64,000 nucleotides of DNA from Pelagibius sp. Alg239-R121 (GTDB taxonomy: Bacteria > Pseudomonadota > Alphaproteobacteria > Kiloniellales > Kiloniellaceae), in assembly GCF_947331435.1 (NCBI RefSeq), contig NZ_CAMZOF010000008.1, forward strand, positions 310,001 through 374,000, in the 5' to 3' direction. Positions 1-64,000 of this stretch are shown here, in pieces; positions within the stretch are counted from its first letter, which is position 1, and the number at the start of each line of letters is the position of its first letter. The position numbers and the translations under genes were made by a program. Below the pieces are notes generated by a model. That model had not been told where the DNA came from, made no database searches, and was given only the letters and a program-made list of their open reading frames with translations.

Positions 1-377
1 TCTTCATCGGAGCACCAAGATGGGTTGAGCTGCTGCTTGCGCTGCGGGACCTGGGCGTCAGACCTTTCGGTCTGAAGACGACGGCGCGGCTGCCGACGGA
101 TAATTCGATAAGGAAGAGTGTTCAACCGGGAGAAGCCGTCAGCTTCTTCTGTGTGCACAGTATCAGCGACAATGAGATCATCGTTGGCGAGGACGATAAG
201 CATCTCGATTTCAGGATCTCGGTTTTTCGCGCGAGCAGGAACTCCAGCAAAATTTCTCTCGCCACCTGGGTGCACACGCACAATCGGCTTGGCCGGATCT
301 ACCTCCGCATGATTCTGCGATTTCACGTTCTGATCGTGAATGCGCGCCTTGCCGCGCTGCCAAGGGAACTCGCCTGA
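1..377 (+). CDS. DUF2867 family protein, 5' end missing
   Basis: The frame is open from the first bases of the window (reading from position 3) to a TGA at 375-377, so only the C-terminal part of the gene is present. The segment begins with APRWVELLLALRDLGVRPFGLK. It continues with a VGEDDKHLDFRISV block and an HTHNRLGRIYL block near the end. These are the conserved features of DUF2867 as I recall the family, a domain of unknown function seen alone or fused to an NAD-binding epimerase-like domain. The missing N-terminus decides which form this is. No function is assigned. Confidence 0.7.
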   Translation, partial: FIGAPRWVELLLALRDLGVRPFGLKTTARLPTDNSIRKSVQPGEAVSFFCVHSISDNEIIVGEDDKHLDFRISVFRASRNSSKISLATWVHTHNRLGRIYLRMILRFHVLIVNARLAALPRELA

Positions 378-431
378 ATCAAGGGGAGTCAGATACTATA
401 GAAACACTCTGAATTTGCGGTTGTTACCAGG

Positions 432-926
432 ATGAACAGCACATTCGAATGTCTTGGTCCAGATCACTGGCAGGTCTTCAAAGCTTTGAGATTTGAGATG
501 TTGTCCGAATCTCCCTCAGCCTTTGGCTCAAACCTGGAGAAAGAGACGGGATACGACGAAATCAAGTGGCGCAACTTTGTGAAAGCGGTCCACCCGATTG
601 TGTTGAAGGTAAATGGCGAAGTGGCTGGTACGGCCGGTTATCTCTGTCCTGTGGATGACGACCCGACCCTGGCCAAGATGGTGTCCATGTATATTGCGCC
701 GATCTATCGGGGCTATGGTCTTGGCCGCGATCTTGTCGAAGAAACATTATATTGCGTTCGGAAGGAGACTGCGGCACGTCGTGTGGTTCTCAACGTCTTT
801 CCCGGCAACGTAAGCGCAATTCGCCTCTATGAGAGTGTCGGCTTTCGCGCGGCTCAAAATGGACAGGGAATGACAATCGCTGGTAAGGAAGACAGCGAGC
901 TCACGATGGAGCATTTCTTGAACTAA
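432..926 (+). CDS. GNAT family N-acetyltransferase
   Basis: This 164-residue protein is a single GNAT fold that should transfer an acyl group from acyl-CoA to an amine. The acyl-CoA binding motif A is seen around residues 90-105 as MYIAPIYRGYGLGRDL, with the R-G-x-G-x-G pyrophosphate loop. The motif B region reads NVSAIRLYESVGF near residue 130, where the Tyr is the usual general acid. The ATG at 432 has only a weak upstream purine stretch. The acceptor substrate cannot be read from the sequence. It lies 54 bases after the DUF2867 gene on the same strand, so co-transcription is possible. Confidence 0.85.
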   Translation: MNSTFECLGPDHWQVFKALRFEMLSESPSAFGSNLEKETGYDEIKWRNFVKAVHPIVLKVNGEVAGTAGYLCPVDDDPTLAKMVSMYIAPIYRGYGLGRDLVEETLYCVRKETAARRVVLNVFPGNVSAIRLYESVGFRAAQNGQGMTIAGKEDSELTMEHFLN

Positions 927-1012
927 GCTGACGACAAGCTTTCTATCGTGATCAGTTGAGCCAGGGCTTCATGCTATCGTTCAAGACTCGAAACACGACC
1001 GAAGCAATAGGG

Positions 1013-1558
1013 ATGACACGACAAAACCCGATCCGAATTGAACTCAAAGACGTTATTCAGATTAGCGTTGCTTCGAACAGAGGCATACCGAATCATCCGC
1101 ACTTGCCGGCACTTATCTACCCGAAAGCGGTTCTACCAGATACGCTGCCCTATCAGATCAAAGCTCTCTACGCGAGAAATCGCTGGACCAAGGCTTGGGT
1201 CTATAGCTTGTTCGATTACCATCACTACCACTATGCGGCACATGAGGTGCTGACGGTGGTTGGCGGCACGGCAATGCTGCAGCTGGGTGGCGAACTCGGC
1301 CTATGTAAGGAAGTAACCTCAGGAGACGTCGTCCTTCTGCCCGCGGGCTTCGGCCACAAACTTGTCGATTCGACGCCCGACTTCTCCGTTGTCGGCGCCT
1401 ATCCTGAGGGCCAGGAGGATATCGGTTACAATCGCGCAGGATCTGATGCAGCGGCGGAGGCACAGATATTGATTGCGGCAACGCCCTTGCCCGATTGCGA
1501 CCCGATATATGGTTCCGGCAGTCTGTTAGAGGCTTTGTGGGCAGGTCCGCAACGCTAA
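1013..1558 (+). CDS. YjlB-like cupin protein
   Basis: This is a small cupin of about 181 residues. The signature DYHHYHYAAHEVL followed by a glycine-rich strand and GDVVLLPAGFGHKL gives the two cupin metal-binding histidine clusters. The overall pattern (pI/V-P-N-H-P strand, then ALYARNRWTKAW, then the HYH motif) resembles the YjlB family, whose function is unknown. I chose the ATG at 1013 because the recognisable domain begins a few residues later. A TTG at 956 and an ATG at 971 in the same frame would add up to 19 residues of low similarity. No start has a convincing ribosome binding site. Confidence 0.75.
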   Translation: MTRQNPIRIELKDVIQISVASNRGIPNHPHLPALIYPKAVLPDTLPYQIKALYARNRWTKAWVYSLFDYHHYHYAAHEVLTVVGGTAMLQLGGELGLCKEVTSGDVVLLPAGFGHKLVDSTPDFSVVGAYPEGQEDIGYNRAGSDAAAEAQILIAATPLPDCDPIYGSGSLLEALWAGPQR

Positions 1559-1831
1559 TTGGGAAGTGCCATCCAGTTCGGTCAAATGTCCCGCAGGCAT
1601 TGGTCGCTTAGCCCATTGTGCAGTTTACACTGGAAAAGACTCGGGTGAGTTAGGTCAAGCACACCAAATTGGCGTGTTACTTCTTGGCGTATTTTCTGTT
1701 TTTGATCGGATGGCGTTATCGGGTTTTCCCTGGCTCCGTTCCCGCGTATCGTAACTTATCGCGAGTCGGGCGCTTGCTTCCGGCGCGGCGAACTTTTCGG
1801 CGTGTGTCTGTGAATCAGCGGGAGATCTGAA

Positions 1832-3805
1832 ATGCCTGTCTCAATCGGAATGACCCTGCGTCCTCTTGCGTCCGCCACTGCAATCTGTGTCGGCGTTATT
1901 TCAGTTTCCGGCCCGGCCATAGGCGATACGACTGCGCAGCTGCGTATCTTGGAAACCACGGATATCCATGTTCACGTTGTCGACTATGACTATTACGCCG
2001 ACAAACCCTCCGCTTCGGTTGGATTGGCCAAGGTCGCAACGCTGATCGAGCAGGCGCGGGCGGAAAACGTCAACTCCCTGATGATTGACAACGGAGATTT
2101 GATCCAAGGCAATCCACTCGGTGACTACATGGCTAAACGCCGAGGGCTGGAAAAAGACGATGTACATCCGGTTTACAAGGCCATGAACCTGATCGATTAC
2201 GATGTCGGTAATATCGGCAATCACGAGTTCAACTACGGCTTGGATTTCCTCGGCAAAGCGCTGGCGGGCGCAAAATTTCCTTACGTCAGTGCAAATGTCT
2301 ATCAGGATGACGGGGATCTGGATCCGAGTAACGACAAACCATACTTTGCACCCTACGTCATTCTCGAGCGCGAACTTCTGGCAGAAGACGGTAAGAGCTA
2401 TCCGATCAAGATCGGTGTAATCGGCTTCGTGCCGCCACAAGTCATGCAGTGGGATAAGGCCAATCTGGCCGGTAAACTGATCGCGCGCGATATTGTCGAC
2501 ACCGCACACCGCTACGTCCCTGAAATGCGGGCGCTAGGGGCCGATGTCGTGATCGCTGTCCCGCATTCAGGACTGACAACTGCAGCTCCCAAAGCGCTTG
2601 ACGAGAACGCAACTTACGAATTGAGCTTGATCCCGGGAATAGACGCTATCCTCTTTGGTCACGCGCATCAGGTTTTCCCATCGGACAGCTACGCCGACAT
2701 GCCAGGCGTCGACATCAGGTCGGGGACGATCAACGGTGTTCCAGCAACCATGCCCGGTTTCTGGGGTAGCCATCTGGGGCTTGTGGATCTTAACCTGCGG
2801 CGCAGCGATGCAGGTAAGTGGCGGGTGACTTCAGGAACCGGCTCGGTACGTGCTGTCTTCAAGCGCGATGGGCGCAAGAAGATTCCGCTGGTTGACGCCG
2901 ATCCGAAGATTCTTGCAGCCGTCGCCGAGGAACACCAGGCAACGATCGCCTACATGAGCGAAGCGGTGGGTAAGGTCGAAGCGCCGATCAACAGCTACTT
3001 TGCCCTGGTCGCCGACGACCCCTCTATTCAAATCGTGACCAATGCACAAAAATGGTACGTCGAGGAGCTGATCAAGGGAACGGAATACGATGGTATTCCA
3101 GTCCTCTCCGCCGGTGCTCCCTTCAAGGCCGGAGGTCGCGGTGGCCCAGACTATTACACTCTGGTGGAAAGCGGCGATATTGCTCTCAGAAATGTCGCCG
3201 ATTTGTACATCTACCCCAATACCTTGCGTGCCGTTCTTCTTACAGGAGGCGAGGTCCGGGAGTGGCTCGAAATGTCTGCGGGCGCTTTTAACAGAATCGA
3301 CCCGACTTCGGGTGCCGAACAGGCGCTCTTGAACCCGGAATTTCCGTCCTACAATTACGACGTCATTGATGGCGTGACCTATGAAATCGATCTGACTCAG
3401 CCTGCCCGTTACGCCAAGGACGGGACGCTGGCCGATCCGGATGCACATCGCATTACAGAGCTCAAATTCGATGGCGCACCGATCGACCCGGAGGCGAAGT
3501 TTATCGTCGCTACCAATAATTATCGTGCAGGTGGGGGTGGCAATTTCCCGCGGTTGGATGGCAGCACCACGATCATCGAGGCGCCCGATGAAAATCGTAC
3601 GGTCCTCGCCAACTATATTTTCGAATTGAAGAGCTTCAATCCTTCCGCCGACATGAATTGGTCTTTCAAAGCCATACCCGGAGACGTCAATGTGACTTTC
3701 TCGTCGTCGCCATCTGCATCTTCCGTGCTGGACGGAACCTTGCCGATCGAGGCAGCGGGGCAGGCGGACGATGGCTTCGCGAAGTATCGAATGATTATGA
3801 AATAG
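1832..3805 (+). CDS. cpdB: Periplasmic 2',3'-cyclic-nucleotide 2'-phosphodiesterase / 3'-nucleotidase
   Basis: This 657-residue exported enzyme is expected to hydrolyse 2',3'-cyclic nucleotides and 3'-nucleotides, allowing nucleotide scavenging. An N-terminal hydrophobic segment (residues about 8-30) fits a signal peptide. The calcineurin-like metallophosphatase motifs follow in order: TTDIHVHV, DNGDLIQG, IGNHEFNYG and a GHAHQ block near residue 280. The second half has the 5'-nucleotidase C-terminal domain, including an NNYRAGGGGNFPRL stretch that lines the base pocket in this family. Length matches CpdB. The ATG at 1832 follows a GGGAG ribosome site. The gene stands alone. Confidence 0.92.
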   Translation: MPVSIGMTLRPLASATAICVGVISVSGPAIGDTTAQLRILETTDIHVHVVDYDYYADKPSASVGLAKVATLIEQARAENVNSLMIDNGDLIQGNPLGDYMAKRRGLEKDDVHPVYKAMNLIDYDVGNIGNHEFNYGLDFLGKALAGAKFPYVSANVYQDDGDLDPSNDKPYFAPYVILERELLAEDGKSYPIKIGVIGFVPPQVMQWDKANLAGKLIARDIVDTAHRYVPEMRALGADVVIAVPHSGLTTAAPKALDENATYELSLIPGIDAILFGHAHQVFPSDSYADMPGVDIRSGTINGVPATMPGFWGSHLGLVDLNLRRSDAGKWRVTSGTGSVRAVFKRDGRKKIPLVDADPKILAAVAEEHQATIAYMSEAVGKVEAPINSYFALVADDPSIQIVTNAQKWYVEELIKGTEYDGIPVLSAGAPFKAGGRGGPDYYTLVESGDIALRNVADLYIYPNTLRAVLLTGGEVREWLEMSAGAFNRIDPTSGAEQALLNPEFPSYNYDVIDGVTYEIDLTQPARYAKDGTLADPDAHRITELKFDGAPIDPEAKFIVATNNYRAGGGGNFPRLDGSTTIIEAPDENRTVLANYIFELKSFNPSADMNWSFKAIPGDVNVTFSSSPSASSVLDGTLPIEAAGQADDGFAKYRMIMK

Positions 3806-3849
3806 CCAGCCACGAGTTAACGACGGCATAGGGAAGTCAGGCCAGTTTT

Positions 3850-4401
3850 ATGAGTACTATTCTGCGTGCCCATCGTGGGATTATGCCGAAAATCCACGAA
3901 ACGGCTTTTATTGCGGAAACGGCCGTGATCATCGGGGATGTGGAAATCGGTCCCGGGTCGTCGGTCTGGTACGGATGCGTGATCCGGGGCGATGTCAATG
4001 CCATCAGGATCGGGGCGGATACCAACATTCAGGACGGCAGTGTCATCCATGTGACGCATGACCGGAACGGCGACTACCGTCAAACAGGCGGTGGTGTCTC
4101 CACGACAATCGGAGACGGGGTGACGATCGGCCATATGGCGCTGCTGCACGCCTGCGAAATCGAGTCTCACGCCTTTATCGGCATGCGCGCTGTACTAATG
4201 GATAAAGCAGTGGTGGAGACCGGTGCCATGGTTGCCGCAGGTGCGATGGTAACGCCGGGGAAACGCGTTTTGAGCGGTCAGCTTTGGTCGGGTGCACCGG
4301 CGGCTTACATGCGCGACGTAAAGCCCGACGAAGCTGAATTCATTAGCTATCTGGGCGGCAACTACGCCGATCTGGCTGCATCCTACAGAGATCAGGCCTA
4401 G
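3850..4401 (+). CDS. Gamma-class carbonic anhydrase family protein
   Basis: This 183-residue left-handed beta-helix protein is built from hexapeptide repeats, for example AVIIGD-VEIGPG and ADTNIQDG. The zinc-ligand histidines of the gamma carbonic anhydrase family can be placed at H67 or H70 (VIHVTH), H95 and H100 (IGHMALLH). It lacks the long acidic loop of the Cam enzyme and so belongs to the CamH/YrdA/PaaY branch. Catalytic activity in that branch is variable, so CO2 hydration is likely but not assured. It is convergent with the PHA synthase gene. Confidence 0.9.
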   Translation: MSTILRAHRGIMPKIHETAFIAETAVIIGDVEIGPGSSVWYGCVIRGDVNAIRIGADTNIQDGSVIHVTHDRNGDYRQTGGGVSTTIGDGVTIGHMALLHACEIESHAFIGMRAVLMDKAVVETGAMVAAGAMVTPGKRVLSGQLWSGAPAAYMRDVKPDEAEFISYLGGNYADLAASYRDQA

Positions 4402-4422
4402 ATTCTGACCCTCAGCGAGCGT

Positions 4423-6222
4423 TCAGCGTTTCAGACTGACTTTGACATAACTTCCCGGAGCGTCCTCGATCGCCTTGATCTTTCCGGCACCCGGTTTTCG
4501 GGCGGTCACCTGTTTGCCCTGGTGTTTGTTTAGCCAACGCGACCAATCTGTCCACCAAGACCCTTCGTGTTTCTTGGCATTCTTGTACCAGGTCTCCGGG
4601 TGCTTGGCGCGTTTACTGTTGGTCCAATAAGCGTATTTGCTGGTTTCTGGCGGATTCACCACCCCTGCGACATGACCCGCAGCGGTCAGAACGAAGTGTA
4701 CCGGCCCGTTAAAGAGATCTACGGCGAGATACGTCGAACGCCAGGGTGCGATATGATCTTCCTTGGCGGCGACCATGAAGACCGGCGTTTCGATCTTTGC
4801 GAGATCGATCGCGACGCCGTCGAGGATCACGCCCCCTGGAACGGCTAACAGGTTCTCCAGATACATCTTACGCAGATAGAAGGAATGCATGGCGGCAGGC
4901 ATGCGGGTGGCGTCTTCGTTCCAATAAAGCAGGTCGAAAGGAAAGGGTTCTTTGCCCAGCAGGTAGTTATTAACCACGAAAGACCAAATCAGGTCGTTGG
5001 CCCGCAACAGATTGAAGGTTGCGGCCATCTCCTTGCCGTCCAAATACCCCTGCTGTTCCATCTTTTCTTCCAGCAGAGTCACCTGCTCTTCGTCGATGAA
5101 GACGCCAAGTTCTCCGGGTTCGGAGAAGTCTGTCAGGGTCGCGATAAAGGTCGCGGCGTGAACCAGCGGTTTTTTCTTTTCGGCTAGAAAAGCCAGCGTT
5201 ACCGAAAGAAGTGTGCCGCCGAGGCAATAACCAATTGCGTTAACATCGTCTTCGCCTGTTGCCTTGCAGATCACGTCGATGGCCGCGAGCGGACCTTCCA
5301 GCATGTAATCCTCAAAGGTCTTTTGCGCCAGGCTTTCGTCCGGGTTAACCCAGGAGATGCAAAAGACCGTCAGACCTTCGTCGACCATCCACTTGATGAA
5401 AGAATTCTCCGGCCTGAGGTCGAGGATGTAATACTTGTTGATCCAGGGCGGCACGATCAGAACCGGCCGTTTGGCAACCTTTTTCGTGGTCGGGCTGTAT
5501 TGGATCAGCTGCATCAAATCGTTTTGAAAGACCACTTTACCGGGTGTCACGGCAACGTCCTCGCCCAGAGTAAAGGCCTCGTCGTCCGTCATGCTGATTT
5601 TCAGCTGCCCGCCGCCTCGGCTGAGGTCGTGGAGCAGGTGGTCCAGGCCCTTAATCAGATTTTGCCCGCCACTTTCCACAGTTGCGCGCAGCACTTCGGG
5701 GTTGGTGAAAAGAAAGTTGGAGGGCGCAAGGGCGTCGACGAACTGACGGGTGAAGAAGTCGATCTTTTCGGCCTCGTGTTCATCCTTCCCATGGAGACTC
5801 TGAACGGTCGAGCGCAGCCATCTGGCGCTGAGCAGATAAGATTGCTTGATGTAGTCGAAGAGCTGGTTGTCCTCCCAGGCCTCGTCCTTGAACCGCCGGT
5901 CGTGCCTGTCCGGTGAAATAGTGGGTTCGACCTCGTGGCCCATCATGCGCCGGGTCGTGGACTGCCAGAGGTCCATATAGCTCTTCCACAGCGACATTTG
6001 CGCCTGGACCATGATTGCCGGGTTGGTCATCAAGCGGGTTGTCAGCTCCAGGAAGGCACCTCCGATGTTCAGAGGATCGACCTGTGACGCATAATCGATG
6101 CCGTAGTTGTCCTTCAGGAAGTCAGTCACCATATCGCGACTCTGCTCGGCAATCATGCCGAGAGAGCTGGCGAGGTCCTGTGTTTCTTCTGGGGTGTTTT
6201 CGGCGTACGGTTGCTCATCCAT
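4423..6222 (-). CDS. phaC: Class I poly(R)-hydroxyalkanoate synthase
   Basis: This 599-residue enzyme polymerises (R)-3-hydroxyacyl-CoA into storage polyester on granules. The N-terminal PhaC domain is followed by an alpha/beta hydrolase core. The nucleophile is the Cys of GYCLGG (C333). The catalytic Asp is in the AAKEDHIAPW segment and the His in TAAGHVAGVV. Length and the absence of a PhaE or PhaR partner nearby mark it as class I. No phaA, phaB or phasin gene is adjacent. The upstream region is shared with the divergent OmpA-domain lipoprotein gene. Confidence 0.96.
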   Translation of the reverse strand: MDEQPYAENTPEETQDLASSLGMIAEQSRDMVTDFLKDNYGIDYASQVDPLNIGGAFLELTTRLMTNPAIMVQAQMSLWKSYMDLWQSTTRRMMGHEVEPTISPDRHDRRFKDEAWEDNQLFDYIKQSYLLSARWLRSTVQSLHGKDEHEAEKIDFFTRQFVDALAPSNFLFTNPEVLRATVESGGQNLIKGLDHLLHDLSRGGGQLKISMTDDEAFTLGEDVAVTPGKVVFQNDLMQLIQYSPTTKKVAKRPVLIVPPWINKYYILDLRPENSFIKWMVDEGLTVFCISWVNPDESLAQKTFEDYMLEGPLAAIDVICKATGEDDVNAIGYCLGGTLLSVTLAFLAEKKKPLVHAATFIATLTDFSEPGELGVFIDEEQVTLLEEKMEQQGYLDGKEMAATFNLLRANDLIWSFVVNNYLLGKEPFPFDLLYWNEDATRMPAAMHSFYLRKMYLENLLAVPGGVILDGVAIDLAKIETPVFMVAAKEDHIAPWRSTYLAVDLFNGPVHFVLTAAGHVAGVVNPPETSKYAYWTNSKRAKHPETWYKNAKKHEGSWWTDWSRWLNKHQGKQVTARKPGAGKIKAIEDAPGSYVKVSLKR

Positions 6223-6364
6223 GAGGCCTTGCCTATGATTCCTCCGATTCGAAAATAAAGCGGCTTCTCCGCAAGAGTTGTAATGCCTTGTATCCTATGA
6301 CGCGCACGGAAAACGCATTGAAACAATTCAAGAATGCCACGTTACGAAGGGCCTTTATAGGGGG

Positions 6365-6379
6365 CAACAACGCTTGTTG
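6365..6379. repeat. Short inverted repeat in the phaC / lipoprotein divergent region
   Basis: CAACAA and TTGTTG arms separated by three bases lie between the two divergent starts. This could be a regulator-binding site. PHA genes are often controlled by PhaR, but no PhaR gene is visible in the window. The assignment is inference only. Confidence 0.25.
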
Positions 6380-6461
6380 TAGCTTTTTAAAGCATCGTAA
6401 CGTTATAAGGACAGACTTTGCGCCGAAAATGTGCGGTAAATCCGGGGGATAAGGCTGGAAA

Positions 6462-7652
6462 ATGATCATGGCCAGCGATAACACGTTCGAAAAAATGTGT
6501 CGTGGGTGGCGAGTCCGAAGCGCCACTGTCATCACCGTTGCAATGCTGTTGACCGGCTGCTCTTCCGGGTCCGACTGGGCCGATCCGGGCGAGTGGTTGT
6601 CTAGCGACGACGAAAGTGCCTCCTCCACGCCGGCTCCCGCTGAGAGCGAACCTGCAGAGGGTTTTCCCAATTTATCCAGTGTCCCTGGCGAGGCTCCGGA
6701 AACTTCCTCACGCTCCGCACGTGACAATGTGAGTGAGGGCCTGTCGGCAGACCGGTCTAACGCGCGCTACAGTGATCAATCCCTGACGGCAGAATCCACA
6801 CTGATACCGCCTGCGCCACCGCCGCCAAGTGCTCCAAAGCGGGCGCCCGTGACGCCTGCAGCACCTGCGCCGGCCGCTGCGCCGTCGCCAGCGCCTGCTA
6901 CGCCAGCAGCTCCGGCTGCGCCTGCGGCTGCAAGCGTGACGCCCAAACCAGCTGCCCCGGCAGCACCGGCTACACCTACGGCGACACCGGCTTCACCTCC
7001 GCCGCCACCGCCAACACCGGCTGCGCCTGGAACGACGGTCCTTTCTGCAGCACCTAAGGCTGTCGCGGCTGCGCCAGCCGCCAAGACTGCGGCCGCGCCC
7101 CGGTCCAATTCAACCTCTGAATTGCCGCCTGCATTTCCGGCGCGTGCAGCACAGCCCAACACGTCGAATTATGTTCCGCCGACCTTTGAGGCGCCGCGTT
7201 ATCAGTTGCCTGGACGCGGAACGGCGTCTCCCGGTGCTACCCAACAGCAGACCGCCCGCGCCCCGGTGCCAGGGGCGTCCGGAGCAGCCGGCGCGTCAGG
7301 CCAGCTAACGGCAGTGATCTACTTTGGTCATGGGTCGTTCGGCCTGGATAACAACGACTTGAAGGTGTTGCGTGACGTCGCGGCTATCCAACGCGAGAAG
7401 AATGCCCGAGTCTTAGTTATCGGTCACTCAAGCTCACGTACAGGTTCAACCGACGCGGTAAACCACAGGGTCGTCAACCTGGAGACATCGCTGAAACGCG
7501 CAAATTCCGTGGCGGCAGCGCTGGCGCGGCTGGGAGTTCCCAAGGACCAGGTTGTCGCAGAGGCCCGTTCAGACAATCAGCCGGTATTTCACGAATTTAT
7601 GCCGACAGGCGAAGCCGGTAACCGCCGTGCTGAGATCTATCTGGCATATTAG
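6462..7652 (+). CDS. OmpA-domain lipoprotein with long Pro/Ala-rich linker
   Basis: This 396-residue protein has a positively charged start, a hydrophobic segment and a lipobox LTGC with the lipidated Cys at C33. Residues about 105-235 form a low-complexity Ala/Pro linker. The last 110 residues are an OmpA-like peptidoglycan-binding domain. It starts at the TAVIYFGHGS strand, has the D and R residues expected to hold diaminopimelate (STDAVN and SLKRANSV), and ends with GNRRAEIYLAY. It probably bridges a membrane and the peptidoglycan like a Pal or CpoB-type tether, the linker setting the reach. An ATG three codons downstream (6468) is an alternative start. Confidence 0.85.
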   Translation: MIMASDNTFEKMCRGWRVRSATVITVAMLLTGCSSGSDWADPGEWLSSDDESASSTPAPAESEPAEGFPNLSSVPGEAPETSSRSARDNVSEGLSADRSNARYSDQSLTAESTLIPPAPPPPSAPKRAPVTPAAPAPAAAPSPAPATPAAPAAPAAASVTPKPAAPAAPATPTATPASPPPPPPTPAAPGTTVLSAAPKAVAAAPAAKTAAAPRSNSTSELPPAFPARAAQPNTSNYVPPTFEAPRYQLPGRGTASPGATQQQTARAPVPGASGAAGASGQLTAVIYFGHGSFGLDNNDLKVLRDVAAIQREKNARVLVIGHSSSRTGSTDAVNHRVVNLETSLKRANSVAAALARLGVPKDQVVAEARSDNQPVFHEFMPTGEAGNRRAEIYLAY

Positions 7653-7694
7653 GCGGCGGAGCGCTAAAAAGCGGGGCGTTGGCCGGTTACGCCT

Positions 7695-7724
7695 GAGGGG
7701 GAAGACCCGCGGGTCCTTTTCCTC
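7695..7724 (+). terminator. Possible hairpin terminator after the OmpA-domain lipoprotein gene
   Basis: A 14-bp hairpin with one mismatch and three G-U pairs has the core GACCC-GC-GGGTC at 7704-7715. The T-rich run is inside the 3' arm and a second T run follows at 7740-7745, so it is not a classic terminator. Confidence 0.3.
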
Positions 7725-7786
7725 AAATCCGAAGCTGGCTTTTTAAAACTCAATGCCAATTATTGGCGATTTCCCAAGAGTTTGCG

Positions 7787-9007
7787 ATGGAACAAGAATT
7801 TCACCGTATCAAGCGTCTGCCGCCTTATGTGTTTGCCGAAGTCAACGACCTGAAGGCAAAGGCCCGCGCAGCCGGTGAAGATATCATCGACTTTGGTATG
7901 GGAAATCCCGATCAGCCACCGCCGCCGCATGTCATCGCAAAGCTGGTTGAGGCGGCCCAGGATCCACGGACGCATCGCTATTCCACCTCCCGTGGAATTC
8001 CTGGATTGCGCAAGGCGCTCGCAGCCTACTATCAGCGCCGTTTCGGCGTGGAAATCGACCCAGACAGCGAAACCTGTGTAACGATCGGCTCGAAAGAGGG
8101 GCTCGCCAATCTGGCGCAGGCGATTACTTCACCGGGCGACATTATCCTAGTGCCGAACCCGAGCTATCCGATCCATGCCTTTGGTTTCATCATTGCCGGC
8201 GCATCGATCCGAAGCATGCCGGTCGGGTCGGATTTCGACTTCATGGCGCAGCTCGAACGTGCCGTGAAGCATTCAGTGCCTAAACCTACGGCATTGGTGC
8301 TCAATTATCCTGCCAACCCAACCGCTGAAGTGGTCGGTGTCGACTTTTACGCCGAGGTGGTCGACTTCTGCCGTCGTCATGGGATCTATGTGATTTCGGA
8401 TTTAGCCTATGCCGAAGTCTATTTCGAAGGCGATCCGCCGCCATCGATCCTGCAGGTGCCGGGTGCCCGGGACATCGCCGTGGAGTTCACGTCGCTCAGC
8501 AAGACCTATTCCATGCCGGGCTGGCGGGTCGGATTCTGTACCGGGAACAAGAAACTGGTCGCCGCTTTGATGCGGGTGAAATCCTATGTCGACTACGGCG
8601 CCTTTACCCCGATCCAGGTCGCGGCAACCACGGCCTTGAACGGCGATCAAAGCTGCATCGACGAGATGCGCGCCCGTTATAAATCCCGGCGGGATGTTCT
8701 CATTTCCGGGCTGGAAGCGGCAGGTTGGGACGTGCCTAGTCCGCCCGCCACCATGTTCGCCTGGGCGCCTCTGCCTCCAGAGTTCGCAGATCTGGGTTCG
8801 CTGGAGTTTTCCAAGCTTCTCCTGCAACACGCCAAGGTCGCTGTGGCGCCAGGCGTTGGTTTTGGAGAATATGGTGATGGACATGTTCGCTTAGGACTGG
8901 TCGAGAACGAACACCGCACACGTCAGGCAGTTCGAAATATCAAGGCACTTTTCAAGGACCCTGAGAAGGTCCGCAACCTAATGGACGAGCGGAAAATAGC
9001 ATCGTGA
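7787..9007 (+). CDS. PLP-dependent class I/II aminotransferase (AlaC / LL-DAP aminotransferase-like)
   Basis: The 406-residue protein is a fold-type I aminotransferase. The PLP lysine is K239 in SLSKTYSMPGWRVGF, D205 and Y208 lie in the cofactor-binding SDLAYAE motif, and NYPANPTA is the usual substrate-side motif. Homologues next to homoserine dehydrogenase in alphaproteobacteria are commonly labelled LL-diaminopimelate aminotransferase or alanine transaminase; the true amino donor is uncertain. I chose the ATG at 7787, which has AAGAG upstream, over a TTG at 7763. The stop overlaps the start of the next gene by four bases, implying translational coupling with hom. Confidence 0.85.
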   Translation: MEQEFHRIKRLPPYVFAEVNDLKAKARAAGEDIIDFGMGNPDQPPPPHVIAKLVEAAQDPRTHRYSTSRGIPGLRKALAAYYQRRFGVEIDPDSETCVTIGSKEGLANLAQAITSPGDIILVPNPSYPIHAFGFIIAGASIRSMPVGSDFDFMAQLERAVKHSVPKPTALVLNYPANPTAEVVGVDFYAEVVDFCRRHGIYVISDLAYAEVYFEGDPPPSILQVPGARDIAVEFTSLSKTYSMPGWRVGFCTGNKKLVAALMRVKSYVDYGAFTPIQVAATTALNGDQSCIDEMRARYKSRRDVLISGLEAAGWDVPSPPATMFAWAPLPPEFADLGSLEFSKLLLQHAKVAVAPGVGFGEYGDGHVRLGLVENEHRTRQAVRNIKALFKDPEKVRNLMDERKIAS

Positions 9008-10296
9008 CGAAACCTCTGCGTATTGGAATTGCCGGCCTCGGCACGGTTGGTGCCGGGACTCTCGGAATCATCGAATCCCATGGGAAATTGCTTGCCGCCC
9101 GTTGTGGCCGTCATTTTCTGGTCTCCGCTGTGTCGGCGCGTGACCGGAGTAGAGACCGTGGCGTCGACCTTTCCGCCGTGCGCTGGTTCGAAGACGCAGT
9201 GGCAATGGCGGCTGACGATCAGATCGATGTTGTGCTGGAGCTGATTGGCGGTTCTGACGGTATCGCGAAGGAAGTGGTCGAGACCGCTATTTCCACCGGG
9301 AAGCATGTTGTAACTGCAAACAAGGCGTTGCTTGCCCATCACGGCACCGAGCTGGCACGTGCCGCAGAGGACGCCAAGGTATTCCTGGGCTATGAAGCAG
9401 CTGTGGCCGGTGGTATTCCTGTAATCAAAAGCCTGCGTGAAGGTCTTGGTGGAAACGCTATCGAGCAGGTTTACGGCATTTTGAACGGCACCTGCAACTA
9501 TATCCTCTCTGCTATGCGCGACAGTGGCCGCGAGTTCGGCGAGGTTCTCAACGAAGCACAAGAATTGGGATATGCGGAAGCCGATCCGAGCTTCGATGTC
9601 GATGGTGTGGATGCCGCGCACAAGCTCGCAATTCTGACGGCTCTTGCCTTTGGGTGCGAGGTTGATTTCGAGTCGGTCTATGTTGAGGGAATTCGAGAGA
9701 TCTCCTCTCTGGATATCGCCTACGCCGAGGAATTGGGCTACCGCATAAAGCTCTTGGGGATTGCCCGGCGCGAAGAAGGTGGCATCTTGCAGCGTGTGCA
9801 TCCCTGTATGGTGGCCAGAGACACCCCGATCGCCAATGTCGAAGGCGTGTTCAATGCTGTCGTGGCGGAGGGCGACTTTGTCGGCCGCATTCTCTCAGAG
9901 GGCGCCGGGGCCGGGGCGGGGCCGACGGCTTCTGCTGTTGTTGCCGACCTGTTGGATATTGCACGGGGCAGCACGCTTCCAACCTTTGCCATTCCGGCTG
10001 GAGAACTGAGCAACAGTAAAAGCGCAACGATGGATGGCCATAGTGCCTCACACTACGTACGCTTGATGGTTGTTGATCGTCCCGGCGTTATTGCAGATAT
10101 TGCCGCAGCCCTGCGTGACGAGGAAATTTCCGTCGAGGCCATGCTGCAGCGTGGCCACGCTCCGGGTGAGGCTGTGCCGGTGGTCATTACGACGCACGCG
10201 ACGACACAAAAGCGTATCGCGATGGCTCTGGATCGGATCGACGCGATGGAGGCGGTGCTTGAAACGCCGCGCATGATCAGAATTGAATCGCTGTAG
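9004..10296 (+). CDS. hom: Homoserine dehydrogenase
   Basis: This 430-residue enzyme reduces aspartate semialdehyde to homoserine for threonine and methionine synthesis. The N-terminal NAD(P)-binding Rossmann fold has GLGTVGAGT. The catalytic domain contains VVTANKALLA and the conserved GILNGTCNYIL and GYAEADPSFDVDGVDAAHK blocks. The C-terminal 80 residues are an ACT domain (VVDRPGVIADIAAALRD), the usual site of threonine feedback. The GTG start overlaps the aminotransferase stop. With glpX 80 bases downstream, it heads a housekeeping run. Confidence 0.95.
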   Translation: MTKPLRIGIAGLGTVGAGTLGIIESHGKLLAARCGRHFLVSAVSARDRSRDRGVDLSAVRWFEDAVAMAADDQIDVVLELIGGSDGIAKEVVETAISTGKHVVTANKALLAHHGTELARAAEDAKVFLGYEAAVAGGIPVIKSLREGLGGNAIEQVYGILNGTCNYILSAMRDSGREFGEVLNEAQELGYAEADPSFDVDGVDAAHKLAILTALAFGCEVDFESVYVEGIREISSLDIAYAEELGYRIKLLGIARREEGGILQRVHPCMVARDTPIANVEGVFNAVVAEGDFVGRILSEGAGAGAGPTASAVVADLLDIARGSTLPTFAIPAGELSNSKSATMDGHSASHYVRLMVVDRPGVIADIAAALRDEEISVEAMLQRGHAPGEAVPVVITTHATTQKRIAMALDRIDAMEAVLETPRMIRIESL

Positions 10297-10376
10297 CCGG
10301 GACAGGACGTACCCGCATCAGCGACGCCCATATTGAGGGCGATGAATGTTGAAGAACGAATTGGAGTAGAAGAACG

Positions 10377-11375
10377 ATGTCACAATCCGATGCAGCAGCA
10401 AGCGCGATGGATCGCAATCTGGCGCTTGAAACCGTCCGCGTAACGGAGGCGGCTGCTCTTGCGGCGTCAAGACTAATGGGACGGGGCGATGAAAAGGCGG
10501 CGGACCAGGCAGCCGTCAATGCCATGCGTGAATCCCTTAACGAGCTTGCAATCGACGGAACCGTTGTCATCGGCGAAGGCGAACGCGACGAAGCCCCGAT
10601 GCTGTACATCGGCGAGAAGGTCGGGCAGGGCGGCCCAATGATCGACATCGCGCTCGATCCGCTCGAAGGTACGACATTGACGGCAAAAGGCGGCCCCAAC
10701 GCACTGGCGGTCATTGCGCTGGCGGAATCCGGAGGCTTTCTGAACGCACCGGATACCTACATGAACAAGATTGCCGTCGGTGGCGGACTGCCTGAAGGGG
10801 TGGTTGACCTTGATAAAGCCCCGGCTGAAAATCTGAAAAGCCTGGCTGAAGCCAAGAAGACCGAAGTTGCAGACTTGGTCGTCTGTATCCTGGATCGGCC
10901 ACGCCACAGCGAACTGATCTCACAGGTCCGCGAAGCCGGCGCCCGTATCATGCTGATCGGCGATGGTGACGTCTCCGGTGCGATGGCAACCAGCCGGCCC
11001 GACAGTGGGGTTGATCTCTACATGGGGGTTGGCGGTGCACCCGAGGGTGTTCTGGCTGCTGCCGCCTTGCGCTGCATCGGCGGCCAGTTCCAGGGTCGGC
11101 TGGTCTTTCGGAATGAAGACGAGCGGGAGCGCGGCCGGCGCTGGGGAATCGAAGATTTCGACCGCAAGTACCAATTGAATGAGCTGGCGGGCGGTGACGT
11201 GATGTTCGTGGCGACGGGTGTTACGGACGGCAGCATGCTGCGCGGTGTCCGCCGTACTCCAGGCGGCGCGACCACGCATTCGATGGTGATGCGCTCTAAG
11301 ACCGGAACGGTCCGGCTGGTCGAGGCTCAACACGATTTCACCCGCAAGACCTGGTACGACAAGCTGGGGGTATAG
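10377..11375 (+). CDS. glpX: Class II fructose-1,6-bisphosphatase
   Basis: The 332-residue GlpX-type phosphatase converts fructose 1,6-bisphosphate to fructose 6-phosphate in gluconeogenesis. It may also act on sedoheptulose bisphosphate. The metal-binding motifs GEGERDEAPMLYIGE and DIALDPLEGTT are present, with the AGARIMLIGDGDVSGA block in the middle of the protein. The ATG at 10377 has GGAG about 10 bases upstream. It lies 15 bases ahead of recJ, so the two are probably co-transcribed. Confidence 0.95.
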   Translation: MSQSDAAASAMDRNLALETVRVTEAAALAASRLMGRGDEKAADQAAVNAMRESLNELAIDGTVVIGEGERDEAPMLYIGEKVGQGGPMIDIALDPLEGTTLTAKGGPNALAVIALAESGGFLNAPDTYMNKIAVGGGLPEGVVDLDKAPAENLKSLAEAKKTEVADLVVCILDRPRHSELISQVREAGARIMLIGDGDVSGAMATSRPDSGVDLYMGVGGAPEGVLAAAALRCIGGQFQGRLVFRNEDERERGRRWGIEDFDRKYQLNELAGGDVMFVATGVTDGSMLRGVRRTPGGATTHSMVMRSKTGTVRLVEAQHDFTRKTWYDKLGV

Positions 11376-11390
11376 GAGCAGGGTATCGGC

Positions 11391-13190
11391 ATGGAGGCAG
11401 CGTCGGAACGGCTTTCGCGTGCCAGCTTTCTGAATGTCGAGACCTCGGCCGGCGGAAAACGCTGGGAAGAACGTCTGGCCGACCCCAGGCGCGGCCTGGC
11501 TTTGGCGCAGCGGCTTGATTTACCCGAAATTGTCGGCCGGATCCTGGCTGCGCGCGATGTCGATCTGGACTCCGCTGAAGCTTACCTCAATCCAACCCTG
11601 CGCCAGTTTTTGCCCGATCCGTCACACCTGCGCGATATGGATCAGGCTGTTGAACGGCTCGTCAAAGCCATTCGCGAGGGTGAGCGGATTGCTGTATTCG
11701 GTGATTACGACGTGGACGGCGCCACCTCATCGGCTCTGCTTCATCGCTTTCTCAAGCAAGCCGGTGCTGATTTACGTGTCTATATTCCTGATCGAATTAC
11801 CGAAGGTTATGGTCCTAACGCGACCGCTCTCCGCCAGCTAAGAAGCGAAGGTATCGCGGTGGTCATTACCGTCGACTGCGGCATAACCTCATTCGATGCC
11901 CTGGAGGACGCGGCAGACCAGGGACTCGAGGTCATCGTGGTTGACCACCATGCCGCCGAGCCAAGACTTCCTGTGGCGGCGGCAGTGGTCAATCCGAACC
12001 GGCAGGATGAGGAATCCGACTGTGGCCATCTGGCGGCTGTCGGTGTCACTTTCCTGCTTATCGTCGCATTGAACCGGGGTTTGCGTCAGGCAGGCTGGTT
12101 TCAGCAGTCCGGGTTGAGTGAGCCGGATCTGAAGCAATGGTTGGATCTGGTTGCACTCGGTACGGTCTGCGATGTCGTCCCGCTGTACGGACTTAACCGG
12201 GCCTTCGTGACCCAAGGGCTGAAAGTCATGGGGCAGAGGAAAAATCCAGGCCTTGTCGCCCTTTCGGATGTCGCAAAACTCAGCGAAAGGCCCGACAGCT
12301 TTCATCTGGGTTTCATGCTTGGTCCGCGCGTAAACGCCGGTGGCAGGGTAGGAGAGGCAGGTTTGGGCGCCACCCTTCTCGCAACTGACGATGCGGTCGA
12401 AGCACGCGATCTGGCAAGCCGTTTGGACCGCTATAATGCGGAACGCAAAGAACTCGAAGCGCAGGTGCTGGATCAGGCGATCGAGCAGGTTGAAGCAAAT
12501 GGCGAACCGCCAGGTGGACTGGTGATCGCTGCGGGGCCCAACTGGCATCCAGGCGTCATAGGTATTGTGGCCAGCCGCCTAAAGGATCGCTACAACGCGC
12601 CTGCAATCGTGATTGCGCTTGATGAAAAGGGACTTGGAAAGGGATCGGGACGCTCTGTGCCGGGTGTAGATCTGGGTGCGACCGTCATCGCAGCCCGTCA
12701 GGCCGGTCTTCTGATCAACGGTGGTGGCCACCCCATGGCGGCGGGCTTAACCGTTGCTGCTGATGCTCTTAAGGGGCTCGAAGCGTTTCTTACAGAGCGG
12801 ATAACGTCCCAGTTGAAGGCCGTCGACTATAGGCCCTCGTTAGGGATCGATGGTGCCCTTCAGCCTGGCGGAGCAACGGCCGACCTTTTGCGGGAAATCG
12901 AGCGTTGCGGGCCCTTCGGAGTTGGAAATCCTCAACCACGCTTCGTACTGCCATCCGTACAGGTGGCGAACGCCAGCGTAGTTGGCGCCGATCATGTGCG
13001 CTGCAGTCTCGCCGGGGTCGATGGCAAACGTATCAAGGGGATCGCCTTTCGGGCCTTGGACAACCCGTTGGGTGAACTCTTGCTGAAGTCTGGTGGTGTT
13101 CCGCTTCACGTGGCGGGAAAACTCAAGCTCGACAGCTGGGCCGGGCGGGACGCAGTTCAGATCATTATCGAAGACGCCGCATCGATATAA
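11391..13190 (+). CDS. recJ: Single-stranded-DNA-specific 5'-3' exonuclease RecJ
   Basis: The 599-residue nuclease acts in recombination and mismatch repair. The DHH-family motifs are seen in order: FGDYDVDGATSSAL around residue 105, VITVDCGI, the DHH motif in VVDHHAAEPRLP, and a CGHLAAVGV motif. The DHHA1 domain follows with the glycine-rich NGGGHPMAAGLTV. The C-terminal OB-fold is complete. Length matches the family. The order hom-glpX-recJ is common in alphaproteobacteria, as far as I recall. Confidence 0.96.
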   Translation: MEAASERLSRASFLNVETSAGGKRWEERLADPRRGLALAQRLDLPEIVGRILAARDVDLDSAEAYLNPTLRQFLPDPSHLRDMDQAVERLVKAIREGERIAVFGDYDVDGATSSALLHRFLKQAGADLRVYIPDRITEGYGPNATALRQLRSEGIAVVITVDCGITSFDALEDAADQGLEVIVVDHHAAEPRLPVAAAVVNPNRQDEESDCGHLAAVGVTFLLIVALNRGLRQAGWFQQSGLSEPDLKQWLDLVALGTVCDVVPLYGLNRAFVTQGLKVMGQRKNPGLVALSDVAKLSERPDSFHLGFMLGPRVNAGGRVGEAGLGATLLATDDAVEARDLASRLDRYNAERKELEAQVLDQAIEQVEANGEPPGGLVIAAGPNWHPGVIGIVASRLKDRYNAPAIVIALDEKGLGKGSGRSVPGVDLGATVIAARQAGLLINGGGHPMAAGLTVAADALKGLEAFLTERITSQLKAVDYRPSLGIDGALQPGGATADLLREIERCGPFGVGNPQPRFVLPSVQVANASVVGADHVRCSLAGVDGKRIKGIAFRALDNPLGELLLKSGGVPLHVAGKLKLDSWAGRDAVQIIIEDAASI

Positions 13191-13205
13191 GTCTACACTG
13201 ACTTT

Positions 13206-14093
13206 ATGACGCGACCAATTGACTCGGCGAATCGACATCTCGTTGCTGGTTTTGCTCCGACGCACCGGCGAAATTCACTCTCAAAAGCCATAATTTCAAG
13301 AGTTCCCCTTTCGTTGCTACGTTTGACAGCACTAAGCCTCCTCGTACCTTTACTTGTGGCGGCGGGGCCAATACCGCCTATTCAAACGACACAGGAAAGA
13401 ACCGTAGATCTAGAGCTGATTCTGGCAATTGACACTTCGTCGAGCGTGTCTTCGGAAGAGTTCGACCTGCAGATGAGAGGGATGTCGCAAGCCTTTCGAA
13501 ACGAAGCGGTTATTGGCGCTATTCGGGCATCCGGCGATCGCGGAATTGTGGTTGCGATGGTCCAGTGGTCCGATGCCCGCAAACAATTGCTGGCGATCGA
13601 TTGGTTCGAGGTCAATGATCAGGAAACATCCGAACAGTTTGCCCAGGAGATCGATAATACACCGCGGTTTCTGTTTGGCGGAGGGACGGCGCTTGGGGGC
13701 GCGCTGACCTTCGCTGCGCGGCAGTTCGAAAAGAACAGCTATTCTGGCCGGCGTAAGGTGATCGACGTATCGGGGGACGGTCGAACCAACCAGGGGACAC
13801 GGCCGGAGCGCGTGCGTGACAAAGTCGTCGATTCGGGAGTGACCATTAACGGTCTTGCTATCCTCAACGAAGACCCGACCATCGACTCATACTATCGCTA
13901 CAACGTGATCGGCGGCACCGGCGCTTTCGTCATCACTGCAACGGACTATGAAGACTTTTCCGCAGCAATGCTGGAGAAACTGATTAAAGAAATCTCAGGT
14001 GTACCAATTGTTCAGGCGCCGAAAACACCCTTGCTCCAGGAAGCGCACATCTTTGACAAGCCGGGGAAAAACGGTCCAAACGAGGAAAAGTGA
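13206..14093 (+). CDS. DUF1194 / von Willebrand factor A-like secreted protein
   Basis: A 295-residue protein with an N-terminal hydrophobic segment (residues about 33-53) acting as a signal peptide or anchor. A vWA-like fold follows. The metal-binding DxSxS motif reads AIDTSSSVSSEEF, and later strands include RKVIDVSGDGRTNQG. This arrangement matches DUF1194, common in alphaproteobacteria and of unknown role. The 30 residues before the hydrophobic segment are unusually long and the ATG at 13206 lacks a ribosome site, so the true start may be further in. It lies 16 bases after recJ. Confidence 0.85.
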   Translation: MTRPIDSANRHLVAGFAPTHRRNSLSKAIISRVPLSLLRLTALSLLVPLLVAAGPIPPIQTTQERTVDLELILAIDTSSSVSSEEFDLQMRGMSQAFRNEAVIGAIRASGDRGIVVAMVQWSDARKQLLAIDWFEVNDQETSEQFAQEIDNTPRFLFGGGTALGGALTFAARQFEKNSYSGRRKVIDVSGDGRTNQGTRPERVRDKVVDSGVTINGLAILNEDPTIDSYYRYNVIGGTGAFVITATDYEDFSAAMLEKLIKEISGVPIVQAPKTPLLQEAHIFDKPGKNGPNEEK

Positions 14094-14153
14094 TTTTGTG
14101 GAATTGTTGGGCTTGCATTCGCGCCACGAAGCCTTTACATCCGTCCTCACAGC

Positions 14154-14229
14154 GACCCCATCGTCTAGAGGCCTAGGACACCGGCCTTTCACGCCGGCAA
14201 CACGGGTTCGAATCCCGTTGGGGTCGCCA
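14154..14229 (+). tRNA. tRNA-Glu(UUC)
   Basis: A complete cloverleaf of 76 bases. The acceptor arms GACCCCA and TGGGGTC pair fully. The D arm has TCTAGAGGCCTAGGAC, the anticodon stem CCGGC/GCCGG encloses a loop with anticodon TTC, and the T arm has GGGTTCGAATCCC. The discriminator G and CCA are encoded. It lies 60 bases after the DUF1194 gene and borders the AT-richer region that follows. tRNA 3' ends are common integration sites, but no duplicated 3' end or integrase was found. Confidence 0.97.
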
Positions 14230-14460
14230 CTTCCTCCTTCCACGAAAATCAGCTTCTAGACGAGACCGCAGCGGCACGGATGCCACACAGGTGTATGTGC
14301 GTGTTCCGCTTGCGATTTTATGGGAAAAAATGCCGACTTTTTGGCGCGGCTGACTTGGCACAGGTGAAATTGGCCGGGGGCCGAAAGGAATCAGGCAGAA
14401 CTGTCCGCCCGAAAACATCCGCCTCCGAAGAAGCGTCTGCTACTGCCGGGGGCTCATATT

Positions 14461-14583
14461 CTATGCGATGACCAGGATTCCCCAGGTGACGATGCTCCAG
14501 ACTCCCACCGACGCAACAAGCAAGATAGCGGCGGTGCGTCGTGTCGGCCACTTTGCGGCCCTCTTTTGCTCCACGATCATCAT
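14461..14583 (-). CDS. Small single-pass membrane protein, 40 residues
   Basis: A 40-residue reading frame starts MMIVEQKRAAKWPTRRTAA. It ends in a 21-residue hydrophobic segment with two tryptophans (VWSIVTWGIL). A GGGAG ribosome site lies 5-8 bases before the two possible ATG codons. The positively charged N-terminus followed by a helix predicts an N-in single-pass inner membrane peptide. I recognise no family. Nothing else codes in this 700-base interval, which supports it being real, but short length limits confidence. Confidence 0.5.
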   Translation of the reverse strand: MMIVEQKRAAKWPTRRTAAILLVASVGVWSIVTWGILVIA

Positions 14584-14944
14584 TACACTCCCGTCCTGAT
14601 CTGTGGAATTACGCTACCAAGCGAATTATTAGGGTGTTGTGCCAAAGTTGTGTTCTTGCGGTAATGATTATCCAGATCGATGTGACAGTCGTTAGGATTA
14701 ATTCGATAAAGGTGAGAATTGATACGAGTTTCAAGAATTATTATTTGAAGACGAACAAATTTAACTTCTGAGCGAGTTGCCGAAATCTTGGGCAAGCCCT
14801 TGAGATCTAGCAATTGTTTAAAAATACTGCATTAACAATAGGATTTAATGCGTCGAATGGGTTGTTTTCGGTGCGCCATTTGACGTAATTTTAGTTGAGT
14901 TCGAGCTCATCGCGTCTAGCTCGAACGGGGGAGCTTAAAAACGA
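14584..14944. other. AT-rich intergenic stretch
   Basis: No gene was found here. It holds a 7-bp inverted repeat GCATTAA/TTAATGC at 14829-14851 and a 9-bp one just before the PAS gene (14899-14926). Base composition is clearly richer in A and T than the flanking genes. Promoters for the divergent 40-residue gene and for the PAS gene must lie here, but no clear -35/-10 pair stood out. Confidence 0.6.
14899..14926. promoter_or_regulatory. 9-bp perfect inverted repeat in the leader of the PAS_5 gene
   Basis: Arms GTTCGAGCT (14899-14907) and AGCTCGAAC (14918-14926) are separated by 10 bases and end 18 bases before the ATG. It can be a dyad operator or an RNA hairpin just upstream of the GGGGAG ribosome site. 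Confidence 0.4.
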
Positions 14945-15427
14945 ATGCTTGAGCAGATTCGCACCGAACCGTTAAGAGAAATCTACCGCTATTGGCAAAC
15001 AAAATGCCGGGACAGCGTTGTCCCCTCGCGTTCGGATCTGGATCCACCAGTCGAGCTATCGGCAAAGATATTGCCTTATGTCGCAATGATTGAAGTCGAA
15101 GAAGACCCGCGCAGATACCGCTATTGCCTCGTTGGAACAGCGATCAACAAACAATACGGTGAAGAAACGACCGGCCGTTACGTGGATGAGATCGATCTCG
15201 GTGATATGAAGAGCTGGGTGATTGGTACCTACGACGAACTGGCCTCGACGCTTCAACCCTCAGTCATCTCGCGTGAATTCCGCAAGCAGAGCGGCGAGTT
15301 TATCTGGTTCGAGCGCTTGGCGTTGCCCTTATCGAGCGATGGAAAAACAGTGGATATGATTTTTGGCGGGGCGGTTGTCGAACCATTGACGCCATTGCAG
15401 GCTTTGCGCGGGTTCGGCGGCGTTTAA
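14945..15427 (+). CDS. PAS_5 domain protein
   Basis: A 160-residue protein made of one PAS_5-type sensory domain. The family's features are an opening YRYWQTKCRDSVVPSRSDLDP segment, a central YRYCLVGTAINKQYGEETTGRYVDEI block, and a closing strand ERLALPLSSDG. There is no output domain, so it probably works by partner interaction; ligand and partner are unknown. It is convergent with a second PAS_5 gene, and a third lies at 29966. A GGGGAG ribosome site precedes the ATG by about 11 bases. Confidence 0.8.
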   Translation: MLEQIRTEPLREIYRYWQTKCRDSVVPSRSDLDPPVELSAKILPYVAMIEVEEDPRRYRYCLVGTAINKQYGEETTGRYVDEIDLGDMKSWVIGTYDELASTLQPSVISREFRKQSGEFIWFERLALPLSSDGKTVDMIFGGAVVEPLTPLQALRGFGGV

Positions 15428-15445
15428 AAAACGCCCGGATGAAGG

Positions 15446-16036
15446 TTATCCCTCATTGGCCGATAAAATATAAACCAAGCCGTCGTTTGTGATGATGTCA
15501 TCGACCGTCTGAGTCGCACATTGGAAGTCGCCTTGTATTCCCCCAAGGCAAGTCGAATAGAAGATTTGCTCCACGCCATCACTATCCCTCGTCAGCGGCA
15601 GGAGCAGCCGTTGAATGCTCCGAACCGATGCATCGCGATAACGGCACTTTCCGAGCGAATAGACCGGAGAGCGGGTCTGCACCACCTTTCGATAGAGAAG
15701 GGTGATGAATTGGCTGTATCCGATCGGCGCGACTTCATCAAGAAAATGCCCGGTATAGTCGTGGCCAAACGCTCGATTTATGCTACTGCCGACAACGCGA
15801 AAATAGAAACGTCGACCGCCGTCTATGACGTCCAAAAGGCCGATATCCGGCAGAAGTTTGGGGATATCTATCGGATCAATGTCTGAGCGATCAGGCATGG
15901 CCCGTCCCGCGCGCTTTTCAACCCAATAGTCGAGAAGCGCCTGGTGGCGATCATCTGTTATCTGAGCCTTAAAGTTAGCTAGAGAAGCGTGAACTTCATC
16001 GGCAATTTCATCAGGAACTGTGACCAGATCCAACAC
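15446..16036 (-). CDS. PAS_5 domain protein
   Basis: A 196-residue protein with the same single-domain plan as its convergent neighbour. It has a 35-residue N-terminal extension, then LLDYWVEKRAGRAMPDRSDIDPI, FYFRVVGSSINRAFGHDYTG, and QRLLLPLTRDSDG near the end. No output domain follows. The GTG start at 16036 has GGAGG about 15 bases upstream, longer than usual. Tail-to-tail arrangement with the 14945 gene suggests duplication followed by divergence, since identity between the two is low by eye. Confidence 0.78.
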   Translation of the reverse strand: MLDLVTVPDEIADEVHASLANFKAQITDDRHQALLDYWVEKRAGRAMPDRSDIDPIDIPKLLPDIGLLDVIDGGRRFYFRVVGSSINRAFGHDYTGHFLDEVAPIGYSQFITLLYRKVVQTRSPVYSLGKCRYRDASVRSIQRLLLPLTRDSDGVEQIFYSTCLGGIQGDFQCATQTVDDIITNDGLVYILSANEG

Positions 16037-16544
16037 TAAACGCTGCCTCCGAAAGCTTGCAGAGGGAAAAGATACTTATAAATACAACTTAGAAATACAA
16101 CTACAAAGTTCAATAAATTATTGGCCGGATACTATAGGAAGTCGTTCGATTTGTCACGACGAGATTGCATCAATTGTTTGGCAATTAAACCAACACGCTC
16201 GTGCCAGAATGATGCCCGAAGATGCTGAAATTTGCTCGCTCCACGCCCCAATTCTCTGCCAATAAGCCTGTAACCGTCGCCTGAACAGACTGCCATCTCT
16301 ACCACCTGGGTGGAATTTAACCGCTGTGATAAGATTGAGCCGCCAACGAAGCCCACTGGCTAAACAAAGTCAGTTGGAATGCTCGAAAAGCTGGAACTGG
16401 AAGAATCCGCTGGTGGTAAATGTTGGGGGTATGACCGATAGGACAAGCTATATGGAAAAGGATTAAGCCAGACTCAGGTCGTGACCTGGTCCAGACATAC
16501 CCCAGTGCCAATGGACCTATGCGGTAAACCGGAAGGAGGACGAG
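16037..16544. other. Intergenic stretch without a confident gene
   Basis: Several short open frames occur on both strands but none has a convincing ribosome site or family signature. The best is on the minus strand within 16132-16356 (ending KQLMQSRRDKSNDFL). It could be a decayed remnant. Nothing is assigned. Confidence 0.5.
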
Positions 16545-16835
16545 ATGTATGCGCGGCTGATAACTATGCACCTGAAGTACGGTAATGCCGAAGAGGTCGC
16601 GGCGTTGTATCGGGATTCCATCTTGCCGGCATTACGTAAACAAACGGGTTTCAAAGAAACCAATTTTGGTATCGATAAGAACGGCAAGGCAATCACTTTT
16701 GTCGTTTTTGAGAGCGAGAAAGATGCCTTGAAAAGCGAGGAAAATGGCTATCTGTCCGCTCAGATCGCGAAGACCATGCCGTTCCTGGACTATCCGCCAA
16801 TCGTTGAGTATTTCGATATTCCCGTGAAGTCGTAG
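16545..16835 (+). CDS. ABM-like dimeric alpha/beta-barrel protein
   Basis: A 96-residue protein with the ferredoxin-like pattern of the antibiotic biosynthesis monooxygenase (ABM) superfamily. A first strand (YARLITMHLKYG) is followed by a helix with AALYRDSILPALRKQTGFK. A second strand (ITFVVFESEKDALK) and a final strand ending in EYFDIPV complete it. Members are often heme-degrading or quinol-handling enzymes, but no catalytic set can be assigned here. The AAGGAGG ribosome site four bases upstream of the ATG is very strong for this window. Confidence 0.6.
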   Translation: MYARLITMHLKYGNAEEVAALYRDSILPALRKQTGFKETNFGIDKNGKAITFVVFESEKDALKSEENGYLSAQIAKTMPFLDYPPIVEYFDIPVKS

Positions 16836-16962
16836 GACGCGATCCTCCTTAACAGAGGTTGCAACGACCGCAGTGTCAGGTGCCAGCGGCGCCAATTACG
16901 CAAGCCTATTTCACAGAGATATCGAAATCTGGTTCCGTTTCACGGAAAGGGAAGATCCTGCG

Positions 16963-17304
16963 CTAGAAGCCGGCGAGCTTAGCGTTGTTCCAGACAAAAT
17001 ACGCCAAGATCGGTATGACGGGTGTTACAACGATCAGAACCGCACGATGCGGATACCAGATGATCATCACAGCTGGGATGATCTGGGCCACCAGACGCGG
17101 TACAAACCACCAGTCTCCAAGGTTTTGCTGAAACCAACGAATGATCTTGTTGGCCTCGACAGCACCTGCGGCCAAACCAAGATTCGTGGTGACAATATCA
17201 AGTATCGTAAGCGCGATCAGACAGGTCGCGATCAAATAACTGGCAGCCTTGAGCCGGGGGCTATTCCGATTCTTTGACGCGATCGCCGGTAACCACTGGA
17301 ACAC
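16963..17304 (-). CDS. DUF5658-like integral membrane protein
   Basis: A 113-residue protein with three predicted membrane segments (about residues 22-40, 68-85 and 88-106). The feature LDIVTTNLGLAAGAVEANKIIRW, an acidic D and E in or near the first and second helices followed by a charged turn, resembles DUF5658. That family is of unknown function. The GTG start lacks a good ribosome site and a slightly later start is possible. The gene is isolated between two intergenic stretches. Confidence 0.55.
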   Translation of the reverse strand: MFQWLPAIASKNRNSPRLKAASYLIATCLIALTILDIVTTNLGLAAGAVEANKIIRWFQQNLGDWWFVPRLVAQIIPAVMIIWYPHRAVLIVVTPVIPILAYFVWNNAKLAGF

Positions 17305-17464
17305 AGTAAATGCCTCGAACCTAATTATTGCCGCTGAGCAATTTGTTTGAACGACAAGTTTTAGCTTTTTCTGCTTTCTCGAAAGTTAATCGATGAGATG
17401 AAGAGCTATTAATCGCAAGCTGTTGCGGTGCGCACCTACTTCAGGAAGAAAGGTTGCTAGGGCT

Positions 17465-17707
17465 TTATCTGGATTTAAGTTCGCGGACTTCCGCAAGTAC
17501 GGCCTCGATCCGCTCATGCAAGCCCTGCTCAGAAACTGCAAAGAGTTCGGCTTTCGCTAAATTCTTTTCGTTCAATTCGCGTAACGACTTATCGAGTCGC
17601 CCGATTCGCAACCAGATCAGTAGCGCGGCGATAACCAAGACAATCTCGGTGGCGGCACCATCAAAGAAGGCTGTAATTACGTCCAAATAGGGGGTGATGG
17701 CTTCCAT
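17465..17707 (-). CDS. Small membrane protein with C-terminal coiled coil
   Basis: An 80-residue protein with one transmembrane helix (about residues 18-36, ending in IWLRIGRLDKSLRELNEK). A basic, heptad-like amphipathic region then runs to the C-terminus (LHERIEAVLAEVRELKSR). An AAGGA ribosome site precedes the ATG. No family is recognised. The plan suggests a membrane-tethered oligomerising peptide. Confidence 0.6.
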   Translation of the reverse strand: MEAITPYLDVITAFFDGAATEIVLVIAALLIWLRIGRLDKSLRELNEKNLAKAELFAVSEQGLHERIEAVLAEVRELKSR

Positions 17708-17859
17708 CGATCGGTCCTTGTTCTGAAAAAAAATTGAGCTCCGGTATTCACCGAACTCGGGAGTTAAACCAAAAGTTTATCTCTCAACGCGAGCTAAGCG
17801 TTTGAAAAATATTATATTAGAAACAACAAGTTCTGAGGTTTTTTTGCGAAAGATCAAGC

Positions 17860-18058
17860 GAAAGGGATGTGAACGTTCGAATTCGAGATGCCAACCACTA
17901 TACAGGCCACAGTTTTAACACACCGTTTTCGATCAGATCTTGGCACTGTGTGTTCACCGAGAGGTTGGTTGTTAACGCAACTGACAACGGCCTTCCCCAA
18001 GGCCTATTCCTCGCAAAGGCCCCCACGGTATACGCCGAACCGTGGGGGCCTTCCTATT
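17860..18058 (+). ncRNA. Candidate small regulatory RNA
   Basis: A strong intrinsic terminator at its 3' end has no plus-strand gene upstream of it. The preceding 150 bases hold further pairing arms: AACACAC (17917-17923) with GTGTGTT (17948-17954), and GGCCTT (17989-17994) with AAGGCC (17999-18004) around a CCCC loop. It does not resemble tmRNA, SRP RNA or RNase P RNA, and I could not match it to 6S RNA. The 5' end is a guess; an AT-rich tract at 17800-17830 may hold the promoter. Confidence 0.35.
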
Positions 18059-18060
18059 TT
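18016..18060 (+). terminator. Strong intrinsic terminator
   Basis: A perfect 14-bp stem has arms 18016-18029 and 18039-18052 (core GGCCCCCACGGT) around a 9-base loop. TTCCTATTTTTAT follows on the plus strand. On the minus strand only three T follow, so the plus direction is favoured. It may still slow minus-strand read-through from the thioesterase gene. Confidence 0.7.
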
Positions 18061-18203
18061 TATCGCATCATTTGAAGTTCTGAAGTGCTTGAGACGGATT
18101 GTGATCGTCTGAAGCTCCCTCGAATCCTTGCCTTTAGAGGCGTGATTGCGGCGGCTATCCGCCGGACCATGGTGGTTATCACTTAAGGAACCGCGCTTGT
18201 CTA

Positions 18204-18701
18204 TTACATGGGAAAAATCATGCAGGTGGTGGTGCCGTGCGCGTAGAGCTTGCCATCTTCGCCGAACAATCTGCCTTCGGACGTGGCAATGCGAGATCCT
18301 TGGTGAATCACACTCGACTCGGCACGCACCTTTCCTGTTTCCTGAGTAAGGGCGCGTACGAAGTTCACTTTGAATTCCAGGGTGGTATAGCCGGTTCCTG
18401 CCGGAAGGGTCGAATGGACCGCACAAGCCATCACTGAATCGAGGACTGTTGCCGCGTAACCCCCATGAACTGACCCAATCGGGTTATAGTGTTGCGGTCC
18501 AGGTCTGCCCTCGAAAACCACACTGCCAGCGCCGACTTCGGTCAGTCGGAAATCCATCAACTCGGCAATAGGGGGCTGCGGAAGATCCCCGGAGGCAATC
18601 GCGGTGAGGAAATCAAAGCCGCTTAAGTGTTTCATTTCACTCGCGGTTATTACGGGGGCGTTGCTTGCATTCGGCGAAGCGTTTGTGGATTCCTTCGTCA
18701 T
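18204..18701 (-). CDS. PaaI family hotdog-fold thioesterase
   Basis: A 165-residue single hotdog domain. The motif HYNPIGSVHGGYAATVLDSVMACA carries the HGG turn and the helix Asp typical of PaaI-type acyl-CoA thioesterases. The C-terminal strand pair GSRIATSEGRLFGEDGKLYAHG completes the fold. It should hydrolyse an aromatic or medium-chain acyl-CoA of unknown identity. Its ATG overlaps the stop of the upstream TetR gene by four bases, so regulator and enzyme form one operon, probably autoregulated. Confidence 0.88.
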   Translation of the reverse strand: MTKESTNASPNASNAPVITASEMKHLSGFDFLTAIASGDLPQPPIAELMDFRLTEVGAGSVVFEGRPGPQHYNPIGSVHGGYAATVLDSVMACAVHSTLPAGTGYTTLEFKVNFVRALTQETGKVRAESSVIHQGSRIATSEGRLFGEDGKLYAHGTTTCMIFPM

Positions 18702-19357
18702 TCGTCGTTTGTTTCCTCAGTAGCTTCGGCGCCGCGTGGGGATTCAGGCGGACCGTCCTTGGGCGATGTGGGCGCGCAGTTTTGCAGTAGCGTGCGGAAG
18801 GCGGTTCGCGCCTTCTGGCGGGCGCTGCTGTCGCGCAGGAATCTCTGGGAAAAGTGGTATCCGAAGCCGATCGCATTGAATTCAAAGGCAACCTGCTCGC
18901 AATCGACTGCTTCATCCATATGGCCCACGGAAATTGATATGCGTGCGGCTTGTGCGATGGTGTCGAGCCACCTTTGCTGTTGTGACAACAGGTAGTCGCG
19001 AAGGGGGCCAGGCTGATCGTCCAGCTCTAGTGTCGCTGCCATGATTGGGCAGCCTCCGGGGAACTCGCGGCTCTCGGACCAGTCGAGCCAGTTTTCAAAG
19101 AGCCGTTCAAGCCGGGGCCGTCCCGCAGGTTCTTTAAAGGCCGGTCGCATCACCAATTCGACAAACCTCTCGGATGCCGCCTCGGTTACCGCCATCAACA
19201 AGGCATCCTTTGAGCCGAAATGCCCAAACAATCCGCTCTTCGACAAGCCAAGGTCTTTCGCCAAGCTACCGATGCTCAATCCAGCGAGGCCATCCTTGCT
19301 GGCAAGATTTGTCGCGGCCGCAAGAATACTTGCCCTGGTTTGATTGCCTTTGTTCAT
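18698..19357 (-). CDS. TetR family transcriptional regulator
   Basis: A 219-residue regulator with an N-terminal TetR helix-turn-helix: SIGSLAKDLGLSKSGLFGHFGSKDALL, residues about 27-53. The ligand domain contains a WLDWSESREFPGGCPIMAATLELDD segment like the TetR_C_6 type. It is translationally coupled to the thioesterase gene. A 12-bp perfect palindrome lies 12 bases upstream of its start and is the obvious operator. The ligand is probably the thioesterase substrate or a related acyl-CoA (inference). Confidence 0.9.
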   Translation of the reverse strand: MNKGNQTRASILAAATNLASKDGLAGLSIGSLAKDLGLSKSGLFGHFGSKDALLMAVTEAASERFVELVMRPAFKEPAGRPRLERLFENWLDWSESREFPGGCPIMAATLELDDQPGPLRDYLLSQQQRWLDTIAQAARISISVGHMDEAVDCEQVAFEFNAIGFGYHFSQRFLRDSSARQKARTAFRTLLQNCAPTSPKDGPPESPRGAEATEETNDE

Positions 19358-19762
19358 TTCATAAAATAACGAACGTTCGTGCTTTTTTGCAATTAAAATC
19401 GACCACCCCAGATAGTACCTTTGATAAGCGCTCCTGCGCTAAAACAGCTTATGTCGACGGCAGTTTACTTTGAAACCTGAAATGTGGTGGTCCGAAAACC
19501 AGGGTAAAGATATCTGAGCGTGGTTCGAAAACCGGCGGTTGGAAAGCATTTGTACATTTTCTCTGCAGTATCCTACCCACGGAGGAGAGTCTTTAATGTG
19601 CAGACGCCAGGCTAAACGACAAACCTAGGCGTGAGCGCGGTGGACCTTGTTAGAAACGTCCGAGAACGAAAGACGCCTTCTCGCGTTTGGAATAGAGGCT
19701 GGTTCGGTGTTTTTACCGGTTCTGCAAAATACGAAAAGCCTCTGAATAAATGGGATACAGCC
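19358..19762. other. Intergenic stretch between tetR-type gene and PilZ gene
   Basis: It holds the palindromic operator at 19369-19380 and presumably both divergent promoters. A GTG-initiated extension of the PilZ frame from 19631 is open but has no domain similarity, so it is treated as untranslated leader. Confidence 0.5.
19369..19380. promoter_or_regulatory. Palindromic operator candidate for the TetR regulator
   Basis: ACGAACGTTCGT is a perfect 12-bp palindrome centred about 17 bases upstream of the TetR start. Size and position are typical of TetR autoregulatory sites. Its use by this regulator is inferred from proximity. Confidence 0.6.
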
Positions 19763-20182
19763 ATGGGCAAAGTTGTTGCGGTAAGGCGGAAAGAACGCCG
19801 TCGTGATCTTCGCCGGCGTGTGAATTTCGACGGTCTCGTCAATGAAGGTCGGATCACCGTCGTCGATATCAGCGCCAGTGGGGTCGGGGCTAAAGTGTTC
19901 GGCAAGCCCGGTCCCCTTGTTCTTGGCGATGATGGATACGAGTTGGAGATCATTCCCTTAACGCAACGCGCTGGCAGAGCCTGCAATTTCAAGGTTGGTG
20001 ACCCGGCAATGCTGAAGTTGCTGAAGGATACTGAAACTATTCTTGAAATTCAGGTTGAAATCATGCGTTTCGACAAGAGTGAAGACAGCCTGGGAGCACG
20101 CTTCATTGACATTACCGATGAACAATATCGGATTATTGAGCGCCTTGTGACGGGTCGGCCGATAAAGCGAAAACCAAGCTGA
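19763..20182 (+). CDS. PilZ domain protein
   Basis: A protein of about 139 residues. The c-di-GMP-binding RxxxR motif is within ERRRDLRRRV and the second motif DxSxxG reads DISASG, so binding of c-di-GMP is expected. Later strands include GARFIDITDEQYRIIERLV. There is no output domain, so it should act as a diffusible adaptor. The ATG at 19763 is chosen because the domain starts there; the frame remains open up to a GTG at 19631. No flagellar or diguanylate cyclase gene is nearby. Confidence 0.8.
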   Translation: MGKVVAVRRKERRRDLRRRVNFDGLVNEGRITVVDISASGVGAKVFGKPGPLVLGDDGYELEIIPLTQRAGRACNFKVGDPAMLKLLKDTETILEIQVEIMRFDKSEDSLGARFIDITDEQYRIIERLVTGRPIKRKPS

Positions 20183-20227
20183 CCAGTAAACCAAAATAAG
20201 GCGTTAGCACTCTGCGCAAACAGGGTA

Positions 20228-22246
20228 TTAGTTCAGGCTTGGACGCCCGATCGCTGTCGCTTCAATCCTGCTTTCCACAAAAATGCTACGGCCTCCGGCA
20301 TCTTCGACCGTTGTATCCCGGCGACTTGACTGTATTTCGGGCTCAAAGGCGCCGGCGCTGACGGCGGACTCCCTCGCTAAACGTTCGGCTTCTTCGGTTG
20401 CGAAGTCTGTGGCCAAGTCCAACGACGGGAACTCGCGCATAACATTGCTTAAGTGCACCCGGTAGCGGCCCTCGCCGGGTGTGGTGACAGTGGCTGTCGT
20501 CGTCTGGGCAACGCTGCTTACAACGGCACCAATTGCGTTGCAGACCTCTGCATGCGACGGGATCGTTACACCTGCACTCAATCGCTTTGCGATCTCGGGA
20601 TAATAGTTTGCTGCTGGTGCTCCAATCGCGACAACGGGCAGACGCAAACGGAACGCAAATTCGACAGGATCCTCATGCAGCGGGCGATCTGTGTTGGTGT
20701 CTCGGCCTACAGCCTGGCGAAGGAAATGCCGACCGACTTCATTTAAACTATCGAGTTGAGCCGAGGGAAAGGTTTCAGCCAGGCTGGCCATAACTAGCAA
20801 TTCAGCCGACGCGATGACCATTGCTTCAGTGATTGTTTCTGCGAGTTCGACTGGTTCCTCCGGCAAAGAAAGCCCAGCCGCCGCCGCACGGCGGGCGAAG
20901 AGCCGGGCGGCAGTTTCGGCGGCTGGTCGCGACCACGCCTGATGTCGGCCCAGGATATGCGCGGCATCGCTGGGCGTGAAACCCGCGACGATAACCAAGC
21001 CTCGTTCGACAAGGCGTTGGAACGGTCGTTCCATTGCCGATCCCGAGAGCAAATCTGCGAGGGCGACAGGGCGATCCTGAAGCGCACGCCAAAGACTCCG
21101 CTCGGATGAAGTCAGGGAAGATTCAGTGGTGTCGAGTAACCGCTGCTTCAGTGCAAAGAGTCCAGCGTACGCCGGCAGTCGTTCATCGGCGAGCTGTTGT
21201 CCGAGGCTCTCCAAAACCTCCGGGTGGTCTTTGGCGAGCAGGGAAATTGGCACGTTTCGTCTCGGACCCAGCGTCAGGCCGGAACCCCGATCCATCTGTA
21301 CTTCGCTATCCCCTCCCAGGCCAAAAGTCTGAACGGCGATCGCCTGTACCATCGTTCTCCAGCCGCCAATGGTAGCGCCATCGGCGCTCAACAAAGGTCG
21401 CCCGTTTCGCAGAACGGCGATGTCCGAGGTTGTTCCGCCAATGTCGACCACCAGCATATCCGACTGACCGGCAAGGAAAGTCGCGCCGATCGTGCTCGCG
21501 GCCGGTCCGGACAGCACGGTTTCGATCGGCCGCTTCAGAGCAACACCGGCCGAAATCAGCGACCCGTCACCTTTGACGATCATCAGTGGGGCTTCTATCC
21601 GGCGCTCAGTGAGAAGGTTCTGAACCGATAAGATAAGATCCTGTAGTTGTGGAATCAGTCGCGCATTTAACACCGCCGTCAGGGCTCGGCGGGGAGCATC
21701 CAGGTTTGAAGCCAATTGGTGAGCGGCGGTTACGGGTCTGCCGGACAGCGTATGAACCAGTTCGCTGACTGCGATTTCGTGCGCCGGATTGCGAACGGCG
21801 AAAAGACCTGCAACGGCGAAGGCCGAAACGCTTGGAGCGTAGTGTTCGATAGCTTCTTTCGCCGCCGCGAGATCCAGCGGTGCCGCTTCATCACCAGCGG
21901 CATTGTGGCCGCCTTCAATGAATACCACCGGGTCTTTGCCCAGGGCTTCGCCTAAGCCGGCTCGGCCGAGTGCTTTTTTGTCATAACCGATGAGCAAGAG
22001 ACAGACCGGGCTCCCTTGACCTTCGACCACCGCATTTGTGGCAAGGGTGGTGGAGATCGAAACCAGTTCAATCTTGGTGCCGTCCTGATTTTCTTCGAGA
22101 ACGGCCCCGATCGCTTCGCCGACACAAAGCGAAAGATCGTGTTTCGTTGTCAGGGCTTTTGCCGAGGCAAGGACTCCGTCTTCTCGACTGAAAAGAACAG
22201 CGTCCGTGTAGGTGCCGCCGGTGTCGATTCCCAGAAGTTTAGCCAT
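20228..22246 (-). CDS. Hydantoinase/5-oxoprolinase family protein, HyuA-like subunit
   Basis: A 672-residue ATP-dependent amidohydrolase subunit of the hydantoinase A / oxoprolinase family. The N-terminus has the actin-like phosphate loop LGIDTGGTYTDAVL. The central hydantoinase A domain has VDIGGTTSDIAVLRNGRP, then GGWRTMVQAIAVQTFGLGGDS. I chose the ATG at 22246, because upstream codons to 22414 lack similarity. The usual partner HyuB is missing next to it, so substrate and activity are open. It is divergent from the BCCT operon, which might bring in its substrate (inference). Confidence 0.85.
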   Translation of the reverse strand: MAKLLGIDTGGTYTDAVLFSREDGVLASAKALTTKHDLSLCVGEAIGAVLEENQDGTKIELVSISTTLATNAVVEGQGSPVCLLLIGYDKKALGRAGLGEALGKDPVVFIEGGHNAAGDEAAPLDLAAAKEAIEHYAPSVSAFAVAGLFAVRNPAHEIAVSELVHTLSGRPVTAAHQLASNLDAPRRALTAVLNARLIPQLQDLILSVQNLLTERRIEAPLMIVKGDGSLISAGVALKRPIETVLSGPAASTIGATFLAGQSDMLVVDIGGTTSDIAVLRNGRPLLSADGATIGGWRTMVQAIAVQTFGLGGDSEVQMDRGSGLTLGPRRNVPISLLAKDHPEVLESLGQQLADERLPAYAGLFALKQRLLDTTESSLTSSERSLWRALQDRPVALADLLSGSAMERPFQRLVERGLVIVAGFTPSDAAHILGRHQAWSRPAAETAARLFARRAAAAGLSLPEEPVELAETITEAMVIASAELLVMASLAETFPSAQLDSLNEVGRHFLRQAVGRDTNTDRPLHEDPVEFAFRLRLPVVAIGAPAANYYPEIAKRLSAGVTIPSHAEVCNAIGAVVSSVAQTTTATVTTPGEGRYRVHLSNVMREFPSLDLATDFATEEAERLARESAVSAGAFEPEIQSSRRDTTVEDAGGRSIFVESRIEATAIGRPSLN

Positions 22247-22567
22247 GCAAAATAAATCCTCAAACCCGAGTGTCTGCGGGCTGTCAAAAGCAAAACCTCC
22301 TCTAGCACCAACAGGCAGCGAATGTCTCCCGGAATCACCGAGTCGTTGAAGACCAATTGAGCTGAGCAATGTCGCAGCAAGCAGGACGCGCTCAAACAGT
22401 AAATTCAGGCGCAAAACCTGAGTTTAATTGAGTTTCGGCTGTTGCTACAGATGGTCGGCTATGGCGTGAATTGCACAAACAATGTCGCGAATTGGCCTAT
22501 CTACCAAAAGTAGGTTACCCTCACAATTGGGTGTATAAAAATAAATACGCGCTGGGGGGAGACACTG
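22247..22567. other. Divergent promoter region, hydantoinase-like gene / BCCT operon
   Basis: No gene was found here. An AT-rich segment TGTATAAAAATAAATA at about 22529-22545 lies just before the GGGGGGAGA ribosome site of the BCCT gene and may include its -10 region. The repeated element GAATTG (22467-22472 and 22489-22494) was noted but not interpreted. Confidence 0.4.
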
Positions 22568-24118
22568 ATGTCGTCAATCACGTCCAAGCTCACAATCAAC
22601 ACAGTATTTATTGTTTCAATGGTGTGCTGCGCCGGAATTGGGATCTGGGGGATCATAAGTCCGGAAGGCATGACAGGAGCGATGCTCGGGTTTACCAACT
22701 ACGCACTGACCGGTGTCAGTTGGGCTTGGCTTTTCATTTGCTCCAGTTTCCTTTTCCTCTCTCTCTATATGGCGCTTGGACCTTACGGAAAAATCCGATT
22801 GGGCAAAGACGACGAGGAACCCGAGTTCTCGACGGTGTCCTGGATTGCGATGCTTTTTGCCGGCGGTATGGGCTCCGGTCTTTTGCTCTGGGGACCGGCC
22901 GAGCCGATGTATCATTACATCAGCCCTCCGGGCATGGAAGGCGGAACGGCCGCTGCAGCCCGTCAGTCGTTGGTCATCACAAACCTGCATTGGGGTTTTC
23001 ACGCCTGGTCGATCTATGCGATCTGCGCGCTGGTGATCGCGTACTTCACCTTCCGCCGTGGCCAGCCATCGATGATTTCAACACCGATCAAGGCATTGTT
23101 CTCCGGCCGGGCAGGCGAGGCCATGGGCAACGTTGCCGATATTCTTGCGGTTCTTTCAGTCGTGTTCGGGCTCGCCGGATCCTTGGCTATGGGGACTTTG
23201 GCGGTCCGCTCCGGCTCGTTCTACGCCTTTGGTACCGATGAAAGTGTCACGACGGCGATCATCATCCTGGGCATCCTTTTCGTCTGTTACATGCTGTCTG
23301 CGACCACAGGCGTCGACAAGGGAATCAAGATCCTGTCGAACGTCAATATGGTGATCGCAATTCTCATCATGTTGCTGGTTCTCTTTGCCGGCCCAACGCG
23401 CTTTCTGCTTGAGACCTTCATTGATTCGATCGGTAATTATTTTGCCGGGATATTCACCATGTCGTTCAAGCTCTTCCCCTTTGAAGATCTTGGTGGTTGG
23501 AGCGCGGGTTGGACGCTGACCTACCTGATCTGGTGGATTGCCTGGGGACCCTTCATCGGTATCTTTGTGGCGCGCATCAGCCGCGGACGGACGATCCGCG
23601 AATTCTGCATGGGGGTCATCTTCGTGCCGACGCTGTTTTCCATGCTGTGGTTCGCCGTCTTCGGCGGCTCTGGTTTTTACATCGAGATGTTTGGTGGTGG
23701 TGGCCTCAAGGAAATAATTTTCGAGGACGCGACCAAGGCGTTGTTTGCCTTCTTGGCGTACTTCCCAGGCGGGCACATTCTGAACATCCTGGCTGTGTCT
23801 TTGATGTTCATCTTCCTCGTGACCTCGGCAGATTCGGGAACCTTCGTTCTTTCGATGATGACGACCGACGGGAACTTGAACCCACCGATTATGCAAAAAA
23901 TGGTGTGGGGTACTTTGATCGCTGCAATTACGACCGGGACGATCTTTTCGGAATCCGTGGCAGTCGCGAAAGCCATGGCGATCACGGGAGCGATACCCTT
24001 TACCGTGATCGTGTTGTTGCAAATCGTCGGGTTTATGCGGGAAATCAAAAAGGAGATTCCGCAACTCAAACCCATCGAGGCCCGCGGAGAAGCCGTTGGT
24101 CAAAGTAGCGGCAGTTGA
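22568..24118 (+). CDS. BCCT family (betaine/carnitine/choline) transporter
   Basis: A 516-residue secondary carrier with about 12 membrane helices. The BCCT substrate and sodium region is GGMGSGLLLWGPAEPMYHY; G100-M101-G102-S103-G104 matches the GMG pattern of Na+-coupled members such as BetP rather than the CaiT exchanger. The signature WWIAWGPFIGIFVARISRGRTIREF is present. It lacks the long charged N- and C-terminal tails that sense osmotic stress in BetP. It is the first gene of an operon: 18 bases precede the dual binding-protein gene and 17 more precede the universal stress gene. The substrate is probably a quaternary or zwitterionic amine. Confidence 0.92.
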   Translation: MSSITSKLTINTVFIVSMVCCAGIGIWGIISPEGMTGAMLGFTNYALTGVSWAWLFICSSFLFLSLYMALGPYGKIRLGKDDEEPEFSTVSWIAMLFAGGMGSGLLLWGPAEPMYHYISPPGMEGGTAAAARQSLVITNLHWGFHAWSIYAICALVIAYFTFRRGQPSMISTPIKALFSGRAGEAMGNVADILAVLSVVFGLAGSLAMGTLAVRSGSFYAFGTDESVTTAIIILGILFVCYMLSATTGVDKGIKILSNVNMVIAILIMLLVLFAGPTRFLLETFIDSIGNYFAGIFTMSFKLFPFEDLGGWSAGWTLTYLIWWIAWGPFIGIFVARISRGRTIREFCMGVIFVPTLFSMLWFAVFGGSGFYIEMFGGGGLKEIIFEDATKALFAFLAYFPGGHILNILAVSLMFIFLVTSADSGTFVLSMMTTDGNLNPPIMQKMVWGTLIAAITTGTIFSESVAVAKAMAITGAIPFTVIVLLQIVGFMREIKKEIPQLKPIEARGEAVGQSSGS

Positions 24119-24136
24119 GCAGAGGAGGGAAAGACT

Positions 24137-25975
24137 ATGTTTAGATCACTTCTAATCGCCGTTCTGGCCTTCACGCTCAGCGCGTGTGGAGACAGCGAGG
24201 GTCAGATCAAAATCGGAGCTAAGAATTTTGGCGAAAGCCGTATTCTGGCTCATATGCTGGCCGAACTGGCATCTGCGCAGGGTCTGCCGGTTGCCGGTGT
24301 CGTTGATTATCCAAGTACGCAGGCCATACAGGCTGCGTTGAAACAGGGCGATATCGACGCTTATCCCGAGTACAACGGCACCGGTCTCGTCATGCTGGGA
24401 CAAAACCCGACCGCGGACGGTGACGCAGCCACGAAGCGGGTAAAGGAGTTATACGATCCGCTCGGCCTGTCCTGGCGGCCGCGTATCGGCTTTGCCAACA
24501 ATTACGGCTTGGCCATGCGTCCCGACCGGGCCGCTGAACTCGGCCTCACATCCATGAGCCAGTTGGTTGCACAAGCTGCTTCGTTAAACGTCGGCATCGA
24601 GGACGATTTCATTAAGCGCCCACTCGATGGCTTTCAGCCGATGGCGCAGCGATACGGGTACAATTTCGGCAGCACCGATATTGTGCCGTTGAGCGACCGC
24701 GCACAGCTCTACGACAAGCTGCTGGATGGGCAAGTGGATCTGATTGAGGTCTACACCAGTGATGGACAGATCGCAGACTATGGTCTCGTTCTGTTGGAAG
24801 ACGATCTGCAGTTCTTCCCCGTCTATCAGGCGGCAATCCTGGCAAGTGCTGCCTCACTCGCCAATCATAATGGTCTCGGCGGAGCTTTTGACGCCCTGGC
24901 CGGTAAGATCGATATCGAGACAATGCGGGATCTTAACCGCAAGGTCGATATTGAAGGACGTTCACCACGCGCAGTGGCCCGGGATGCCCTGGCGCGTCTC
25001 GGGTTGATCGACAGTGGTGCTGTTGAGGCTGACGACCCGCTGTTCATTGCGGCATCGCCTTTCGTGAGTGAGGGCGTTGCGGCCAACGCGGCGCTGCGGG
25101 CGGCCAGAAGTGCATTTCAGGGGCGGAACGTTCAAATTCTCCCCAGCCATGCGCCGTTGGAGATGGTTGCGAATGGCGAAGCCCGTCTTGCTCTTGTAGC
25201 TTCCGATGCATTCTTCGACGTCACTAAGCCGACGCCAGTACGGAATGAGAGTTTTGAGGCGGTTGCCGTGATCGGACAGAATCTCGTCCACATGGTGACG
25301 GCGCAGGGCGGCCCCGCAGACCTGTCGAGCATTACGCGTATTGGCACCGGGCCGGACGGCTCGGCGTCCCATCGTCTCGCTACGGTGCTTGCATCTGGGC
25401 TTTCGCTTTCGGCGGAAGTCGTCCCTGGAGAAGTTGAGAATACCGCCGCTTTGCTGGCGAAGCTGACCGACGGTTCGGCGGATGCGGCATTGGTTTCGGC
25501 ACCGGAAGGGGACAGTGCACTTCTTGCGAGTTTCGCTGATACCAGCTTTCGCCTGTTGCCGATCGAAGGCTGGAATGAAGGCGCCAATCTGGTTCGCTTC
25601 CCCTTCATCCGGCAGAACCGGATTTCGAAACTCGTCTACCGCGGGCAGTTCCATCCTGTAGAGACTCTGGGCGAGCAACTCGTATTGGCCGGACCTGCGC
25701 CTGACACCGCTGCGATCGTTGGCGATCAGGGGCCTAGCGCGATTGCCGTGGGCCTGTCGCCGATTTCCGGTAATGCGGTTATGGCGCTGAACGAAGCGGT
25801 GTCCGGGGCAACCTTGATTGATCCCACGCTGAAGCAGGCCGCTGCGCTTGCGCCGGTGCTGCCCGAACCACCAGCTGCGATCAATCCTGCATCGGATGTT
25901 TCTATCCTTAGTCTTCTCGTGGTTGCCATGTTCGTCTGGATGGTGTGGCTGTACATCCGACCAGAGTACCGCTGA
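24137..25975 (+). CDS. Dual solute-binding protein: OpuAC-type module, TAXI/NMT1-like module, C-terminal membrane anchor
   Basis: A 612-residue exported protein. Residues 1-17 form a lipoprotein signal with lipobox LSAC (C17). Residues about 22-290 are a full OpuAC-type (ProX/OsmF-like) binding domain: IKIGAKNFGESRILAHMLAE, PSTQAIQAALKQGDIDAYPEYNGTG, GIEDDFIKRPLDG. Residues about 300-545 look like a second binding domain of TAXI/NMT1 type: SHAPLEMVANGEARLALVASDAFF, SSITRIGTGPDGSASHR, a DAALVSAPEGDS segment. Residues about 585-606 are a hydrophobic helix ending in RPEYR. Each module would be a separate protein in ABC or TRAP systems. Here it is sandwiched between a BCCT carrier and a universal stress protein. 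The TAXI assignment is the weaker of the two. Confidence 0.8.
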   Translation: MFRSLLIAVLAFTLSACGDSEGQIKIGAKNFGESRILAHMLAELASAQGLPVAGVVDYPSTQAIQAALKQGDIDAYPEYNGTGLVMLGQNPTADGDAATKRVKELYDPLGLSWRPRIGFANNYGLAMRPDRAAELGLTSMSQLVAQAASLNVGIEDDFIKRPLDGFQPMAQRYGYNFGSTDIVPLSDRAQLYDKLLDGQVDLIEVYTSDGQIADYGLVLLEDDLQFFPVYQAAILASAASLANHNGLGGAFDALAGKIDIETMRDLNRKVDIEGRSPRAVARDALARLGLIDSGAVEADDPLFIAASPFVSEGVAANAALRAARSAFQGRNVQILPSHAPLEMVANGEARLALVASDAFFDVTKPTPVRNESFEAVAVIGQNLVHMVTAQGGPADLSSITRIGTGPDGSASHRLATVLASGLSLSAEVVPGEVENTAALLAKLTDGSADAALVSAPEGDSALLASFADTSFRLLPIEGWNEGANLVRFPFIRQNRISKLVYRGQFHPVETLGEQLVLAGPAPDTAAIVGDQGPSAIAVGLSPISGNAVMALNEAVSGATLIDPTLKQAAALAPVLPEPPAAINPASDVSILSLLVVAMFVWMVWLYIRPEYR

Positions 25976-25992
25976 GCAAAGGAGATTCTGCT

Positions 25993-26445
25993 ATGACTGC
26001 AATTGTACTTGCTCCGATCGACATCACCGATGCTGAGACGACGAAGAAGGTTCTCGAGGCTGCGGTTGCTCAGACCAAGGCCGTTGATGGCGAACTCCAC
26101 GTTATGACCGTTGTGCCAGACATCGTAAGCGGGCTCGACTGGCGTTACGCCATCAGGGGCGAGACGGGTGGTTCGGCTGAGTTCGACATGTCGAAAGTTG
26201 TTGCGGAGTGCCTTGAGCGTTTGAACAAGATCATCGCCGATCAGACGCCTGCCGGTATGTCTGCGAAAACCATTGCCCGTCACGGGACCGTTTATGAGCA
26301 GGTCCTGAAGGTCGCTGAGGATATTGGAGCGGATCAAATCGTCATGGGCGCCCATCGGCCGGGACTTGGAGATTTTCTGCTTGGGCCCAACACTGCGCGT
26401 ATCGTCCGACATGCCACCTGTTCGGTGAACGTGATCCGGATCTGA
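25993..26445 (+). CDS. Universal stress protein (UspA family)
   Basis: A 150-residue Usp domain starting TAIVLAPIDITDAETTKKVLEAA. The ATP-binding glycine loop is degenerate: MGAHRPGLGDFLLGPNTARIV keeps the second part (G..-L-G-P-N-T) but has Arg where the second glycine of the G-2x-G motif is expected, so nucleotide binding is uncertain. It lies 17 bases behind the dual binding-protein gene. A Usp protein, TeaD, controls the ectoine TRAP transporter TeaABC in Halomonas, so a role in regulating the BCCT carrier is plausible (inference). The ATG at 25993 has GGAG about 8 bases upstream. Confidence 0.9.
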   Translation: MTAIVLAPIDITDAETTKKVLEAAVAQTKAVDGELHVMTVVPDIVSGLDWRYAIRGETGGSAEFDMSKVVAECLERLNKIIADQTPAGMSAKTIARHGTVYEQVLKVAEDIGADQIVMGAHRPGLGDFLLGPNTARIVRHATCSVNVIRI

Positions 26446-26613
26446 TCGAGTGGAGTCTTTGAGGCGGCTTTTTAGAAGTAGATTTGACCTTCATGTCTGT
26501 CGTAGGTCTCCTGCGGCCTTATTCCAGTACAAATGCGATGCGACAACTGACCTGCCGCGGTTTGGTCCGATATCGAAAGACATTCGCTATCATCAGGCAC
26601 CACCAAGAGTTTG

Positions 26614-27066
26614 ATGAAGTACGACGACGCGAATTGGCATTACAATGGCGAATTTCCGTCTGAATCGCCGCGAGAATTTGGTGGTACCCATATCGCCTTG
26701 TTTCTCAAGTGGTGTTTTATGCAAGGTTGGGCTGGTCAGTTTCATCTAGATGAAGCGCCGCGCGATGTACAAAGGGTCGCGGAGGGCGATCTTGCTGCTA
26801 CCGAATTCTTTTTCGAGCATTGCGACGGAAAGCTCACAGACGAGGATTTAAGCGCTGAGGGAAACAATTTTGCTGAACAGTACTACGGGGATGATGGGCT
26901 TTATCTGACCGACTTTGCTGACAACTTCGCACAACAGATGTATGTGGAACCTGAAGAGGCGCACGATTTCACAACATTCGCGTCAGTCTTAGACACACGC
27001 CTTAAAACAGGAATACTGACAGAGCAGCAAGCAAAAGCGGCTCGGCCGTGGTGGAAATTATTTTAA
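26614..27066 (+). CDS. DUF7832-like hypothetical protein
   Basis: A 150-residue soluble protein beginning KYDDANWHYNGEFP and followed by THIALFLKWCFMQGW. This resembles a family of uncharacterised proteins (DUF7832 as I recall). An acidic mid-region and an aromatic end (ARPWWKLF) are visible. There is no catalytic motif. An AAGAG ribosome site supports the ATG at 26614 rather than the TTG just before it. Function is unknown. Confidence 0.6.
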   Translation: MKYDDANWHYNGEFPSESPREFGGTHIALFLKWCFMQGWAGQFHLDEAPRDVQRVAEGDLAATEFFFEHCDGKLTDEDLSAEGNNFAEQYYGDDGLYLTDFADNFAQQMYVEPEEAHDFTTFASVLDTRLKTGILTEQQAKAARPWWKLF

Positions 27067-27103
27067 GTTCCAGAAGTGCGTTACGACAGGGCGCTAAGCA
27101 AAT

Positions 27104-27883
27104 TCATTGCTGCCTGGCAGTTAGTTCCTTCTCTGAAACATAATGAAGATGTCCGGCATCGTCGGTCCAACCAAGGGCGCCAAACCCAGCCTCGTTCGTG
27201 TCGGCCTTTCTGAGCCGGGTTTCGGGTGTCTCCAAGTGCTGAATTTCGAGCAGCGTGTAAGGACGCTCGTACAGCCATTCGCGGTTCTCAACGGCGTATA
27301 GATCGGGATTGGGGAGCTGTTCATTGGACCAACCGTAGAAGTAGAGACAGAACTTCCGCTGTGGCAAGATCACCTGCTGTACCGACATCAATCGCATGTT
27401 GAGCTGGTCTTCGCAGACAGCTTTCATCGCCGGTAAGTCGGTGACTCTTAAGGTCACATGTGCGAGGACAGCCTGGGCAGAGATGGGGTGGTCGCCGCGC
27501 TTTAACTCAACTGTTTTGTGGTTTCCTTCGAACCCCTGTTGAAGCAATTCAATTGGAAACCCGTTGGGATCATGGATATGACAAAGATATCCGACATCAA
27601 GGAACTGTCGGGGCTCCGAAACGGAAAGACCTCGCTCGCGCAGATAGGCAACTGCGCCATCAAGATCGCGAAGCGCGATACCGATCTTCCAGTATAATCG
27701 ATCACCGCTTGAGTCAAATGCCTGGCAATCCTTCCTGTGAAACTCCAGGAGACACTGCCGATCATCGTATCCAATGACAAATCCTTCATCCGATTTAAAG
27801 CCTCGCATGCCGAGGAGGCCGCAATAGAAAGCCTCCAGATTTTCAAAGCTGTTTACGGTCAAGCGGTTCCGGGCGATCTTCAT
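27104..27883 (-). CDS. VOC (glyoxalase/dioxygenase) superfamily protein, two-module
   Basis: A 259-residue protein with two vicinal-oxygen-chelate modules. The first covers residues about 1-120 (RLTVNSFENLEAFYCGLLGM to FLDVGYLCHIHDPNGFPIELLQ, with the usual H and E metal ligands). The second begins near ALVLAHVTLRVTDLPAMKAVCEDQLNM-like text at residue 138 and ends VSEKELTARQQ. Such pairs occur in lactoylglutathione lyases, extradiol dioxygenases and resistance proteins; the substrate is undefined. It has no operon partner. Confidence 0.72.
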   Translation of the reverse strand: MKIARNRLTVNSFENLEAFYCGLLGMRGFKSDEGFVIGYDDRQCLLEFHRKDCQAFDSSGDRLYWKIGIALRDLDGAVAYLRERGLSVSEPRQFLDVGYLCHIHDPNGFPIELLQQGFEGNHKTVELKRGDHPISAQAVLAHVTLRVTDLPAMKAVCEDQLNMRLMSVQQVILPQRKFCLYFYGWSNEQLPNPDLYAVENREWLYERPYTLLEIQHLETPETRLRKADTNEAGFGALGWTDDAGHLHYVSEKELTARQQ

Positions 27884-28071
27884 CTCAGAATCTTCGGTTC
27901 GTTGATATTGATAATTCTCCTTCTAAAGGGCAGGGGGCGCAATCACCAGGCGTTGTTGAATGCCATAATCCTCAGCAATGTCGAGAGTCTGAACTCTTGA
28001 TCTCAGTGAATCGCAAAGCTAGCGCCCCTACGCCATCCGCGTTATATCTATTGCTACAAAAAAGGTAGCAT

Positions 28072-28890
28072 ATGAGTGACGAGATGACTTCTGACCACGT
28101 GCCGCCTGCACGCTGCGAAACGATAACACTTGCAGGCGAAACCGCGCCCTGGATCGTGATGTTGCACGGTGTTTCACAGGATCGACGGATTTTTGATAAA
28201 CAAGTCGAGGAATTTTCCGTGGACTTTCGCTTGTTGTTGATTGACCTGCCAGGTCACGGATTGTCTTCCGATCTTCCGGGTCCTTACGGTTTGGAGGCAT
28301 TTGCCGAAAGTATTCATGGGACACTGAAGGAAGCCGGACTCGAGCATTCACATTTCTGGGGTACGCATTTAGGGGCCGGCGTGGGGCTTTTACTGGCCTG
28401 CCGCATGCCGCAGTTTTTCAGGTCGCTGATTCTTGAGGGGCCCGTCTTTCCGGGACGGTCATTGCCTGCGGTAACGAATTTTCTCCGCGAGGTCAGCGAG
28501 ACTACGCGCACGGACGGGATCCAAGCCGCACGGGATCTTTGGTGGAATGAAGGTAACTGGTTCGCCATCATACGCGCTCGCCCTGATCGCTGCCGTGCGG
28601 CTGAACACCGCACAATCATCAACGACTTTCTGGGACAGCCCTGGTTGGATAGCGGCCTCGCCAATCGACCAATCTCCCCAATCGACGATCAGCTGAGCGC
28701 TTTAGACGTCCCCGTGTTGATCATGAATGGTGAACATGACCTTCCAGACTTTCATGCGGCGACAGAGCAACTGGCGACTGTACTTGCGAACTGCCGGTGC
28801 ACTGTTGTCAAGGATGCCGGGGGCTTTCCGCTGTGGGAGTACCCTGAACGGATAAACGATCAAGTGCGCCTGTTCTTGAAACACCTTTGA
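28072..28890 (+). CDS. Alpha/beta-hydrolase-fold protein lacking the catalytic Ser and His
   Basis: The 272-residue protein keeps the alpha/beta hydrolase fold: LHGVSQDRRIF (oxyanion strand), LIDLPGHGLS, and IMNGEHDLPDF where the acid residue would sit. At the nucleophile elbow, where G-x-S-x-G is expected, it reads G-T-H-L-G (residues 97-101), with His in place of Ser. Near the C-terminus, where GHFP is expected, it reads GGFP. Two of three catalytic residues are therefore replaced, and hydrolase activity is unlikely. Such pseudoenzymes can act as ligand receptors or scaffolds. Confidence 0.75.
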   Translation: MSDEMTSDHVPPARCETITLAGETAPWIVMLHGVSQDRRIFDKQVEEFSVDFRLLLIDLPGHGLSSDLPGPYGLEAFAESIHGTLKEAGLEHSHFWGTHLGAGVGLLLACRMPQFFRSLILEGPVFPGRSLPAVTNFLREVSETTRTDGIQAARDLWWNEGNWFAIIRARPDRCRAAEHRTIINDFLGQPWLDSGLANRPISPIDDQLSALDVPVLIMNGEHDLPDFHAATEQLATVLANCRCTVVKDAGGFPLWEYPERINDQVRLFLKHL

Positions 28891-28911
28891 ATGAATTTGC
28901 ATCTGCCTGGG

Positions 28912-29763
28912 TTAAGTCAGCCCCGCGATTGACCAATAGCCCATCGTCGATAAAACCGCTGCCACCAGCCCCACTGACCGAAGTGGATGTGCGTCGAGCG
29001 GTAATGCCCATTTTAATGTACGTAGGATGGCGGGCGCGCGGACCGCAATCGAAAAGGTAAACCAGGAAAGAAGATAGGCCCAAAGCCAAAACGAGCTGAT
29101 GATGCTGGAGTAAATGTAAACACAGGAAATGTTCTCGAATTGCAGACCGCCCCAAAGAGTTGCTGGAACTGCGAGGAATGCATCACCCAGGTTACCGCCG
29201 AAACTTCCGTCCGAGGCAAAGGATCCGTACACCGCGCCTGTCGCGATCACGAACAAACCGACCTTCATGGCGAGGTCTTTGAGAAGGAAGACCGGCAAAT
29301 AGCCAATCCGCGGCGCGCGTTGCATCTGCGCGACGACTTCGCGGCAATAAGCAAGACAGAGGTAATCAACGACAAAGTTTACGAAGAGTGTCGTCACGCC
29401 GATTTGCTTACTGACGGCTTCACGCTGAAATGGGTCTGAAAACAGACTCTGAGCGAAGTCAGGAAGCTTTATCAGGTACGTGGCGAAGAAAAAGGCGACC
29501 GCGAGCAGGGAGGTCACTGATGCAAGCAGGATGAACCTGACCCGCAAGGCATCCGCACCATATACGCGGTCGAACGCGCGTCCGAAGACCTGAGGCCATT
29601 CTGCACCTGGTTTTGTAACCTGTGCCCCTTTCAACACCTTTGAAAGCCATTTCAATAGGGCAGGAGAAAGTGCCTCTTCTCCCTTCCAAAAGAATGTCAG
29701 TGTCACGCCACCGAATGCGATGCCAGCGGCTGCGAAGCTATATAGGCTCTGAAGGTTGTCCAT
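28912..29763 (-). CDS. Multi-pass membrane protein of unknown function
   Basis: A 283-residue integral membrane protein with about six predicted helices. These include an N-terminal AAGIAFGGVTLTFFW, IRFILLASVTSLLAVAFFFA-like text around residue 80, a helix around residue 135, and helices near residues 170, 220-240 and 265-280. A charged cytoplasmic loop (KWLSKVLKGAQVTKPGAEW) separates the first two. No family is recognised. It is convergent with the inactive hydrolase gene, with no evident functional link. Confidence 0.6.
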   Translation of the reverse strand: MDNLQSLYSFAAAGIAFGGVTLTFFWKGEEALSPALLKWLSKVLKGAQVTKPGAEWPQVFGRAFDRVYGADALRVRFILLASVTSLLAVAFFFATYLIKLPDFAQSLFSDPFQREAVSKQIGVTTLFVNFVVDYLCLAYCREVVAQMQRAPRIGYLPVFLLKDLAMKVGLFVIATGAVYGSFASDGSFGGNLGDAFLAVPATLWGGLQFENISCVYIYSSIISSFWLWAYLLSWFTFSIAVRAPAILRTLKWALPLDAHPLRSVGLVAAVLSTMGYWSIAGLT

Positions 29764-29965
29764 GATGGAGTTCAGCCGATTGTGTTCGTGACTCAGTCTC
29801 TGATCGCATTGAGGAACTTCAGCAGGAAGTGATCCGGTCTGCCGTCTTCAGCATAGCGGATGTCATGCACCAAAATTGAAAAAGAATATGAGCTGTTTCG
29901 AATTGATGGATTTGGTTAGATGCCTGAACTGACAGCAGTGCAGGCATGGACGACGGGCTTCTTGA

Positions 29966-30496
29966 TTATGTAAGTTGAAATTTCGTGTCGCGCTTAATCG
30001 AGTAAACAAGAATTTGAGAGACGCTTTCGCCGTCTTCCGACAGAGGCAGGAAGATTGTCGATTCATTGCGCCAGCGGCCGTTCGGAGTCTCGTACTCCAG
30101 GGGATCGTAAATGAATGTTCGTTCTCGACGCACAAACTCGTAGGTCTCTACAACGTCTTCGAGACTGGGGCCAAAAAAGCCATCTTCGACGCGTTTGCCG
30201 GTCGGATCAAATCCGCGGAGCCAGACTTCATCGGTGCCGACAACCCGGTACCTGAAATTCCCCAATCCCTCGGGATTGGTTCCTTCGACATCGACCAGGA
30301 GGATTCCGGGAAGATGGGCAACGAAATCTTCCGGTCTAATATCCCCCCGTTGTGGCATCAGGCGGTCACCACGCTGTTTGTCCCAATAGCGAAACAAGTC
30401 GGCGATCTGTTCAGGGCAATTGGCAAGTAAGGCGCGACTGGTGGTATAGCGCGGACCGTTCTTGGCTCTTTGTTCGTCGCCGTTCTTGTCAGACAT
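29966..30496 (-). CDS. PAS_5 domain protein
   Basis: A 176-residue single-domain PAS_5 protein, the third in the window. It has LFRYWDKQRGDRLMPQRGDIRPED, then FRYRVVGTDEVWLRGFDPTGKRVED, and the closing strand STIFLPLSEDGE. No output domain follows. It is located away from the other two PAS_5 genes and differs from them in the loop region, so it is probably paralogous rather than a recent duplicate. Ligand and partner are unknown. Confidence 0.78.
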   Translation of the reverse strand: MSDKNGDEQRAKNGPRYTTSRALLANCPEQIADLFRYWDKQRGDRLMPQRGDIRPEDFVAHLPGILLVDVEGTNPEGLGNFRYRVVGTDEVWLRGFDPTGKRVEDGFFGPSLEDVVETYEFVRRERTFIYDPLEYETPNGRWRNESTIFLPLSEDGESVSQILVYSIKRDTKFQLT

Positions 30497-30654
30497 GAAC
30501 TCTCCCGGGCCTGGCGCGCAAAAAGGAACGTTTGTCCGTTCGCTCGGCCGCTACGAGCAATAGTAGCAAGGTTGGCAAAAGTAATACAAAAATTAGAGCC
30601 TACGGGTGCCTCAACTTTCTGTATTGCGTCCTGTCCATCGAGTGCCGTTGTCCT

Positions 30655-31581
30655 TCAACGAGACGATAGATGGATTCCCGCCAGCATGCAGCGCACGGAT
30701 CCGCCGGCCATCTCGATGGTCGGGACATTCAGCGGCAGGAGTGAAGCGCTCTTTTCAATTATTTCGATCTGCTCGTCGACAAGTGCGCCGAAGGCCCGCG
30801 CCGATAGTGCCAGGATGCGGCCGTTGTTTCCCTGTAGTTCGATGGCATTGCCGGCAAACTGCGCGATCTGGTCGTTGTCCAATCGGATTACCTCGCGTCC
30901 CGACTCTTCGAAACGCCTGACGATTTCGTTCCGCCGCGTGGTGTCCGCTACCATGTCCAACCCGATCATGACGAAGTCCGTTGCAATACACATGAGCACG
31001 TTCGTGTGATAAATCGGCGTTCCCTCGCCATCACGAGCCTCGAATACCATCGGCTCGTAATTGAAATGGGTGCAGAAGCGCTCCAGCGCGACAGGATCCG
31101 TTCGGTTCGATTTCGCGGCATAGGCCACACGGTCGATGTGGTCGAGGACCATCGCTCCGGTGCCTTCCAGGTACAGACCGTCCGGCTCCAAACCGGAGTA
31201 GTCGATAATGTCCTGAACACGGTAGCGGCCCTTTAACATATCAATAATATCCGGGCGACGTTCCTTCCGCCGGTTTTCCGCAAACATCGGATAGATGGCG
31301 ACGTGCCCTCCAGGGTGGGTGGAAAACCAATTGTTGGGGAAAACAGAGTCCGGTGTCTCTTGTGTCTCGTCATCGAAAAGGTGCGTCGTGATACCTGCAG
31401 TCATCAGGGTCTCGGAAGCGGCACAAACTTCCTGGTACGCCGCTATTGCGATTACAGCGGGATCAAGCGTAGGGGCGCTGGATTGGAAGGCGTTATCTGC
31501 CGCGGTTTCGTGGTTGGGCGCGAAGTGATGAGGGCGGATCATCACGACGGCTGAAGGCGCCTGAGCGCTTTTTCGATCCAT
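30655..31581 (-). CDS. Citrulline-utilising hydrolase CtlX-like, arginine deiminase-related
   Basis: A 308-residue amidinotransferase-fold protein. PDSVFPNNWFSTHPGGHVAIYPM is the substrate-binding block. The catalytic His is in IYHTNVLMCI and the catalytic Cys in GGSVRCMLAGIHL near the end. This plan matches the citrulline-using CtlX branch (citrulline to ornithine, CO2 and ammonia) better than arginine deiminase. It is the second gene of an operon with ornithine cyclodeaminase, 45 bases apart, giving a route from citrulline to proline. Confidence 0.85.
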   Translation of the reverse strand: MDRKSAQAPSAVVMIRPHHFAPNHETAADNAFQSSAPTLDPAVIAIAAYQEVCAASETLMTAGITTHLFDDETQETPDSVFPNNWFSTHPGGHVAIYPMFAENRRKERRPDIIDMLKGRYRVQDIIDYSGLEPDGLYLEGTGAMVLDHIDRVAYAAKSNRTDPVALERFCTHFNYEPMVFEARDGEGTPIYHTNVLMCIATDFVMIGLDMVADTTRRNEIVRRFEESGREVIRLDNDQIAQFAGNAIELQGNNGRILALSARAFGALVDEQIEIIEKSASLLPLNVPTIEMAGGSVRCMLAGIHLSSR

Positions 31582-31626
31582 ATGCCGTTTCTCTTTATAG
31601 AGGGAGTGAGCACTGCTTGATAGCCT

Positions 31627-32685
31627 TCAGGCGGCTTCTGACGCACGCATGACCATACCGAAGAGGTCGCGTGGGTCATCGGGGTCGGCCAGCATGTCCA
31701 GATCCTGGAACTGGCCCGTGCGTGCAAGTTGATCCCGCACATAGCGCAAGGCCGAGAAATCCTCGATAGCAAAGCCAACGCTGTCGAACAGTGTGATCTG
31801 GCGGCTGTCTTTGCGCCCTGTGGCTTCTCCGCGCATGACCTGCCACAATTCTGTGACAGGATAGTCGGGCGCAAGCTGTTGGATTTCGCCTTCGATCCGG
31901 GTCTGTGGCGTGTATTCGACGAAGATATCCGATCGCAACAGGATGTCGCGGTGGAGTTCCGTCTTGCCTGGGCAGTCACCGCCGACGGCATTGATGTGTT
32001 GACCAGACCCGACCATATTGTCGGTCAGGATGGTGGCGTATTGCTTATCGGCGGTAACGGTCGTGATGATGTCGGCGCCTTCGACCGCTTCCTGTGCGGA
32101 TGCGCAACGCACGATCTCGAAACCCTTGGCGCGGAGATTGCTTGCACATTTTTCGGTCGCAGCCGGATCGACATCGAAAAGGCGCAGTTTGTCGACACCG
32201 AGTACGGCCTTGAAACCGAGAGCCTGGAACTCGGACTGTGCACCGTTGCCGATAATTGCCATGCAGCGCGAGCCTTCCGGCGCCAGATATTTTGCCGCGA
32301 GCGCGGAGCTTGCCGCGGTCCGCAGGGCGGTCAGAATAGTCATCTCCGACATAAGGACCGGATAGCCGCTGTTGACGTCCGAAAGAACGCCGAAAGCGGT
32401 CACCGTCTGCAAGCCTTGCTGCATGTTTTTCGGGTGGCCATTGACATATTTGAAGCCATAGACCTCGCCGTCGCTGGTTGGCATCAATTCAATCACGCCT
32501 TCCGTGGAATGAGAAGCAACGCGTGGCGTCTTATCAAACAGTTCCCAGCGTTTAAAATCTTCTTCCAGATAGGCAGCAAGCCCAAAGAGGAAGGGCTCAA
32601 TCCCAACGTCGAGTGCGATTTTCATCATGTGATCGACGCTGACGAAGGGAACGAGATTGAGATTTGGTAGTGCTGTATGTGTCAT
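31627..32685 (-). CDS. Ornithine cyclodeaminase
   Basis: A 352-residue member of the ornithine cyclodeaminase/mu-crystallin family, which converts ornithine to proline and ammonia using bound NAD+. The dinucleotide loop AIIGNGAQSEFQALGF sits in the middle, and a GGDCPGKTELHRDILLRSD block follows. The N-terminal region with VYGFKYVNGHPKN carries the substrate-binding lysine and arginine expected for ornithine-specific members. A GTG at 32715 adds ten residues with no similarity, so the ATG at 32685 is used. It is the first gene of the operon with CtlX and is divergent from an Lrp regulator. Confidence 0.9.
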   Translation of the reverse strand: MTHTALPNLNLVPFVSVDHMMKIALDVGIEPFLFGLAAYLEEDFKRWELFDKTPRVASHSTEGVIELMPTSDGEVYGFKYVNGHPKNMQQGLQTVTAFGVLSDVNSGYPVLMSEMTILTALRTAASSALAAKYLAPEGSRCMAIIGNGAQSEFQALGFKAVLGVDKLRLFDVDPAATEKCASNLRAKGFEIVRCASAQEAVEGADIITTVTADKQYATILTDNMVGSGQHINAVGGDCPGKTELHRDILLRSDIFVEYTPQTRIEGEIQQLAPDYPVTELWQVMRGEATGRKDSRQITLFDSVGFAIEDFSALRYVRDQLARTGQFQDLDMLADPDDPRDLFGMVMRASEAA

Positions 32686-32828
32686 GGGATTGGCCGTTTT
32701 AAATCTGAAAATCACTGGGAGAGGGCGCTTTGCCCAAGGTAAGCGCAGCGTAAAATGGAATGGTGTTAGAAAAAATGGCAGTTTATTATAAAAAAATGAG
32801 CCAAAATTATCGATATGACAGAATAAAT

Positions 32829-32841
32829 TGACGTTTCGTCA
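32829..32841. promoter_or_regulatory. Palindrome in the ornithine cyclodeaminase / Lrp divergent region
   Basis: TGACGTTTCGTCA has 5-bp arms around TTT and lies between the divergent promoters. It may be an operator for the Lrp/AsnC protein encoded 60 bases downstream. Confidence 0.35.
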
Positions 32842-32899
32842 GATTCCGTAGAACTCTGCTCGTTAAACTCGGTTCAATGTGGGGCTTTCAGGGACAGCG

Positions 32900-33343
32900 A
32901 TGAAGAGAAATCCGTCCATGCACATTTACGATGGGCTCGACCGCGAGCTCATCTCCCTATTGCGGAACGACGGTCGGGCACCGCTTTCAAAGTTGGCTGA
33001 TGCGCTCGGTGTGTCGCGGGGAACGGTACAAAACCGGCTCGACCGCTTGTTGGAAAATGGAACGCTGCACGGCTTCACAATTCGGGTGCGCGAGGATTAT
33101 GAAGCTGACGATATTCGTGCGGTCATGATGATCGAGGTTGCGGGGAAGTCGACCTCTCAAGTGATTAAGAAACTACGCGGCATGCCGGAGCTCCAAAAAC
33201 TGCACACGACAAACGGTTCCTGGGATCTCGTCGCCGAAGTTCTGACAACCAATCTTAGCGAATTTGATCGGGTTCTTCGTGAAGTGCGAATGATCGACGG
33301 CGTTTTGAACAGCGAAACCAGCATCTTGCTAAGTTCGGTTTAG
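32900..33343 (+). CDS. Lrp/AsnC family transcriptional regulator
   Basis: A 147-residue regulator. The N-terminal winged helix-turn-helix reads PLSKLADALGVSRGTVQNRLDRL. The C-terminal RAM/ligand domain contains VMMIEVAGKSTSQVIKKL and LHTTNGSWDLVAEVLT. An AGGGA ribosome site supports the ATG at 32900 over a GTG at 32879. Divergence from the ornithine cyclodeaminase/CtlX operon suggests it controls that operon in response to an amino acid such as arginine, ornithine or citrulline (inference). Confidence 0.92.
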   Translation: MKRNPSMHIYDGLDRELISLLRNDGRAPLSKLADALGVSRGTVQNRLDRLLENGTLHGFTIRVREDYEADDIRAVMMIEVAGKSTSQVIKKLRGMPELQKLHTTNGSWDLVAEVLTTNLSEFDRVLREVRMIDGVLNSETSILLSSV

Positions 33344-33432
33344 ATGAATCCAAACGACTATGTAGTGAGCGGCCTCGCCGCGGTTTTCAGGTCTTCTTCG
33401 AACCTTCTTAAATTGCCAAGCGAGATTGAACG

Positions 33433-34065
33433 ATGACTCAGCCCTTGGTTCCTTTCTATTTTGGCCTTGGAAGCCGTTACTCATACCTGGCATCAACTCA
33501 GCTAGAGCGAATTGAGCATCAAACGGGCTGTCGGTTCGAATGGTTCTCTTTGCAGTCAGGCGAATTAATTCGGCGCGCCAATGGCGGCCATTCCCCCTTT
33601 GGAGAGGCGGCCCCCTCGGGCCAGTACGACTGGGATTACCGCCAACGAGATGCCGAAGCCTGGGCCCGCTACTACGACGTTCCCTACCGTGAGCCTCGTG
33701 ATTTCCGGATGGATCCGGCCGACCTCGCCAGAGCCTGCTGGGTAGCGGATCGCCATGGGCAGCTTCAAAGTATGAGCCGCCGCATCTTCGAGGCCGTTTT
33801 TGTAGAAAATTTGGCTGTTTCCAGAGACCTGCTGACTGATTTTGCAATGGCCATCGGACTCGATCGCCAAGACTTCATCAACGCTCTCGATAGCTCTTCT
33901 GTGATTACCAAACATGAGGCTGTTTTGCAGAGGGCAATCGGAAATGGTGTCTTTGGGGTGCCAAGTTTTCTCGTTGATGGCCAGTTGCTTTGGGGTAACG
34001 ATCGATTGCCTCTGTTGGAGCACGCCCTGAAACGTCTAAGCGATAGTGAAGACACAGTGGTTTGA
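33433..34065 (+). CDS. 2-Hydroxychromene-2-carboxylate isomerase-like DsbA family protein
   Basis: A 210-residue thioredoxin-fold protein of the NahD/kappa-GST type. The N-terminal strand is VPFYFGLGSRYSYLASTQLERI, where the conserved Ser follows the GSRYSYL motif. The all-helical insertion contains GVFGVPSFLVDGQLLWGNDRL, the usual C-terminal motif. There is no CxxC, so it is not an oxidase. Known relatives use glutathione in naphthalene degradation, but no aromatic pathway genes are near. Substrate unknown. Confidence 0.82.
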   Translation: MTQPLVPFYFGLGSRYSYLASTQLERIEHQTGCRFEWFSLQSGELIRRANGGHSPFGEAAPSGQYDWDYRQRDAEAWARYYDVPYREPRDFRMDPADLARACWVADRHGQLQSMSRRIFEAVFVENLAVSRDLLTDFAMAIGLDRQDFINALDSSSVITKHEAVLQRAIGNGVFGVPSFLVDGQLLWGNDRLPLLEHALKRLSDSEDTVV

Positions 34066-34123
34066 TTGCTCAAAAAGCGAGAGCCGGCTTTGTAAGCTGA
34101 GGTTTTCACGCTAGAATCATCCC

Positions 34124-35143
34124 ATGTTTAACTCTGCCAAAGATCAAAAAGGCTCTGCGCTTCCGATTATCGATATGGCGCCATTGTTCGGCGATTCCGA
34201 CCAAGAGCGCGCCGAAGTTGCTGGGACCATTCAGACAGCCTGCCGCGATAGCGGTTTCTTTTACGTCACGGGCCACGGGATAGCGCAAAGGACATTGGAC
34301 GAATTGGACGTTGCCAGCCGGCGTTTCTTTGCGCTGCCCACGAAGCGCAAGATGGCCATTGCCATGTCTGAGGGTGGGTTGGCTTGGCGCGGATTTTTTC
34401 CGGTTGGGGGAGAACTCACATCAGGACAGCCCGATATCAAGGAAGGACTGTACTTTGGGAGCGAACTGGCCTCGGATCATCCCAGGGTAAAGGCTGGCTT
34501 CCCATTGCACGGTGCGAACCTTTGGCCGGATGAAGTGCCGGAGCTGCGAAAAACAGTCACTGATTACATGGAGGCGACGACCCGTGCGGGGGCAGCGCTC
34601 TTGGAGGGAGTCGCACTCAGCCTTAATCTGGAGCCCAGCTATTTCGCCGCCCATTATACTGCGCAGCCCACGGTACTGTTTCGAATCTTCCATTATCCGG
34701 CGCCACCTGCCGAACGGGTCAATTCCTCCTGGGGCGTCGGCGAACACACCGACTATGGACTGCTTACGTTGCTTGCTCAGGACCGCCACGGTGGTCTGCA
34801 GGTGAAAACCCCTCACGGCTGGATCGATGCTCCGCCGATCCGGGGAACACTTGTCTGCAACATCGGTGACATGCTGGACCGACTCACTGGTGGTTGGTTC
34901 CGTTCCACACCACATCGTGTCCGTAATGTCAGCGGCGAAGATCGCCTGTCGTTCCCGCTGTTTTTCGACCCGGATTTTGTTGCCGAGATGCAGCCACTTC
35001 CGCAGCAGGCCGCCAGACCTGCTGAACAGGATGTCGCGCGGTGGGACGGCGCCGATCTTCAAGCCTTCAAAGGAACCTACGGCGATTATCTGATCGGAAA
35101 GGTCTCAAAGGTATTTCCAGAGTTGGGCGAGAAGGTCCTCTAG
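34124..35143 (+). CDS. Isopenicillin N synthase-like 2-oxoglutarate/Fe(II) oxygenase
   Basis: A 339-residue non-heme iron enzyme. The N-terminal DIOX_N region ([24 protein letters not shown]) precedes the jelly-roll. The iron ligands are H208 and D210 ([12 protein letters not shown]) and H264 (STPHRV). The 2-oxoglutarate-binding R-x-S is R274-L-S276. All residues needed for oxygen activation are present. The substrate cannot be inferred. It follows the isomerase-like gene by 58 bases on the same strand. Confidence 0.9.
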
Positions 35144-35211
35144 CTCCGGGAATTAATGGCTGACTCATGCTGCGCGTTGGGCACTGACGCACAGTAACAA
35201 ACGTTCTCGGC

Positions 35212-38200
35212 TTAGTAGTCGAATTTCCAGAACACACCGACTCGCCCACTGGCGTCCTGTCCGACGTCGCTTTCGACCGAAATGTTCGGCGTGACTTCGA
35301 CCTCAACCGTTACCTTGGTGCTGGTAGGGTCCGCCCCTTGGGTGACGCCGACGAAAACATCGTCGGTTACATATTTTCCGGCGCGGACTTCGACTTCGCC
35401 GCTTTCCTGGTTGGTACCGGCGGTCAGAACGTCCACGCCAACCGTCTTGCGCACCAGACCGATAATACCTTCGCCTGACCCAAGTTTTCCTGAAACCGAC
35501 GCAACCGCTTCTGCGAGCTGAAGCGCCTCAACGGGAGACAGCTGCCCAGTCGACTTGCCGAACAGGACCTGAGCAAGGATTTCGTCCTGAGGCAGCTCAG
35601 GTTCGGAGGAAAGATTGATCTCAGGGCTTGATGCAGTCCCCGTAATCGCGACGATTGCCTTTAAGCCGTCTGCTTCGTAGACGGCCGACAGGTCCAGATC
35701 GGGATCAATTTCCTTGCCGCCAGCCAGAGAGACCTTGCCTTTTTGAAGGGCGAAGCTCTTGCCGGCGAAGGTAAAGTCACCGCGCACAGGACTCAGATCA
35801 CCTTCAATGACCGGAGCGTCGGCTGTGCCTTTAATCTTGAATTGACCGGACCATTCGGATTCCAGGCCACGCCCACGGATGAAGACACGTCTGGGCATGG
35901 AGAGAGTCAGATCGAGATTTACGGTCGCTGGCGGGGAGGAAGATTCTTCGGTTTTTTCGGCTGCCTCAGGGTTGGTTTCGCCGGGGCGATTGCGCTCTTC
36001 CACCGGCAGATCGACAATCGAGGGAGGCAGAGCACCGCCAATGTTGATTTCAACGAGATCGGTGGTGACATCTCCATTGACGGATAGCTCGCTCGGCGTT
36101 CCAGACAGATTAATCGTGCCGCCGGCCTGAGCAAGAATATCGTCCCGACGTAGCAGGCGTGCCTTTGCCAGATTGGTCGTGAGTTCGATGCCGGGGTTGG
36201 TGCCGTCCCTCAGATCAATCTCGCCCTCGGCGGTAATTGTTCCGTCTTCAGAGTCCTTGGCAGAAAGTGACAGCACCACCTTTTCCGGTCCGCTCAAGGC
36301 TGCAGTGAAACTTAAATCCGTCAACAGCGTGCCCAATTCAAGGTTTTCGTACCGGCCTTCGGTCAGTGTCGCGGTTCCATCAAGCTGGGGACCTGAAATG
36401 CTGCCCGCCACCTTTACGTCGGCCGCGATTTTTCCGGCCAACAGATGCTCATCGATCGCGAGAAGTGGCCAGAGTGCCGCCAGATCGCCGCGTAGCGTCA
36501 GGCTCGCATCCATCGGCTGATTTTCCGGAATCCGCGCTACGACAGGATCGAGCGCAACATCCACCGGAACGGAACCTTTGGTCTTGATTGCCGTGTCTTC
36601 GAGGCCGGCGATGTCGCCAGAAAAAGTGAGACGACCGTCGGTCAGGTCACCCGCAAGCGTACCGTTCAGCGCAGGCAAATCCACAAAATCTTCTCCCCTT
36701 GGCTTCACATTCACCGCGGCGATCTGAAACTTTCCGCTGGCTTTGCCGGCCGCGAACCCGAAGCGAACCTGTCCGTCAAGCACGCCATCCGTGGCCAGCT
36801 GAGGATCAGCGAGCGCCAAAAGGGTGAGGGGCAGTTGGGTGAGCGAAAGATTGGTGTCGGCGGATGTTGCTCCGAGTTCAGCCGCTGCGTTGATCTCTCC
36901 CCCGTCAACGTTGAGTTTCAAGCCCTCCAAAAGCATTCCCTGTTCGTTCTGACGCAGGAGCAAAGGCTGAAGCAGTTCAATGGCCATATCTTCGAAACTT
37001 CCGTTCAAGCTGGCCAGCATGACGGTCGTAGACTGGGGCAGGAGTTCCACTTGACCGTTGCCCGAAAATTCCAGGGCAGGGGATGCAGATTTATTGATAT
37101 CAAAACCGAAGGACACTGCTTCCGCGGTACCCCCGGCTTTCAGTTCCAGCGCATCGAGTCCGAACCCGCCGGCCTGGAAGTTGCTCCCAGTCGCGGTTGC
37201 TTCAAAGATCGGAGCACCCAAGAGATCTCGGGCTCGTGCCTGTGCCTTCAGATTTGCAAGCGACGGAGCGGCGCTATCACTTGGGTCAAGCCGCAAGCCT
37301 GTCGCATCCAATGTAATCGAGGCATCTTGCCGGGCGCCATTTGCAGCGAGCGTTGCAGAGAACTCGATCGCCCCAGAAGCGGCCTGGCCGGCGAGGCGGG
37401 CAAGACTGGTCAGATCCGGTATCTGACCGTCAAATGCTCCACTAACCGGGGACCCGTCCAGTGGAACAGAGACCTTGCCGGCGATCCGGTTTTCGGCATG
37501 CGTGAGGGTTAGGCCTGAAATATCGAGACGGTCACCATCAGCGAGCGCAAAGTTCGTCGCAAGCTCGACGGTCGCTTCCGAGTTTATAAGCCGGCTCTCT
37601 AAGCTGCCCTGAGGAGCAGACAGGAGCTGTGATACTGCGTACTCGCTTTCCAGTACACCGAGCGCAATACCATCCAGACTAAAGCCGGTTAGTTTCGTAG
37701 TGCCGGAAAGTCCAGGGTCTTCCAGAGTGCCTTCCAATTGACCGGCGATTCCGGCGGTACCGGCTAGAGCAACACCTGCTATATCGTTAAGCGCTGCCAG
37801 GTCCGGAACATGGGTTTCAAAACTGGCTTGGAGATTTTCAAGAGACAGGGGGATATGAGCAGTCGCCGTTGCTTTTGCGAATGCCGTGTTGAGTTCAAGC
37901 GCCGATATCCTCAGATCTTCAGGTGTTGCTTCAATCGCGGCCTGCAGGTCAACGACTTCTCCGATCAACTGCTTTAATTGAGCATCACCCGGGTCGAGGT
38001 CACCTGTTACGGCCTTGAGCTGAAGTGAGGCACTCTGCTCAAAGTCTTCGGTTGCTACGTCGGCGTCTAATTTGAGTTGGCCGGTCACAGGCCCGAGCAG
38101 AGACAGATCGTTGAGCAGGAGTGCAAACTTGGCATCTGCTTTGCGGCTTCGAAGCCCCGCTGTTCCTGCCCCTGACAATGTAAAACCAGCTCCAGTGGCT

Positions 38201-39600
38201 TCTATCTGCCGAGCCTCTGCGTGCTGATCAGGAACATCCAAGAGTAGGTCGAAATCGACGTTCAGGCGCTCCCCAAGGAGCGCGGAGGCTTCGGTTGGCA
38301 AACCGTTGATGTCTTCGATTCTTGCTGTACCTTGCAGAGGCAGGCGTTCGAGCTGTTCGAGGGAAACTGTGGTCTGGGCGTCACCCGCAAACTTGCCGAA
38401 GGAAACTTCCGGTGTGACCGAAAGACCTTCGGCCTGAAGAGCGAGCTCAGCCGAGAGCTTCTGCAGATTACCTGTAAAAGAAACATCGATTTGCGCAGTT
38501 TCGAACTCTGCAGGCGCTATCAGTGGGGTGATTGCCGCGTTGTCCGCGGTTACAAGCTTAATCTTCCCGGCGATAGCTTCGTCGGGTACCGCGAAGGTAC
38601 CTTCGGCGTCGAGCCGGAAGGCTGATGACTGAACCGTCGCCGACTCTATCCCGATTTCTTGGTCTTTTCCCGACCAGGACAGAGTTGTTTCGATGTCCAA
38701 ACGGGGCTCAGCCAGGGGCGCCATATCTTTGGGCAGGAGCCCGGTAACGCGCGTGCTGCCCTGCAGATCCAACTGGAAGCGCTCATTCTCTGTCAAGCCG
38801 CTGGCCTGCGTCGTCACCAAGAAGTCGGCGCTGACCTGGTCACCGGCCGTGCCGAGAATCTGTCCCTGCCAGGACGCGATAGAGCCGTCACCCAAGATCG
38901 AGAGCTCGACAGGAGGGACACCCGGAATTTGGAGCGTCCGTGCGATAAGGCCGTTTTCAGGCTCTGACAGGGCGATATCTACCCCGAGCGTTTCCTTCAC
39001 AGGATGGAACTCGACCAGGCCTGTTAAGGATGCCTCGCCGCCTTCCAACTGCTGCAGGTCCAGTTTGCTGCGAACACTCTCCTCACTGGCGGCGTTCAAG
39101 GTCATCGCAAGACGGAATATGGCTTCCTGCCCGGCAAGCTCTTCTGTAAGTCGGATACGCGAGATTTCCAGGGAATTCAGGCTGACATCGACAGGAAGAC
39201 TTGGGATGCCATCGGCACCACCGACATCAGGGCTTGGCGGCAATCTCGGTTCACGCAGGACATCCAGGCTCTGTAAAGCTACATCGCCGATCGTGACTCG
39301 TTTGTTCAACAGGTCGGACGGAGACCAGGACACAGTCAGATTTTCGGCGATCAACCAGTCGCCAGTTGGATCAGCTAAGGTGATTCTTGCTATTTGAAAG
39401 CTGGAAAAGAGACTGCCCTCGATCTTTCCGAGCGACAGTTGCAATCCACCTTCCTGGGTAACGGCGGTCTCGATCTGTTGCCGAAGCGCCTCGCGGCCGA
39501 AATCGGTTTGTGTTGCGCCGAAAAGTAACCCACCGGCAATCAGCACGAGCAGTAGGGGGGCCGCAAGCAGCGACAGGACGATGAGGCGACGGCGCGACAT
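35212..39600 (-). CDS. tamB: TamB-like translocation and assembly module subunit
   Basis: A protein of about 1,462 residues anchored by one N-terminal helix (residues about 4-25), followed by a very long beta-rich repeat region. It ends with the conserved DUF490 block (ILAQVLFGKSTGQLSPVEALQ to GVFWKFDY). It is an AsmA-family bridge that spans the periplasm and works with TamA in outer membrane protein or lipid transport. The ATG at 39600 directly follows the TamA stop; another ATG at 39645 would overlap TamA. It is the second gene of a tamA-tamB operon. Confidence 0.93.
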   Translation of the reverse strand: MSRRRLIVLSLLAAPLLLVLIAGGLLFGATQTDFGREALRQQIETAVTQEGGLQLSLGKIEGSLFSSFQIARITLADPTGDWLIAENLTVSWSPSDLLNKRVTIGDVALQSLDVLREPRLPPSPDVGGADGIPSLPVDVSLNSLEISRIRLTEELAGQEAIFRLAMTLNAASEESVRSKLDLQQLEGGEASLTGLVEFHPVKETLGVDIALSEPENGLIARTLQIPGVPPVELSILGDGSIASWQGQILGTAGDQVSADFLVTTQASGLTENERFQLDLQGSTRVTGLLPKDMAPLAEPRLDIETTLSWSGKDQEIGIESATVQSSAFRLDAEGTFAVPDEAIAGKIKLVTADNAAITPLIAPAEFETAQIDVSFTGNLQKLSAELALQAEGLSVTPEVSFGKFAGDAQTTVSLEQLERLPLQGTARIEDINGLPTEASALLGERLNVDFDLLLDVPDQHAEARQIEATGAGFTLSGAGTAGLRSRKADAKFALLLNDLSLLGPVTGQLKLDADVATEDFEQSASLQLKAVTGDLDPGDAQLKQLIGEVVDLQAAIEATPEDLRISALELNTAFAKATATAHIPLSLENLQASFETHVPDLAALNDIAGVALAGTAGIAGQLEGTLEDPGLSGTTKLTGFSLDGIALGVLESEYAVSQLLSAPQGSLESRLINSEATVELATNFALADGDRLDISGLTLTHAENRIAGKVSVPLDGSPVSGAFDGQIPDLTSLARLAGQAASGAIEFSATLAANGARQDASITLDATGLRLDPSDSAAPSLANLKAQARARDLLGAPIFEATATGSNFQAGGFGLDALELKAGGTAEAVSFGFDINKSASPALEFSGNGQVELLPQSTTVMLASLNGSFEDMAIELLQPLLLRQNEQGMLLEGLKLNVDGGEINAAAELGATSADTNLSLTQLPLTLLALADPQLATDGVLDGQVRFGFAAGKASGKFQIAAVNVKPRGEDFVDLPALNGTLAGDLTDGRLTFSGDIAGLEDTAIKTKGSVPVDVALDPVVARIPENQPMDASLTLRGDLAALWPLLAIDEHLLAGKIAADVKVAGSISGPQLDGTATLTEGRYENLELGTLLTDLSFTAALSGPEKVVLSLSAKDSEDGTITAEGEIDLRDGTNPGIELTTNLAKARLLRRDDILAQAGGTINLSGTPSELSVNGDVTTDLVEINIGGALPPSIVDLPVEERNRPGETNPEAAEKTEESSSPPATVNLDLTLSMPRRVFIRGRGLESEWSGQFKIKGTADAPVIEGDLSPVRGDFTFAGKSFALQKGKVSLAGGKEIDPDLDLSAVYEADGLKAIVAITGTASSPEINLSSEPELPQDEILAQVLFGKSTGQLSPVEALQLAEAVASVSGKLGSGEGIIGLVRKTVGVDVLTAGTNQESGEVEVRAGKYVTDDVFVGVTQGADPTSTKVTVEVEVTPNISVESDVGQDASGRVGVFWKFDY

Positions 39601-39601
39601 T

Positions 39602-41530
39602 CTAGAAGGCTTGGCCGAGACTGATGTAGAACTGGAAGGCGTCATCGATGTCGCTGCTGCGGCGGTTTACCGGTACGGCTACGTCGAGCCGTAACGGACC
39701 GACCGCGGTATAGTAGCGGAAACCGAGCCCCGCCGCCCACTGAAGCTCTTCCCCGAGGTCTGGCACTTCGTCATCGAAAACGTTGCCACCCTCGACGAAG
39801 GGCACGATGCCGATATCCTCAGCGACTTTGATCCGGGCTTCAAACCCGAGTTCCACGACCGAACGCCCGCCCAGCGGGTCGTTGTCATTGTCCAGGGGGC
39901 CAAGCGTGCGGAACTCATAACCACGGACCGAGCCGCCGCCACCGGCGTAAAAGCGCTTGGTGGCCGGAATATCGTCGGTTTCCTCGCCAGCAATGGAACC
40001 AAGCTTGCCGCGTGCGGCCAGAATCAGGCGATTATCGTCGATAACGGAGTAATAGGTGGAAGCATCGATTTCACCGCGTACAAAGTTCGTCGATTCAGTA
40101 AGAACTCCGACATAAGGCGTGATGGCGGTGCCGATGCGGAACCCGCTGGTTGGGTCCAGCAAATCATCGCTGGAATCGTAGCGCGCGGTCAGAGGCAGGC
40201 CGACCAGAGCAAAGGTGTCTTCGCCATCCTGATCGTCGATGATCGAGTATTCGAACGAGGTCCCCGCACCGAGCGTCCAGTTGTCCCGCCATTTTCTCTC
40301 AAGACCGATAAAACCATTAATTGTCTGTTCTTCGAAGGCATCGCTGTCTTCATGTTTGATGCCGGCGCTGGCCTTGAGGTCCTGGTCGAGCTGCCAGATA
40401 TCAGGCTTGATAAAGCTGCCGGAGAGCTCCTGCCGAAGTTCGGCAATGATGAGATCTCCGCGCAGGCGTTCGGCCCGGCCGAAGATGTTTCTGTGTTCCC
40501 AGTAAAAGCGGGTTCCGGCGCCTTCACTGGACGAGTATTCGACACCGGCACCGATCGAGCGCCGCTCCCGCTCAACGGTCTCGACAATGACCGCAAGCTC
40601 ACCGTCCGCGCCGACGTTTTCTGCTTCGCGGACCTTCACGGATTCGAATAAACCGGTTCCTGAGAGCTTGCGCCGCAAAACCGCCATGCGGCCGCGGTTA
40701 AAGATCTCGCCGCGAGGCCATTCGGCGAGACGGCGGAGGTAATCCTCCTCGACCTGTTCAAGGCCTTCGAAACTCAGAGCGCCGAAACTGGCAGGGGGAC
40801 CGCCATCAATTGAGAGCGTGACGCTCATGGTCATAGTCGCATGGTCGACGACTGCCTTCTGATCCAGAACTTCAGCGCGCGGGAAGCCCAGGCTGCCCAA
40901 CAGGCGGATCGCCTGGCGTTGTGCAGCGACAATGCTCTCGGCACGCGCTGCCATTCCCGGTTTGATGCCGAGTGCCACGGGATCGATAGGCGCGGGGTCA
41001 GGCCGACCGGCGACCGTCTGAAAATCGACCTTATAGCTTTCCAAATGAAACAGAGGACCCGGGGTTACGGTTATGGTGACCTGAGGCGCGGTTGAGGCTT
41101 CCTCAATCCGGGACGTGATCTCGTTGGCGTAGTGTCCCTCTGAACGCAGGACTTTGTCGAAAGCCTCGAGGTCTTTTTCGACGCGCCGTTCGAGGGCCGC
41201 AAAGCTGGCCGGGGGTTTCTCTTTCAATCTTTCCAGCTGGGAGGCTTCAAGCAACAGGGAAATGAGCGCATCATCTTCGGTACCGTCGATTTCGAGCTCA
41301 TAGGCCAATGTATCTTCATCGGCTGTTTCGCCGCCCCCTTTCACGGCCTTGCCGGTCTCATCCGTGGCTTCGGGCCGATACCCATCCGAGGCATGTTCAC
41401 CGGCCTTCTGTGCCAACGCCGGAAGGGTTCCATAGGCCGTCCCCGTCAGCATCGCTGTCAGAACCATCAAGAGTGGAAACTGCGGATGACGGGGTGAGAG
41501 AAGCGCGCCAAACAAGATAAAGCGCCTCAA
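39602..41530 (-). CDS. tamA: TamA-like outer membrane protein, BamA/Omp85 family
   Basis: A 642-residue Omp85 protein. An N-terminal hydrophobic segment acts as the signal peptide, followed by POTRA domains (for example FHLESYKVDFQTVAG). A 16-strand barrel fills the second half. The conserved RFYAGGGGSVRGYEF motif is present, and the protein ends in a strand with terminal Phe (YISLGQAF), the outer membrane signal. It is paired with TamB, which starts after a one-base gap. Confidence 0.93.
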   Translation of the reverse strand: MRRFILFGALLSPRHPQFPLLMVLTAMLTGTAYGTLPALAQKAGEHASDGYRPEATDETGKAVKGGGETADEDTLAYELEIDGTEDDALISLLLEASQLERLKEKPPASFAALERRVEKDLEAFDKVLRSEGHYANEITSRIEEASTAPQVTITVTPGPLFHLESYKVDFQTVAGRPDPAPIDPVALGIKPGMAARAESIVAAQRQAIRLLGSLGFPRAEVLDQKAVVDHATMTMSVTLSIDGGPPASFGALSFEGLEQVEEDYLRRLAEWPRGEIFNRGRMAVLRRKLSGTGLFESVKVREAENVGADGELAVIVETVERERRSIGAGVEYSSSEGAGTRFYWEHRNIFGRAERLRGDLIIAELRQELSGSFIKPDIWQLDQDLKASAGIKHEDSDAFEEQTINGFIGLERKWRDNWTLGAGTSFEYSIIDDQDGEDTFALVGLPLTARYDSSDDLLDPTSGFRIGTAITPYVGVLTESTNFVRGEIDASTYYSVIDDNRLILAARGKLGSIAGEETDDIPATKRFYAGGGGSVRGYEFRTLGPLDNDNDPLGGRSVVELGFEARIKVAEDIGIVPFVEGGNVFDDEVPDLGEELQWAAGLGFRYYTAVGPLRLDVAVPVNRRSSDIDDAFQFYISLGQAF

Positions 41531-41730
41531 GCGACGGTACAGAGAGCCGCAGCCCGATCCGTCAATTTGTTTCCAAATGACAAGATCATGCTCTAGGCGC
41601 CTGATTTGACGGAATTTTTATGTTTGGCGAACGAAGTCATTATCGCCAATGTAGCGATTAAGCCAGCTCGGGTACATACTATTGGTGTACGTGATTTTAC
41701 GGATGCGCGAGGGCGCGACCGTCAGTCTTG

Positions 41731-41757
41731 CACCGGAAAGCCTGTCACTTTCCGGTG
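41731..41757. repeat. 10-bp perfect hairpin between tamA and ppa
   Basis: Arms CACCGGAAAG and CTTTCCGGTG surround a 7-base loop. It lies downstream of the pyrophosphatase gene on the minus strand and upstream of tamA. No T-run follows on either side, so intrinsic termination is doubtful. Confidence 0.45.
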
Positions 41758-41794
41758 GTTGCCTTTGGTGGAAAAGCGAGAATTCAGATCAGCT

Positions 41795-42325
41795 TTATGA
41801 TTCGCTTACGCGTTGAATGGCAGTTTCAATCATGCGGCTTGCTTCTTCGGCTTCTCCCCAACCCGTTACCTTGACCCATTTCCCCTGTTCCAGGTCCTTG
41901 TAGTGCTCAAAGAAGTGCGCGATCTGCTCGCGCAGGATCTGCGGCAGGGAACGATAGGATGTGACGTTCGAGTAGAAGGGATGCAGCGCGTCGACGGGCA
42001 CAGCCAGAATCTTTTCGTCCTGGCCGGCTTCGTCTTCCATGATCAGCACACCGATTGGGCGCGCACGCACGATGGCGCCAGGCACAACGGCGTGGGTGCC
42101 GGCCACCAGCACATCGATGGGATCGCCGTCGTCGGAGAGCGTATGCGGCACGAAACCGTAGTTGCAGGGGTAGCTCATCGAGGTATGGAGGAAGCGATCC
42201 ACGAACATGGCGCCCGACTCCTTGTCGAGCTCATATTTGACCGGTTCTCCGCCAAGCGGCACTTCGATAACGACATTTACGTCCCACGGCGGGTTTTGGC
42301 CGACCGAGACTTTTTTGAGATCCAC
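41795..42325 (-). CDS. ppa: Inorganic pyrophosphatase (family I)
   Basis: A 176-residue family I enzyme that hydrolyses pyrophosphate. It has the metal-binding signature [10 protein letters not shown] and the conserved [14 protein letters not shown] strand. I chose the GTG at 42325, which has GGAGAA six bases upstream and begins the recognisable [15 protein letters not shown] segment. The frame remains open to 42391 but that part has no family match. It is transcribed alone. Confidence 0.95.
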
Positions 42326-42438
42326 GCTGCTTCTCCATCGGATCGAGAGAAATGTTGCAGTGCAATATGACGTTTTTCGCGAAGAATACAAGCTTCTCGA
42401 GCGCTGTAGGAGCCGCAGGTAGTGCTCAGGAGTGAAAT

Positions 42439-43092
42439 TCAGCCTACGGCGAGCTCTTCAAGCAGGTCCGCAGTCGTCAACTGCCGGCAATAGCCCTTGA
42501 TCGTCCGCAGAGAGTTGTCGTGACGCTCCTGATTGTATGTGGCACAGGCGTCCGGAACCAAGGTGACAAGATATCCCAGGTCGCAGGCGTCTCGGATTGC
42601 GGATTCCACGCATTGATCGGTGATCAAGCCGGAAATCACAAGTTGGCGGACCCCGAGATTGCGGAGGATGTAGTCGATGTGCGTAGACACGAAGACGCTG
42701 GAAGAGGTTTTGGGAAGCACGATCTCGTCCTCGCCAGGGGCAATCTCATCGATGACCTTGCCGTCCCAGGCACCCTTGGGGACATGAAAGCCGGTGATCT
42801 TATAGTCCAGGCTACGATCCCGTCCGTCCTTGGTCAGGCTTTCGATCGTGGTATAAAGCACCTCCAGTCCCGCGGTTCTGCAACCAGCCTGAAGCTTTTG
42901 CATATTCGGAATTGCAAGGCTGTGCAGCCGGTCGAAATAGTAGCCGTATTTGCCTGCCATTTCTTCGTCGGTGAGATCTTTGAACTCGCCGCCGTCCCGG
43001 CGTACGCACCAATTCTGAACATCAATGAACAGCAAAGCCGACTGATTTGCGATCAATGGTACGTCGCGGCTCAATGCCTGGGGTTGCGTCAC
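42439..43092 (-). CDS. Isochorismatase-fold cysteine hydrolase
   Basis: A 217-residue amidohydrolase. The catalytic triad D24 (FIDVQNWC), K128 ([10 protein letters not shown]) and C161 (TDQCVESA) is complete. Members cleave ureido, carbamoyl or nicotinamide amide bonds; the N-terminal half is close to the biuret/ureidoacrylate branch but the substrate is not fixed. It is the last gene of a six-gene operon with a liv-type ABC transporter and N-formylglutamate amidohydrolase, two bases behind the latter. It should therefore act on a compound imported by that transporter. Confidence 0.85.
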
Positions 43093-43094
43093 AG

Positions 43095-43907
43095 TCAGAC
43101 CGTCCTTTCTTTGATCGCATCGCCTATTATGGCTGCGAAAAGTCGAGCGAAGTAATTCTGGCCAACGGCCTCGGCGATCAAATCGTTGCGGATTTCCAGC
43201 AAAACGTGAGGAATGCCTCGTCCTTCGCCATGAACTGGAATGGTATAATCCGAACGATCGTCGATCCGATAGGGCTCGTTGAAAGCCGCGTGCAGCGTCG
43301 CATCATGGCGGTTCAGTCCTTGCATAAACTGTTCAGCCAATTCGTCGCTGCGGTTGTACAGCAGACCGATATGCCAGGGACGGGGCCCATCCCTACTGCG
43401 TAGCTGTGGCGTGAAAGAATGGACGGCGACGAGCAGTACCTCGCGGCCGGCAGCAGTTCGGGTCTCTATCTGCCGGCTGATTTCCTGATGGAAGGGGCGG
43501 TGGATGGCATCGAAGCGAGACTGTCGGGCCGTCGCATCGAGACCACTGTTGCCCGGTATTCGCGTTCCATCGCTGATCTCGGGCACAGAGTCGGGCGCCT
43601 CTACCGGCCGATTGCAATCGATCACAAGCCGGCTGAAAGACTGCAGAATCAGGACGGCGTTCAATGCCGTGTTGAGCCGTCTTGCAACCTGCGCAGCGCC
43701 GATGTCATAGGCGATATGACGGTCCATTTCTGTATCGGCGACGCCGAGATCGCCGAGAGCCCTCGGGATTTTCCGGCCAGCGTGTTCGCAGGTCAAAACC
43801 ACGGGCGAAGAACTATCCGGATTGACCACCTCGAAAGGGGCAGGATCGCCTGTACCCAAGAGGCCATCTGACTGAGATGCGTCCCTGTGGTTTGCTCCTG
43901 CGGCCAT
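43095..43907 (-). CDS. N-formylglutamate amidohydrolase family protein
   Basis: A 270-residue protein of the HutG2-like N-formylglutamate deformylase family. It has VVLTCEHAGRKIPRALGDLG near the start, HIAYDIGAAQVAR, LVIDCNRPVEAPDSVPE, and AVHSFTP with the metal-binding His. In the canonical role it releases glutamate and formate. Histidine utilisation genes are absent, so it probably serves another N-formyl or N-acyl substrate. It starts three bases after the LivH-like permease stop. Confidence 0.9.
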   Translation of the reverse strand: MAAGANHRDASQSDGLLGTGDPAPFEVVNPDSSSPVVLTCEHAGRKIPRALGDLGVADTEMDRHIAYDIGAAQVARRLNTALNAVLILQSFSRLVIDCNRPVEAPDSVPEISDGTRIPGNSGLDATARQSRFDAIHRPFHQEISRQIETRTAAGREVLLVAVHSFTPQLRSRDGPRPWHIGLLYNRSDELAEQFMQGLNRHDATLHAAFNEPYRIDDRSDYTIPVHGEGRGIPHVLLEIRNDLIAEAVGQNYFARLFAAIIGDAIKERTV

Positions 43908-43910
43908 CGA

Positions 43911-44807
43911 TCAGACCTTCTGCGATCCAATGGCAGCCGCCGGTATCAGGCCATTCGGCCGCCAAAGTAACATCAAAACCACAATGCCAAGCCCGATCGG
44001 CTCCTTAAATTCGAGCAGATGCTCGGGAAGGAAAGCGGTTAGGTAAATCTCGATGAACCCCAGCATGAACCCGCCTGCTACGGCACCGGTCAGCGAGCCG
44101 AGGCCGCCCAGGATGGCGGCGATAAATGCCTTTAGAACCGGCACGAAACCCATTAAGGGATCGACGGATGCGCGCTGCGACACCCAAAGCACCGCTGCGA
44201 CACCTGCCAGCATTCCGGAAAGGGCAAATGCGCCCGCAATGACCGCATTGGCCTGGACCCCCATCAGCTGCGCAATGGGGAAATCCTCAGCGGCGGCCCG
44301 CATGGCGATACCGACATCGGTGCGCTTAAGAAACCAGTTCAAAAACAGCAGCATCGCGATAGTAGTCGCAATTGCGAGTAGCTTGTTGATCCCGATCAGA
44401 AAATCGCCGAAAGCGATGCTCTCGGACAAAACGTCGGGGATCATCACCGGCTTGGAGCGTTTGGCGATTAGGTTCTGAAACAGGATCTGCAGAATGGCTG
44501 CGACCGCAAAGCTGGTCACCAGCATAGTGGCTGCAGAGGCATTGCGGACCGGGCGGAAGGCAACGCGTTCCATCATGACGGCCGCGCCTGCTGCCGCCAA
44601 AATGGCAAGCGGTGCGGAAATGACAAATGGAACCCCGGCAAGACCACAGTACATCAGGGTATAGCCGGAGATGGTCATCAGTTCGCCATGAGCAAAGTTG
44701 ATCATGCCCATGATTGAAAAGACGATGGCAAGGCCGAGCGCGAGGAGCGCATAGGTACCGCCAAGGGCCACGGCGTTTATGGTCTGTTGAAGGATCAAAT
44801 CCAGCAC
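43911..44807 (-). CDS. Branched-chain amino acid type ABC permease, LivH-like
   Basis: A 298-residue permease with about eight membrane helices (opening INAVALGGTYALLALGLAIVFS). The LivH signature is GLGSLTGAVAGGFMLGFIEIY near the C-terminus. It is the partner of the fused LivM-LivG protein and the LivF ATPase. It lies between livF-like (3-base gap) and the N-formylglutamate amidohydrolase. Similar gene sets transport amino acids, urea or short amides; the substrate here is not known. Confidence 0.92.
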   Translation of the reverse strand: MLDLILQQTINAVALGGTYALLALGLAIVFSIMGMINFAHGELMTISGYTLMYCGLAGVPFVISAPLAILAAAGAAVMMERVAFRPVRNASAATMLVTSFAVAAILQILFQNLIAKRSKPVMIPDVLSESIAFGDFLIGINKLLAIATTIAMLLFLNWFLKRTDVGIAMRAAAEDFPIAQLMGVQANAVIAGAFALSGMLAGVAAVLWVSQRASVDPLMGFVPVLKAFIAAILGGLGSLTGAVAGGFMLGFIEIYLTAFLPEHLLEFKEPIGLGIVVLMLLWRPNGLIPAAAIGSQKV

Positions 44808-44810
44808 GTT

Positions 44811-45518
44811 TCAACCCGTTCCCAAATAGGCGTTTTCAACAACGTTCGAGGCCTTGAGTTCCTGTGCGGAACCGGCAGCAACGATTTCCCCTCCGGCCAT
44901 AACGTAGCCGCGGTCAACGATATCGAGCGACATGGCCACATTCTGCTCCACCATCAGAATGGTGATGCCACGGTCACGCAGAGCGGAGATCAACTCAAAG
45001 ATCGTTTCGACAATCTGTGGCGCCAGGCCGAGAGAGGGCTCATCCAGCAGCAGCAATTTCGGGCCGATCATCAGTGCCCGGCCGATGGCCAGCATTTGCT
45101 GCTGGCCGCCGGACAACGTGCCCGCGAGTTGTGTCTCGCGTTCTTTCAGAATCGGAAACAATGCAAAGACCTGATCGTAGGCCTCGTCGAGCTGATCCCG
45201 TTCGGCCCGGCCATAGGCGCCAAGGCGTAGGTTTTCGGCCACGCTCAGGCTTGCAAAGATCCGGCGTCCTTCGGGCGACAGAGTGATACCGCGCCGAACC
45301 AGAACCTCGGTCGGCAGCTTTGCGATATCCTCCGACAGAAATTCAATACGACCGGCTTTAAGTGGTGACAAACCTACCAGTGCGTTCAAGGTCGACGATT
45401 TGCCTGCCCCGTTGGCGCCGAGCAGAGCGACCAATTCGCCCTGCTCGACATCAAGATCGACCCCTCTGACCGCCTCGACGGCGCCATAGGCGACCTTCAG
45501 ACCGGAGACCTTCAACAT
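44811..45518 (-). CDS. Branched-chain amino acid type ABC ATPase, LivF-like
   Basis: A 235-residue nucleotide-binding subunit. Walker A GANGAGKSS, Q-loop, signature LSGGQQQML, Walker B LLLLDEPSLGL and the switch His are all present. The sequence GLAPQIVETIF after Walker B is typical of LivF. It pairs with the ATPase half of the fused LivM-LivG protein, giving a heterodimeric engine. It lies 23 bases behind the binding-protein gene. Confidence 0.92.
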   Translation of the reverse strand: MLKVSGLKVAYGAVEAVRGVDLDVEQGELVALLGANGAGKSSTLNALVGLSPLKAGRIEFLSEDIAKLPTEVLVRRGITLSPEGRRIFASLSVAENLRLGAYGRAERDQLDEAYDQVFALFPILKERETQLAGTLSGGQQQMLAIGRALMIGPKLLLLDEPSLGLAPQIVETIFELISALRDRGITILMVEQNVAMSLDIVDRGYVMAGGEIVAAGSAQELKASNVVENAYLGTG

Positions 45519-45541
45519 AACCGATGGCCCCGCGTTCCGGC

Positions 45542-46708
45542 CTACTGCATCCGGGGGGCGGGAATGAGATCAGCGTTCGGTGCCGGTTGGCCCACCAATT
45601 CACGGTCACCGCCTTTGACCCGCACCAGCGAAACTTCACGCACCGGCATACCTTGTGTGCCTTTATAGGTGATCAGGCTGGTGGCGCCCTGGACGTTTTC
45701 CAAGCCCGCAATAGCATCGCGAATTGCCGTCGGGTCCGTGCTGCCGGCGCCTTCGACTGCCGCCGCGATCACCTTGACCAAATCATAACCGATCGCATTA
45801 AAAACCGTCTCAGAGTCCTTGCCTGTCTTTTCCTTAAAGAGACTGTTGAACTTCTCCAGTTCGCTGCCAGGTGTTGCGTGACCGGCTGTCGTGAAGACGA
45901 CGCCTTCGGCTACTTCACCCAACGAAAATGTCGTGGGGGAATCGATACCGTCGGATCCAATCACCTGCGACGTTACACCGGCGGCCCGAAGCTGTTTGAT
46001 GAATGCAGGAAAATTGGGTTCGTAGGCCGCGGTCATGATGACGTCCGGCTGTGGCTTTAGCGCTTTGATCTTGGTGACTTCAGCCGAAAAGTCTTGCTGC
46101 TCGAGCTTATAAGTTGCTTTGCCGGAAATTGTGCCACCCAGCTTTTCGAAGACGTCACCGAAATAGAGCGGCAGGGTCGTATACTGGGAATCGGGCGAAT
46201 AGAGCAGGTAGACACTGCGGTGGCCCTGATCATGAGACCACTGTGCCGAAACAGTCGCCTGGACATTGTCACCGGGGAAATTCGCGAACATGTAGTCGCC
46301 ACCCATGATTGGCAGGGTTGGCGAAGAAGCACAGGTCGAAAAGGCCGGAATCTTGGCCGCATCGGCAATCGAAGCCGCGGCGAAGGCCGGATCGGCGTCA
46401 CAAGGCAACACCAACACATTAACATCGGCGTCAACCAGTTCCTGGGTCGCGATCGAGGTTTGTGCGGCATCGGACCGCACGTCCTTGTCGATCGTCTCGA
46501 TCATGATCTTACCGCCGATCCCGCCGGCCGCGTTGATCTCGTCAACTGCGATCCGAAAGCCTTCGACAACCGGTCCGTCGTAGGGCGCGAGACCACCGGT
46601 TTGAGCGGTGGCAACACCTATGGTTATTTTGTCTGCTGCCGCCGCGCCGGCGGCCAGTGCGGCGGTCATTGCCGTCCCGATTAAAAGTGAGTTCAAGAAT
46701 CTATGCAT
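45542..46708 (-). CDS. Type I periplasmic binding protein, LivK-like
   Basis: A 388-residue secreted binding protein with a cleavable signal ending in AAAADK. The mature part begins ITIGVATAQTGGLAPYDGP and has the two-lobed fold of LivK (FSTCASSPTLP, VIGSDGIDS, GYDLVKVIAAAVEGAG). It is the second gene of the operon, 28 bases after the fused permease/ATPase gene. Its pocket decides the substrate, which I cannot predict. Confidence 0.93.
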   Translation of the reverse strand: MHRFLNSLLIGTAMTAALAAGAAAADKITIGVATAQTGGLAPYDGPVVEGFRIAVDEINAAGGIGGKIMIETIDKDVRSDAAQTSIATQELVDADVNVLVLPCDADPAFAAASIADAAKIPAFSTCASSPTLPIMGGDYMFANFPGDNVQATVSAQWSHDQGHRSVYLLYSPDSQYTTLPLYFGDVFEKLGGTISGKATYKLEQQDFSAEVTKIKALKPQPDVIMTAAYEPNFPAFIKQLRAAGVTSQVIGSDGIDSPTTFSLGEVAEGVVFTTAGHATPGSELEKFNSLFKEKTGKDSETVFNAIGYDLVKVIAAAVEGAGSTDPTAIRDAIAGLENVQGATSLITYKGTQGMPVREVSLVRVKGGDRELVGQPAPNADLIPAPRMQ

Positions 46709-46736
46709 AGCTAACGACTCCCTATTTTGCGTCTAT

Positions 46737-48551
46737 TCAGGCCACATTCTCTTCGCGATGCTTTCGGCCAAGATACGCCGTAATGACAGCCGGATCGGAT
46801 TGAACCTCCTCCGGTGTGCCTTCGGCAATGAGTTGTCCTTCGTTCAAAACGGTTACCCGGTCGCAGAGACTGACGATGAGTGGCAGGTCGTGGTCGACGA
46901 TCAGAATGCCCAGTCCAAGTTCATCACGCAGGCGCCTCAGGATCTGCATGAGGGCGTCGGTTTCCTCACGGTTCATGCCAGCCGCCGGTTCATCTAAAAA
47001 GAGGTAGTTGGGACCGAGTGCGAGGGCGCGGGCGATCTCGACCCGTCGCTGATCGCCGTAGGACAGGGTATCCGCCTTCAATTGCGCCTTGTCGGTCAGC
47101 TCCATCCAGTCAAGTGCCGCCGTGGCGCGCGCCTGCGCCTGTGAAACCGGTTCCCGCGGCCAGTTGCTTAAAGCCGCCGCCAACACGTTCTGCCGTACGC
47201 TCAATCGCTCGAAAAGGCGGATGTTTTGAAAGGTGCGTGCGATACCCAGACCAGAGAAACGGTGTACGGGAAGACCGCTAATGATCTTTTCGCCCAAGCG
47301 GACACCGCCGGAAGAGACCGGAAGGACGCCAGAAATCATGTTCAAGAGAGTGGTCTTGCCGGATCCGTTAGGGCCGATCAGCCCGAGGATTTCACCAGGC
47401 CTCAGTGAAACCGACACCTGGTCCACGGCGACCAGTCCGGAGAACCGTTTGGTGAGGCTGTCGGCCTTCAGAGTTCCTGCTGAGCGCGTGGGTTCAAGCA
47501 CAGAGGTGTTTATCTGCCCCGCGTTGGAGTTGAACTTGAGCAAACGGGGGAGAATCCGTTCATCCCATTCATCGATGCCTGCAAGTCCTTCCCGCTGTTT
47601 GAACATAACAAGCAGAATGATCAGCCCGATGCCAATCTGGGTTAGGCCGAAGACTTCCGGCAACTGGATGCCGAGTAACTGTACGCCCCCCTCAAGCCGC
47701 CGTAACACTTCGGTGACTACTGTGATGGTGACCGCGCCGACAACAGCGCCGGTCATCGTCGTCATACCACCAACAATCAACATTGCCAGCAAGGCAAAGG
47801 TGTCGACGAAATAGAATTTCTTGGGAGAAAAAGCGCCCAGAAAGTGCCCCAAGGCGACGCCGGCCAGTGCCACAAGACCAGCGCTTAGGACCCAGGCGAG
47901 CAAACGCTCTCGCTTGATGCCGATGCCGCTTGCCCCTGCAGCAATGGGATCTTCGCGCGATGCCCGCAGGCGCAAGCCTGGCACAGAATCCCGAAATAGG
48001 CGGGTCACCACCAGGGCAATTATGCACACTGTTGCGGCTACCCAGATTCCGGTTTCGCGCGGCACACCGAAAAAGGACTGGCTGCCGCGGGTGATGTCGC
48101 GCGCACCGATGATTACGCCATGGACGATGATCAATAGTGCCAGGGTGGCAATGGTTGCCGCCGAACCTTCGAGCCGGGAAATAATCAGACCGGTCAATAG
48201 CGCAACTGCCATCGCAAACAAGACAGCGAGGATCATTGCGGGCAAGAAGTCGAAATGCGCGTCGGCGAGGAAGGCGGGGAGGTTGGGCAGAGTCAGCTTC
48301 TTCATCTGCAGGGGGAGGGTGAGAACGGCCGAGGCGTAGGCCGCCAATCCCATGAAAGACAAATGGCCGAAACTCAGGATACCGGAATTTCCGCTGTAGA
48401 GTCCCATACCCGCAACTGCGGTCAGGCTGATGAAGAAGACAATCATCATCCGCTCGACGCCGCCACCGGCGGTACTTGCCAAGGCTGCGGTGGCGAACAC
48501 AAGTAAGGTCGGCACGAGCAGGGAAAAGGTCAAAAACCTTCGAGGCAGCAT
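46737..48551 (-). CDS. Fused LivM permease and LivG ATPase
   Basis: A 604-residue protein joining two subunits normally encoded separately. Residues about 1-320 form a LivM permease with about nine helices (YSGNSGILSFGHLSFMGLAAYA and GGMTTMTGAVVGAVTITV). After a linker, residues about 360-600 are a LivG ATPase with Walker A GPNGSGKTT, signature LSYGDQRRVEIARAL and Walker B YLFLDEPAAGMN. The fusion fixes the pairing of this permease with its own ATPase. It is the first gene of the operon and is divergent from the RpiR regulator gene. Confidence 0.93.
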   Translation of the reverse strand: MLPRRFLTFSLLVPTLLVFATAALASTAGGGVERMMIVFFISLTAVAGMGLYSGNSGILSFGHLSFMGLAAYASAVLTLPLQMKKLTLPNLPAFLADAHFDFLPAMILAVLFAMAVALLTGLIISRLEGSAATIATLALLIIVHGVIIGARDITRGSQSFFGVPRETGIWVAATVCIIALVVTRLFRDSVPGLRLRASREDPIAAGASGIGIKRERLLAWVLSAGLVALAGVALGHFLGAFSPKKFYFVDTFALLAMLIVGGMTTMTGAVVGAVTITVVTEVLRRLEGGVQLLGIQLPEVFGLTQIGIGLIILLVMFKQREGLAGIDEWDERILPRLLKFNSNAGQINTSVLEPTRSAGTLKADSLTKRFSGLVAVDQVSVSLRPGEILGLIGPNGSGKTTLLNMISGVLPVSSGGVRLGEKIISGLPVHRFSGLGIARTFQNIRLFERLSVRQNVLAAALSNWPREPVSQAQARATAALDWMELTDKAQLKADTLSYGDQRRVEIARALALGPNYLFLDEPAAGMNREETDALMQILRRLRDELGLGILIVDHDLPLIVSLCDRVTVLNEGQLIAEGTPEEVQSDPAVITAYLGRKHREENVA

Positions 48552-48618
48552 ACCCTAATCAAATCCCCCAAACTGGCAGGCGCGAAGCTAATTTTCTCGA
48601 GGCACCTTACGTCAACTG

Positions 48619-48678
48619 CAATGAAAAAATTGCTCTAAGTCAACGAAAATATTCTTTATTGACAAAATTTTTTCATTG
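48619..48678. promoter_or_regulatory. Operator candidate: perfect 13-nt inverted repeat between the liv operon and the RpiR gene
   Basis: CAATGAAAAAATT (48619-48631) and its exact reverse complement AATTTTTTCATTG (48666-48678) are separated by 34 bases in the 165-base divergent region. A -35-like TTGACA (48659-48664) lies inside the span. A dyad of this size with wide spacing suits a dimeric or tetrameric regulator such as RpiR. Confidence 0.7.
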
Positions 48679-48687
48679 GCAATGATG
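48659..48687 (+). promoter_or_regulatory. Predicted promoter of the RpiR gene
   Basis: A perfect -35 TTGACA is followed after 17 bases by ATGATG, a weak -10. It overlaps the right arm of the inverted repeat, so a bound regulator would block it. Confidence 0.4.
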
Positions 48688-48716
48688 CTCCTTAACACGA
48701 GAGTTGGAGTGCAGGT

Positions 48717-49592
48717 TTGGCTTTTCTGCGCGATAAAATCGAGGAATTAGGCGCAAACTTGACGTCGAGCGAACGCAAGGTCGCGAGCGTTGTGCTCGCC
48801 GACTATCCTTTCGCCGGTCTGCAAACCATTCAGGAACTCGCCAAACTGACTAGCGTTAGTGCGCCCTCCATTACGCGTTTCGTCTCAAAACTCGGCTGTA
48901 ACGGATATCAGGAGTTCCAGCGCCGGCTGATCGGAGAACTGAAAGAAAGTCATCGTTCGCCGGTGGATCTCAAGCTTACAGAAAACCCGGCGCAGGAGGG
49001 ACGGTTCCTGGCCGACTACGCGGACCGAATCACGACCATGATGCAGGATATGGCTGCAGGTATCTCGCAGCCGCAATTCGATGCAGTCTGCAGCATGATC
49101 GGCGATCCGTCGCGCAACATCTTTCTGATCGGCGGCCGGATGAGCGACAGTCTGGCAACCCTGCTGTCAATGCATCTGCGCCAAATTCGCGGACGTATTT
49201 ATCACCTGCCATCCAACCCGGAAATCTGGCCGGACTATGTGCTGCGGATGCGCAAGCAGGACGTCTTCGTGATTTTTGATTTTCGGCGCTATCAGACCAG
49301 CCTGACGGAATTGGCCCGGATCGTTGCGGAAAAACGCCAGGCACAGATCGTGACTGTAACTGATAGATGGTGGACGCCGGCATCGCGCCATGCGGCCCAT
49401 GTGCTGGCGGTGTCGACGGAAAATGGAACGGCCTGGGACAGTCATGTCAGTGCCATGACACTTGTCGAAGCGATTATTGTTAAGGTGTCGGAACAGGATT
49501 GGGACGCGACGCGCAAACGCATAGGTCAGTGGGATGGTGCACGTTTGGCGGTGCCCTCGAACAGCCAGGAAGAACCGGACGGGAAGGGGTAA
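48717..49592 (+). CDS. MurR/RpiR family transcriptional regulator
   Basis: A 291-residue regulator. The N-terminal RpiR helix-turn-helix reads TIQELAKLTSVSAPSITRFVSKLG (about residues 38-61). The C-terminal SIS domain (IFLIGGRMSDSLATLLS and QIVTVTDRWWTPASRHA) should bind a phosphorylated sugar or another small ligand. The TTG start is supported by a GGAG ribosome site 7 bases before it. It is divergent from the liv operon and followed closely by the glutamine-synthetase-like gene, so it probably regulates both units. Confidence 0.9.
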   Translation: MAFLRDKIEELGANLTSSERKVASVVLADYPFAGLQTIQELAKLTSVSAPSITRFVSKLGCNGYQEFQRRLIGELKESHRSPVDLKLTENPAQEGRFLADYADRITTMMQDMAAGISQPQFDAVCSMIGDPSRNIFLIGGRMSDSLATLLSMHLRQIRGRIYHLPSNPEIWPDYVLRMRKQDVFVIFDFRRYQTSLTELARIVAEKRQAQIVTVTDRWWTPASRHAAHVLAVSTENGTAWDSHVSAMTLVEAIIVKVSEQDWDATRKRIGQWDGARLAVPSNSQEEPDGKG

Positions 49593-49596
49593 CGAG

Positions 49597-50910
49597 GTGA
49601 TACGTGAAGCTCTGGTGCTGGCCTGTACCAGCGATATAGCTGGAAAAGTACGGGGAAAAGCCTTTTCCGAACAGGATCTCGATAAGCGGCTGCAGCGCGG
49701 TATCGGCTGGACACCCACAAATGTCCAGATCACCTGTTTTGATGCAATTGCCGACAGCCCTTTCGGTGCGCTCGGCGATCTGGTTCTCATTCCTGACCCG
49801 GCAACGCTGGTTACGGCGGAGTTTGAAGACGAAAAGCCCGCTGAACGTTTTGTCTTTGGTGACATTCTGCAGACCAGTGGCGAAGCCTGGCAGTGCTGTA
49901 CCCGTTCAATTCTCAAGGCGGCCCTGGCGCGCTTCGAAGCCAAGACCGGCTTGCAGCTGCTTGGTGCCTTTGAGCACGAATTCCATCTCAAGGGAGTAAG
50001 TGCCCCTCATGGCAGGGCTTATACCGCCGCTGGCTTCCGGGATCAGAGAGAGATGGGCGAAACCCTGACCGCATTGCTGCGTAGGGCGGGTTTGGAACCC
50101 GATACCTTCATGAAGGAATATGGCGTCGATCAGTACGAGGTAACGGTGAGCCCGTCACAGGGTGTGACAATTGCAGATCAGGCGGCGATTCTCAGGGAGC
50201 TTGTTTACATAACCGCAGAGCATTTGGATCAGCGGGCGAGTTTTACGCCTCTGCGCGATCCGGCAGGAGTCGGCAACGGCGTTCATATTCACATGAGCTT
50301 CCGCGACGCTGAAGGTAATGCAGCAACCTACGATCCCAATGGTACGCACGGGCTGAACCGTGTCGCCGGACAGTTCATCGCCGGCGTGCTCAAGTACCTG
50401 GACAGGATATTGGCGATTACAGCACCAAGTGTGGTGTCCTATACACGCCTCACGCCTCATCGTTGGAGTGCCGCTTACAACAATCTTGGGTTCCGGGACC
50501 GCGAAGCCTCCGTTCGGATCTGCCCGACCTCTGACGTGAGCGATATTGCGAAGCGGGATCAGTTCAACTTTGAGTTCCGTGCCGCCGATTCGGCTGCCAG
50601 CCCTTACCTCGCGCTTGCTGCGATTGTCCATGCGGGAACCCAGGGGATTGATGAAGGGCTCGATTGTCCGGCGGCTACCGAAGAAGATCTTTCCTTGCTG
50701 TCGACCGAGGAACTTACGTCGCGCGGCTACCTGAGATTACCGCAAACACTTGAAGCGGCATTGGAGAACTTCGGGTCCGATCCAATCGTGACAGAATGGT
50801 TCCCGGATGATTTTGTCGACGTGTATCTTCGCCACAAAAAGGGGGAGATCGCATTCCTGGAGGGGAAAACCGAAGCCGAGATCTGCGCTGCTTACGAAGA
50901 AACCTATTAG
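49597..50910 (+). CDS. Glutamine synthetase-like protein
   Basis: A 437-residue protein of the glutamine synthetase fold. The metal-binding and glutamate residues are visible in FEHEFHL, DQYEVTVSP, GNGVHIHMSF and TPHRWS, and the C-terminal Arg in NFEFRAADSAASPYLALAA. It lacks the adenylylation loop of GlnA, so it is more likely a gamma-glutamyl-amide ligase such as the PuuA type. I chose the GTG at 49597, which has AAGGGG upstream. It lies five bases after the RpiR gene. Confidence 0.85.
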   Translation: MIREALVLACTSDIAGKVRGKAFSEQDLDKRLQRGIGWTPTNVQITCFDAIADSPFGALGDLVLIPDPATLVTAEFEDEKPAERFVFGDILQTSGEAWQCCTRSILKAALARFEAKTGLQLLGAFEHEFHLKGVSAPHGRAYTAAGFRDQREMGETLTALLRRAGLEPDTFMKEYGVDQYEVTVSPSQGVTIADQAAILRELVYITAEHLDQRASFTPLRDPAGVGNGVHIHMSFRDAEGNAATYDPNGTHGLNRVAGQFIAGVLKYLDRILAITAPSVVSYTRLTPHRWSAAYNNLGFRDREASVRICPTSDVSDIAKRDQFNFEFRAADSAASPYLALAAIVHAGTQGIDEGLDCPAATEEDLSLLSTEELTSRGYLRLPQTLEAALENFGSDPIVTEWFPDDFVDVYLRHKKGEIAFLEGKTEAEICAAYEETY

Positions 50911-51054
50911 CAGCCGATAAAAATAGTGGGCGATCGGCCAACAATGACATCATTTTGCCCGATTTTTGTCCCATGTCATGCCGAAATCGCCTGCGTAGAT
51001 TCGCCGGAACACAGCGATTACGCACGACTCCGACTCCAGTTCTCAGAGGCTTCA

Positions 51055-51510
51055 ATGGTACAGCAGACCAACCCTTCCTTGCCCGCCCGTCTTGCCGGTA
51101 TTCCCGGTGCCCGCGCACCTAGTGTCGTCTCAGCCGCACAGGAACGTTCGCCAGAGGCCTTGGCAGGGACGTTGGTGGTTGGTGCCGGAATCCAATTGAA
51201 AGCGGAGGTGAGTGCCTGTGAGGTGCTGCACGTCGACGGGAAGATCGAATCTTCCGGCCTGAAGGCAAAGACATTGAAGATTCGCAAGGATGGCATGTTC
51301 GTGGGCAATGCCGAGATTGAAACCGCGGTTGTCGCAGGCAAGTTTGAGGGCAATCTCAACGTCCTTGAACACCTGACCGTCAAACCGACCGGCCGGGTGT
51401 CCGGCAAGATCCGCTATGCCAAACTGACCATTGAAGAGGGGGGTCAGATCGCAGGCGATGCCGACATTCTAAAAAACGCGAAATATCAAAAGGAACGGGA
51501 CCAGGCCTGA
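51055..51510 (+). CDS. Bactofilin (polymer-forming cytoskeletal protein)
   Basis: A 151-residue protein with the bactofilin beta-helix (DUF583). The core is AGTLVVGAGIQLKAEVSACEVL followed by repeated hexads (VDGKIESSG, KTLKIRKDGMFVGNAE). A flexible N-terminal tail rich in Pro and Ala precedes it. Bactofilins polymerise without nucleotide and organise cell shape or wall enzymes. The ATG at 51055 has AGAGG five bases upstream; the frame extends to 50926 without similarity. No peptidase partner is nearby. Confidence 0.88.
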   Translation: MVQQTNPSLPARLAGIPGARAPSVVSAAQERSPEALAGTLVVGAGIQLKAEVSACEVLHVDGKIESSGLKAKTLKIRKDGMFVGNAEIETAVVAGKFEGNLNVLEHLTVKPTGRVSGKIRYAKLTIEEGGQIAGDADILKNAKYQKERDQA

Positions 51511-51553
51511 GACATCACGCGACGTCTCTAGAGCGGATGCGCCTGATCAAAAC

Positions 51554-52402
51554 CTATCCCAGCAGCGCCGTTGCGTGGTGCCGCAGATGATCTTCCATGA
51601 AACTGGCGATGAAGTAGTAGCTGTGGTCGTAGCCCGGTTGCATGCGCAGTTCGACGGCCTGACCGGCTTGTTCGCAAGCTTCGACGAAAACCTGCGGCAA
51701 CAGCTGCTCTGCCAGAAAACCGTCTTCAGCACCTTGGTCGATTAAAATCCTTGCACTGGAGATCGCAGATTTCACGAGTTCCGTGGAATCGTAAGAACGC
51801 CAGGTTTCTCTATCGTCCCCGAGATAGCCGGATAGAGCCTTTTCACCCCAGGGACACTGCATCGGTGCACAGATCGGCGAGAAGGCCGAGACCGACTTGT
51901 AGGTCTGCGGGTTCTTCAGATGGATCGTCATAGCGCCGTGGCCGCCCATGGAATGCCCCATAATGCCCTGGCGCGACATATCAGCCGGGAAGTGTTCGGC
52001 AATCAGTGCCGGCAATTCCTCGGTGATGTAGCTGTACATCCTGTAACGATCGGACCAGGGCGCCTGTGTGGCATCGACATAGAAGCCCGCGCCAGTGCCA
52101 AAGTCGTAGCTATCATCTTCACCCGCATAACCCGCACCACGGGGCGAAGTATCGGGTGCCAGAACCATGATACCGAGTTCAGCTGCAACCCGTTGGGCGC
52201 CGGCCTTGGTAGTGAAGTTCTCATCCGTGCAGGTCAGACCCGAAAGAAAGGTCACCATCGGCAGCTTTTCGCCGTCGCGAGCTTGAGGCGGCTGATAGAG
52301 AGAGAAATTCATGGTCCCGCCGCAGGCGGCCGACTCATGGCTGTAGAATCCTTGGGTGCCGCCGAAGCAAACCTGTTCGCTCCGAACCGTGAAGTCGGTC
52401 AT
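51554..52402 (-). CDS. fghA: S-formylglutathione hydrolase
   Basis: A 282-residue esterase that converts S-formylglutathione to glutathione and formate. The nucleophile Ser is in MGHSMGGHGAM, and the catalytic Asp and His follow near the C-terminus (DQGAEDGFL and PGYDHSYYF). It lies directly behind the S-(hydroxymethyl)glutathione dehydrogenase gene, giving the glutathione-dependent formaldehyde oxidation pathway. Length is typical. Confidence 0.96.
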   Translation of the reverse strand: MTDFTVRSEQVCFGGTQGFYSHESAACGGTMNFSLYQPPQARDGEKLPMVTFLSGLTCTDENFTTKAGAQRVAAELGIMVLAPDTSPRGAGYAGEDDSYDFGTGAGFYVDATQAPWSDRYRMYSYITEELPALIAEHFPADMSRQGIMGHSMGGHGAMTIHLKNPQTYKSVSAFSPICAPMQCPWGEKALSGYLGDDRETWRSYDSTELVKSAISSARILIDQGAEDGFLAEQLLPQVFVEACEQAGQAVELRMQPGYDHSYYFIASFMEDHLRHHATALLG

Positions 52403-52446
52403 GACGTTTCCTAACTCGAGTCCCTGATTTTTAGTCCGTTGCCGGT

Positions 52447-53556
52447 TTAATAGACGACAACGCCTCGGATCGACTCACCGGCGTGCATCAGGTCAAAGCC
52501 CTTATTGATATCTTCCAATGGCATGGTGTGTGTGATCAGGTCGTCGATATTGATTTTACCATCCATGTACCAGTCGACGATCTGTGGGACATCGGTCCGG
52601 CCCCGCGCGCCGCCGAATGCGGTTCCCCGCCAGGACCTGCCGGTGACCAGTTGGAAGGGCCGGGTCGCGATTTCCTGTCCGGCGCCTGCGACGCCGATGA
52701 TGACCGAAACACCCCAACCCTTGTGGCAGCATTCAAGCGCCTGACGCATGACATTGACATTACCGATACATTCGAAGCTGTAGTCGGCGCCGCCATCGGT
52801 CAGATCGACCAGATAAGGCACCAGATCGCCTTCGACTTCGTTCGGATTGACGAAGTGGGTCATGCCGAACTTTTCGCCCATTGCCTTACGATCGTTATTC
52901 AGATCGACGCCGATGATCTTGTTGGCACCGACCATGCGCGCGCCTTGCAGGACATTTAGGCCGATCCCGCCGAGGCCGAAGACCACAACGTTCGCGCCTG
53001 GTTCAACCTTGGCCGTGTTGATAACCGCGCCGACGCCGGTGGTGACACCGCAACCGATATAGCAAACTTTGTCGAAAGGCGCGTCTTCACGGATTTTCGC
53101 AAGCGCGATTTCCGGCAGCACCGTGTAGTTGGCGAAGGTCGAACACCCCATGTAATGGTACATAGGTTCACCGTTCAGTGAGAAACGACTGGTGCCATCC
53201 GGCATCAAACCCTTGCCTTGGGTTTCACGAATTGCCTGGCAAAGATTGGTCTTTGGGTTCAGGCAGTATTCGCATTCACGGCATTCAGGCGTGTAGAGCG
53301 GAATCACATGGTCGCCCTTTTTCAGCGACGTGACACCTGGACCGACGTCGACGACGATGCCCGCGCCTTCGTGCCCCAGAATGGTTGGGAAAATGCCTTC
53401 AGGATCAGCACCGGATAGGGTGAACGCATCCGTATGGCAAAGGCCTGTCGCCTTCACTTCGACAAGGACTTCTCCCTGTCGGGGACCATCGAGTTGAACA
53501 GTCTCTATCGAGAGTGGTTTTCCGGCCTGAAGGGCGACGGCGGCGCGCACGTCCAT
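52447..53556 (-). CDS. frmA: S-(hydroxymethyl)glutathione dehydrogenase / class III alcohol dehydrogenase
   Basis: A 369-residue zinc alcohol dehydrogenase. The catalytic zinc ligands are in ATGLCHTD and LGHEGAG, the structural zinc cysteines are [15 protein letters not shown], and the NAD fold has FGLGGIGLN. It oxidises S-(hydroxymethyl)glutathione formed from formaldehyde. The ATG at 53556 has GGGGAG six bases upstream; a slightly longer start at 53571 has none. It is co-transcribed with fghA. Confidence 0.96.
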
Positions 53557-53591
53557 GCGACTTCTCCCCATGCAAAGCTATTGTTGTTCGT

Positions 53592-53621
53592 ATGGGTATA
53601 CTTTGTTCGCGGAGCGCCGCG
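53592..53621 (-). promoter_or_regulatory. Possible promoter of the frmA-fghA operon
   Basis: On the minus strand TTGCGC (complement of 53616-53621) and TATACC (complement of 53592-53597) are 18 bases apart, about 40 bases before the frmA start. Both boxes deviate from consensus, so this is weak. Confidence 0.25.
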
Positions 53622-53787
53622 CAACCATTGGGCAACAAAAACGTCTTATCCCTTTGTCTAATAAGCCGGATCGGCCCGTGATCGGGATGTTTGCCGGTGC
53701 GATTTTAGATCTTTTGAGCTGCGGTTCATCCGATACTCCGGCTTGTGTTCCATAGACACCAACCGGAGCATGAAAGAGCGTGAAGGT

Positions 53788-55725
53788 TTAGGCAGCTCGA
53801 GATTCGCCCAAATTGAGGAATGCGCTCATCTTTTCACGCAGATTGTCTTCCACCTGGAATTTCACGTGCGTGCCCTGCGACGACAGGGTTACGACGGTCG
53901 CGGAGATGCCTTCGCTCAGTCCATCGATGAAAAGCGTAAGGTTTTCCTCAGTGTCGACGCCATTCAGTCCTTCGAGCAACGCACCACCCAGCGATATGTT
54001 GCTGAATTTGCAATCCGACCTGTTTCCGGCGACGACAACATGGCCCGTCCAGGAGCCCGTAACCCGCTCATCACCGCGTCGGTTGCCCACCGCAGATTCG
54101 CGAAGTTCGCGCAACACTTCGCCCATACGCTCATCCAAACAGCCGATATTGACTGACGTCTGTTCCGCGGTCTCCATGACGTTGCTCGAGTGCTGCTTGA
54201 CTTCTTCAGTTTCGCCCGCAACGTCGGCTACTTGTGACGAGACCTCGGTCATGTGCTGGACCGTATTCTGAACACTTTCGCTGATCTCCTGAGTTGCCGA
54301 GCTCTGCTGTCCAACTGCTGCGGCGATGCTCTCGGAAATCTCGTTGATTTGCTTGATGGTTCCACTGATCGAACGAATTGCCCCCACGGCACCTTCGGTC
54401 TCGCTTCGAATCGCACCGATCTGAGTGCTGATTTCTTCGGTTGCCTTGGCCGTCTGACTGGCCAGGTTTTTGACCTCGGCCGCGACCACGGCAAAGCCCT
54501 TACCCATCTCGCCGGCACGGGCCGCCTCGATAGTGGCATTTAGCGCCAGAAGGTTCGTTTGCTCGGCGATATCCTGGATCATGTTGATGACGTCGCCAAT
54601 CTTCTGCGCTGCGTCGGCCAAACCACCGACGGTCTGATCCGTCCGTTCCGCCTCTTCAGAGGCTCCTTGAGCGATGTTTGAAGCTTGGCTCACCTGCCGC
54701 GTGATCTCGCTGATTGATGCCGACAGTTCTTCGGTTGCAGAAGCAACCGTCTGGATTGAGCCACTGGCCCGGTCTGCGCCCTGGGCAACGACAGATGTCC
54801 GGTCGCTCAAACGGCCGATTACAGAGTTCATCTCCAAGGTGCCAGTCTTCATACTTTCGGCTTGCTCGTTGGTATCGGATACTGCCGCCTTGACTTCCTT
54901 ATCGAGTGCATCCGCAATTCCCAACAGCTCGGACTTCAACTTTTCATCCTGCTCCGCCTTGCGACGGTCTTCTTCCGCTTTCATATGATCGATCTCGCCA
55001 GCGTTCTCTTTGAACACCAACAGAGCCTGCGCCATCTGGCCGATCTCATCGGCTTTCTGCGCGTAAGGCACATCTGTATCCAACTTTCCGTCGGCAAGCT
55101 TTGACATCACCTCCTTTATGTTGGTGATGGGGGTAACTGCCTGCCACTTGAGGAGAAATACGAGAGAAACAACGATAAGCAGGGTTATGACGACTGACGC
55201 GATTAGAGAGGTGTTTCTCATGGAAGCCATTGAATCCAGAGCTTCCTGCTTGCTCCATGCCATCGCGACATAACCAAGAAGGCTTCCTTTTTTCGCGTCG
55301 ATGACTGGCGTCATTGTGATGATGTGATGTGCGCTGTCCAAGGTCAGGTGGGACTTATCTGTCAACGTGGCTTTATGGGTCGCTAGAAGCGAAGCAAGGT
55401 CAATGCTTTCGTAAATTTCCGACGTAAACGAAGACAACTCGGTTTGCTCTGAATCAGTTACCAAAACGTTTGCGAGATGCGAATTTTCCTCGGGATTGGT
55501 CTGTTCACTATAGACCGCGTCGATCTTGGCGGATTTTTTCCATTTAATGCCGCCTTCCATCTGAGCGGAGAGCAACAGCGTTTTATCTTGGTAGTTTTTG
55601 GAAAACTCGCCGGAAAAAAATGAGTGAGAGAGATGGCTCTGGACCAACAACAACCCAGCCATACCGACGATCAGTAGGAGCGTGATAGTCGATGCAATTC
55701 GAAGTGAAATCGATTTCTGAAACAT
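53788..55725 (-). CDS. Methyl-accepting chemotaxis protein with C-terminal PilZ domain
   Basis: A 645-residue chemoreceptor. A first membrane helix (about residues 8-28) is followed by a periplasmic sensor of about 140 residues and a second helix (about 173-195). A HAMP domain follows. The signalling helical hairpin has [31 protein letters not shown]. The C-terminal about 85 residues form a PilZ domain with RxxxR (RRGDER) and NxSxxG (NISLGG). This couples chemotactic signalling to c-di-GMP, as reported for Tlp1 of Azospirillum. No che cluster is in the window. Confidence 0.92.
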
Positions 55726-56265
55726 CCTGCACTCCTATCCGTCTTTGTTCGTTGGTCGAATAACACGACCACTTCGCCATGCCGTTAACCGGATTCAGGC
55801 CCACCGAAGTCAGGACACGTAAAAGCCGATTTCTCACAGTTCCGGACACACCAATCGTCCGTGACGTCGCTTTGACCCCCGGCCTGCAGCAAAAAACATG
55901 AAAATGATGCTTCTTAGTTGTAAATATTGCTTTAACAAAACGCCGTGCGAGAAGGTTTGCTCCTGGCCGCAGGGGACTCAATGTCGCGACAACAACCTGC
56001 AGCAGGTATCAAATGTCCGTTTGAGTGGAGGTTGTTCCTTACGATCAAGGAAAGTGCCAGGATTTTGACATCCATGCCCTGTGATGAGCTGGCGATTTCT
56101 TCTCCAACTCAAGGCGAGTATTTGCTTTGAAGAATGGTGCCTGTAGTGAAATCTGGCCCTGTGCTGACAAAAAAACTGGACCAGGTTAGCGGGCGCAGCT
56201 GGTCCAGTGAGTACAGGGTTTGATTAAGGACCGATATTTCGCTTGGCGTCGACTTTTTTTGCCGG
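55726..56265. other. Intergenic stretch between the MCP gene and the ATP-grasp gene
   Basis: No convincing gene was found here. It contains the upstream region of the chemoreceptor gene and, at 56167-56207, a terminator for the ATP-grasp gene. A 61-codon plus-strand frame near 55945 has no ribosome site or family features. Confidence 0.5.
56167..56207 (-). terminator. Intrinsic terminator after the ATP-grasp gene
   Basis: A perfect 9-bp stem has arms CTGGACCAG (56176-56184) and CTGGTCCAG (56199-56207) around a 14-base loop. On the minus strand a run of seven T follows (complement of 56169-56175). It sits about 60 bases past the ATP-grasp stop. Confidence 0.8.
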
Positions 56266-57234
56266 TTACTCGGCTGCTGCCACGTGATTCTGTACGTTCG
56301 ACAGAAGCTGCAGTTCGTCGTGCAAGTAGCGCGCGATCGCTTCCATGCCGGTTTCCGCAATCTCGGCTTTGCGCTCGGCGTCGGCGTTATAGTTGGTGTT
56401 GGTATTTACGTCGTACGTGAAAGCCCGTCCTTTGGCGTCACGGATGAACTCAATTCCCGCGACCTCAACGTCGTTGGTCAGGAGGAACTTTTCGTAAGCC
56501 GCTATGAGCTCGGGGTCGACGTCTTCCACAATCTCGAAAGTGACAGCAGGGGCATCCGAAGCGGATTTATCGTCGAGAGCGCAAACATCTGCAGGGCAGA
56601 GTTCGAAACTTCCGCCGGTTTTAACGCGAACGGCATAGTGAAATCGCCCGCCGATGAATTCACAGCGGGTGATAAAAGCTTCCGGCGTCTGGATGTAATC
56701 CTGAACCAGCCAAATTCCATCAATCGGCGATTCTGGTTCGGCTTCCGCAGAAGATAGGTAATGTGCCGCTTCCTCTGGCGTTGAGAACAGGCGAACGCCA
56801 AGACCTTTGCCGCCACGGTTCGGTTTCAGGATAAACGGAGCTGGGGCAAAGTCCTCTGCTGCTTCTACGACTGCCTCGCGGCCGACGGCGACCTGGGTGC
56901 GCGGCGTTCTGATTCCTGCCCGTTCGAGCGCCGCATATTGTGCAACCTTGCTGACCTCCAGATAAAGTGCGCGGGGACCATTGATGACTCGTCGGCCATG
57001 CAGGGTCAGCCAGTTGAGGATGGCGTGGGTGAGTTCCGGCGCAAAGCGATGCCCGCGTGTATGTGAAGAGGCGCTCATTCGATTGTAAAACACGCCTTCA
57101 GGCGGTGGGCGGTCGAATACGACACGGCCTTGATCAAGCATCCATTCTTCTGCATCGACGCCTCGCTTCTCAAAGGCGGTGCGAAGAGGTTCCACCCACA
57201 AGGGGTTTTCATGAAGCACAAAGATCTTAGACAT
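56266..57234 (-). CDS. RimK-like ATP-grasp ligase of unknown substrate
   Basis: A 322-residue ATP-grasp protein. The nucleotide-binding strand is FILKPNRGGKGLGVRLFS. The metal-binding end motif is YDVNTNTNYN, preceded by VEVAGIEFIRDAKGRAF. Its size fits alpha-L-glutamate ligases (RimK) and similar enzymes, but the N-terminal region is unlike well-known members. It is a single-gene unit flanked by an AT-rich promoter region and its own terminator. The ATG at 57234 is chosen; another ATG lies three codons earlier. Confidence 0.78.
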   Translation of the reverse strand: MSKIFVLHENPLWVEPLRTAFEKRGVDAEEWMLDQGRVVFDRPPPEGVFYNRMSASSHTRGHRFAPELTHAILNWLTLHGRRVINGPRALYLEVSKVAQYAALERAGIRTPRTQVAVGREAVVEAAEDFAPAPFILKPNRGGKGLGVRLFSTPEEAAHYLSSAEAEPESPIDGIWLVQDYIQTPEAFITRCEFIGGRFHYAVRVKTGGSFELCPADVCALDDKSASDAPAVTFEIVEDVDPELIAAYEKFLLTNDVEVAGIEFIRDAKGRAFTYDVNTNTNYNADAERKAEIAETGMEAIARYLHDELQLLSNVQNHVAAAE

Positions 57235-57438
57235 AAAATCCACATTTTATTTGTAAAATAAAACACACTTTCATCTTGATGTGTAAAATAAGAAAATTTA
57301 CGCACAAAAACAAGGAAAATAGGAAAATCACAAAGTTGTTCCAAATTCGTTATCGAAACATTTTCATTTGATCGCTAAATAATGGGTCACGACATGAGGT
57401 TGTCTGCGCAGCTCGAGGATGACCGAAGGGTCAAAACG

Positions 57439-58272
57439 ATGCCGGAAAGGACTGTCAGGGGTCTATTTATGACGTTTCTTTGGTTGGGACTGTTTGGCTA
57501 TATGCTGCTTCTTGCGGCCATGTTTCTCTTTCAGCGTTCTCTTCTTTATCCTGCTGGCACGAGCCTGCCTGACATCGCAATGTTTGGGGTTCCCGGATTG
57601 CGCGAGGTCGAGCTGACAACCAAAGACGGTCTCATTCAAAAACACTGGTATGTTCCGGCGCGTGCGAAAGATGCGCCAACCGTTGTGGTTTTTCATGGCA
57701 ACGCAGGACAACTTGCCGATCGTGTGCCGAAGTACCTCTTTTTCACAGAGGCGGGCTACGGAGTGTTTTTCGTTGGCTACCGTGGTTACGCCGGCAATGA
57801 GGGTTCACCCACGCAAAACGATCTGCTGGAAGATGCCGGCAGTGTTTTGGACTGGTTAGCGGAAGAGGGCATTCCTTCGGATAAGACGGTTCTCTACGGC
57901 GAGTCCCTGGGCAGTGGTGTCGCAGTCCAAACGGCTGCGGAACGCAAGGTTGGCGCGCTCGTGCTGGAAGCACCCTTTACCTCGGTCGCTGAGGTTGCGC
58001 AGTCCCACTATTGGTATCTGCCCGCGCGCTGGCTGATTTTGGACAAATGGAACTCGCTGGCACATGCCGACCAACTGACCGCGCCGGTTCTCGTGCTTCA
58101 TGGCGAGCGGGATGCGGTAACTGACGTGCGTTTTGGCCGCCGTCTTCTCGAGGCAATTCAGGCGCCGAAAGAGGGTATTTTTGTCCCAGAAGCCGGACAC
58201 AACGACCTCTACAGCTATGGTCTACGAGACCGGGTCACCGGCTTTATCGGACAGACGCTGCCGGCGCAGTAA
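57439..58272 (+). CDS. Membrane-anchored alpha/beta hydrolase (BEM46/ABHD13-like)
   Basis: About 277 residues. An N-terminal helix (about residues 10-30) anchors the protein. The hydrolase core has VVVFHGNAGQLADRV, the nucleophile Ser in LYGESLGSGVA, the acid in LVLHGERDAVTDV and the His in VPEAGHNDLYSYG. The triad is complete. The BEM46/YqkD-like plan suggests esterase activity of unknown substrate. I prefer the ATG at 57439 (GAAGGG upstream); frames open from 57382 and 57394 add 15-19 residues. Confidence 0.82.
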   Translation: MPERTVRGLFMTFLWLGLFGYMLLLAAMFLFQRSLLYPAGTSLPDIAMFGVPGLREVELTTKDGLIQKHWYVPARAKDAPTVVVFHGNAGQLADRVPKYLFFTEAGYGVFFVGYRGYAGNEGSPTQNDLLEDAGSVLDWLAEEGIPSDKTVLYGESLGSGVAVQTAAERKVGALVLEAPFTSVAEVAQSHYWYLPARWLILDKWNSLAHADQLTAPVLVLHGERDAVTDVRFGRRLLEAIQAPKEGIFVPEAGHNDLYSYGLRDRVTGFIGQTLPAQ

Positions 58273-58291
58273 GAACGCTGGGAGGCGTCGG

Positions 58292-59215
58292 TTAACTCGC
58301 GTTCCTATTCGGATAATGTTCCGCCCAGTGACGCGCGATATCATTGCGGCGACAGATCCAGACTTTTTCGTGACCGACCATATAATCCAGAATTTTATAA
58401 AGAGCGCCGATGCGTCCGGGCCGTCCCAGAAGACGAGCGTGAAGGCCGATTGTCATCATTTTCGGGTGAGTTTTACCTTCGTCGTAGAGGATATCAAAGC
58501 TATCCTTGATGTAGGTCACGAACTCCTCGCCGACTTGATAGGAGCGTTCCCCGCGCCCAAAGCGTGAATCGTTGGTATCGAGCGAATAGGGGACCAGCAG
58601 CAGGCCGGGAAAATCTGGCGACCAATATGGCAAGTCGTCGTTGTAAACATCAGAATCGTACAGAAAAGTCCCAAGTTCTGCGACGATACGTCTGGTGTTC
58701 GCAGACGGCAGACCTGCGTAGTAGCCAAGTGGCGCTTCTCCGGTCAGTGCCTTGACCTGTTCGATACTTTTGGAGATACAGATCCGCTCTTCGGCTTCAC
58801 TCATCCCATCAAAATCGATCCAGCGCCAACCATGCGGTTGCAGGTCGAAGCCTGCGTCGATCATAGCCTGCAGAGCTTGCGGATGGCGTTCGCCGGCAAG
58901 CCCGATAAGGTTTACGGTGGCCGGGAGATCCCGGTCCGTAAAGGCTTTCAACAGGCGCCAGTAACCGACACGCGATCCGTATTCGTAACTGGATTCAATA
59001 TTCAGGTCCCTGCGGCCCATGCGGGACTCCACCGCGACGTCTGACAGACGTTCCTCTGATCGGTCATCGCCATTCAAGATGCAGCGTTCGCCGCCTTCCT
59101 CGAAGTTGATGCAAAAATTCACGGCAATGCGGGCTTGGTCGGGCCAGGCGATTTTCTTTGAGTCCGCCCCGTAACCAATGAAATCACGGGTCGGAAGCTG
59201 ATGAGGTTCATTCAT
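58292..59215 (-). CDS. Polysaccharide deacetylase family protein, PuuE allantoinase-like
   Basis: A 307-residue NodB-fold protein. VNFCINFEEGGERCILNGD is the N-terminal strand with the E residues typical of the PuuE branch (metal-independent allantoinase, involved in uric acid breakdown). FDLQPHGWRWIDF carries the conserved His and Trp. The end GLHARLLGRPGRIGALYKILDYM is also typical. The ATG at 59215 fits the domain; the frame stays open into RidA without similarity. It follows the RidA-like gene by 22 bases, so the two probably form one unit. The substrate is likely a cyclic amide or ureide (inference). Confidence 0.85.
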   Translation of the reverse strand: MNEPHQLPTRDFIGYGADSKKIAWPDQARIAVNFCINFEEGGERCILNGDDRSEERLSDVAVESRMGRRDLNIESSYEYGSRVGYWRLLKAFTDRDLPATVNLIGLAGERHPQALQAMIDAGFDLQPHGWRWIDFDGMSEAEERICISKSIEQVKALTGEAPLGYYAGLPSANTRRIVAELGTFLYDSDVYNDDLPYWSPDFPGLLLVPYSLDTNDSRFGRGERSYQVGEEFVTYIKDSFDILYDEGKTHPKMMTIGLHARLLGRPGRIGALYKILDYMVGHEKVWICRRNDIARHWAEHYPNRNAS

Positions 59216-59237
59216 CGCTTTCAATTTCTGCAACCAG

Positions 59238-59627
59238 CTATGGCTGGCGCGCGATGACGCGGATCTCGACGATCGCGTCTTCTCGCACAAAACCAGTAAC
59301 TTCAATAGCGGTCCAGGCGGGATAAGGCTCCCGAATGTACTCATCACGTATCGACTTGAAGAGGTCCAAGTGGTCCCGCAGGCCGACATGATAACTTGTC
59401 ATCTCTACGATGTGTTCGAAGCTCATGCCGCCGGACAAGAGAACGCTCTCGACCTTGGCAAAGGCATCGCGGATCTGTTCCGCTGGATCGTTGGAAAGAG
59501 TCCCATCCGCACGCGTGCCGGTGAATCCGGTAAAAAAGACAAAGCCATTGCAGAGCAGTCCCGGCGACATGTGCCAGTCGTCGTAATAACTCTGCAGATC
59601 GGGGGGTATAATTGCTTTCATGTTCAT
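59238..59627 (-). CDS. RidA/YjgF-family protein lacking the conserved active-site Arg
   Basis: A 129-residue Rid domain. The usual PARxxV motif, whose Arg binds imine carboxylates, reads PAWTAIEVTGF here, so Trp replaces the Arg. Classical enamine/imine deaminase activity is therefore unlikely, as in the Rid4-7 groups. It precedes the PuuE-like gene by 22 bases and follows a terminator after dctM. No ribosome site precedes either ATG (59627 or 59621). A weak TATGCT -10 (59634-59639, minus) six bases ahead would make the message leaderless. Confidence 0.85.
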   Translation of the reverse strand: MNMKAIIPPDLQSYYDDWHMSPGLLCNGFVFFTGFTGTRADGTLSNDPAEQIRDAFAKVESVLLSGGMSFEHIVEMTSYHVGLRDHLDLFKSIRDEYIREPYPAWTAIEVTGFVREDAIVEIRVIARQP

Positions 59628-59668
59628 GCCGGCAGCATACAGCCTCTATCTGGGCTGAAAACAGAAAA

Positions 59669-59697
59669 CCCAGACGGTTGCGGACCAACCGTCTGGG
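59669..59697 (-). terminator. Intrinsic terminator after dctM
   Basis: A perfect 11-bp stem has arms CCCAGACGGTT (59669-59679) and AACCGTCTGGG (59687-59697) around a 7-base loop. TTTTCTGTTTTC follows on the minus strand. It separates the TRAP operon from the RidA-PuuE pair. Confidence 0.85.
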
Positions 59698-59727
59698 AAG
59701 GCATAAAACCGATGTTGGAAACGCGCC

Positions 59728-61125
59728 TTAGTTCACGAGCTGTGGCCCAAACATCAGGTTCGGCAGGAAGGTTGAAATCCAGGGTATGTAGGTGACCAGG
59801 ATGAGGAACACGAACAGGATAGAGAGCCACGGCATGGCCGCTTTGACCACCTGCATCAGCGGCATACCGGTAATGCCTGAGGTCACAAAGAGGTTCAACC
59901 CGACCGGCGGCGTGATCATACCGATTTCCATGTTGACGACCATGATGATACCCAGATGGATCGGATCGATGCCAAGTTGAATGGCGATCGGAAAGACGAC
60001 AGGCGCCACGATAACCAGCAAGCCTGACGGCTCCATGAACTGACCGCCTGCCAACAGCAGTAGGTTCACGATGATCAGGAAGGTCCAAGGTTCGAATCCC
60101 GCGCCGATGATTGCTTCGGTCATGACCTGAGGTATGCGCTCAGTGGTCAGAACATGGGCGAAGAGCAAGGCGTTGGCGATGATGAACATCAGCATCAAAG
60201 TGACTTTGCCGGCTTCGACCAATGTGTGCTGGGTATCGCGGTGAAACAGTGCAGGGACAAACTTGAGGCCGATCTGCCCTAGGTTTCGCGCCGCGCTGCC
60301 TGCAAGGGATTCACCATCCTTGCGCCAGGCGACACCAACCAGCGGCCCCATGTCCCGATAGACGAAGAGGGCTATGGCAAAGGCATAGACCGCTGCCACA
60401 GCCGCAGCTTCGGTTGGGGTGAAGACACCGCCGTAAATTCCGCCCAGGATAATGATGATCAGCAGCAGACCCCAGAACGCGTCACCGGCAGCCTCGAACA
60501 TTTCCGAGAATCCGGCCCAGGGCTGCGCCGGCAGCCCTTTGATCCGTGCGGTAATGTAAATGCCGCCCATGAGCATCAGGCCGGCAAGAATACCCGGAAT
60601 GACACCGGCCATGAACATACGTCCCACCGACACGTCCGTGGCAGCAGCATAGACCACCATCACGATGGAAGGCGGGATAAGGATGCCCAAAGTCCCGGCA
60701 TTACATATGACACCGGCGGCAAATTCCTTTGTGTAGCCAACCTGCCGCATGCCTGCGATCACGATGGACCCAATCGCAACCACCGTTGCCGGTGAGGATC
60801 CGGACAGCGCCGCGAACAGCATGCAGGCGAAAACGGACGCAATGGCCAAGCCGCCGCGCACATGGCCGACGCAGGCGATGGCAAACCGGATAATGCGCTT
60901 GGCAACCCCGCCGGTCGACATGAAGGCCGAGGATAGAATGAAGAAGGGTATTGCGAGCAGAGTATAGTGCTCCATAGCCTCGAAGAGTTTCAAGGAGATG
61001 GAAGCAAGCGAGTCGTTCGAAAAGAATAGAATGATAACGAGGCTGGAGAGCCCGAGCGACACTGCGATCGGTGTTCCGATCAAGAGCAGCAACAGCACAA
61101 GGCCGAAGAGAACGAATGGTTCCAT
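59728..61125 (-). CDS. dctM: C4-dicarboxylate TRAP transporter large permease
   Basis: A 465-residue protein of the DctM/IT superfamily with about 12 membrane helices. It has IAIPFFILSSAFMSTGGVAKRI-like text early, GVICNAGTLGILIPPSIVMVVYA in the middle and PPVGLNLFVTSGITGMPLMQVVKA towards the end, all typical. It is the ion-coupled carrier part of the DctPQM system and starts 21 bases after the DctQ stop. A strong terminator follows it. Confidence 0.95.
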   Translation of the reverse strand: MEPFVLFGLVLLLLLIGTPIAVSLGLSSLVIILFFSNDSLASISLKLFEAMEHYTLLAIPFFILSSAFMSTGGVAKRIIRFAIACVGHVRGGLAIASVFACMLFAALSGSSPATVVAIGSIVIAGMRQVGYTKEFAAGVICNAGTLGILIPPSIVMVVYAAATDVSVGRMFMAGVIPGILAGLMLMGGIYITARIKGLPAQPWAGFSEMFEAAGDAFWGLLLIIIILGGIYGGVFTPTEAAAVAAVYAFAIALFVYRDMGPLVGVAWRKDGESLAGSAARNLGQIGLKFVPALFHRDTQHTLVEAGKVTLMLMFIIANALLFAHVLTTERIPQVMTEAIIGAGFEPWTFLIIVNLLLLAGGQFMEPSGLLVIVAPVVFPIAIQLGIDPIHLGIIMVVNMEIGMITPPVGLNLFVTSGITGMPLMQVVKAAMPWLSILFVFLILVTYIPWISTFLPNLMFGPQLVN

Positions 61126-61146
61126 GGTCTGAGGTCCTTGCTGTCG

Positions 61147-61695
61147 TCAGGTCTTGGAAGTGTCATGGAGGGCCGCTTCCTGGACCTCCTTCACCGCGTC
61201 TTCGGCTTCATGGCCGGCTGACAGTGTCTCGCGTTTCCCGATCAGGATCAGGTAAGTCGCTTCAGCAAAGCGCAGAATCAGCAACACCAGGCCGATTGGC
61301 AGCATGGAGTAGGGAATCCAGCGCGGAATAGGCAAGTCTTCCGCTTCGATCCCAAATCGGTACATCTTGCTGATGTATTCCCAGGCACCGATGAGAAGAA
61401 TCACGCCATATGCGAGGCAGCAGGCGGCAGCGATCAGCGTAAAAATCCGCTGTCCGCGTTTCGAGAATAGCTTGACGAAAGCATCGACTCCGAGGTGGGC
61501 GCCGACTTTTACGCCGTAAGACATGCCGAACAGCACGAGCCAGGCGAAAAGATAAGTCGTCAGTTCCAGAGCCCAGACTGCTCCAGAGTTAAAGACGTAA
61601 CGTGCAATGACCTGCGAAAAGGTGACAAGAACCATGCTCGCGAGGAGTATGGCAATGACCGACTCCTCGAAGCGATTGATGATTTTACTCAGCAT
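61147..61695 (-). CDS. dctQ: C4-dicarboxylate TRAP transporter small permease
   Basis: A 182-residue protein with four predicted helices (for example IAILLASMVLVTFSQVIARYVF at the start, WALELTTYLFAWLVLFGMSYGVK, and YSMLPIGLVLLILRFAEA). This is the four-helix plan of DctQ subunits, which stabilise DctM. The C-terminus has a short acidic cytoplasmic tail. It lies 133 bases after dctP, with a nested hairpin in the gap. Confidence 0.92.
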   Translation of the reverse strand: MLSKIINRFEESVIAILLASMVLVTFSQVIARYVFNSGAVWALELTTYLFAWLVLFGMSYGVKVGAHLGVDAFVKLFSKRGQRIFTLIAAACCLAYGVILLIGAWEYISKMYRFGIEAEDLPIPRWIPYSMLPIGLVLLILRFAEATYLILIGKRETLSAGHEAEDAVKEVQEAALHDTSKT

Positions 61696-61763
61696 TTCTG
61701 CGCTCCCCCACGCAGGCTATCCCGGTCAAGACGTCGGAGCCGACTTACAGCATGACCGAAGTG

Positions 61764-61808
61764 GCCGGCCGGCGCTCCGAAGACATCACTTCGGACACAC
61801 CGGCCGGC
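61764..61808 (-). repeat. Nested inverted repeat in the dctP-dctQ gap
   Basis: The outer arms are GCCGGCCGG (61764-61772) and CCGGCCGGC (61800-61808). The inner arms are TCCGAAG (61776-61782) and CTTCGGA (61789-61795). No T-run follows on the minus strand. It is more likely an mRNA-processing or stabilising hairpin between dctP and dctQ than a full terminator. Confidence 0.6.
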
Positions 61809-61828
61809 GTCGAAAACGAACTCCGGTG

Positions 61829-62893
<1,065 letters not shown>

Positions 62894-62895
62894 CT

Positions 62896-62912
62896 AAGCA
62901 ACCGCCGTGCCA
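62896..62912 (-). promoter_or_regulatory. Sigma-54 promoter of the dctPQM operon
   Basis: On the minus strand TGGCAC (complement of 62907-62912), a 5-base spacer and TTGCTT (complement of 62896-62901) give a near-perfect -24/-12 element, about 75 bases upstream of the dctP ATG. An activator gene is directly upstream, which fits the sigma-54 mechanism. Confidence 0.92.
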
Positions 62913-63032
62913 GAAACAGGGCCATCGCTAATCCGGATCATGAGTTGGAGTGTAACACCCTGATAGGACGAGAGAAACACTGATGGGGTGCCGGTCGCTC
63001 CCTTACATCCGTCGGAGTGTCAGCTGTGCCGC

Positions 63033-63050
63033 TGTGCGGATTTCCACACA
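63033..63050. promoter_or_regulatory. Upstream activator site, promoter-proximal
   Basis: TGTGCGGATTTCCACACA is an 18-base near-palindrome (one mismatched pair). It lies about 120 bases upstream of the sigma-54 promoter and is the imperfect partner of the perfect site at 63066. It is probably bound by the DctD-like activator. Confidence 0.75.
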
Positions 63051-63065
63051 GTCAATCACATGATA

Positions 63066-63083
63066 TGTGCGGATTTCCGCACA
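63066..63083. promoter_or_regulatory. Upstream activator site, promoter-distal
   Basis: TGTGCGGATTTCCGCACA is a perfect palindrome with 8-bp arms around TT. It starts 33 bases from its partner, about three helical turns, which places both sites on one DNA face for cooperative binding by the activator. Confidence 0.8.
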
Positions 63084-63124
63084 GTCCGCGTTGTGACGAC
63101 GCACCGGCCTGTGCTTATCTGGAG

Positions 63125-64000
63125 TCAGTCGATCAGATCGTCTCGCCGGATGCCGTGGCGTTTCATTTTGTCGTAGAGCGTTTTTCGAGGCACGCCGAGC
63201 GCTTCGTAGGTCGCCGTCACATTGCCGCGCTGCTTGATCAGTTCCCGCCGGATTAAACTGCTTTCAAAGGCATCGATCTGTTCCGACAAGGGCACGCGTG
63301 CAACGCTCACATACGATTCGACCTGTCCATCTGGTTCAAGCCCAATCCCCAGACCCAGCGTAAAGCGCTCTGCGGCATTCTGAAGTTCCCGGACATTGCC
63401 CGGCCAGCTGTGATCCAACAGGGTAGAGAAAACCTCTTGAAAACCGGCCGGTGGCGAACGGCGGTAGCGGCGGCTTGACTGAGTGACAAAATGCTGGAAC
63501 AGCAGCGGGATGTCTTCAATCCGCTCCCGTAAAGCCGGGATCGAACAGTTTACGACATTGAGGCGGTAGTACAGGTCCTCCCGAAAGATGCCCTCGGTGC
63601 TCGCTTTCCGGAGATCTATTTTCGTCGCGGCGATGACGCGCAGATCCAGCGGCAGCGTCTTGTTGGATCCGACCCGTTCCAGCGAGCGCTCCTGAATCAC
63701 CCGCAACAACTTGACCTGCAGATCCTGTGGCATGCTCTCGACTTCGTCCAGGAAGAGAGTGCCGCCGCTGGCATGTTCGAACTTGCCGATACGCCGCGAG
63801 GTCGCGCCGGTGAAGGCGCCCGGTTCATGACCGAAGAGCTCGCTTTCGATTATGTTTTCCGGAACCGCGCTGCAGTTGATTGCGACGAAGTTTCCGGAAC
63901 TGCGGTCACCGAATTCATGCAGGCACCGCGCGACCAGTTCCTTTCCGGTGCCGGTCTCGCCCAGAATCAGCACGTCCGCCGAGACCTGAGCGATCGTGTC
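63125..64000 (-). CDS. dctD: Sigma-54-dependent activator, DctD-like, N-terminus outside window
   Basis: The frame is open to the last base of the window, giving 291 residues of the C-terminal part. It has the AAA+ Walker A GETGTGKE, the sigma-54 contact loop EPGAFTGAT, Walker [14 protein letters not shown] and a C-terminal Fis-type helix-turn-helix ([21 protein letters not shown]). The receiver or sensor domain is not visible. Its position upstream of a sigma-54 promoter and a dctPQM operon makes it the likely activator. A DctB-type kinase gene may lie beyond the window. Confidence 0.9.

Follow-up and report, generated by a model that had tools for sequence, protein, structure and literature searches.

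A BCCT carrier gene linked to genes for a two-module tethered binding protein and a universal stress protein: a possible binding-protein-assisted transport system

The three genes and their products

The window analysed here is a stretch of 64,000 nucleotides from Pelagibius sp. Alg239-R121, in which a carrier of the BCCT family, a two-module binding protein and a universal stress protein (Usp) are encoded one after another (Table 1). The initial annotation had described three genes in one run, which is borne out by the positions of the open reading frames: all are on the + strand, with gaps of 18 bases between the BCCT and binding-protein genes and 17 bases between the binding-protein and Usp genes.

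Table 1. Features of the BCCT/binding protein/Usp locus (positions in the window)
Feature	Position	Strand	Remarks
BCCT family carrier	22568..24118	+	516 aa; short-tailed, with intact aromatic box and GMGSG motif
Two-module tethered binding protein	24137..25975	+	612 aa
Signal peptide and lipobox ending at Cys17 (LSAC)	24137..24187	+	Cys in 21/21 rows with the N-terminus present
OpuAC module, residues 23-291	24203..25009	+	cage positions Y79, Y123, Y206, Y230
TAXI-type module, about residues 302-520	25040..25696	+	Gln for glutamate binding lost; Tyr apparently lost as well
C-terminal hydrophobic helix, presumably transmembrane (about residues 586-607)	25892..25957	+	
Universal stress protein, UspF-like	25993..26445	+	150 aa counted from ATG
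Usp segment GLDWRYAIRGETGGS	26131..26175	+	motif in 21/21 system Usps, 0/7 TRAP-operon Usps compared

The carrier matched the Pfam profile PF02028 over its full length (positions 1-485 of 485, 533.8 bits) and scored 443.5 bits with TIGR00842, which is over the family cut-off. The residues of the aromatic box and the site II tryptophans (W142, W147, Y150, W322, W323, and W326) were present in all 22 carriers of the system and aligned with W146, W151, Y154, W325, W326, and W329 of TmaT, positions that have been described as binding the substrate (PMC11708041). The aromatic box is common to BCCTs at large, including all eight solitary ones used as controls (L143-L150, opened with 2.7 to 7.3 kb per side). 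The glycine motif reads GMG[SA]G in 21 of the 22 system carriers versus GMGVG in the eight solitary BCCTs. The carrier thus keeps the GxGxG motif, which has been linked to sodium coupling (PMC11708041), and it is predicted to couple the movement of ions to that of a quaternary ammonium or related compound. Only 11 and 16 residues lie outside its aligned core, compared with 68 and 44 in the BetP chain 9gkk_A, and the absence of long BetP-type tails that had been noted for this carrier was therefore confirmed. Fifty-six positions separate the carriers of the system from the eight solitary controls; no docking patch stood out among them and nothing was concluded from them.

From its sequence, the binding protein is predicted to be a lipoprotein that consists of an OpuAC module, a module of the TAXI-TRAP type, and a C-terminal membrane helix. 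The lipobox at Cys17 is putative, and the count for this cysteine was taken from alignment A3, in which only rows whose N-terminus is present were considered. The C-terminal helix was kept in all 22 binding proteins aligned. The OpuAC Pfam profile matched residues 23-286 (E 3e-44), and the top Foldseek matches of this module were choline, betaine, and ergothioneine binding proteins and sensor precursors. Positions 79, 123, 206, and 230, which correspond to the aromatic cage described for such binding proteins (PMC9732360), were all aromatic in 21 of the 22 proteins. The model of the full-length protein was of moderate quality (pLDDT 75.7, pTM 0.52).

The second module was recognized by several methods. 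In Pfam, the second half of the protein matched NMT1_3/TAXI weakly, and the TIGR02122 TRAP_TAXI profile was matched by 17 of 18 family members with E up to 0.001, the protein of the window scoring 26 bits, under the 84-bit cut-off. Profile comparison with 1us4 gave an E of 2e-11. When the module was modelled alone (pLDDT 88.5), its best structural matches were TAXI binding proteins, and the best seven in Foldseek were all TAXI or "immunogenic" proteins, with TM-scores of 0.59-0.68 over the query. The main glutamate-binding residue of TAXI proteins was gone: the 22 proteins all have A, S, G, P, or H at the Gln site (residue 355; Q93 in VcGluP). For the Tyr site (Y45 in VcGluP), which was located by reading the alignment and not by superposition, no column among residues 307-320 was aromatic in half or more of the proteins. 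Of TAXIs in general, 78% have been reported to carry the Tyr and 54% the Gln (PMC11574862), so that a protein lacking them can still be a TAXI protein. The description of the protein as a dual solute-binding protein in the initial annotation therefore held for the existence of a second binding module, but with the Gln lost and no conserved aromatic residue at the Tyr site, the notion that both modules bind solute may be wrong. The second module may be an adaptor, or it may bind something else.

The third gene product matched the Usp domain in Pfam (E 7e-20) and UspF structures (E 6e-20). The canonical ATP-binding motif of Usp proteins is G-2X-G-9X-G(S/T). The motif ends in G-P-[NT]-T-A in all 21 Usps of the system, in contrast to G-P-[NK]-A-A in Usps from TRAP operons. 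When plasmid-borne relatives of this Usp were opened (5 of 49 records), a TAXI binding protein, a TRAP permease, and a Usp formed an operon in each of the five. Enterobacterial UspF and Methylocystis Usps (32-37% identity), which lie outside these five, are relatives as well. Two other relatives were found in the genome of the window, one with a TAXI binding protein and a DctM-type permease, and one with DctM and DctP. A TRAP-like logic had been proposed for the locus, and it has a basis in sequence in the TAXI-type second module and in the TRAP operons around the nearest Usp relatives that were opened. No TRAP permease (DctM) was found among the neighbours examined, where the carrier is a BCCT; the BCCT occupies the place where the TRAP permease would be.

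Distribution and conservation of the trio

A BCCT gene was located upstream of the binding-protein gene and on the same strand in all 24 loci in which that side was visible, and a Usp gene was also present in 21 of the 24 loci opened. The two tallies differ in their members, as Martelella NC20, known by positions alone, belongs to the former only and G412 to the latter only; L058 begins inside the binding protein. Loci with identical letters (L009 and L056, L015 and L008) were counted once, and four of the six loci of one search (L010-L013), which match the OpuAC part alone, were left out. The linkage of the BCCT and the binding protein is far beyond chance, and an explanation by chance neighbours was rejected because the pairing was conserved in every one of these loci. 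The initial annotation had proposed this survey and had named a neighbour order that is not conserved as a ground for refutation; the order proved to be conserved. The Usp is not universal. Because three of the opened loci lack the Usp, the carrier and the binding protein constitute the core.

All 14 BCCTs with at least 62% identity in 61 genomes of the order had a binding-protein partner, as did all six (58-84% identity) from a second family, of which 295 genomes were covered. No binding protein was found beside the next nearest BCCTs of the order (about 41%) in the eight of nine that were opened, and the genome of the ninth (G409) was without a further full-length copy; beyond that of G412, whose contig begins inside it, no further full-length binding protein was found in the 61 genomes. 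The binding protein as a general trait of BCCTs was rejected, since 15 of the 92 BCCT places (E ≤ 1e-60) in these genomes have it. Among 385 genomes of the class, a BCCT at E ≤ 1e-115 was found in the window genome and its congener only, besides one at 40% identity, and the full-length binding protein in the same two genomes only, by a search in which three candidates were scored per genome and rare full-length copies could be missed. The remaining profile matches, from samples of the class and of the phylum, extend over the OpuAC part.

The trio recurs on plasmids, and in the gene trees the main groups coincide and do not follow family boundaries. The three genes appear to be passed together from one family to another. 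The initial interpretation is partly supported: its comparative part, namely a conserved order across families and plasmids together with a TRAP-like logic, is borne out more strongly than could be foreseen from the sequence of the locus, and assistance by the binding protein and a complex with the carrier are putative. In one plasmid copy the BCCT reading frame is split, while the binding-protein and Usp genes are intact; the tree of the BCCTs was built without L054, whose BCCT is split. A distant case, G439 (L069), has a BCCT at 44-45% and a binding protein at 26-29% identity, without a Usp, and its BCCT grouped in the tree with the eight solitary BCCTs on long branches. This may reflect an independent pairing, or a loss in the solitary BCCTs. 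The flanking genes, which include those for serine hydroxymethyltransferase, acyl-CoA dehydrogenase, FAD oxidoreductase, PhyH, indoleamine dioxygenase, and others, were not conserved and do not point to one solute, although the survey used the longest open reading frames in GC-rich DNA, some in wrong frames, so that missing matches there mean little.

Proposed mechanism and alternatives

We consider it rather probable that the binding protein acts as a tethered receptor for a quaternary ammonium solute and either hands it to a sodium-coupled BCCT or gates the latter, with the Usp as the regulator. The three genes would then encode one transport unit. After export, an N-terminal lipid and the C-terminal helix, the latter lying in the inner membrane, would anchor the binding protein, and its OpuAC module would catch a betaine-like quaternary ammonium solute in the aromatic cage. 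The TAXI-derived module, in which the known TAXI ligand residues are lost, and the C-terminal helix might make physical contact with the carrier by docking on it, and the carrier would accept the solute and import it together with sodium. The Usp, which would be cytoplasmic and resembles those of TAXI-TRAP operons, could tune the carrier in place of long BetP-type tails. To our knowledge, known BCCT carriers function without a binding protein, and the term "binding protein" is absent from the main text of a 2026 BCCT structure paper.

The gene linkage would also fit a sensor or co-regulation. It is conceivable, although rather unlikely, that the binding protein is a sensor for the external solute or for the osmotic state and turns the carrier on or off through the membrane helix without any hand-over, while the Usp reports the internal state. 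The double anchoring of the binding protein, the short tails of the carrier, the loss of the TAXI pocket residues, and the system-specific motif of the Usp are all consistent with such gating, but the OpuAC cage is kept as in delivery proteins, and the binding proteins of TRAP systems are described as delivering their ligand (PMC5812351). It is highly unlikely that the two are merely co-regulated neighbours, in which the binding protein works with an ABC permease whose gene lies elsewhere, the BCCT works alone, and the operon is shared since both import osmoprotectants. The genome contains nine OpuAC matches, including that of the window, and ABC uptake of betaine-like solutes therefore probably exists in this cell. 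However, co-regulation accounts poorly for a linkage in 24 of 24 loci that apparently travels as a unit, or for the TAXI module and the membrane helix at the C-terminus, which are not known as usual parts of ABC binding proteins. Furthermore, no ABC ATPase pattern was found in 24 of the 25 stretches scanned (24 distinct loci); the sole one, in L061, was 3 kb away on the opposite strand. No partner ABC permease or ATPase was thus found in these nearby stretches, a scope that leaves room for a distant partner. Finally, the binding protein could have become a chaperone of the carrier trimer or a factor in its assembly, and ligand binding would then be incidental. The conserved linkage and anchoring would agree with this, but the strong conservation of the cage residues makes it extremely improbable.

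Relation to known transport systems

Binding-protein-dependent secondary carriers have been placed in two families, TRAP and TTT (PMC5812351; PMC4921485). The trio points to a novel design for a transporter assisted by a binding protein, and the matches listed in the open-access literature, to which the search was confined, contained no report of a BCCT with such a partner. It is nearly as likely as not that the trio represents a third kind of binding-protein-dependent secondary transporter, in which a BCCT recruited a TAXI module and a TRAP-operon Usp, with an OpuAC module added for quaternary ammonium solutes and all of it tethered to the membrane; transport would depend on the receptor, or be made one-way or high-affinity by it.

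Like TAXI-TRAP systems, which comprise a TAXI binding protein, a fused QM permease, and often a Usp, the trio combines a binding protein with a carrier predicted to be ion-coupled and has the Usp gene last; its second module and its Usp are of the TAXI-TRAP kind, and lipoprotein tethers are described there too (PMC11574862). It differs in that the carrier is a BCCT with the LeuT fold and is encoded first, and in that the binding protein has an extra OpuAC module and a C-terminal membrane helix and has lost the glutamate-binding Gln. In the ectoine TRAP system TeaABC-TeaD, by its description as cited in PMC11574862, a Usp gene likewise accompanies a binding-protein-dependent carrier of a compatible solute. 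However, the carrier there is a TRAP carrier, and the Usp motif of the trio is absent from the seven TRAP-operon Usps compared, a set that did not include TeaD. The role and mechanism of TRAP-associated Usps are stated to be unknown in the same source (PMC11574862), and the trio, if our reading is true, would provide a handle on them.

The first module shares the cluster F-III fold and the aromatic cage with OpuAC-type ABC systems (OpuB, OpuC, and EgtU), and the presence of two binding modules per chain recalls the tandem-domain GlnPQ. Unlike in these ABC systems, no ABC permease or ATPase is adjacent, and the second module comes from another family of binding proteins. With the BCCT carriers BetP, BetT, TmaT, and DddT, the carrier of the trio has in common a full-length BCCT domain with an intact aromatic box and GxGxG motif, whereas its fixed gene partners and its tails, shorter than those of BetP, set it apart. 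If the BCCT needs or is gated by the binding protein, LeuT-fold carriers can acquire one, and since the structures and mechanism of BCCTs (BetP, TmaT, and DddT) are well studied, the effect of a receptor on affinity, direction, and regulation could be measured against receptor-free cousins.

Conservation of the gene neighbourhood

The three genes of the system (Table) are separated by gaps of 18 bases (BCCT carrier/binding protein) and 17 bases (binding protein/Usp). The genome that carries the window is 8.0 Mb in size and contains four other BCCT genes, with 28-34% identity to the trio carrier, and nine OpuAC matches, among them the trio's own binding protein, whose nearest relative with a name is that of Denitrobaculum tricleocarpae. 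The hydantoinase/oxoprolinase-like gene, which lies upstream of the trio and is divergent from it, was seen adjoining the trio only in the two congeners (76-77% identity); in G421 and G412 the contigs do not extend far enough to show this.

Coordinates of the trio, its neighbour and the loci discussed
Feature	Position	Strand	Sequence
BCCT carrier	22568-24118	+	window
Binding protein, 612 residues	24137-25975	+	window
Usp protein	25993-26445	+	window
Hydantoinase/oxoprolinase-like gene	20228-22414	-	window
Split BCCT reading frame	9001-10517		L054, P. aminovorans plasmid
Distant BCCT and binding protein	7186-10568		L069 (G439)
TAXI SBP, DctM-type permease, Usp	1874-6045		L169 (G000:C3:667500-675500)

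A search of 61 genomes of the order found 15 full-length binding proteins, namely that of the window and 14 others with 38-84% identity, in addition to a distant copy in G439. Of these 16 genomes, 15 have a BCCT gene upstream on the same strand, while in G412 the contig begins inside the binding-protein gene. A Usp gene is located downstream in all except G439 (15 of 16), separated from the binding-protein gene by 390 bases in G408. Among 295 genomes of a second family, the one to which G747 belongs, six contained a BCCT with 58-84% identity (E <= 1e-120), together with the binding protein in all six and Usp in five. The BCCT/binding-protein pair was also found on plasmids, with Usp in Paracoccus aminovorans, without it in the Martelella record NC18, and in the Martelella record NC20, where the pair is known from match positions only. 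In total, a BCCT gene occupies 24 of 24 visible upstream sides of the binding-protein gene, and Usp is present at 21 of 24 opened loci.

The association also holds in the reverse direction. Every BCCT with at least 58% identity found in the 61, 295 and 385 genomes (14, 6 and 2, respectively, the last two being already counted among the 14 of the order) was paired with a binding protein, and none of the eight loci opened of the nine next nearest BCCTs had one. Outside its order the system is rare: full-length binding proteins were found in two genomes of the class sample (385) and two of the phylum sample (398), with the window's own genome in both.

The carrier and the two modules of its binding protein

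The trio carrier contains a full BCCT domain. When aligned to TmaT, all 22 system carriers have every substrate-binding residue of TmaT described in PMC11708041, and so do the eight solitary control BCCTs; these residues therefore indicate the kind of solute and not membership in the system. According to the same paper, Phe replacing Tyr154 (TmaT numbering) is a mark of choline, Phe replacing Trp329 a mark of DMSP, and GxGxG a mark of sodium coupling in BCCTs. Because the window carrier has Tyr, Trp and GMGSG at these marks, its sequence suggests that it is likely to transport a betaine-like solute with sodium. At the fourth letter of the motif, 21 of 22 system carriers have Ser or Ala; the eight solitary BCCTs, like L069, have Val. 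Close to the ion site, the majority sequence of the eight solitary BCCTs (L143-L150, approximately 41% identity) is TSVVSAAF, compared with TSADSGTF in the window carrier and TSADSAST in BetP. The initial annotation had described the carrier as lacking long tails of the BetP type, and this was confirmed, since 11 and 16 residues extend beyond the aligned core, versus 68 and 44 in BetP (chain 9gkk_A).

The N-terminus of the binding protein reads as a signal peptide with a lipobox ending at Cys17, which is kept in all 21 aligned rows with this end present, and a hydrophobic C-terminal helix is retained in each of the 22 rows, the best 19-residue hydropathy being 1.67 for L069 and 1.98-2.82 for the remaining rows. 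The predicted structure of the OpuAC module (residues 23-291) resembles choline-, betaine- and ergothioneine-binding proteins. The aromatic cage known for EgtU, ProX, OpuBC and OpuCC (PMC9732360) was transferred by sequence alignment to Y79, Y123, Y206 and Y230, and every row but one (21 of 22) has an aromatic residue at all four positions, the exception being L069.

The second module of the window protein alone gave only weak matches in profile searches and no match in a single-sequence search against PDB. Taken as a family, it is of the TAXI type: 17 of 18 members matched the TRAP_TAXI profile (best E 2.7e-16), and the family profile recovered the Thermus TAXI protein (E 2e-11). Furthermore, the separately predicted module (pLDDT 88.5, pTM 0.86) had as its seven best Foldseek matches TAXI proteins (VcGluP and the Thermus protein) and kindred "immunogenic" proteins, with E values of 4e-13 to 5e-11 and TM-scores of 0.59-0.68, the next match reaching only 6e-9. 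A Gln that is a main glutamate-binding residue of TAXI proteins (Q93 of VcGluP and Q78 of the Thermus protein; PMC11574862) is missing from all 22 aligned rows, and the stretch expected to hold the TAXI Tyr, located by alignment without superposition, has no conserved aromatic residue; module 2 thus appears to have retained the TAXI fold and not the glutamate pocket. Since PMC11574862 gives Gln in 54% and Tyr in 78% of TAXIs generally, it is possible that module 2 binds other ligands. The structure prediction of the full-length protein was too weak for placing the two modules relative to each other.

Usp relatives and the proposed working

Usp matches were found in 49 plasmid records, which include enterobacterial UspF and Methylocystis matches, and five non-system records were opened. 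Four belong to the organisms or groups ranked nearest (Thalassospira, Paracoccus SMMA_5_TC, Paracoccaceae La 6 and Aliiroseovarius), and the fifth is the lower-ranked Pseudosulfitobacter. In all five, genes for a TAXI SBP and a TRAP permease precede Usp. Of the two other Usp relatives in the genome that carries the window, the closer one (40% identity; locus L169) is preceded by a TAXI (NMT1_3) protein and an 887-aa DctM-type permease, and the other (38%) is grouped with DctM and DctP genes. The 21 system Usps are separated from seven TRAP Usps by a branch with SH-aLRT 100, and the motif G[LI]D[WF]RY[AS]IRG[EA]xxGS occurs in 21 of 21 and 0 of 7, respectively. Two parts of the trio, module 2 and Usp, are thus of the TAXI-TRAP kind, and the BCCT carrier takes the place of the TRAP permease. 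In the tandem genes of L169, the 887-aa permease bears a DUF3394 domain, which PMC11574862 terms the "claw". In two of the five plasmid operons (L151 and L152), an aminotransferase and a 3-keto-5-aminohexanoate cleavage enzyme both adjoin, a hint that the TRAP substrate there may be amino-acid-like.

We propose that the OpuAC module of the tethered receptor would capture the solute and that module 2, together with the membrane helix, would keep the receptor on the BCCT carrier; the carrier would bring the solute in with sodium, and Usp would tune the carrier from the cytoplasmic side. The main alternative is that the binding protein is a receptor that senses and gates only; both explanations would require contact between receptor and carrier. 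It is also conceivable that the operon is merely shared and that the binding protein serves an ABC system. However, this is less likely, because just one of 25 scanned stretches (24 distinct loci, two of them short) contained an ABC ATPase pattern, and this instance (L061) is on the opposite strand and 3 kb off.

Descent of the operon

The main groups are common to the carrier, binding-protein and Usp trees, which were built by a quick method and have some weak forks and some long branches. One group comprises ten loci spread over four families of the order; another comprises three second-family loci, and in the tree of the binding protein also P. aminovorans; the group containing the window consists of Denitrobaculum-like genomes, further members of the order and two second-family loci, whose branching order is not the same across the trees; and a pair of Martelella and G1039 forms a group without Usp. 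Because the window's own family is split over two groups and the window's group covers two orders, the operon was probably transferred between lineages as a unit.

L069 contains a distant BCCT (44-45%) and a distant two-module binding protein (26-29%), with no Usp; its BCCT clusters with the solitary BCCTs in the tree, and it is possibly an independent pairing of the two genes. In the P. aminovorans plasmid locus (L054), the BCCT gene is split across two frames with IS elements annotated nearby, and the binding-protein and Usp genes are intact.
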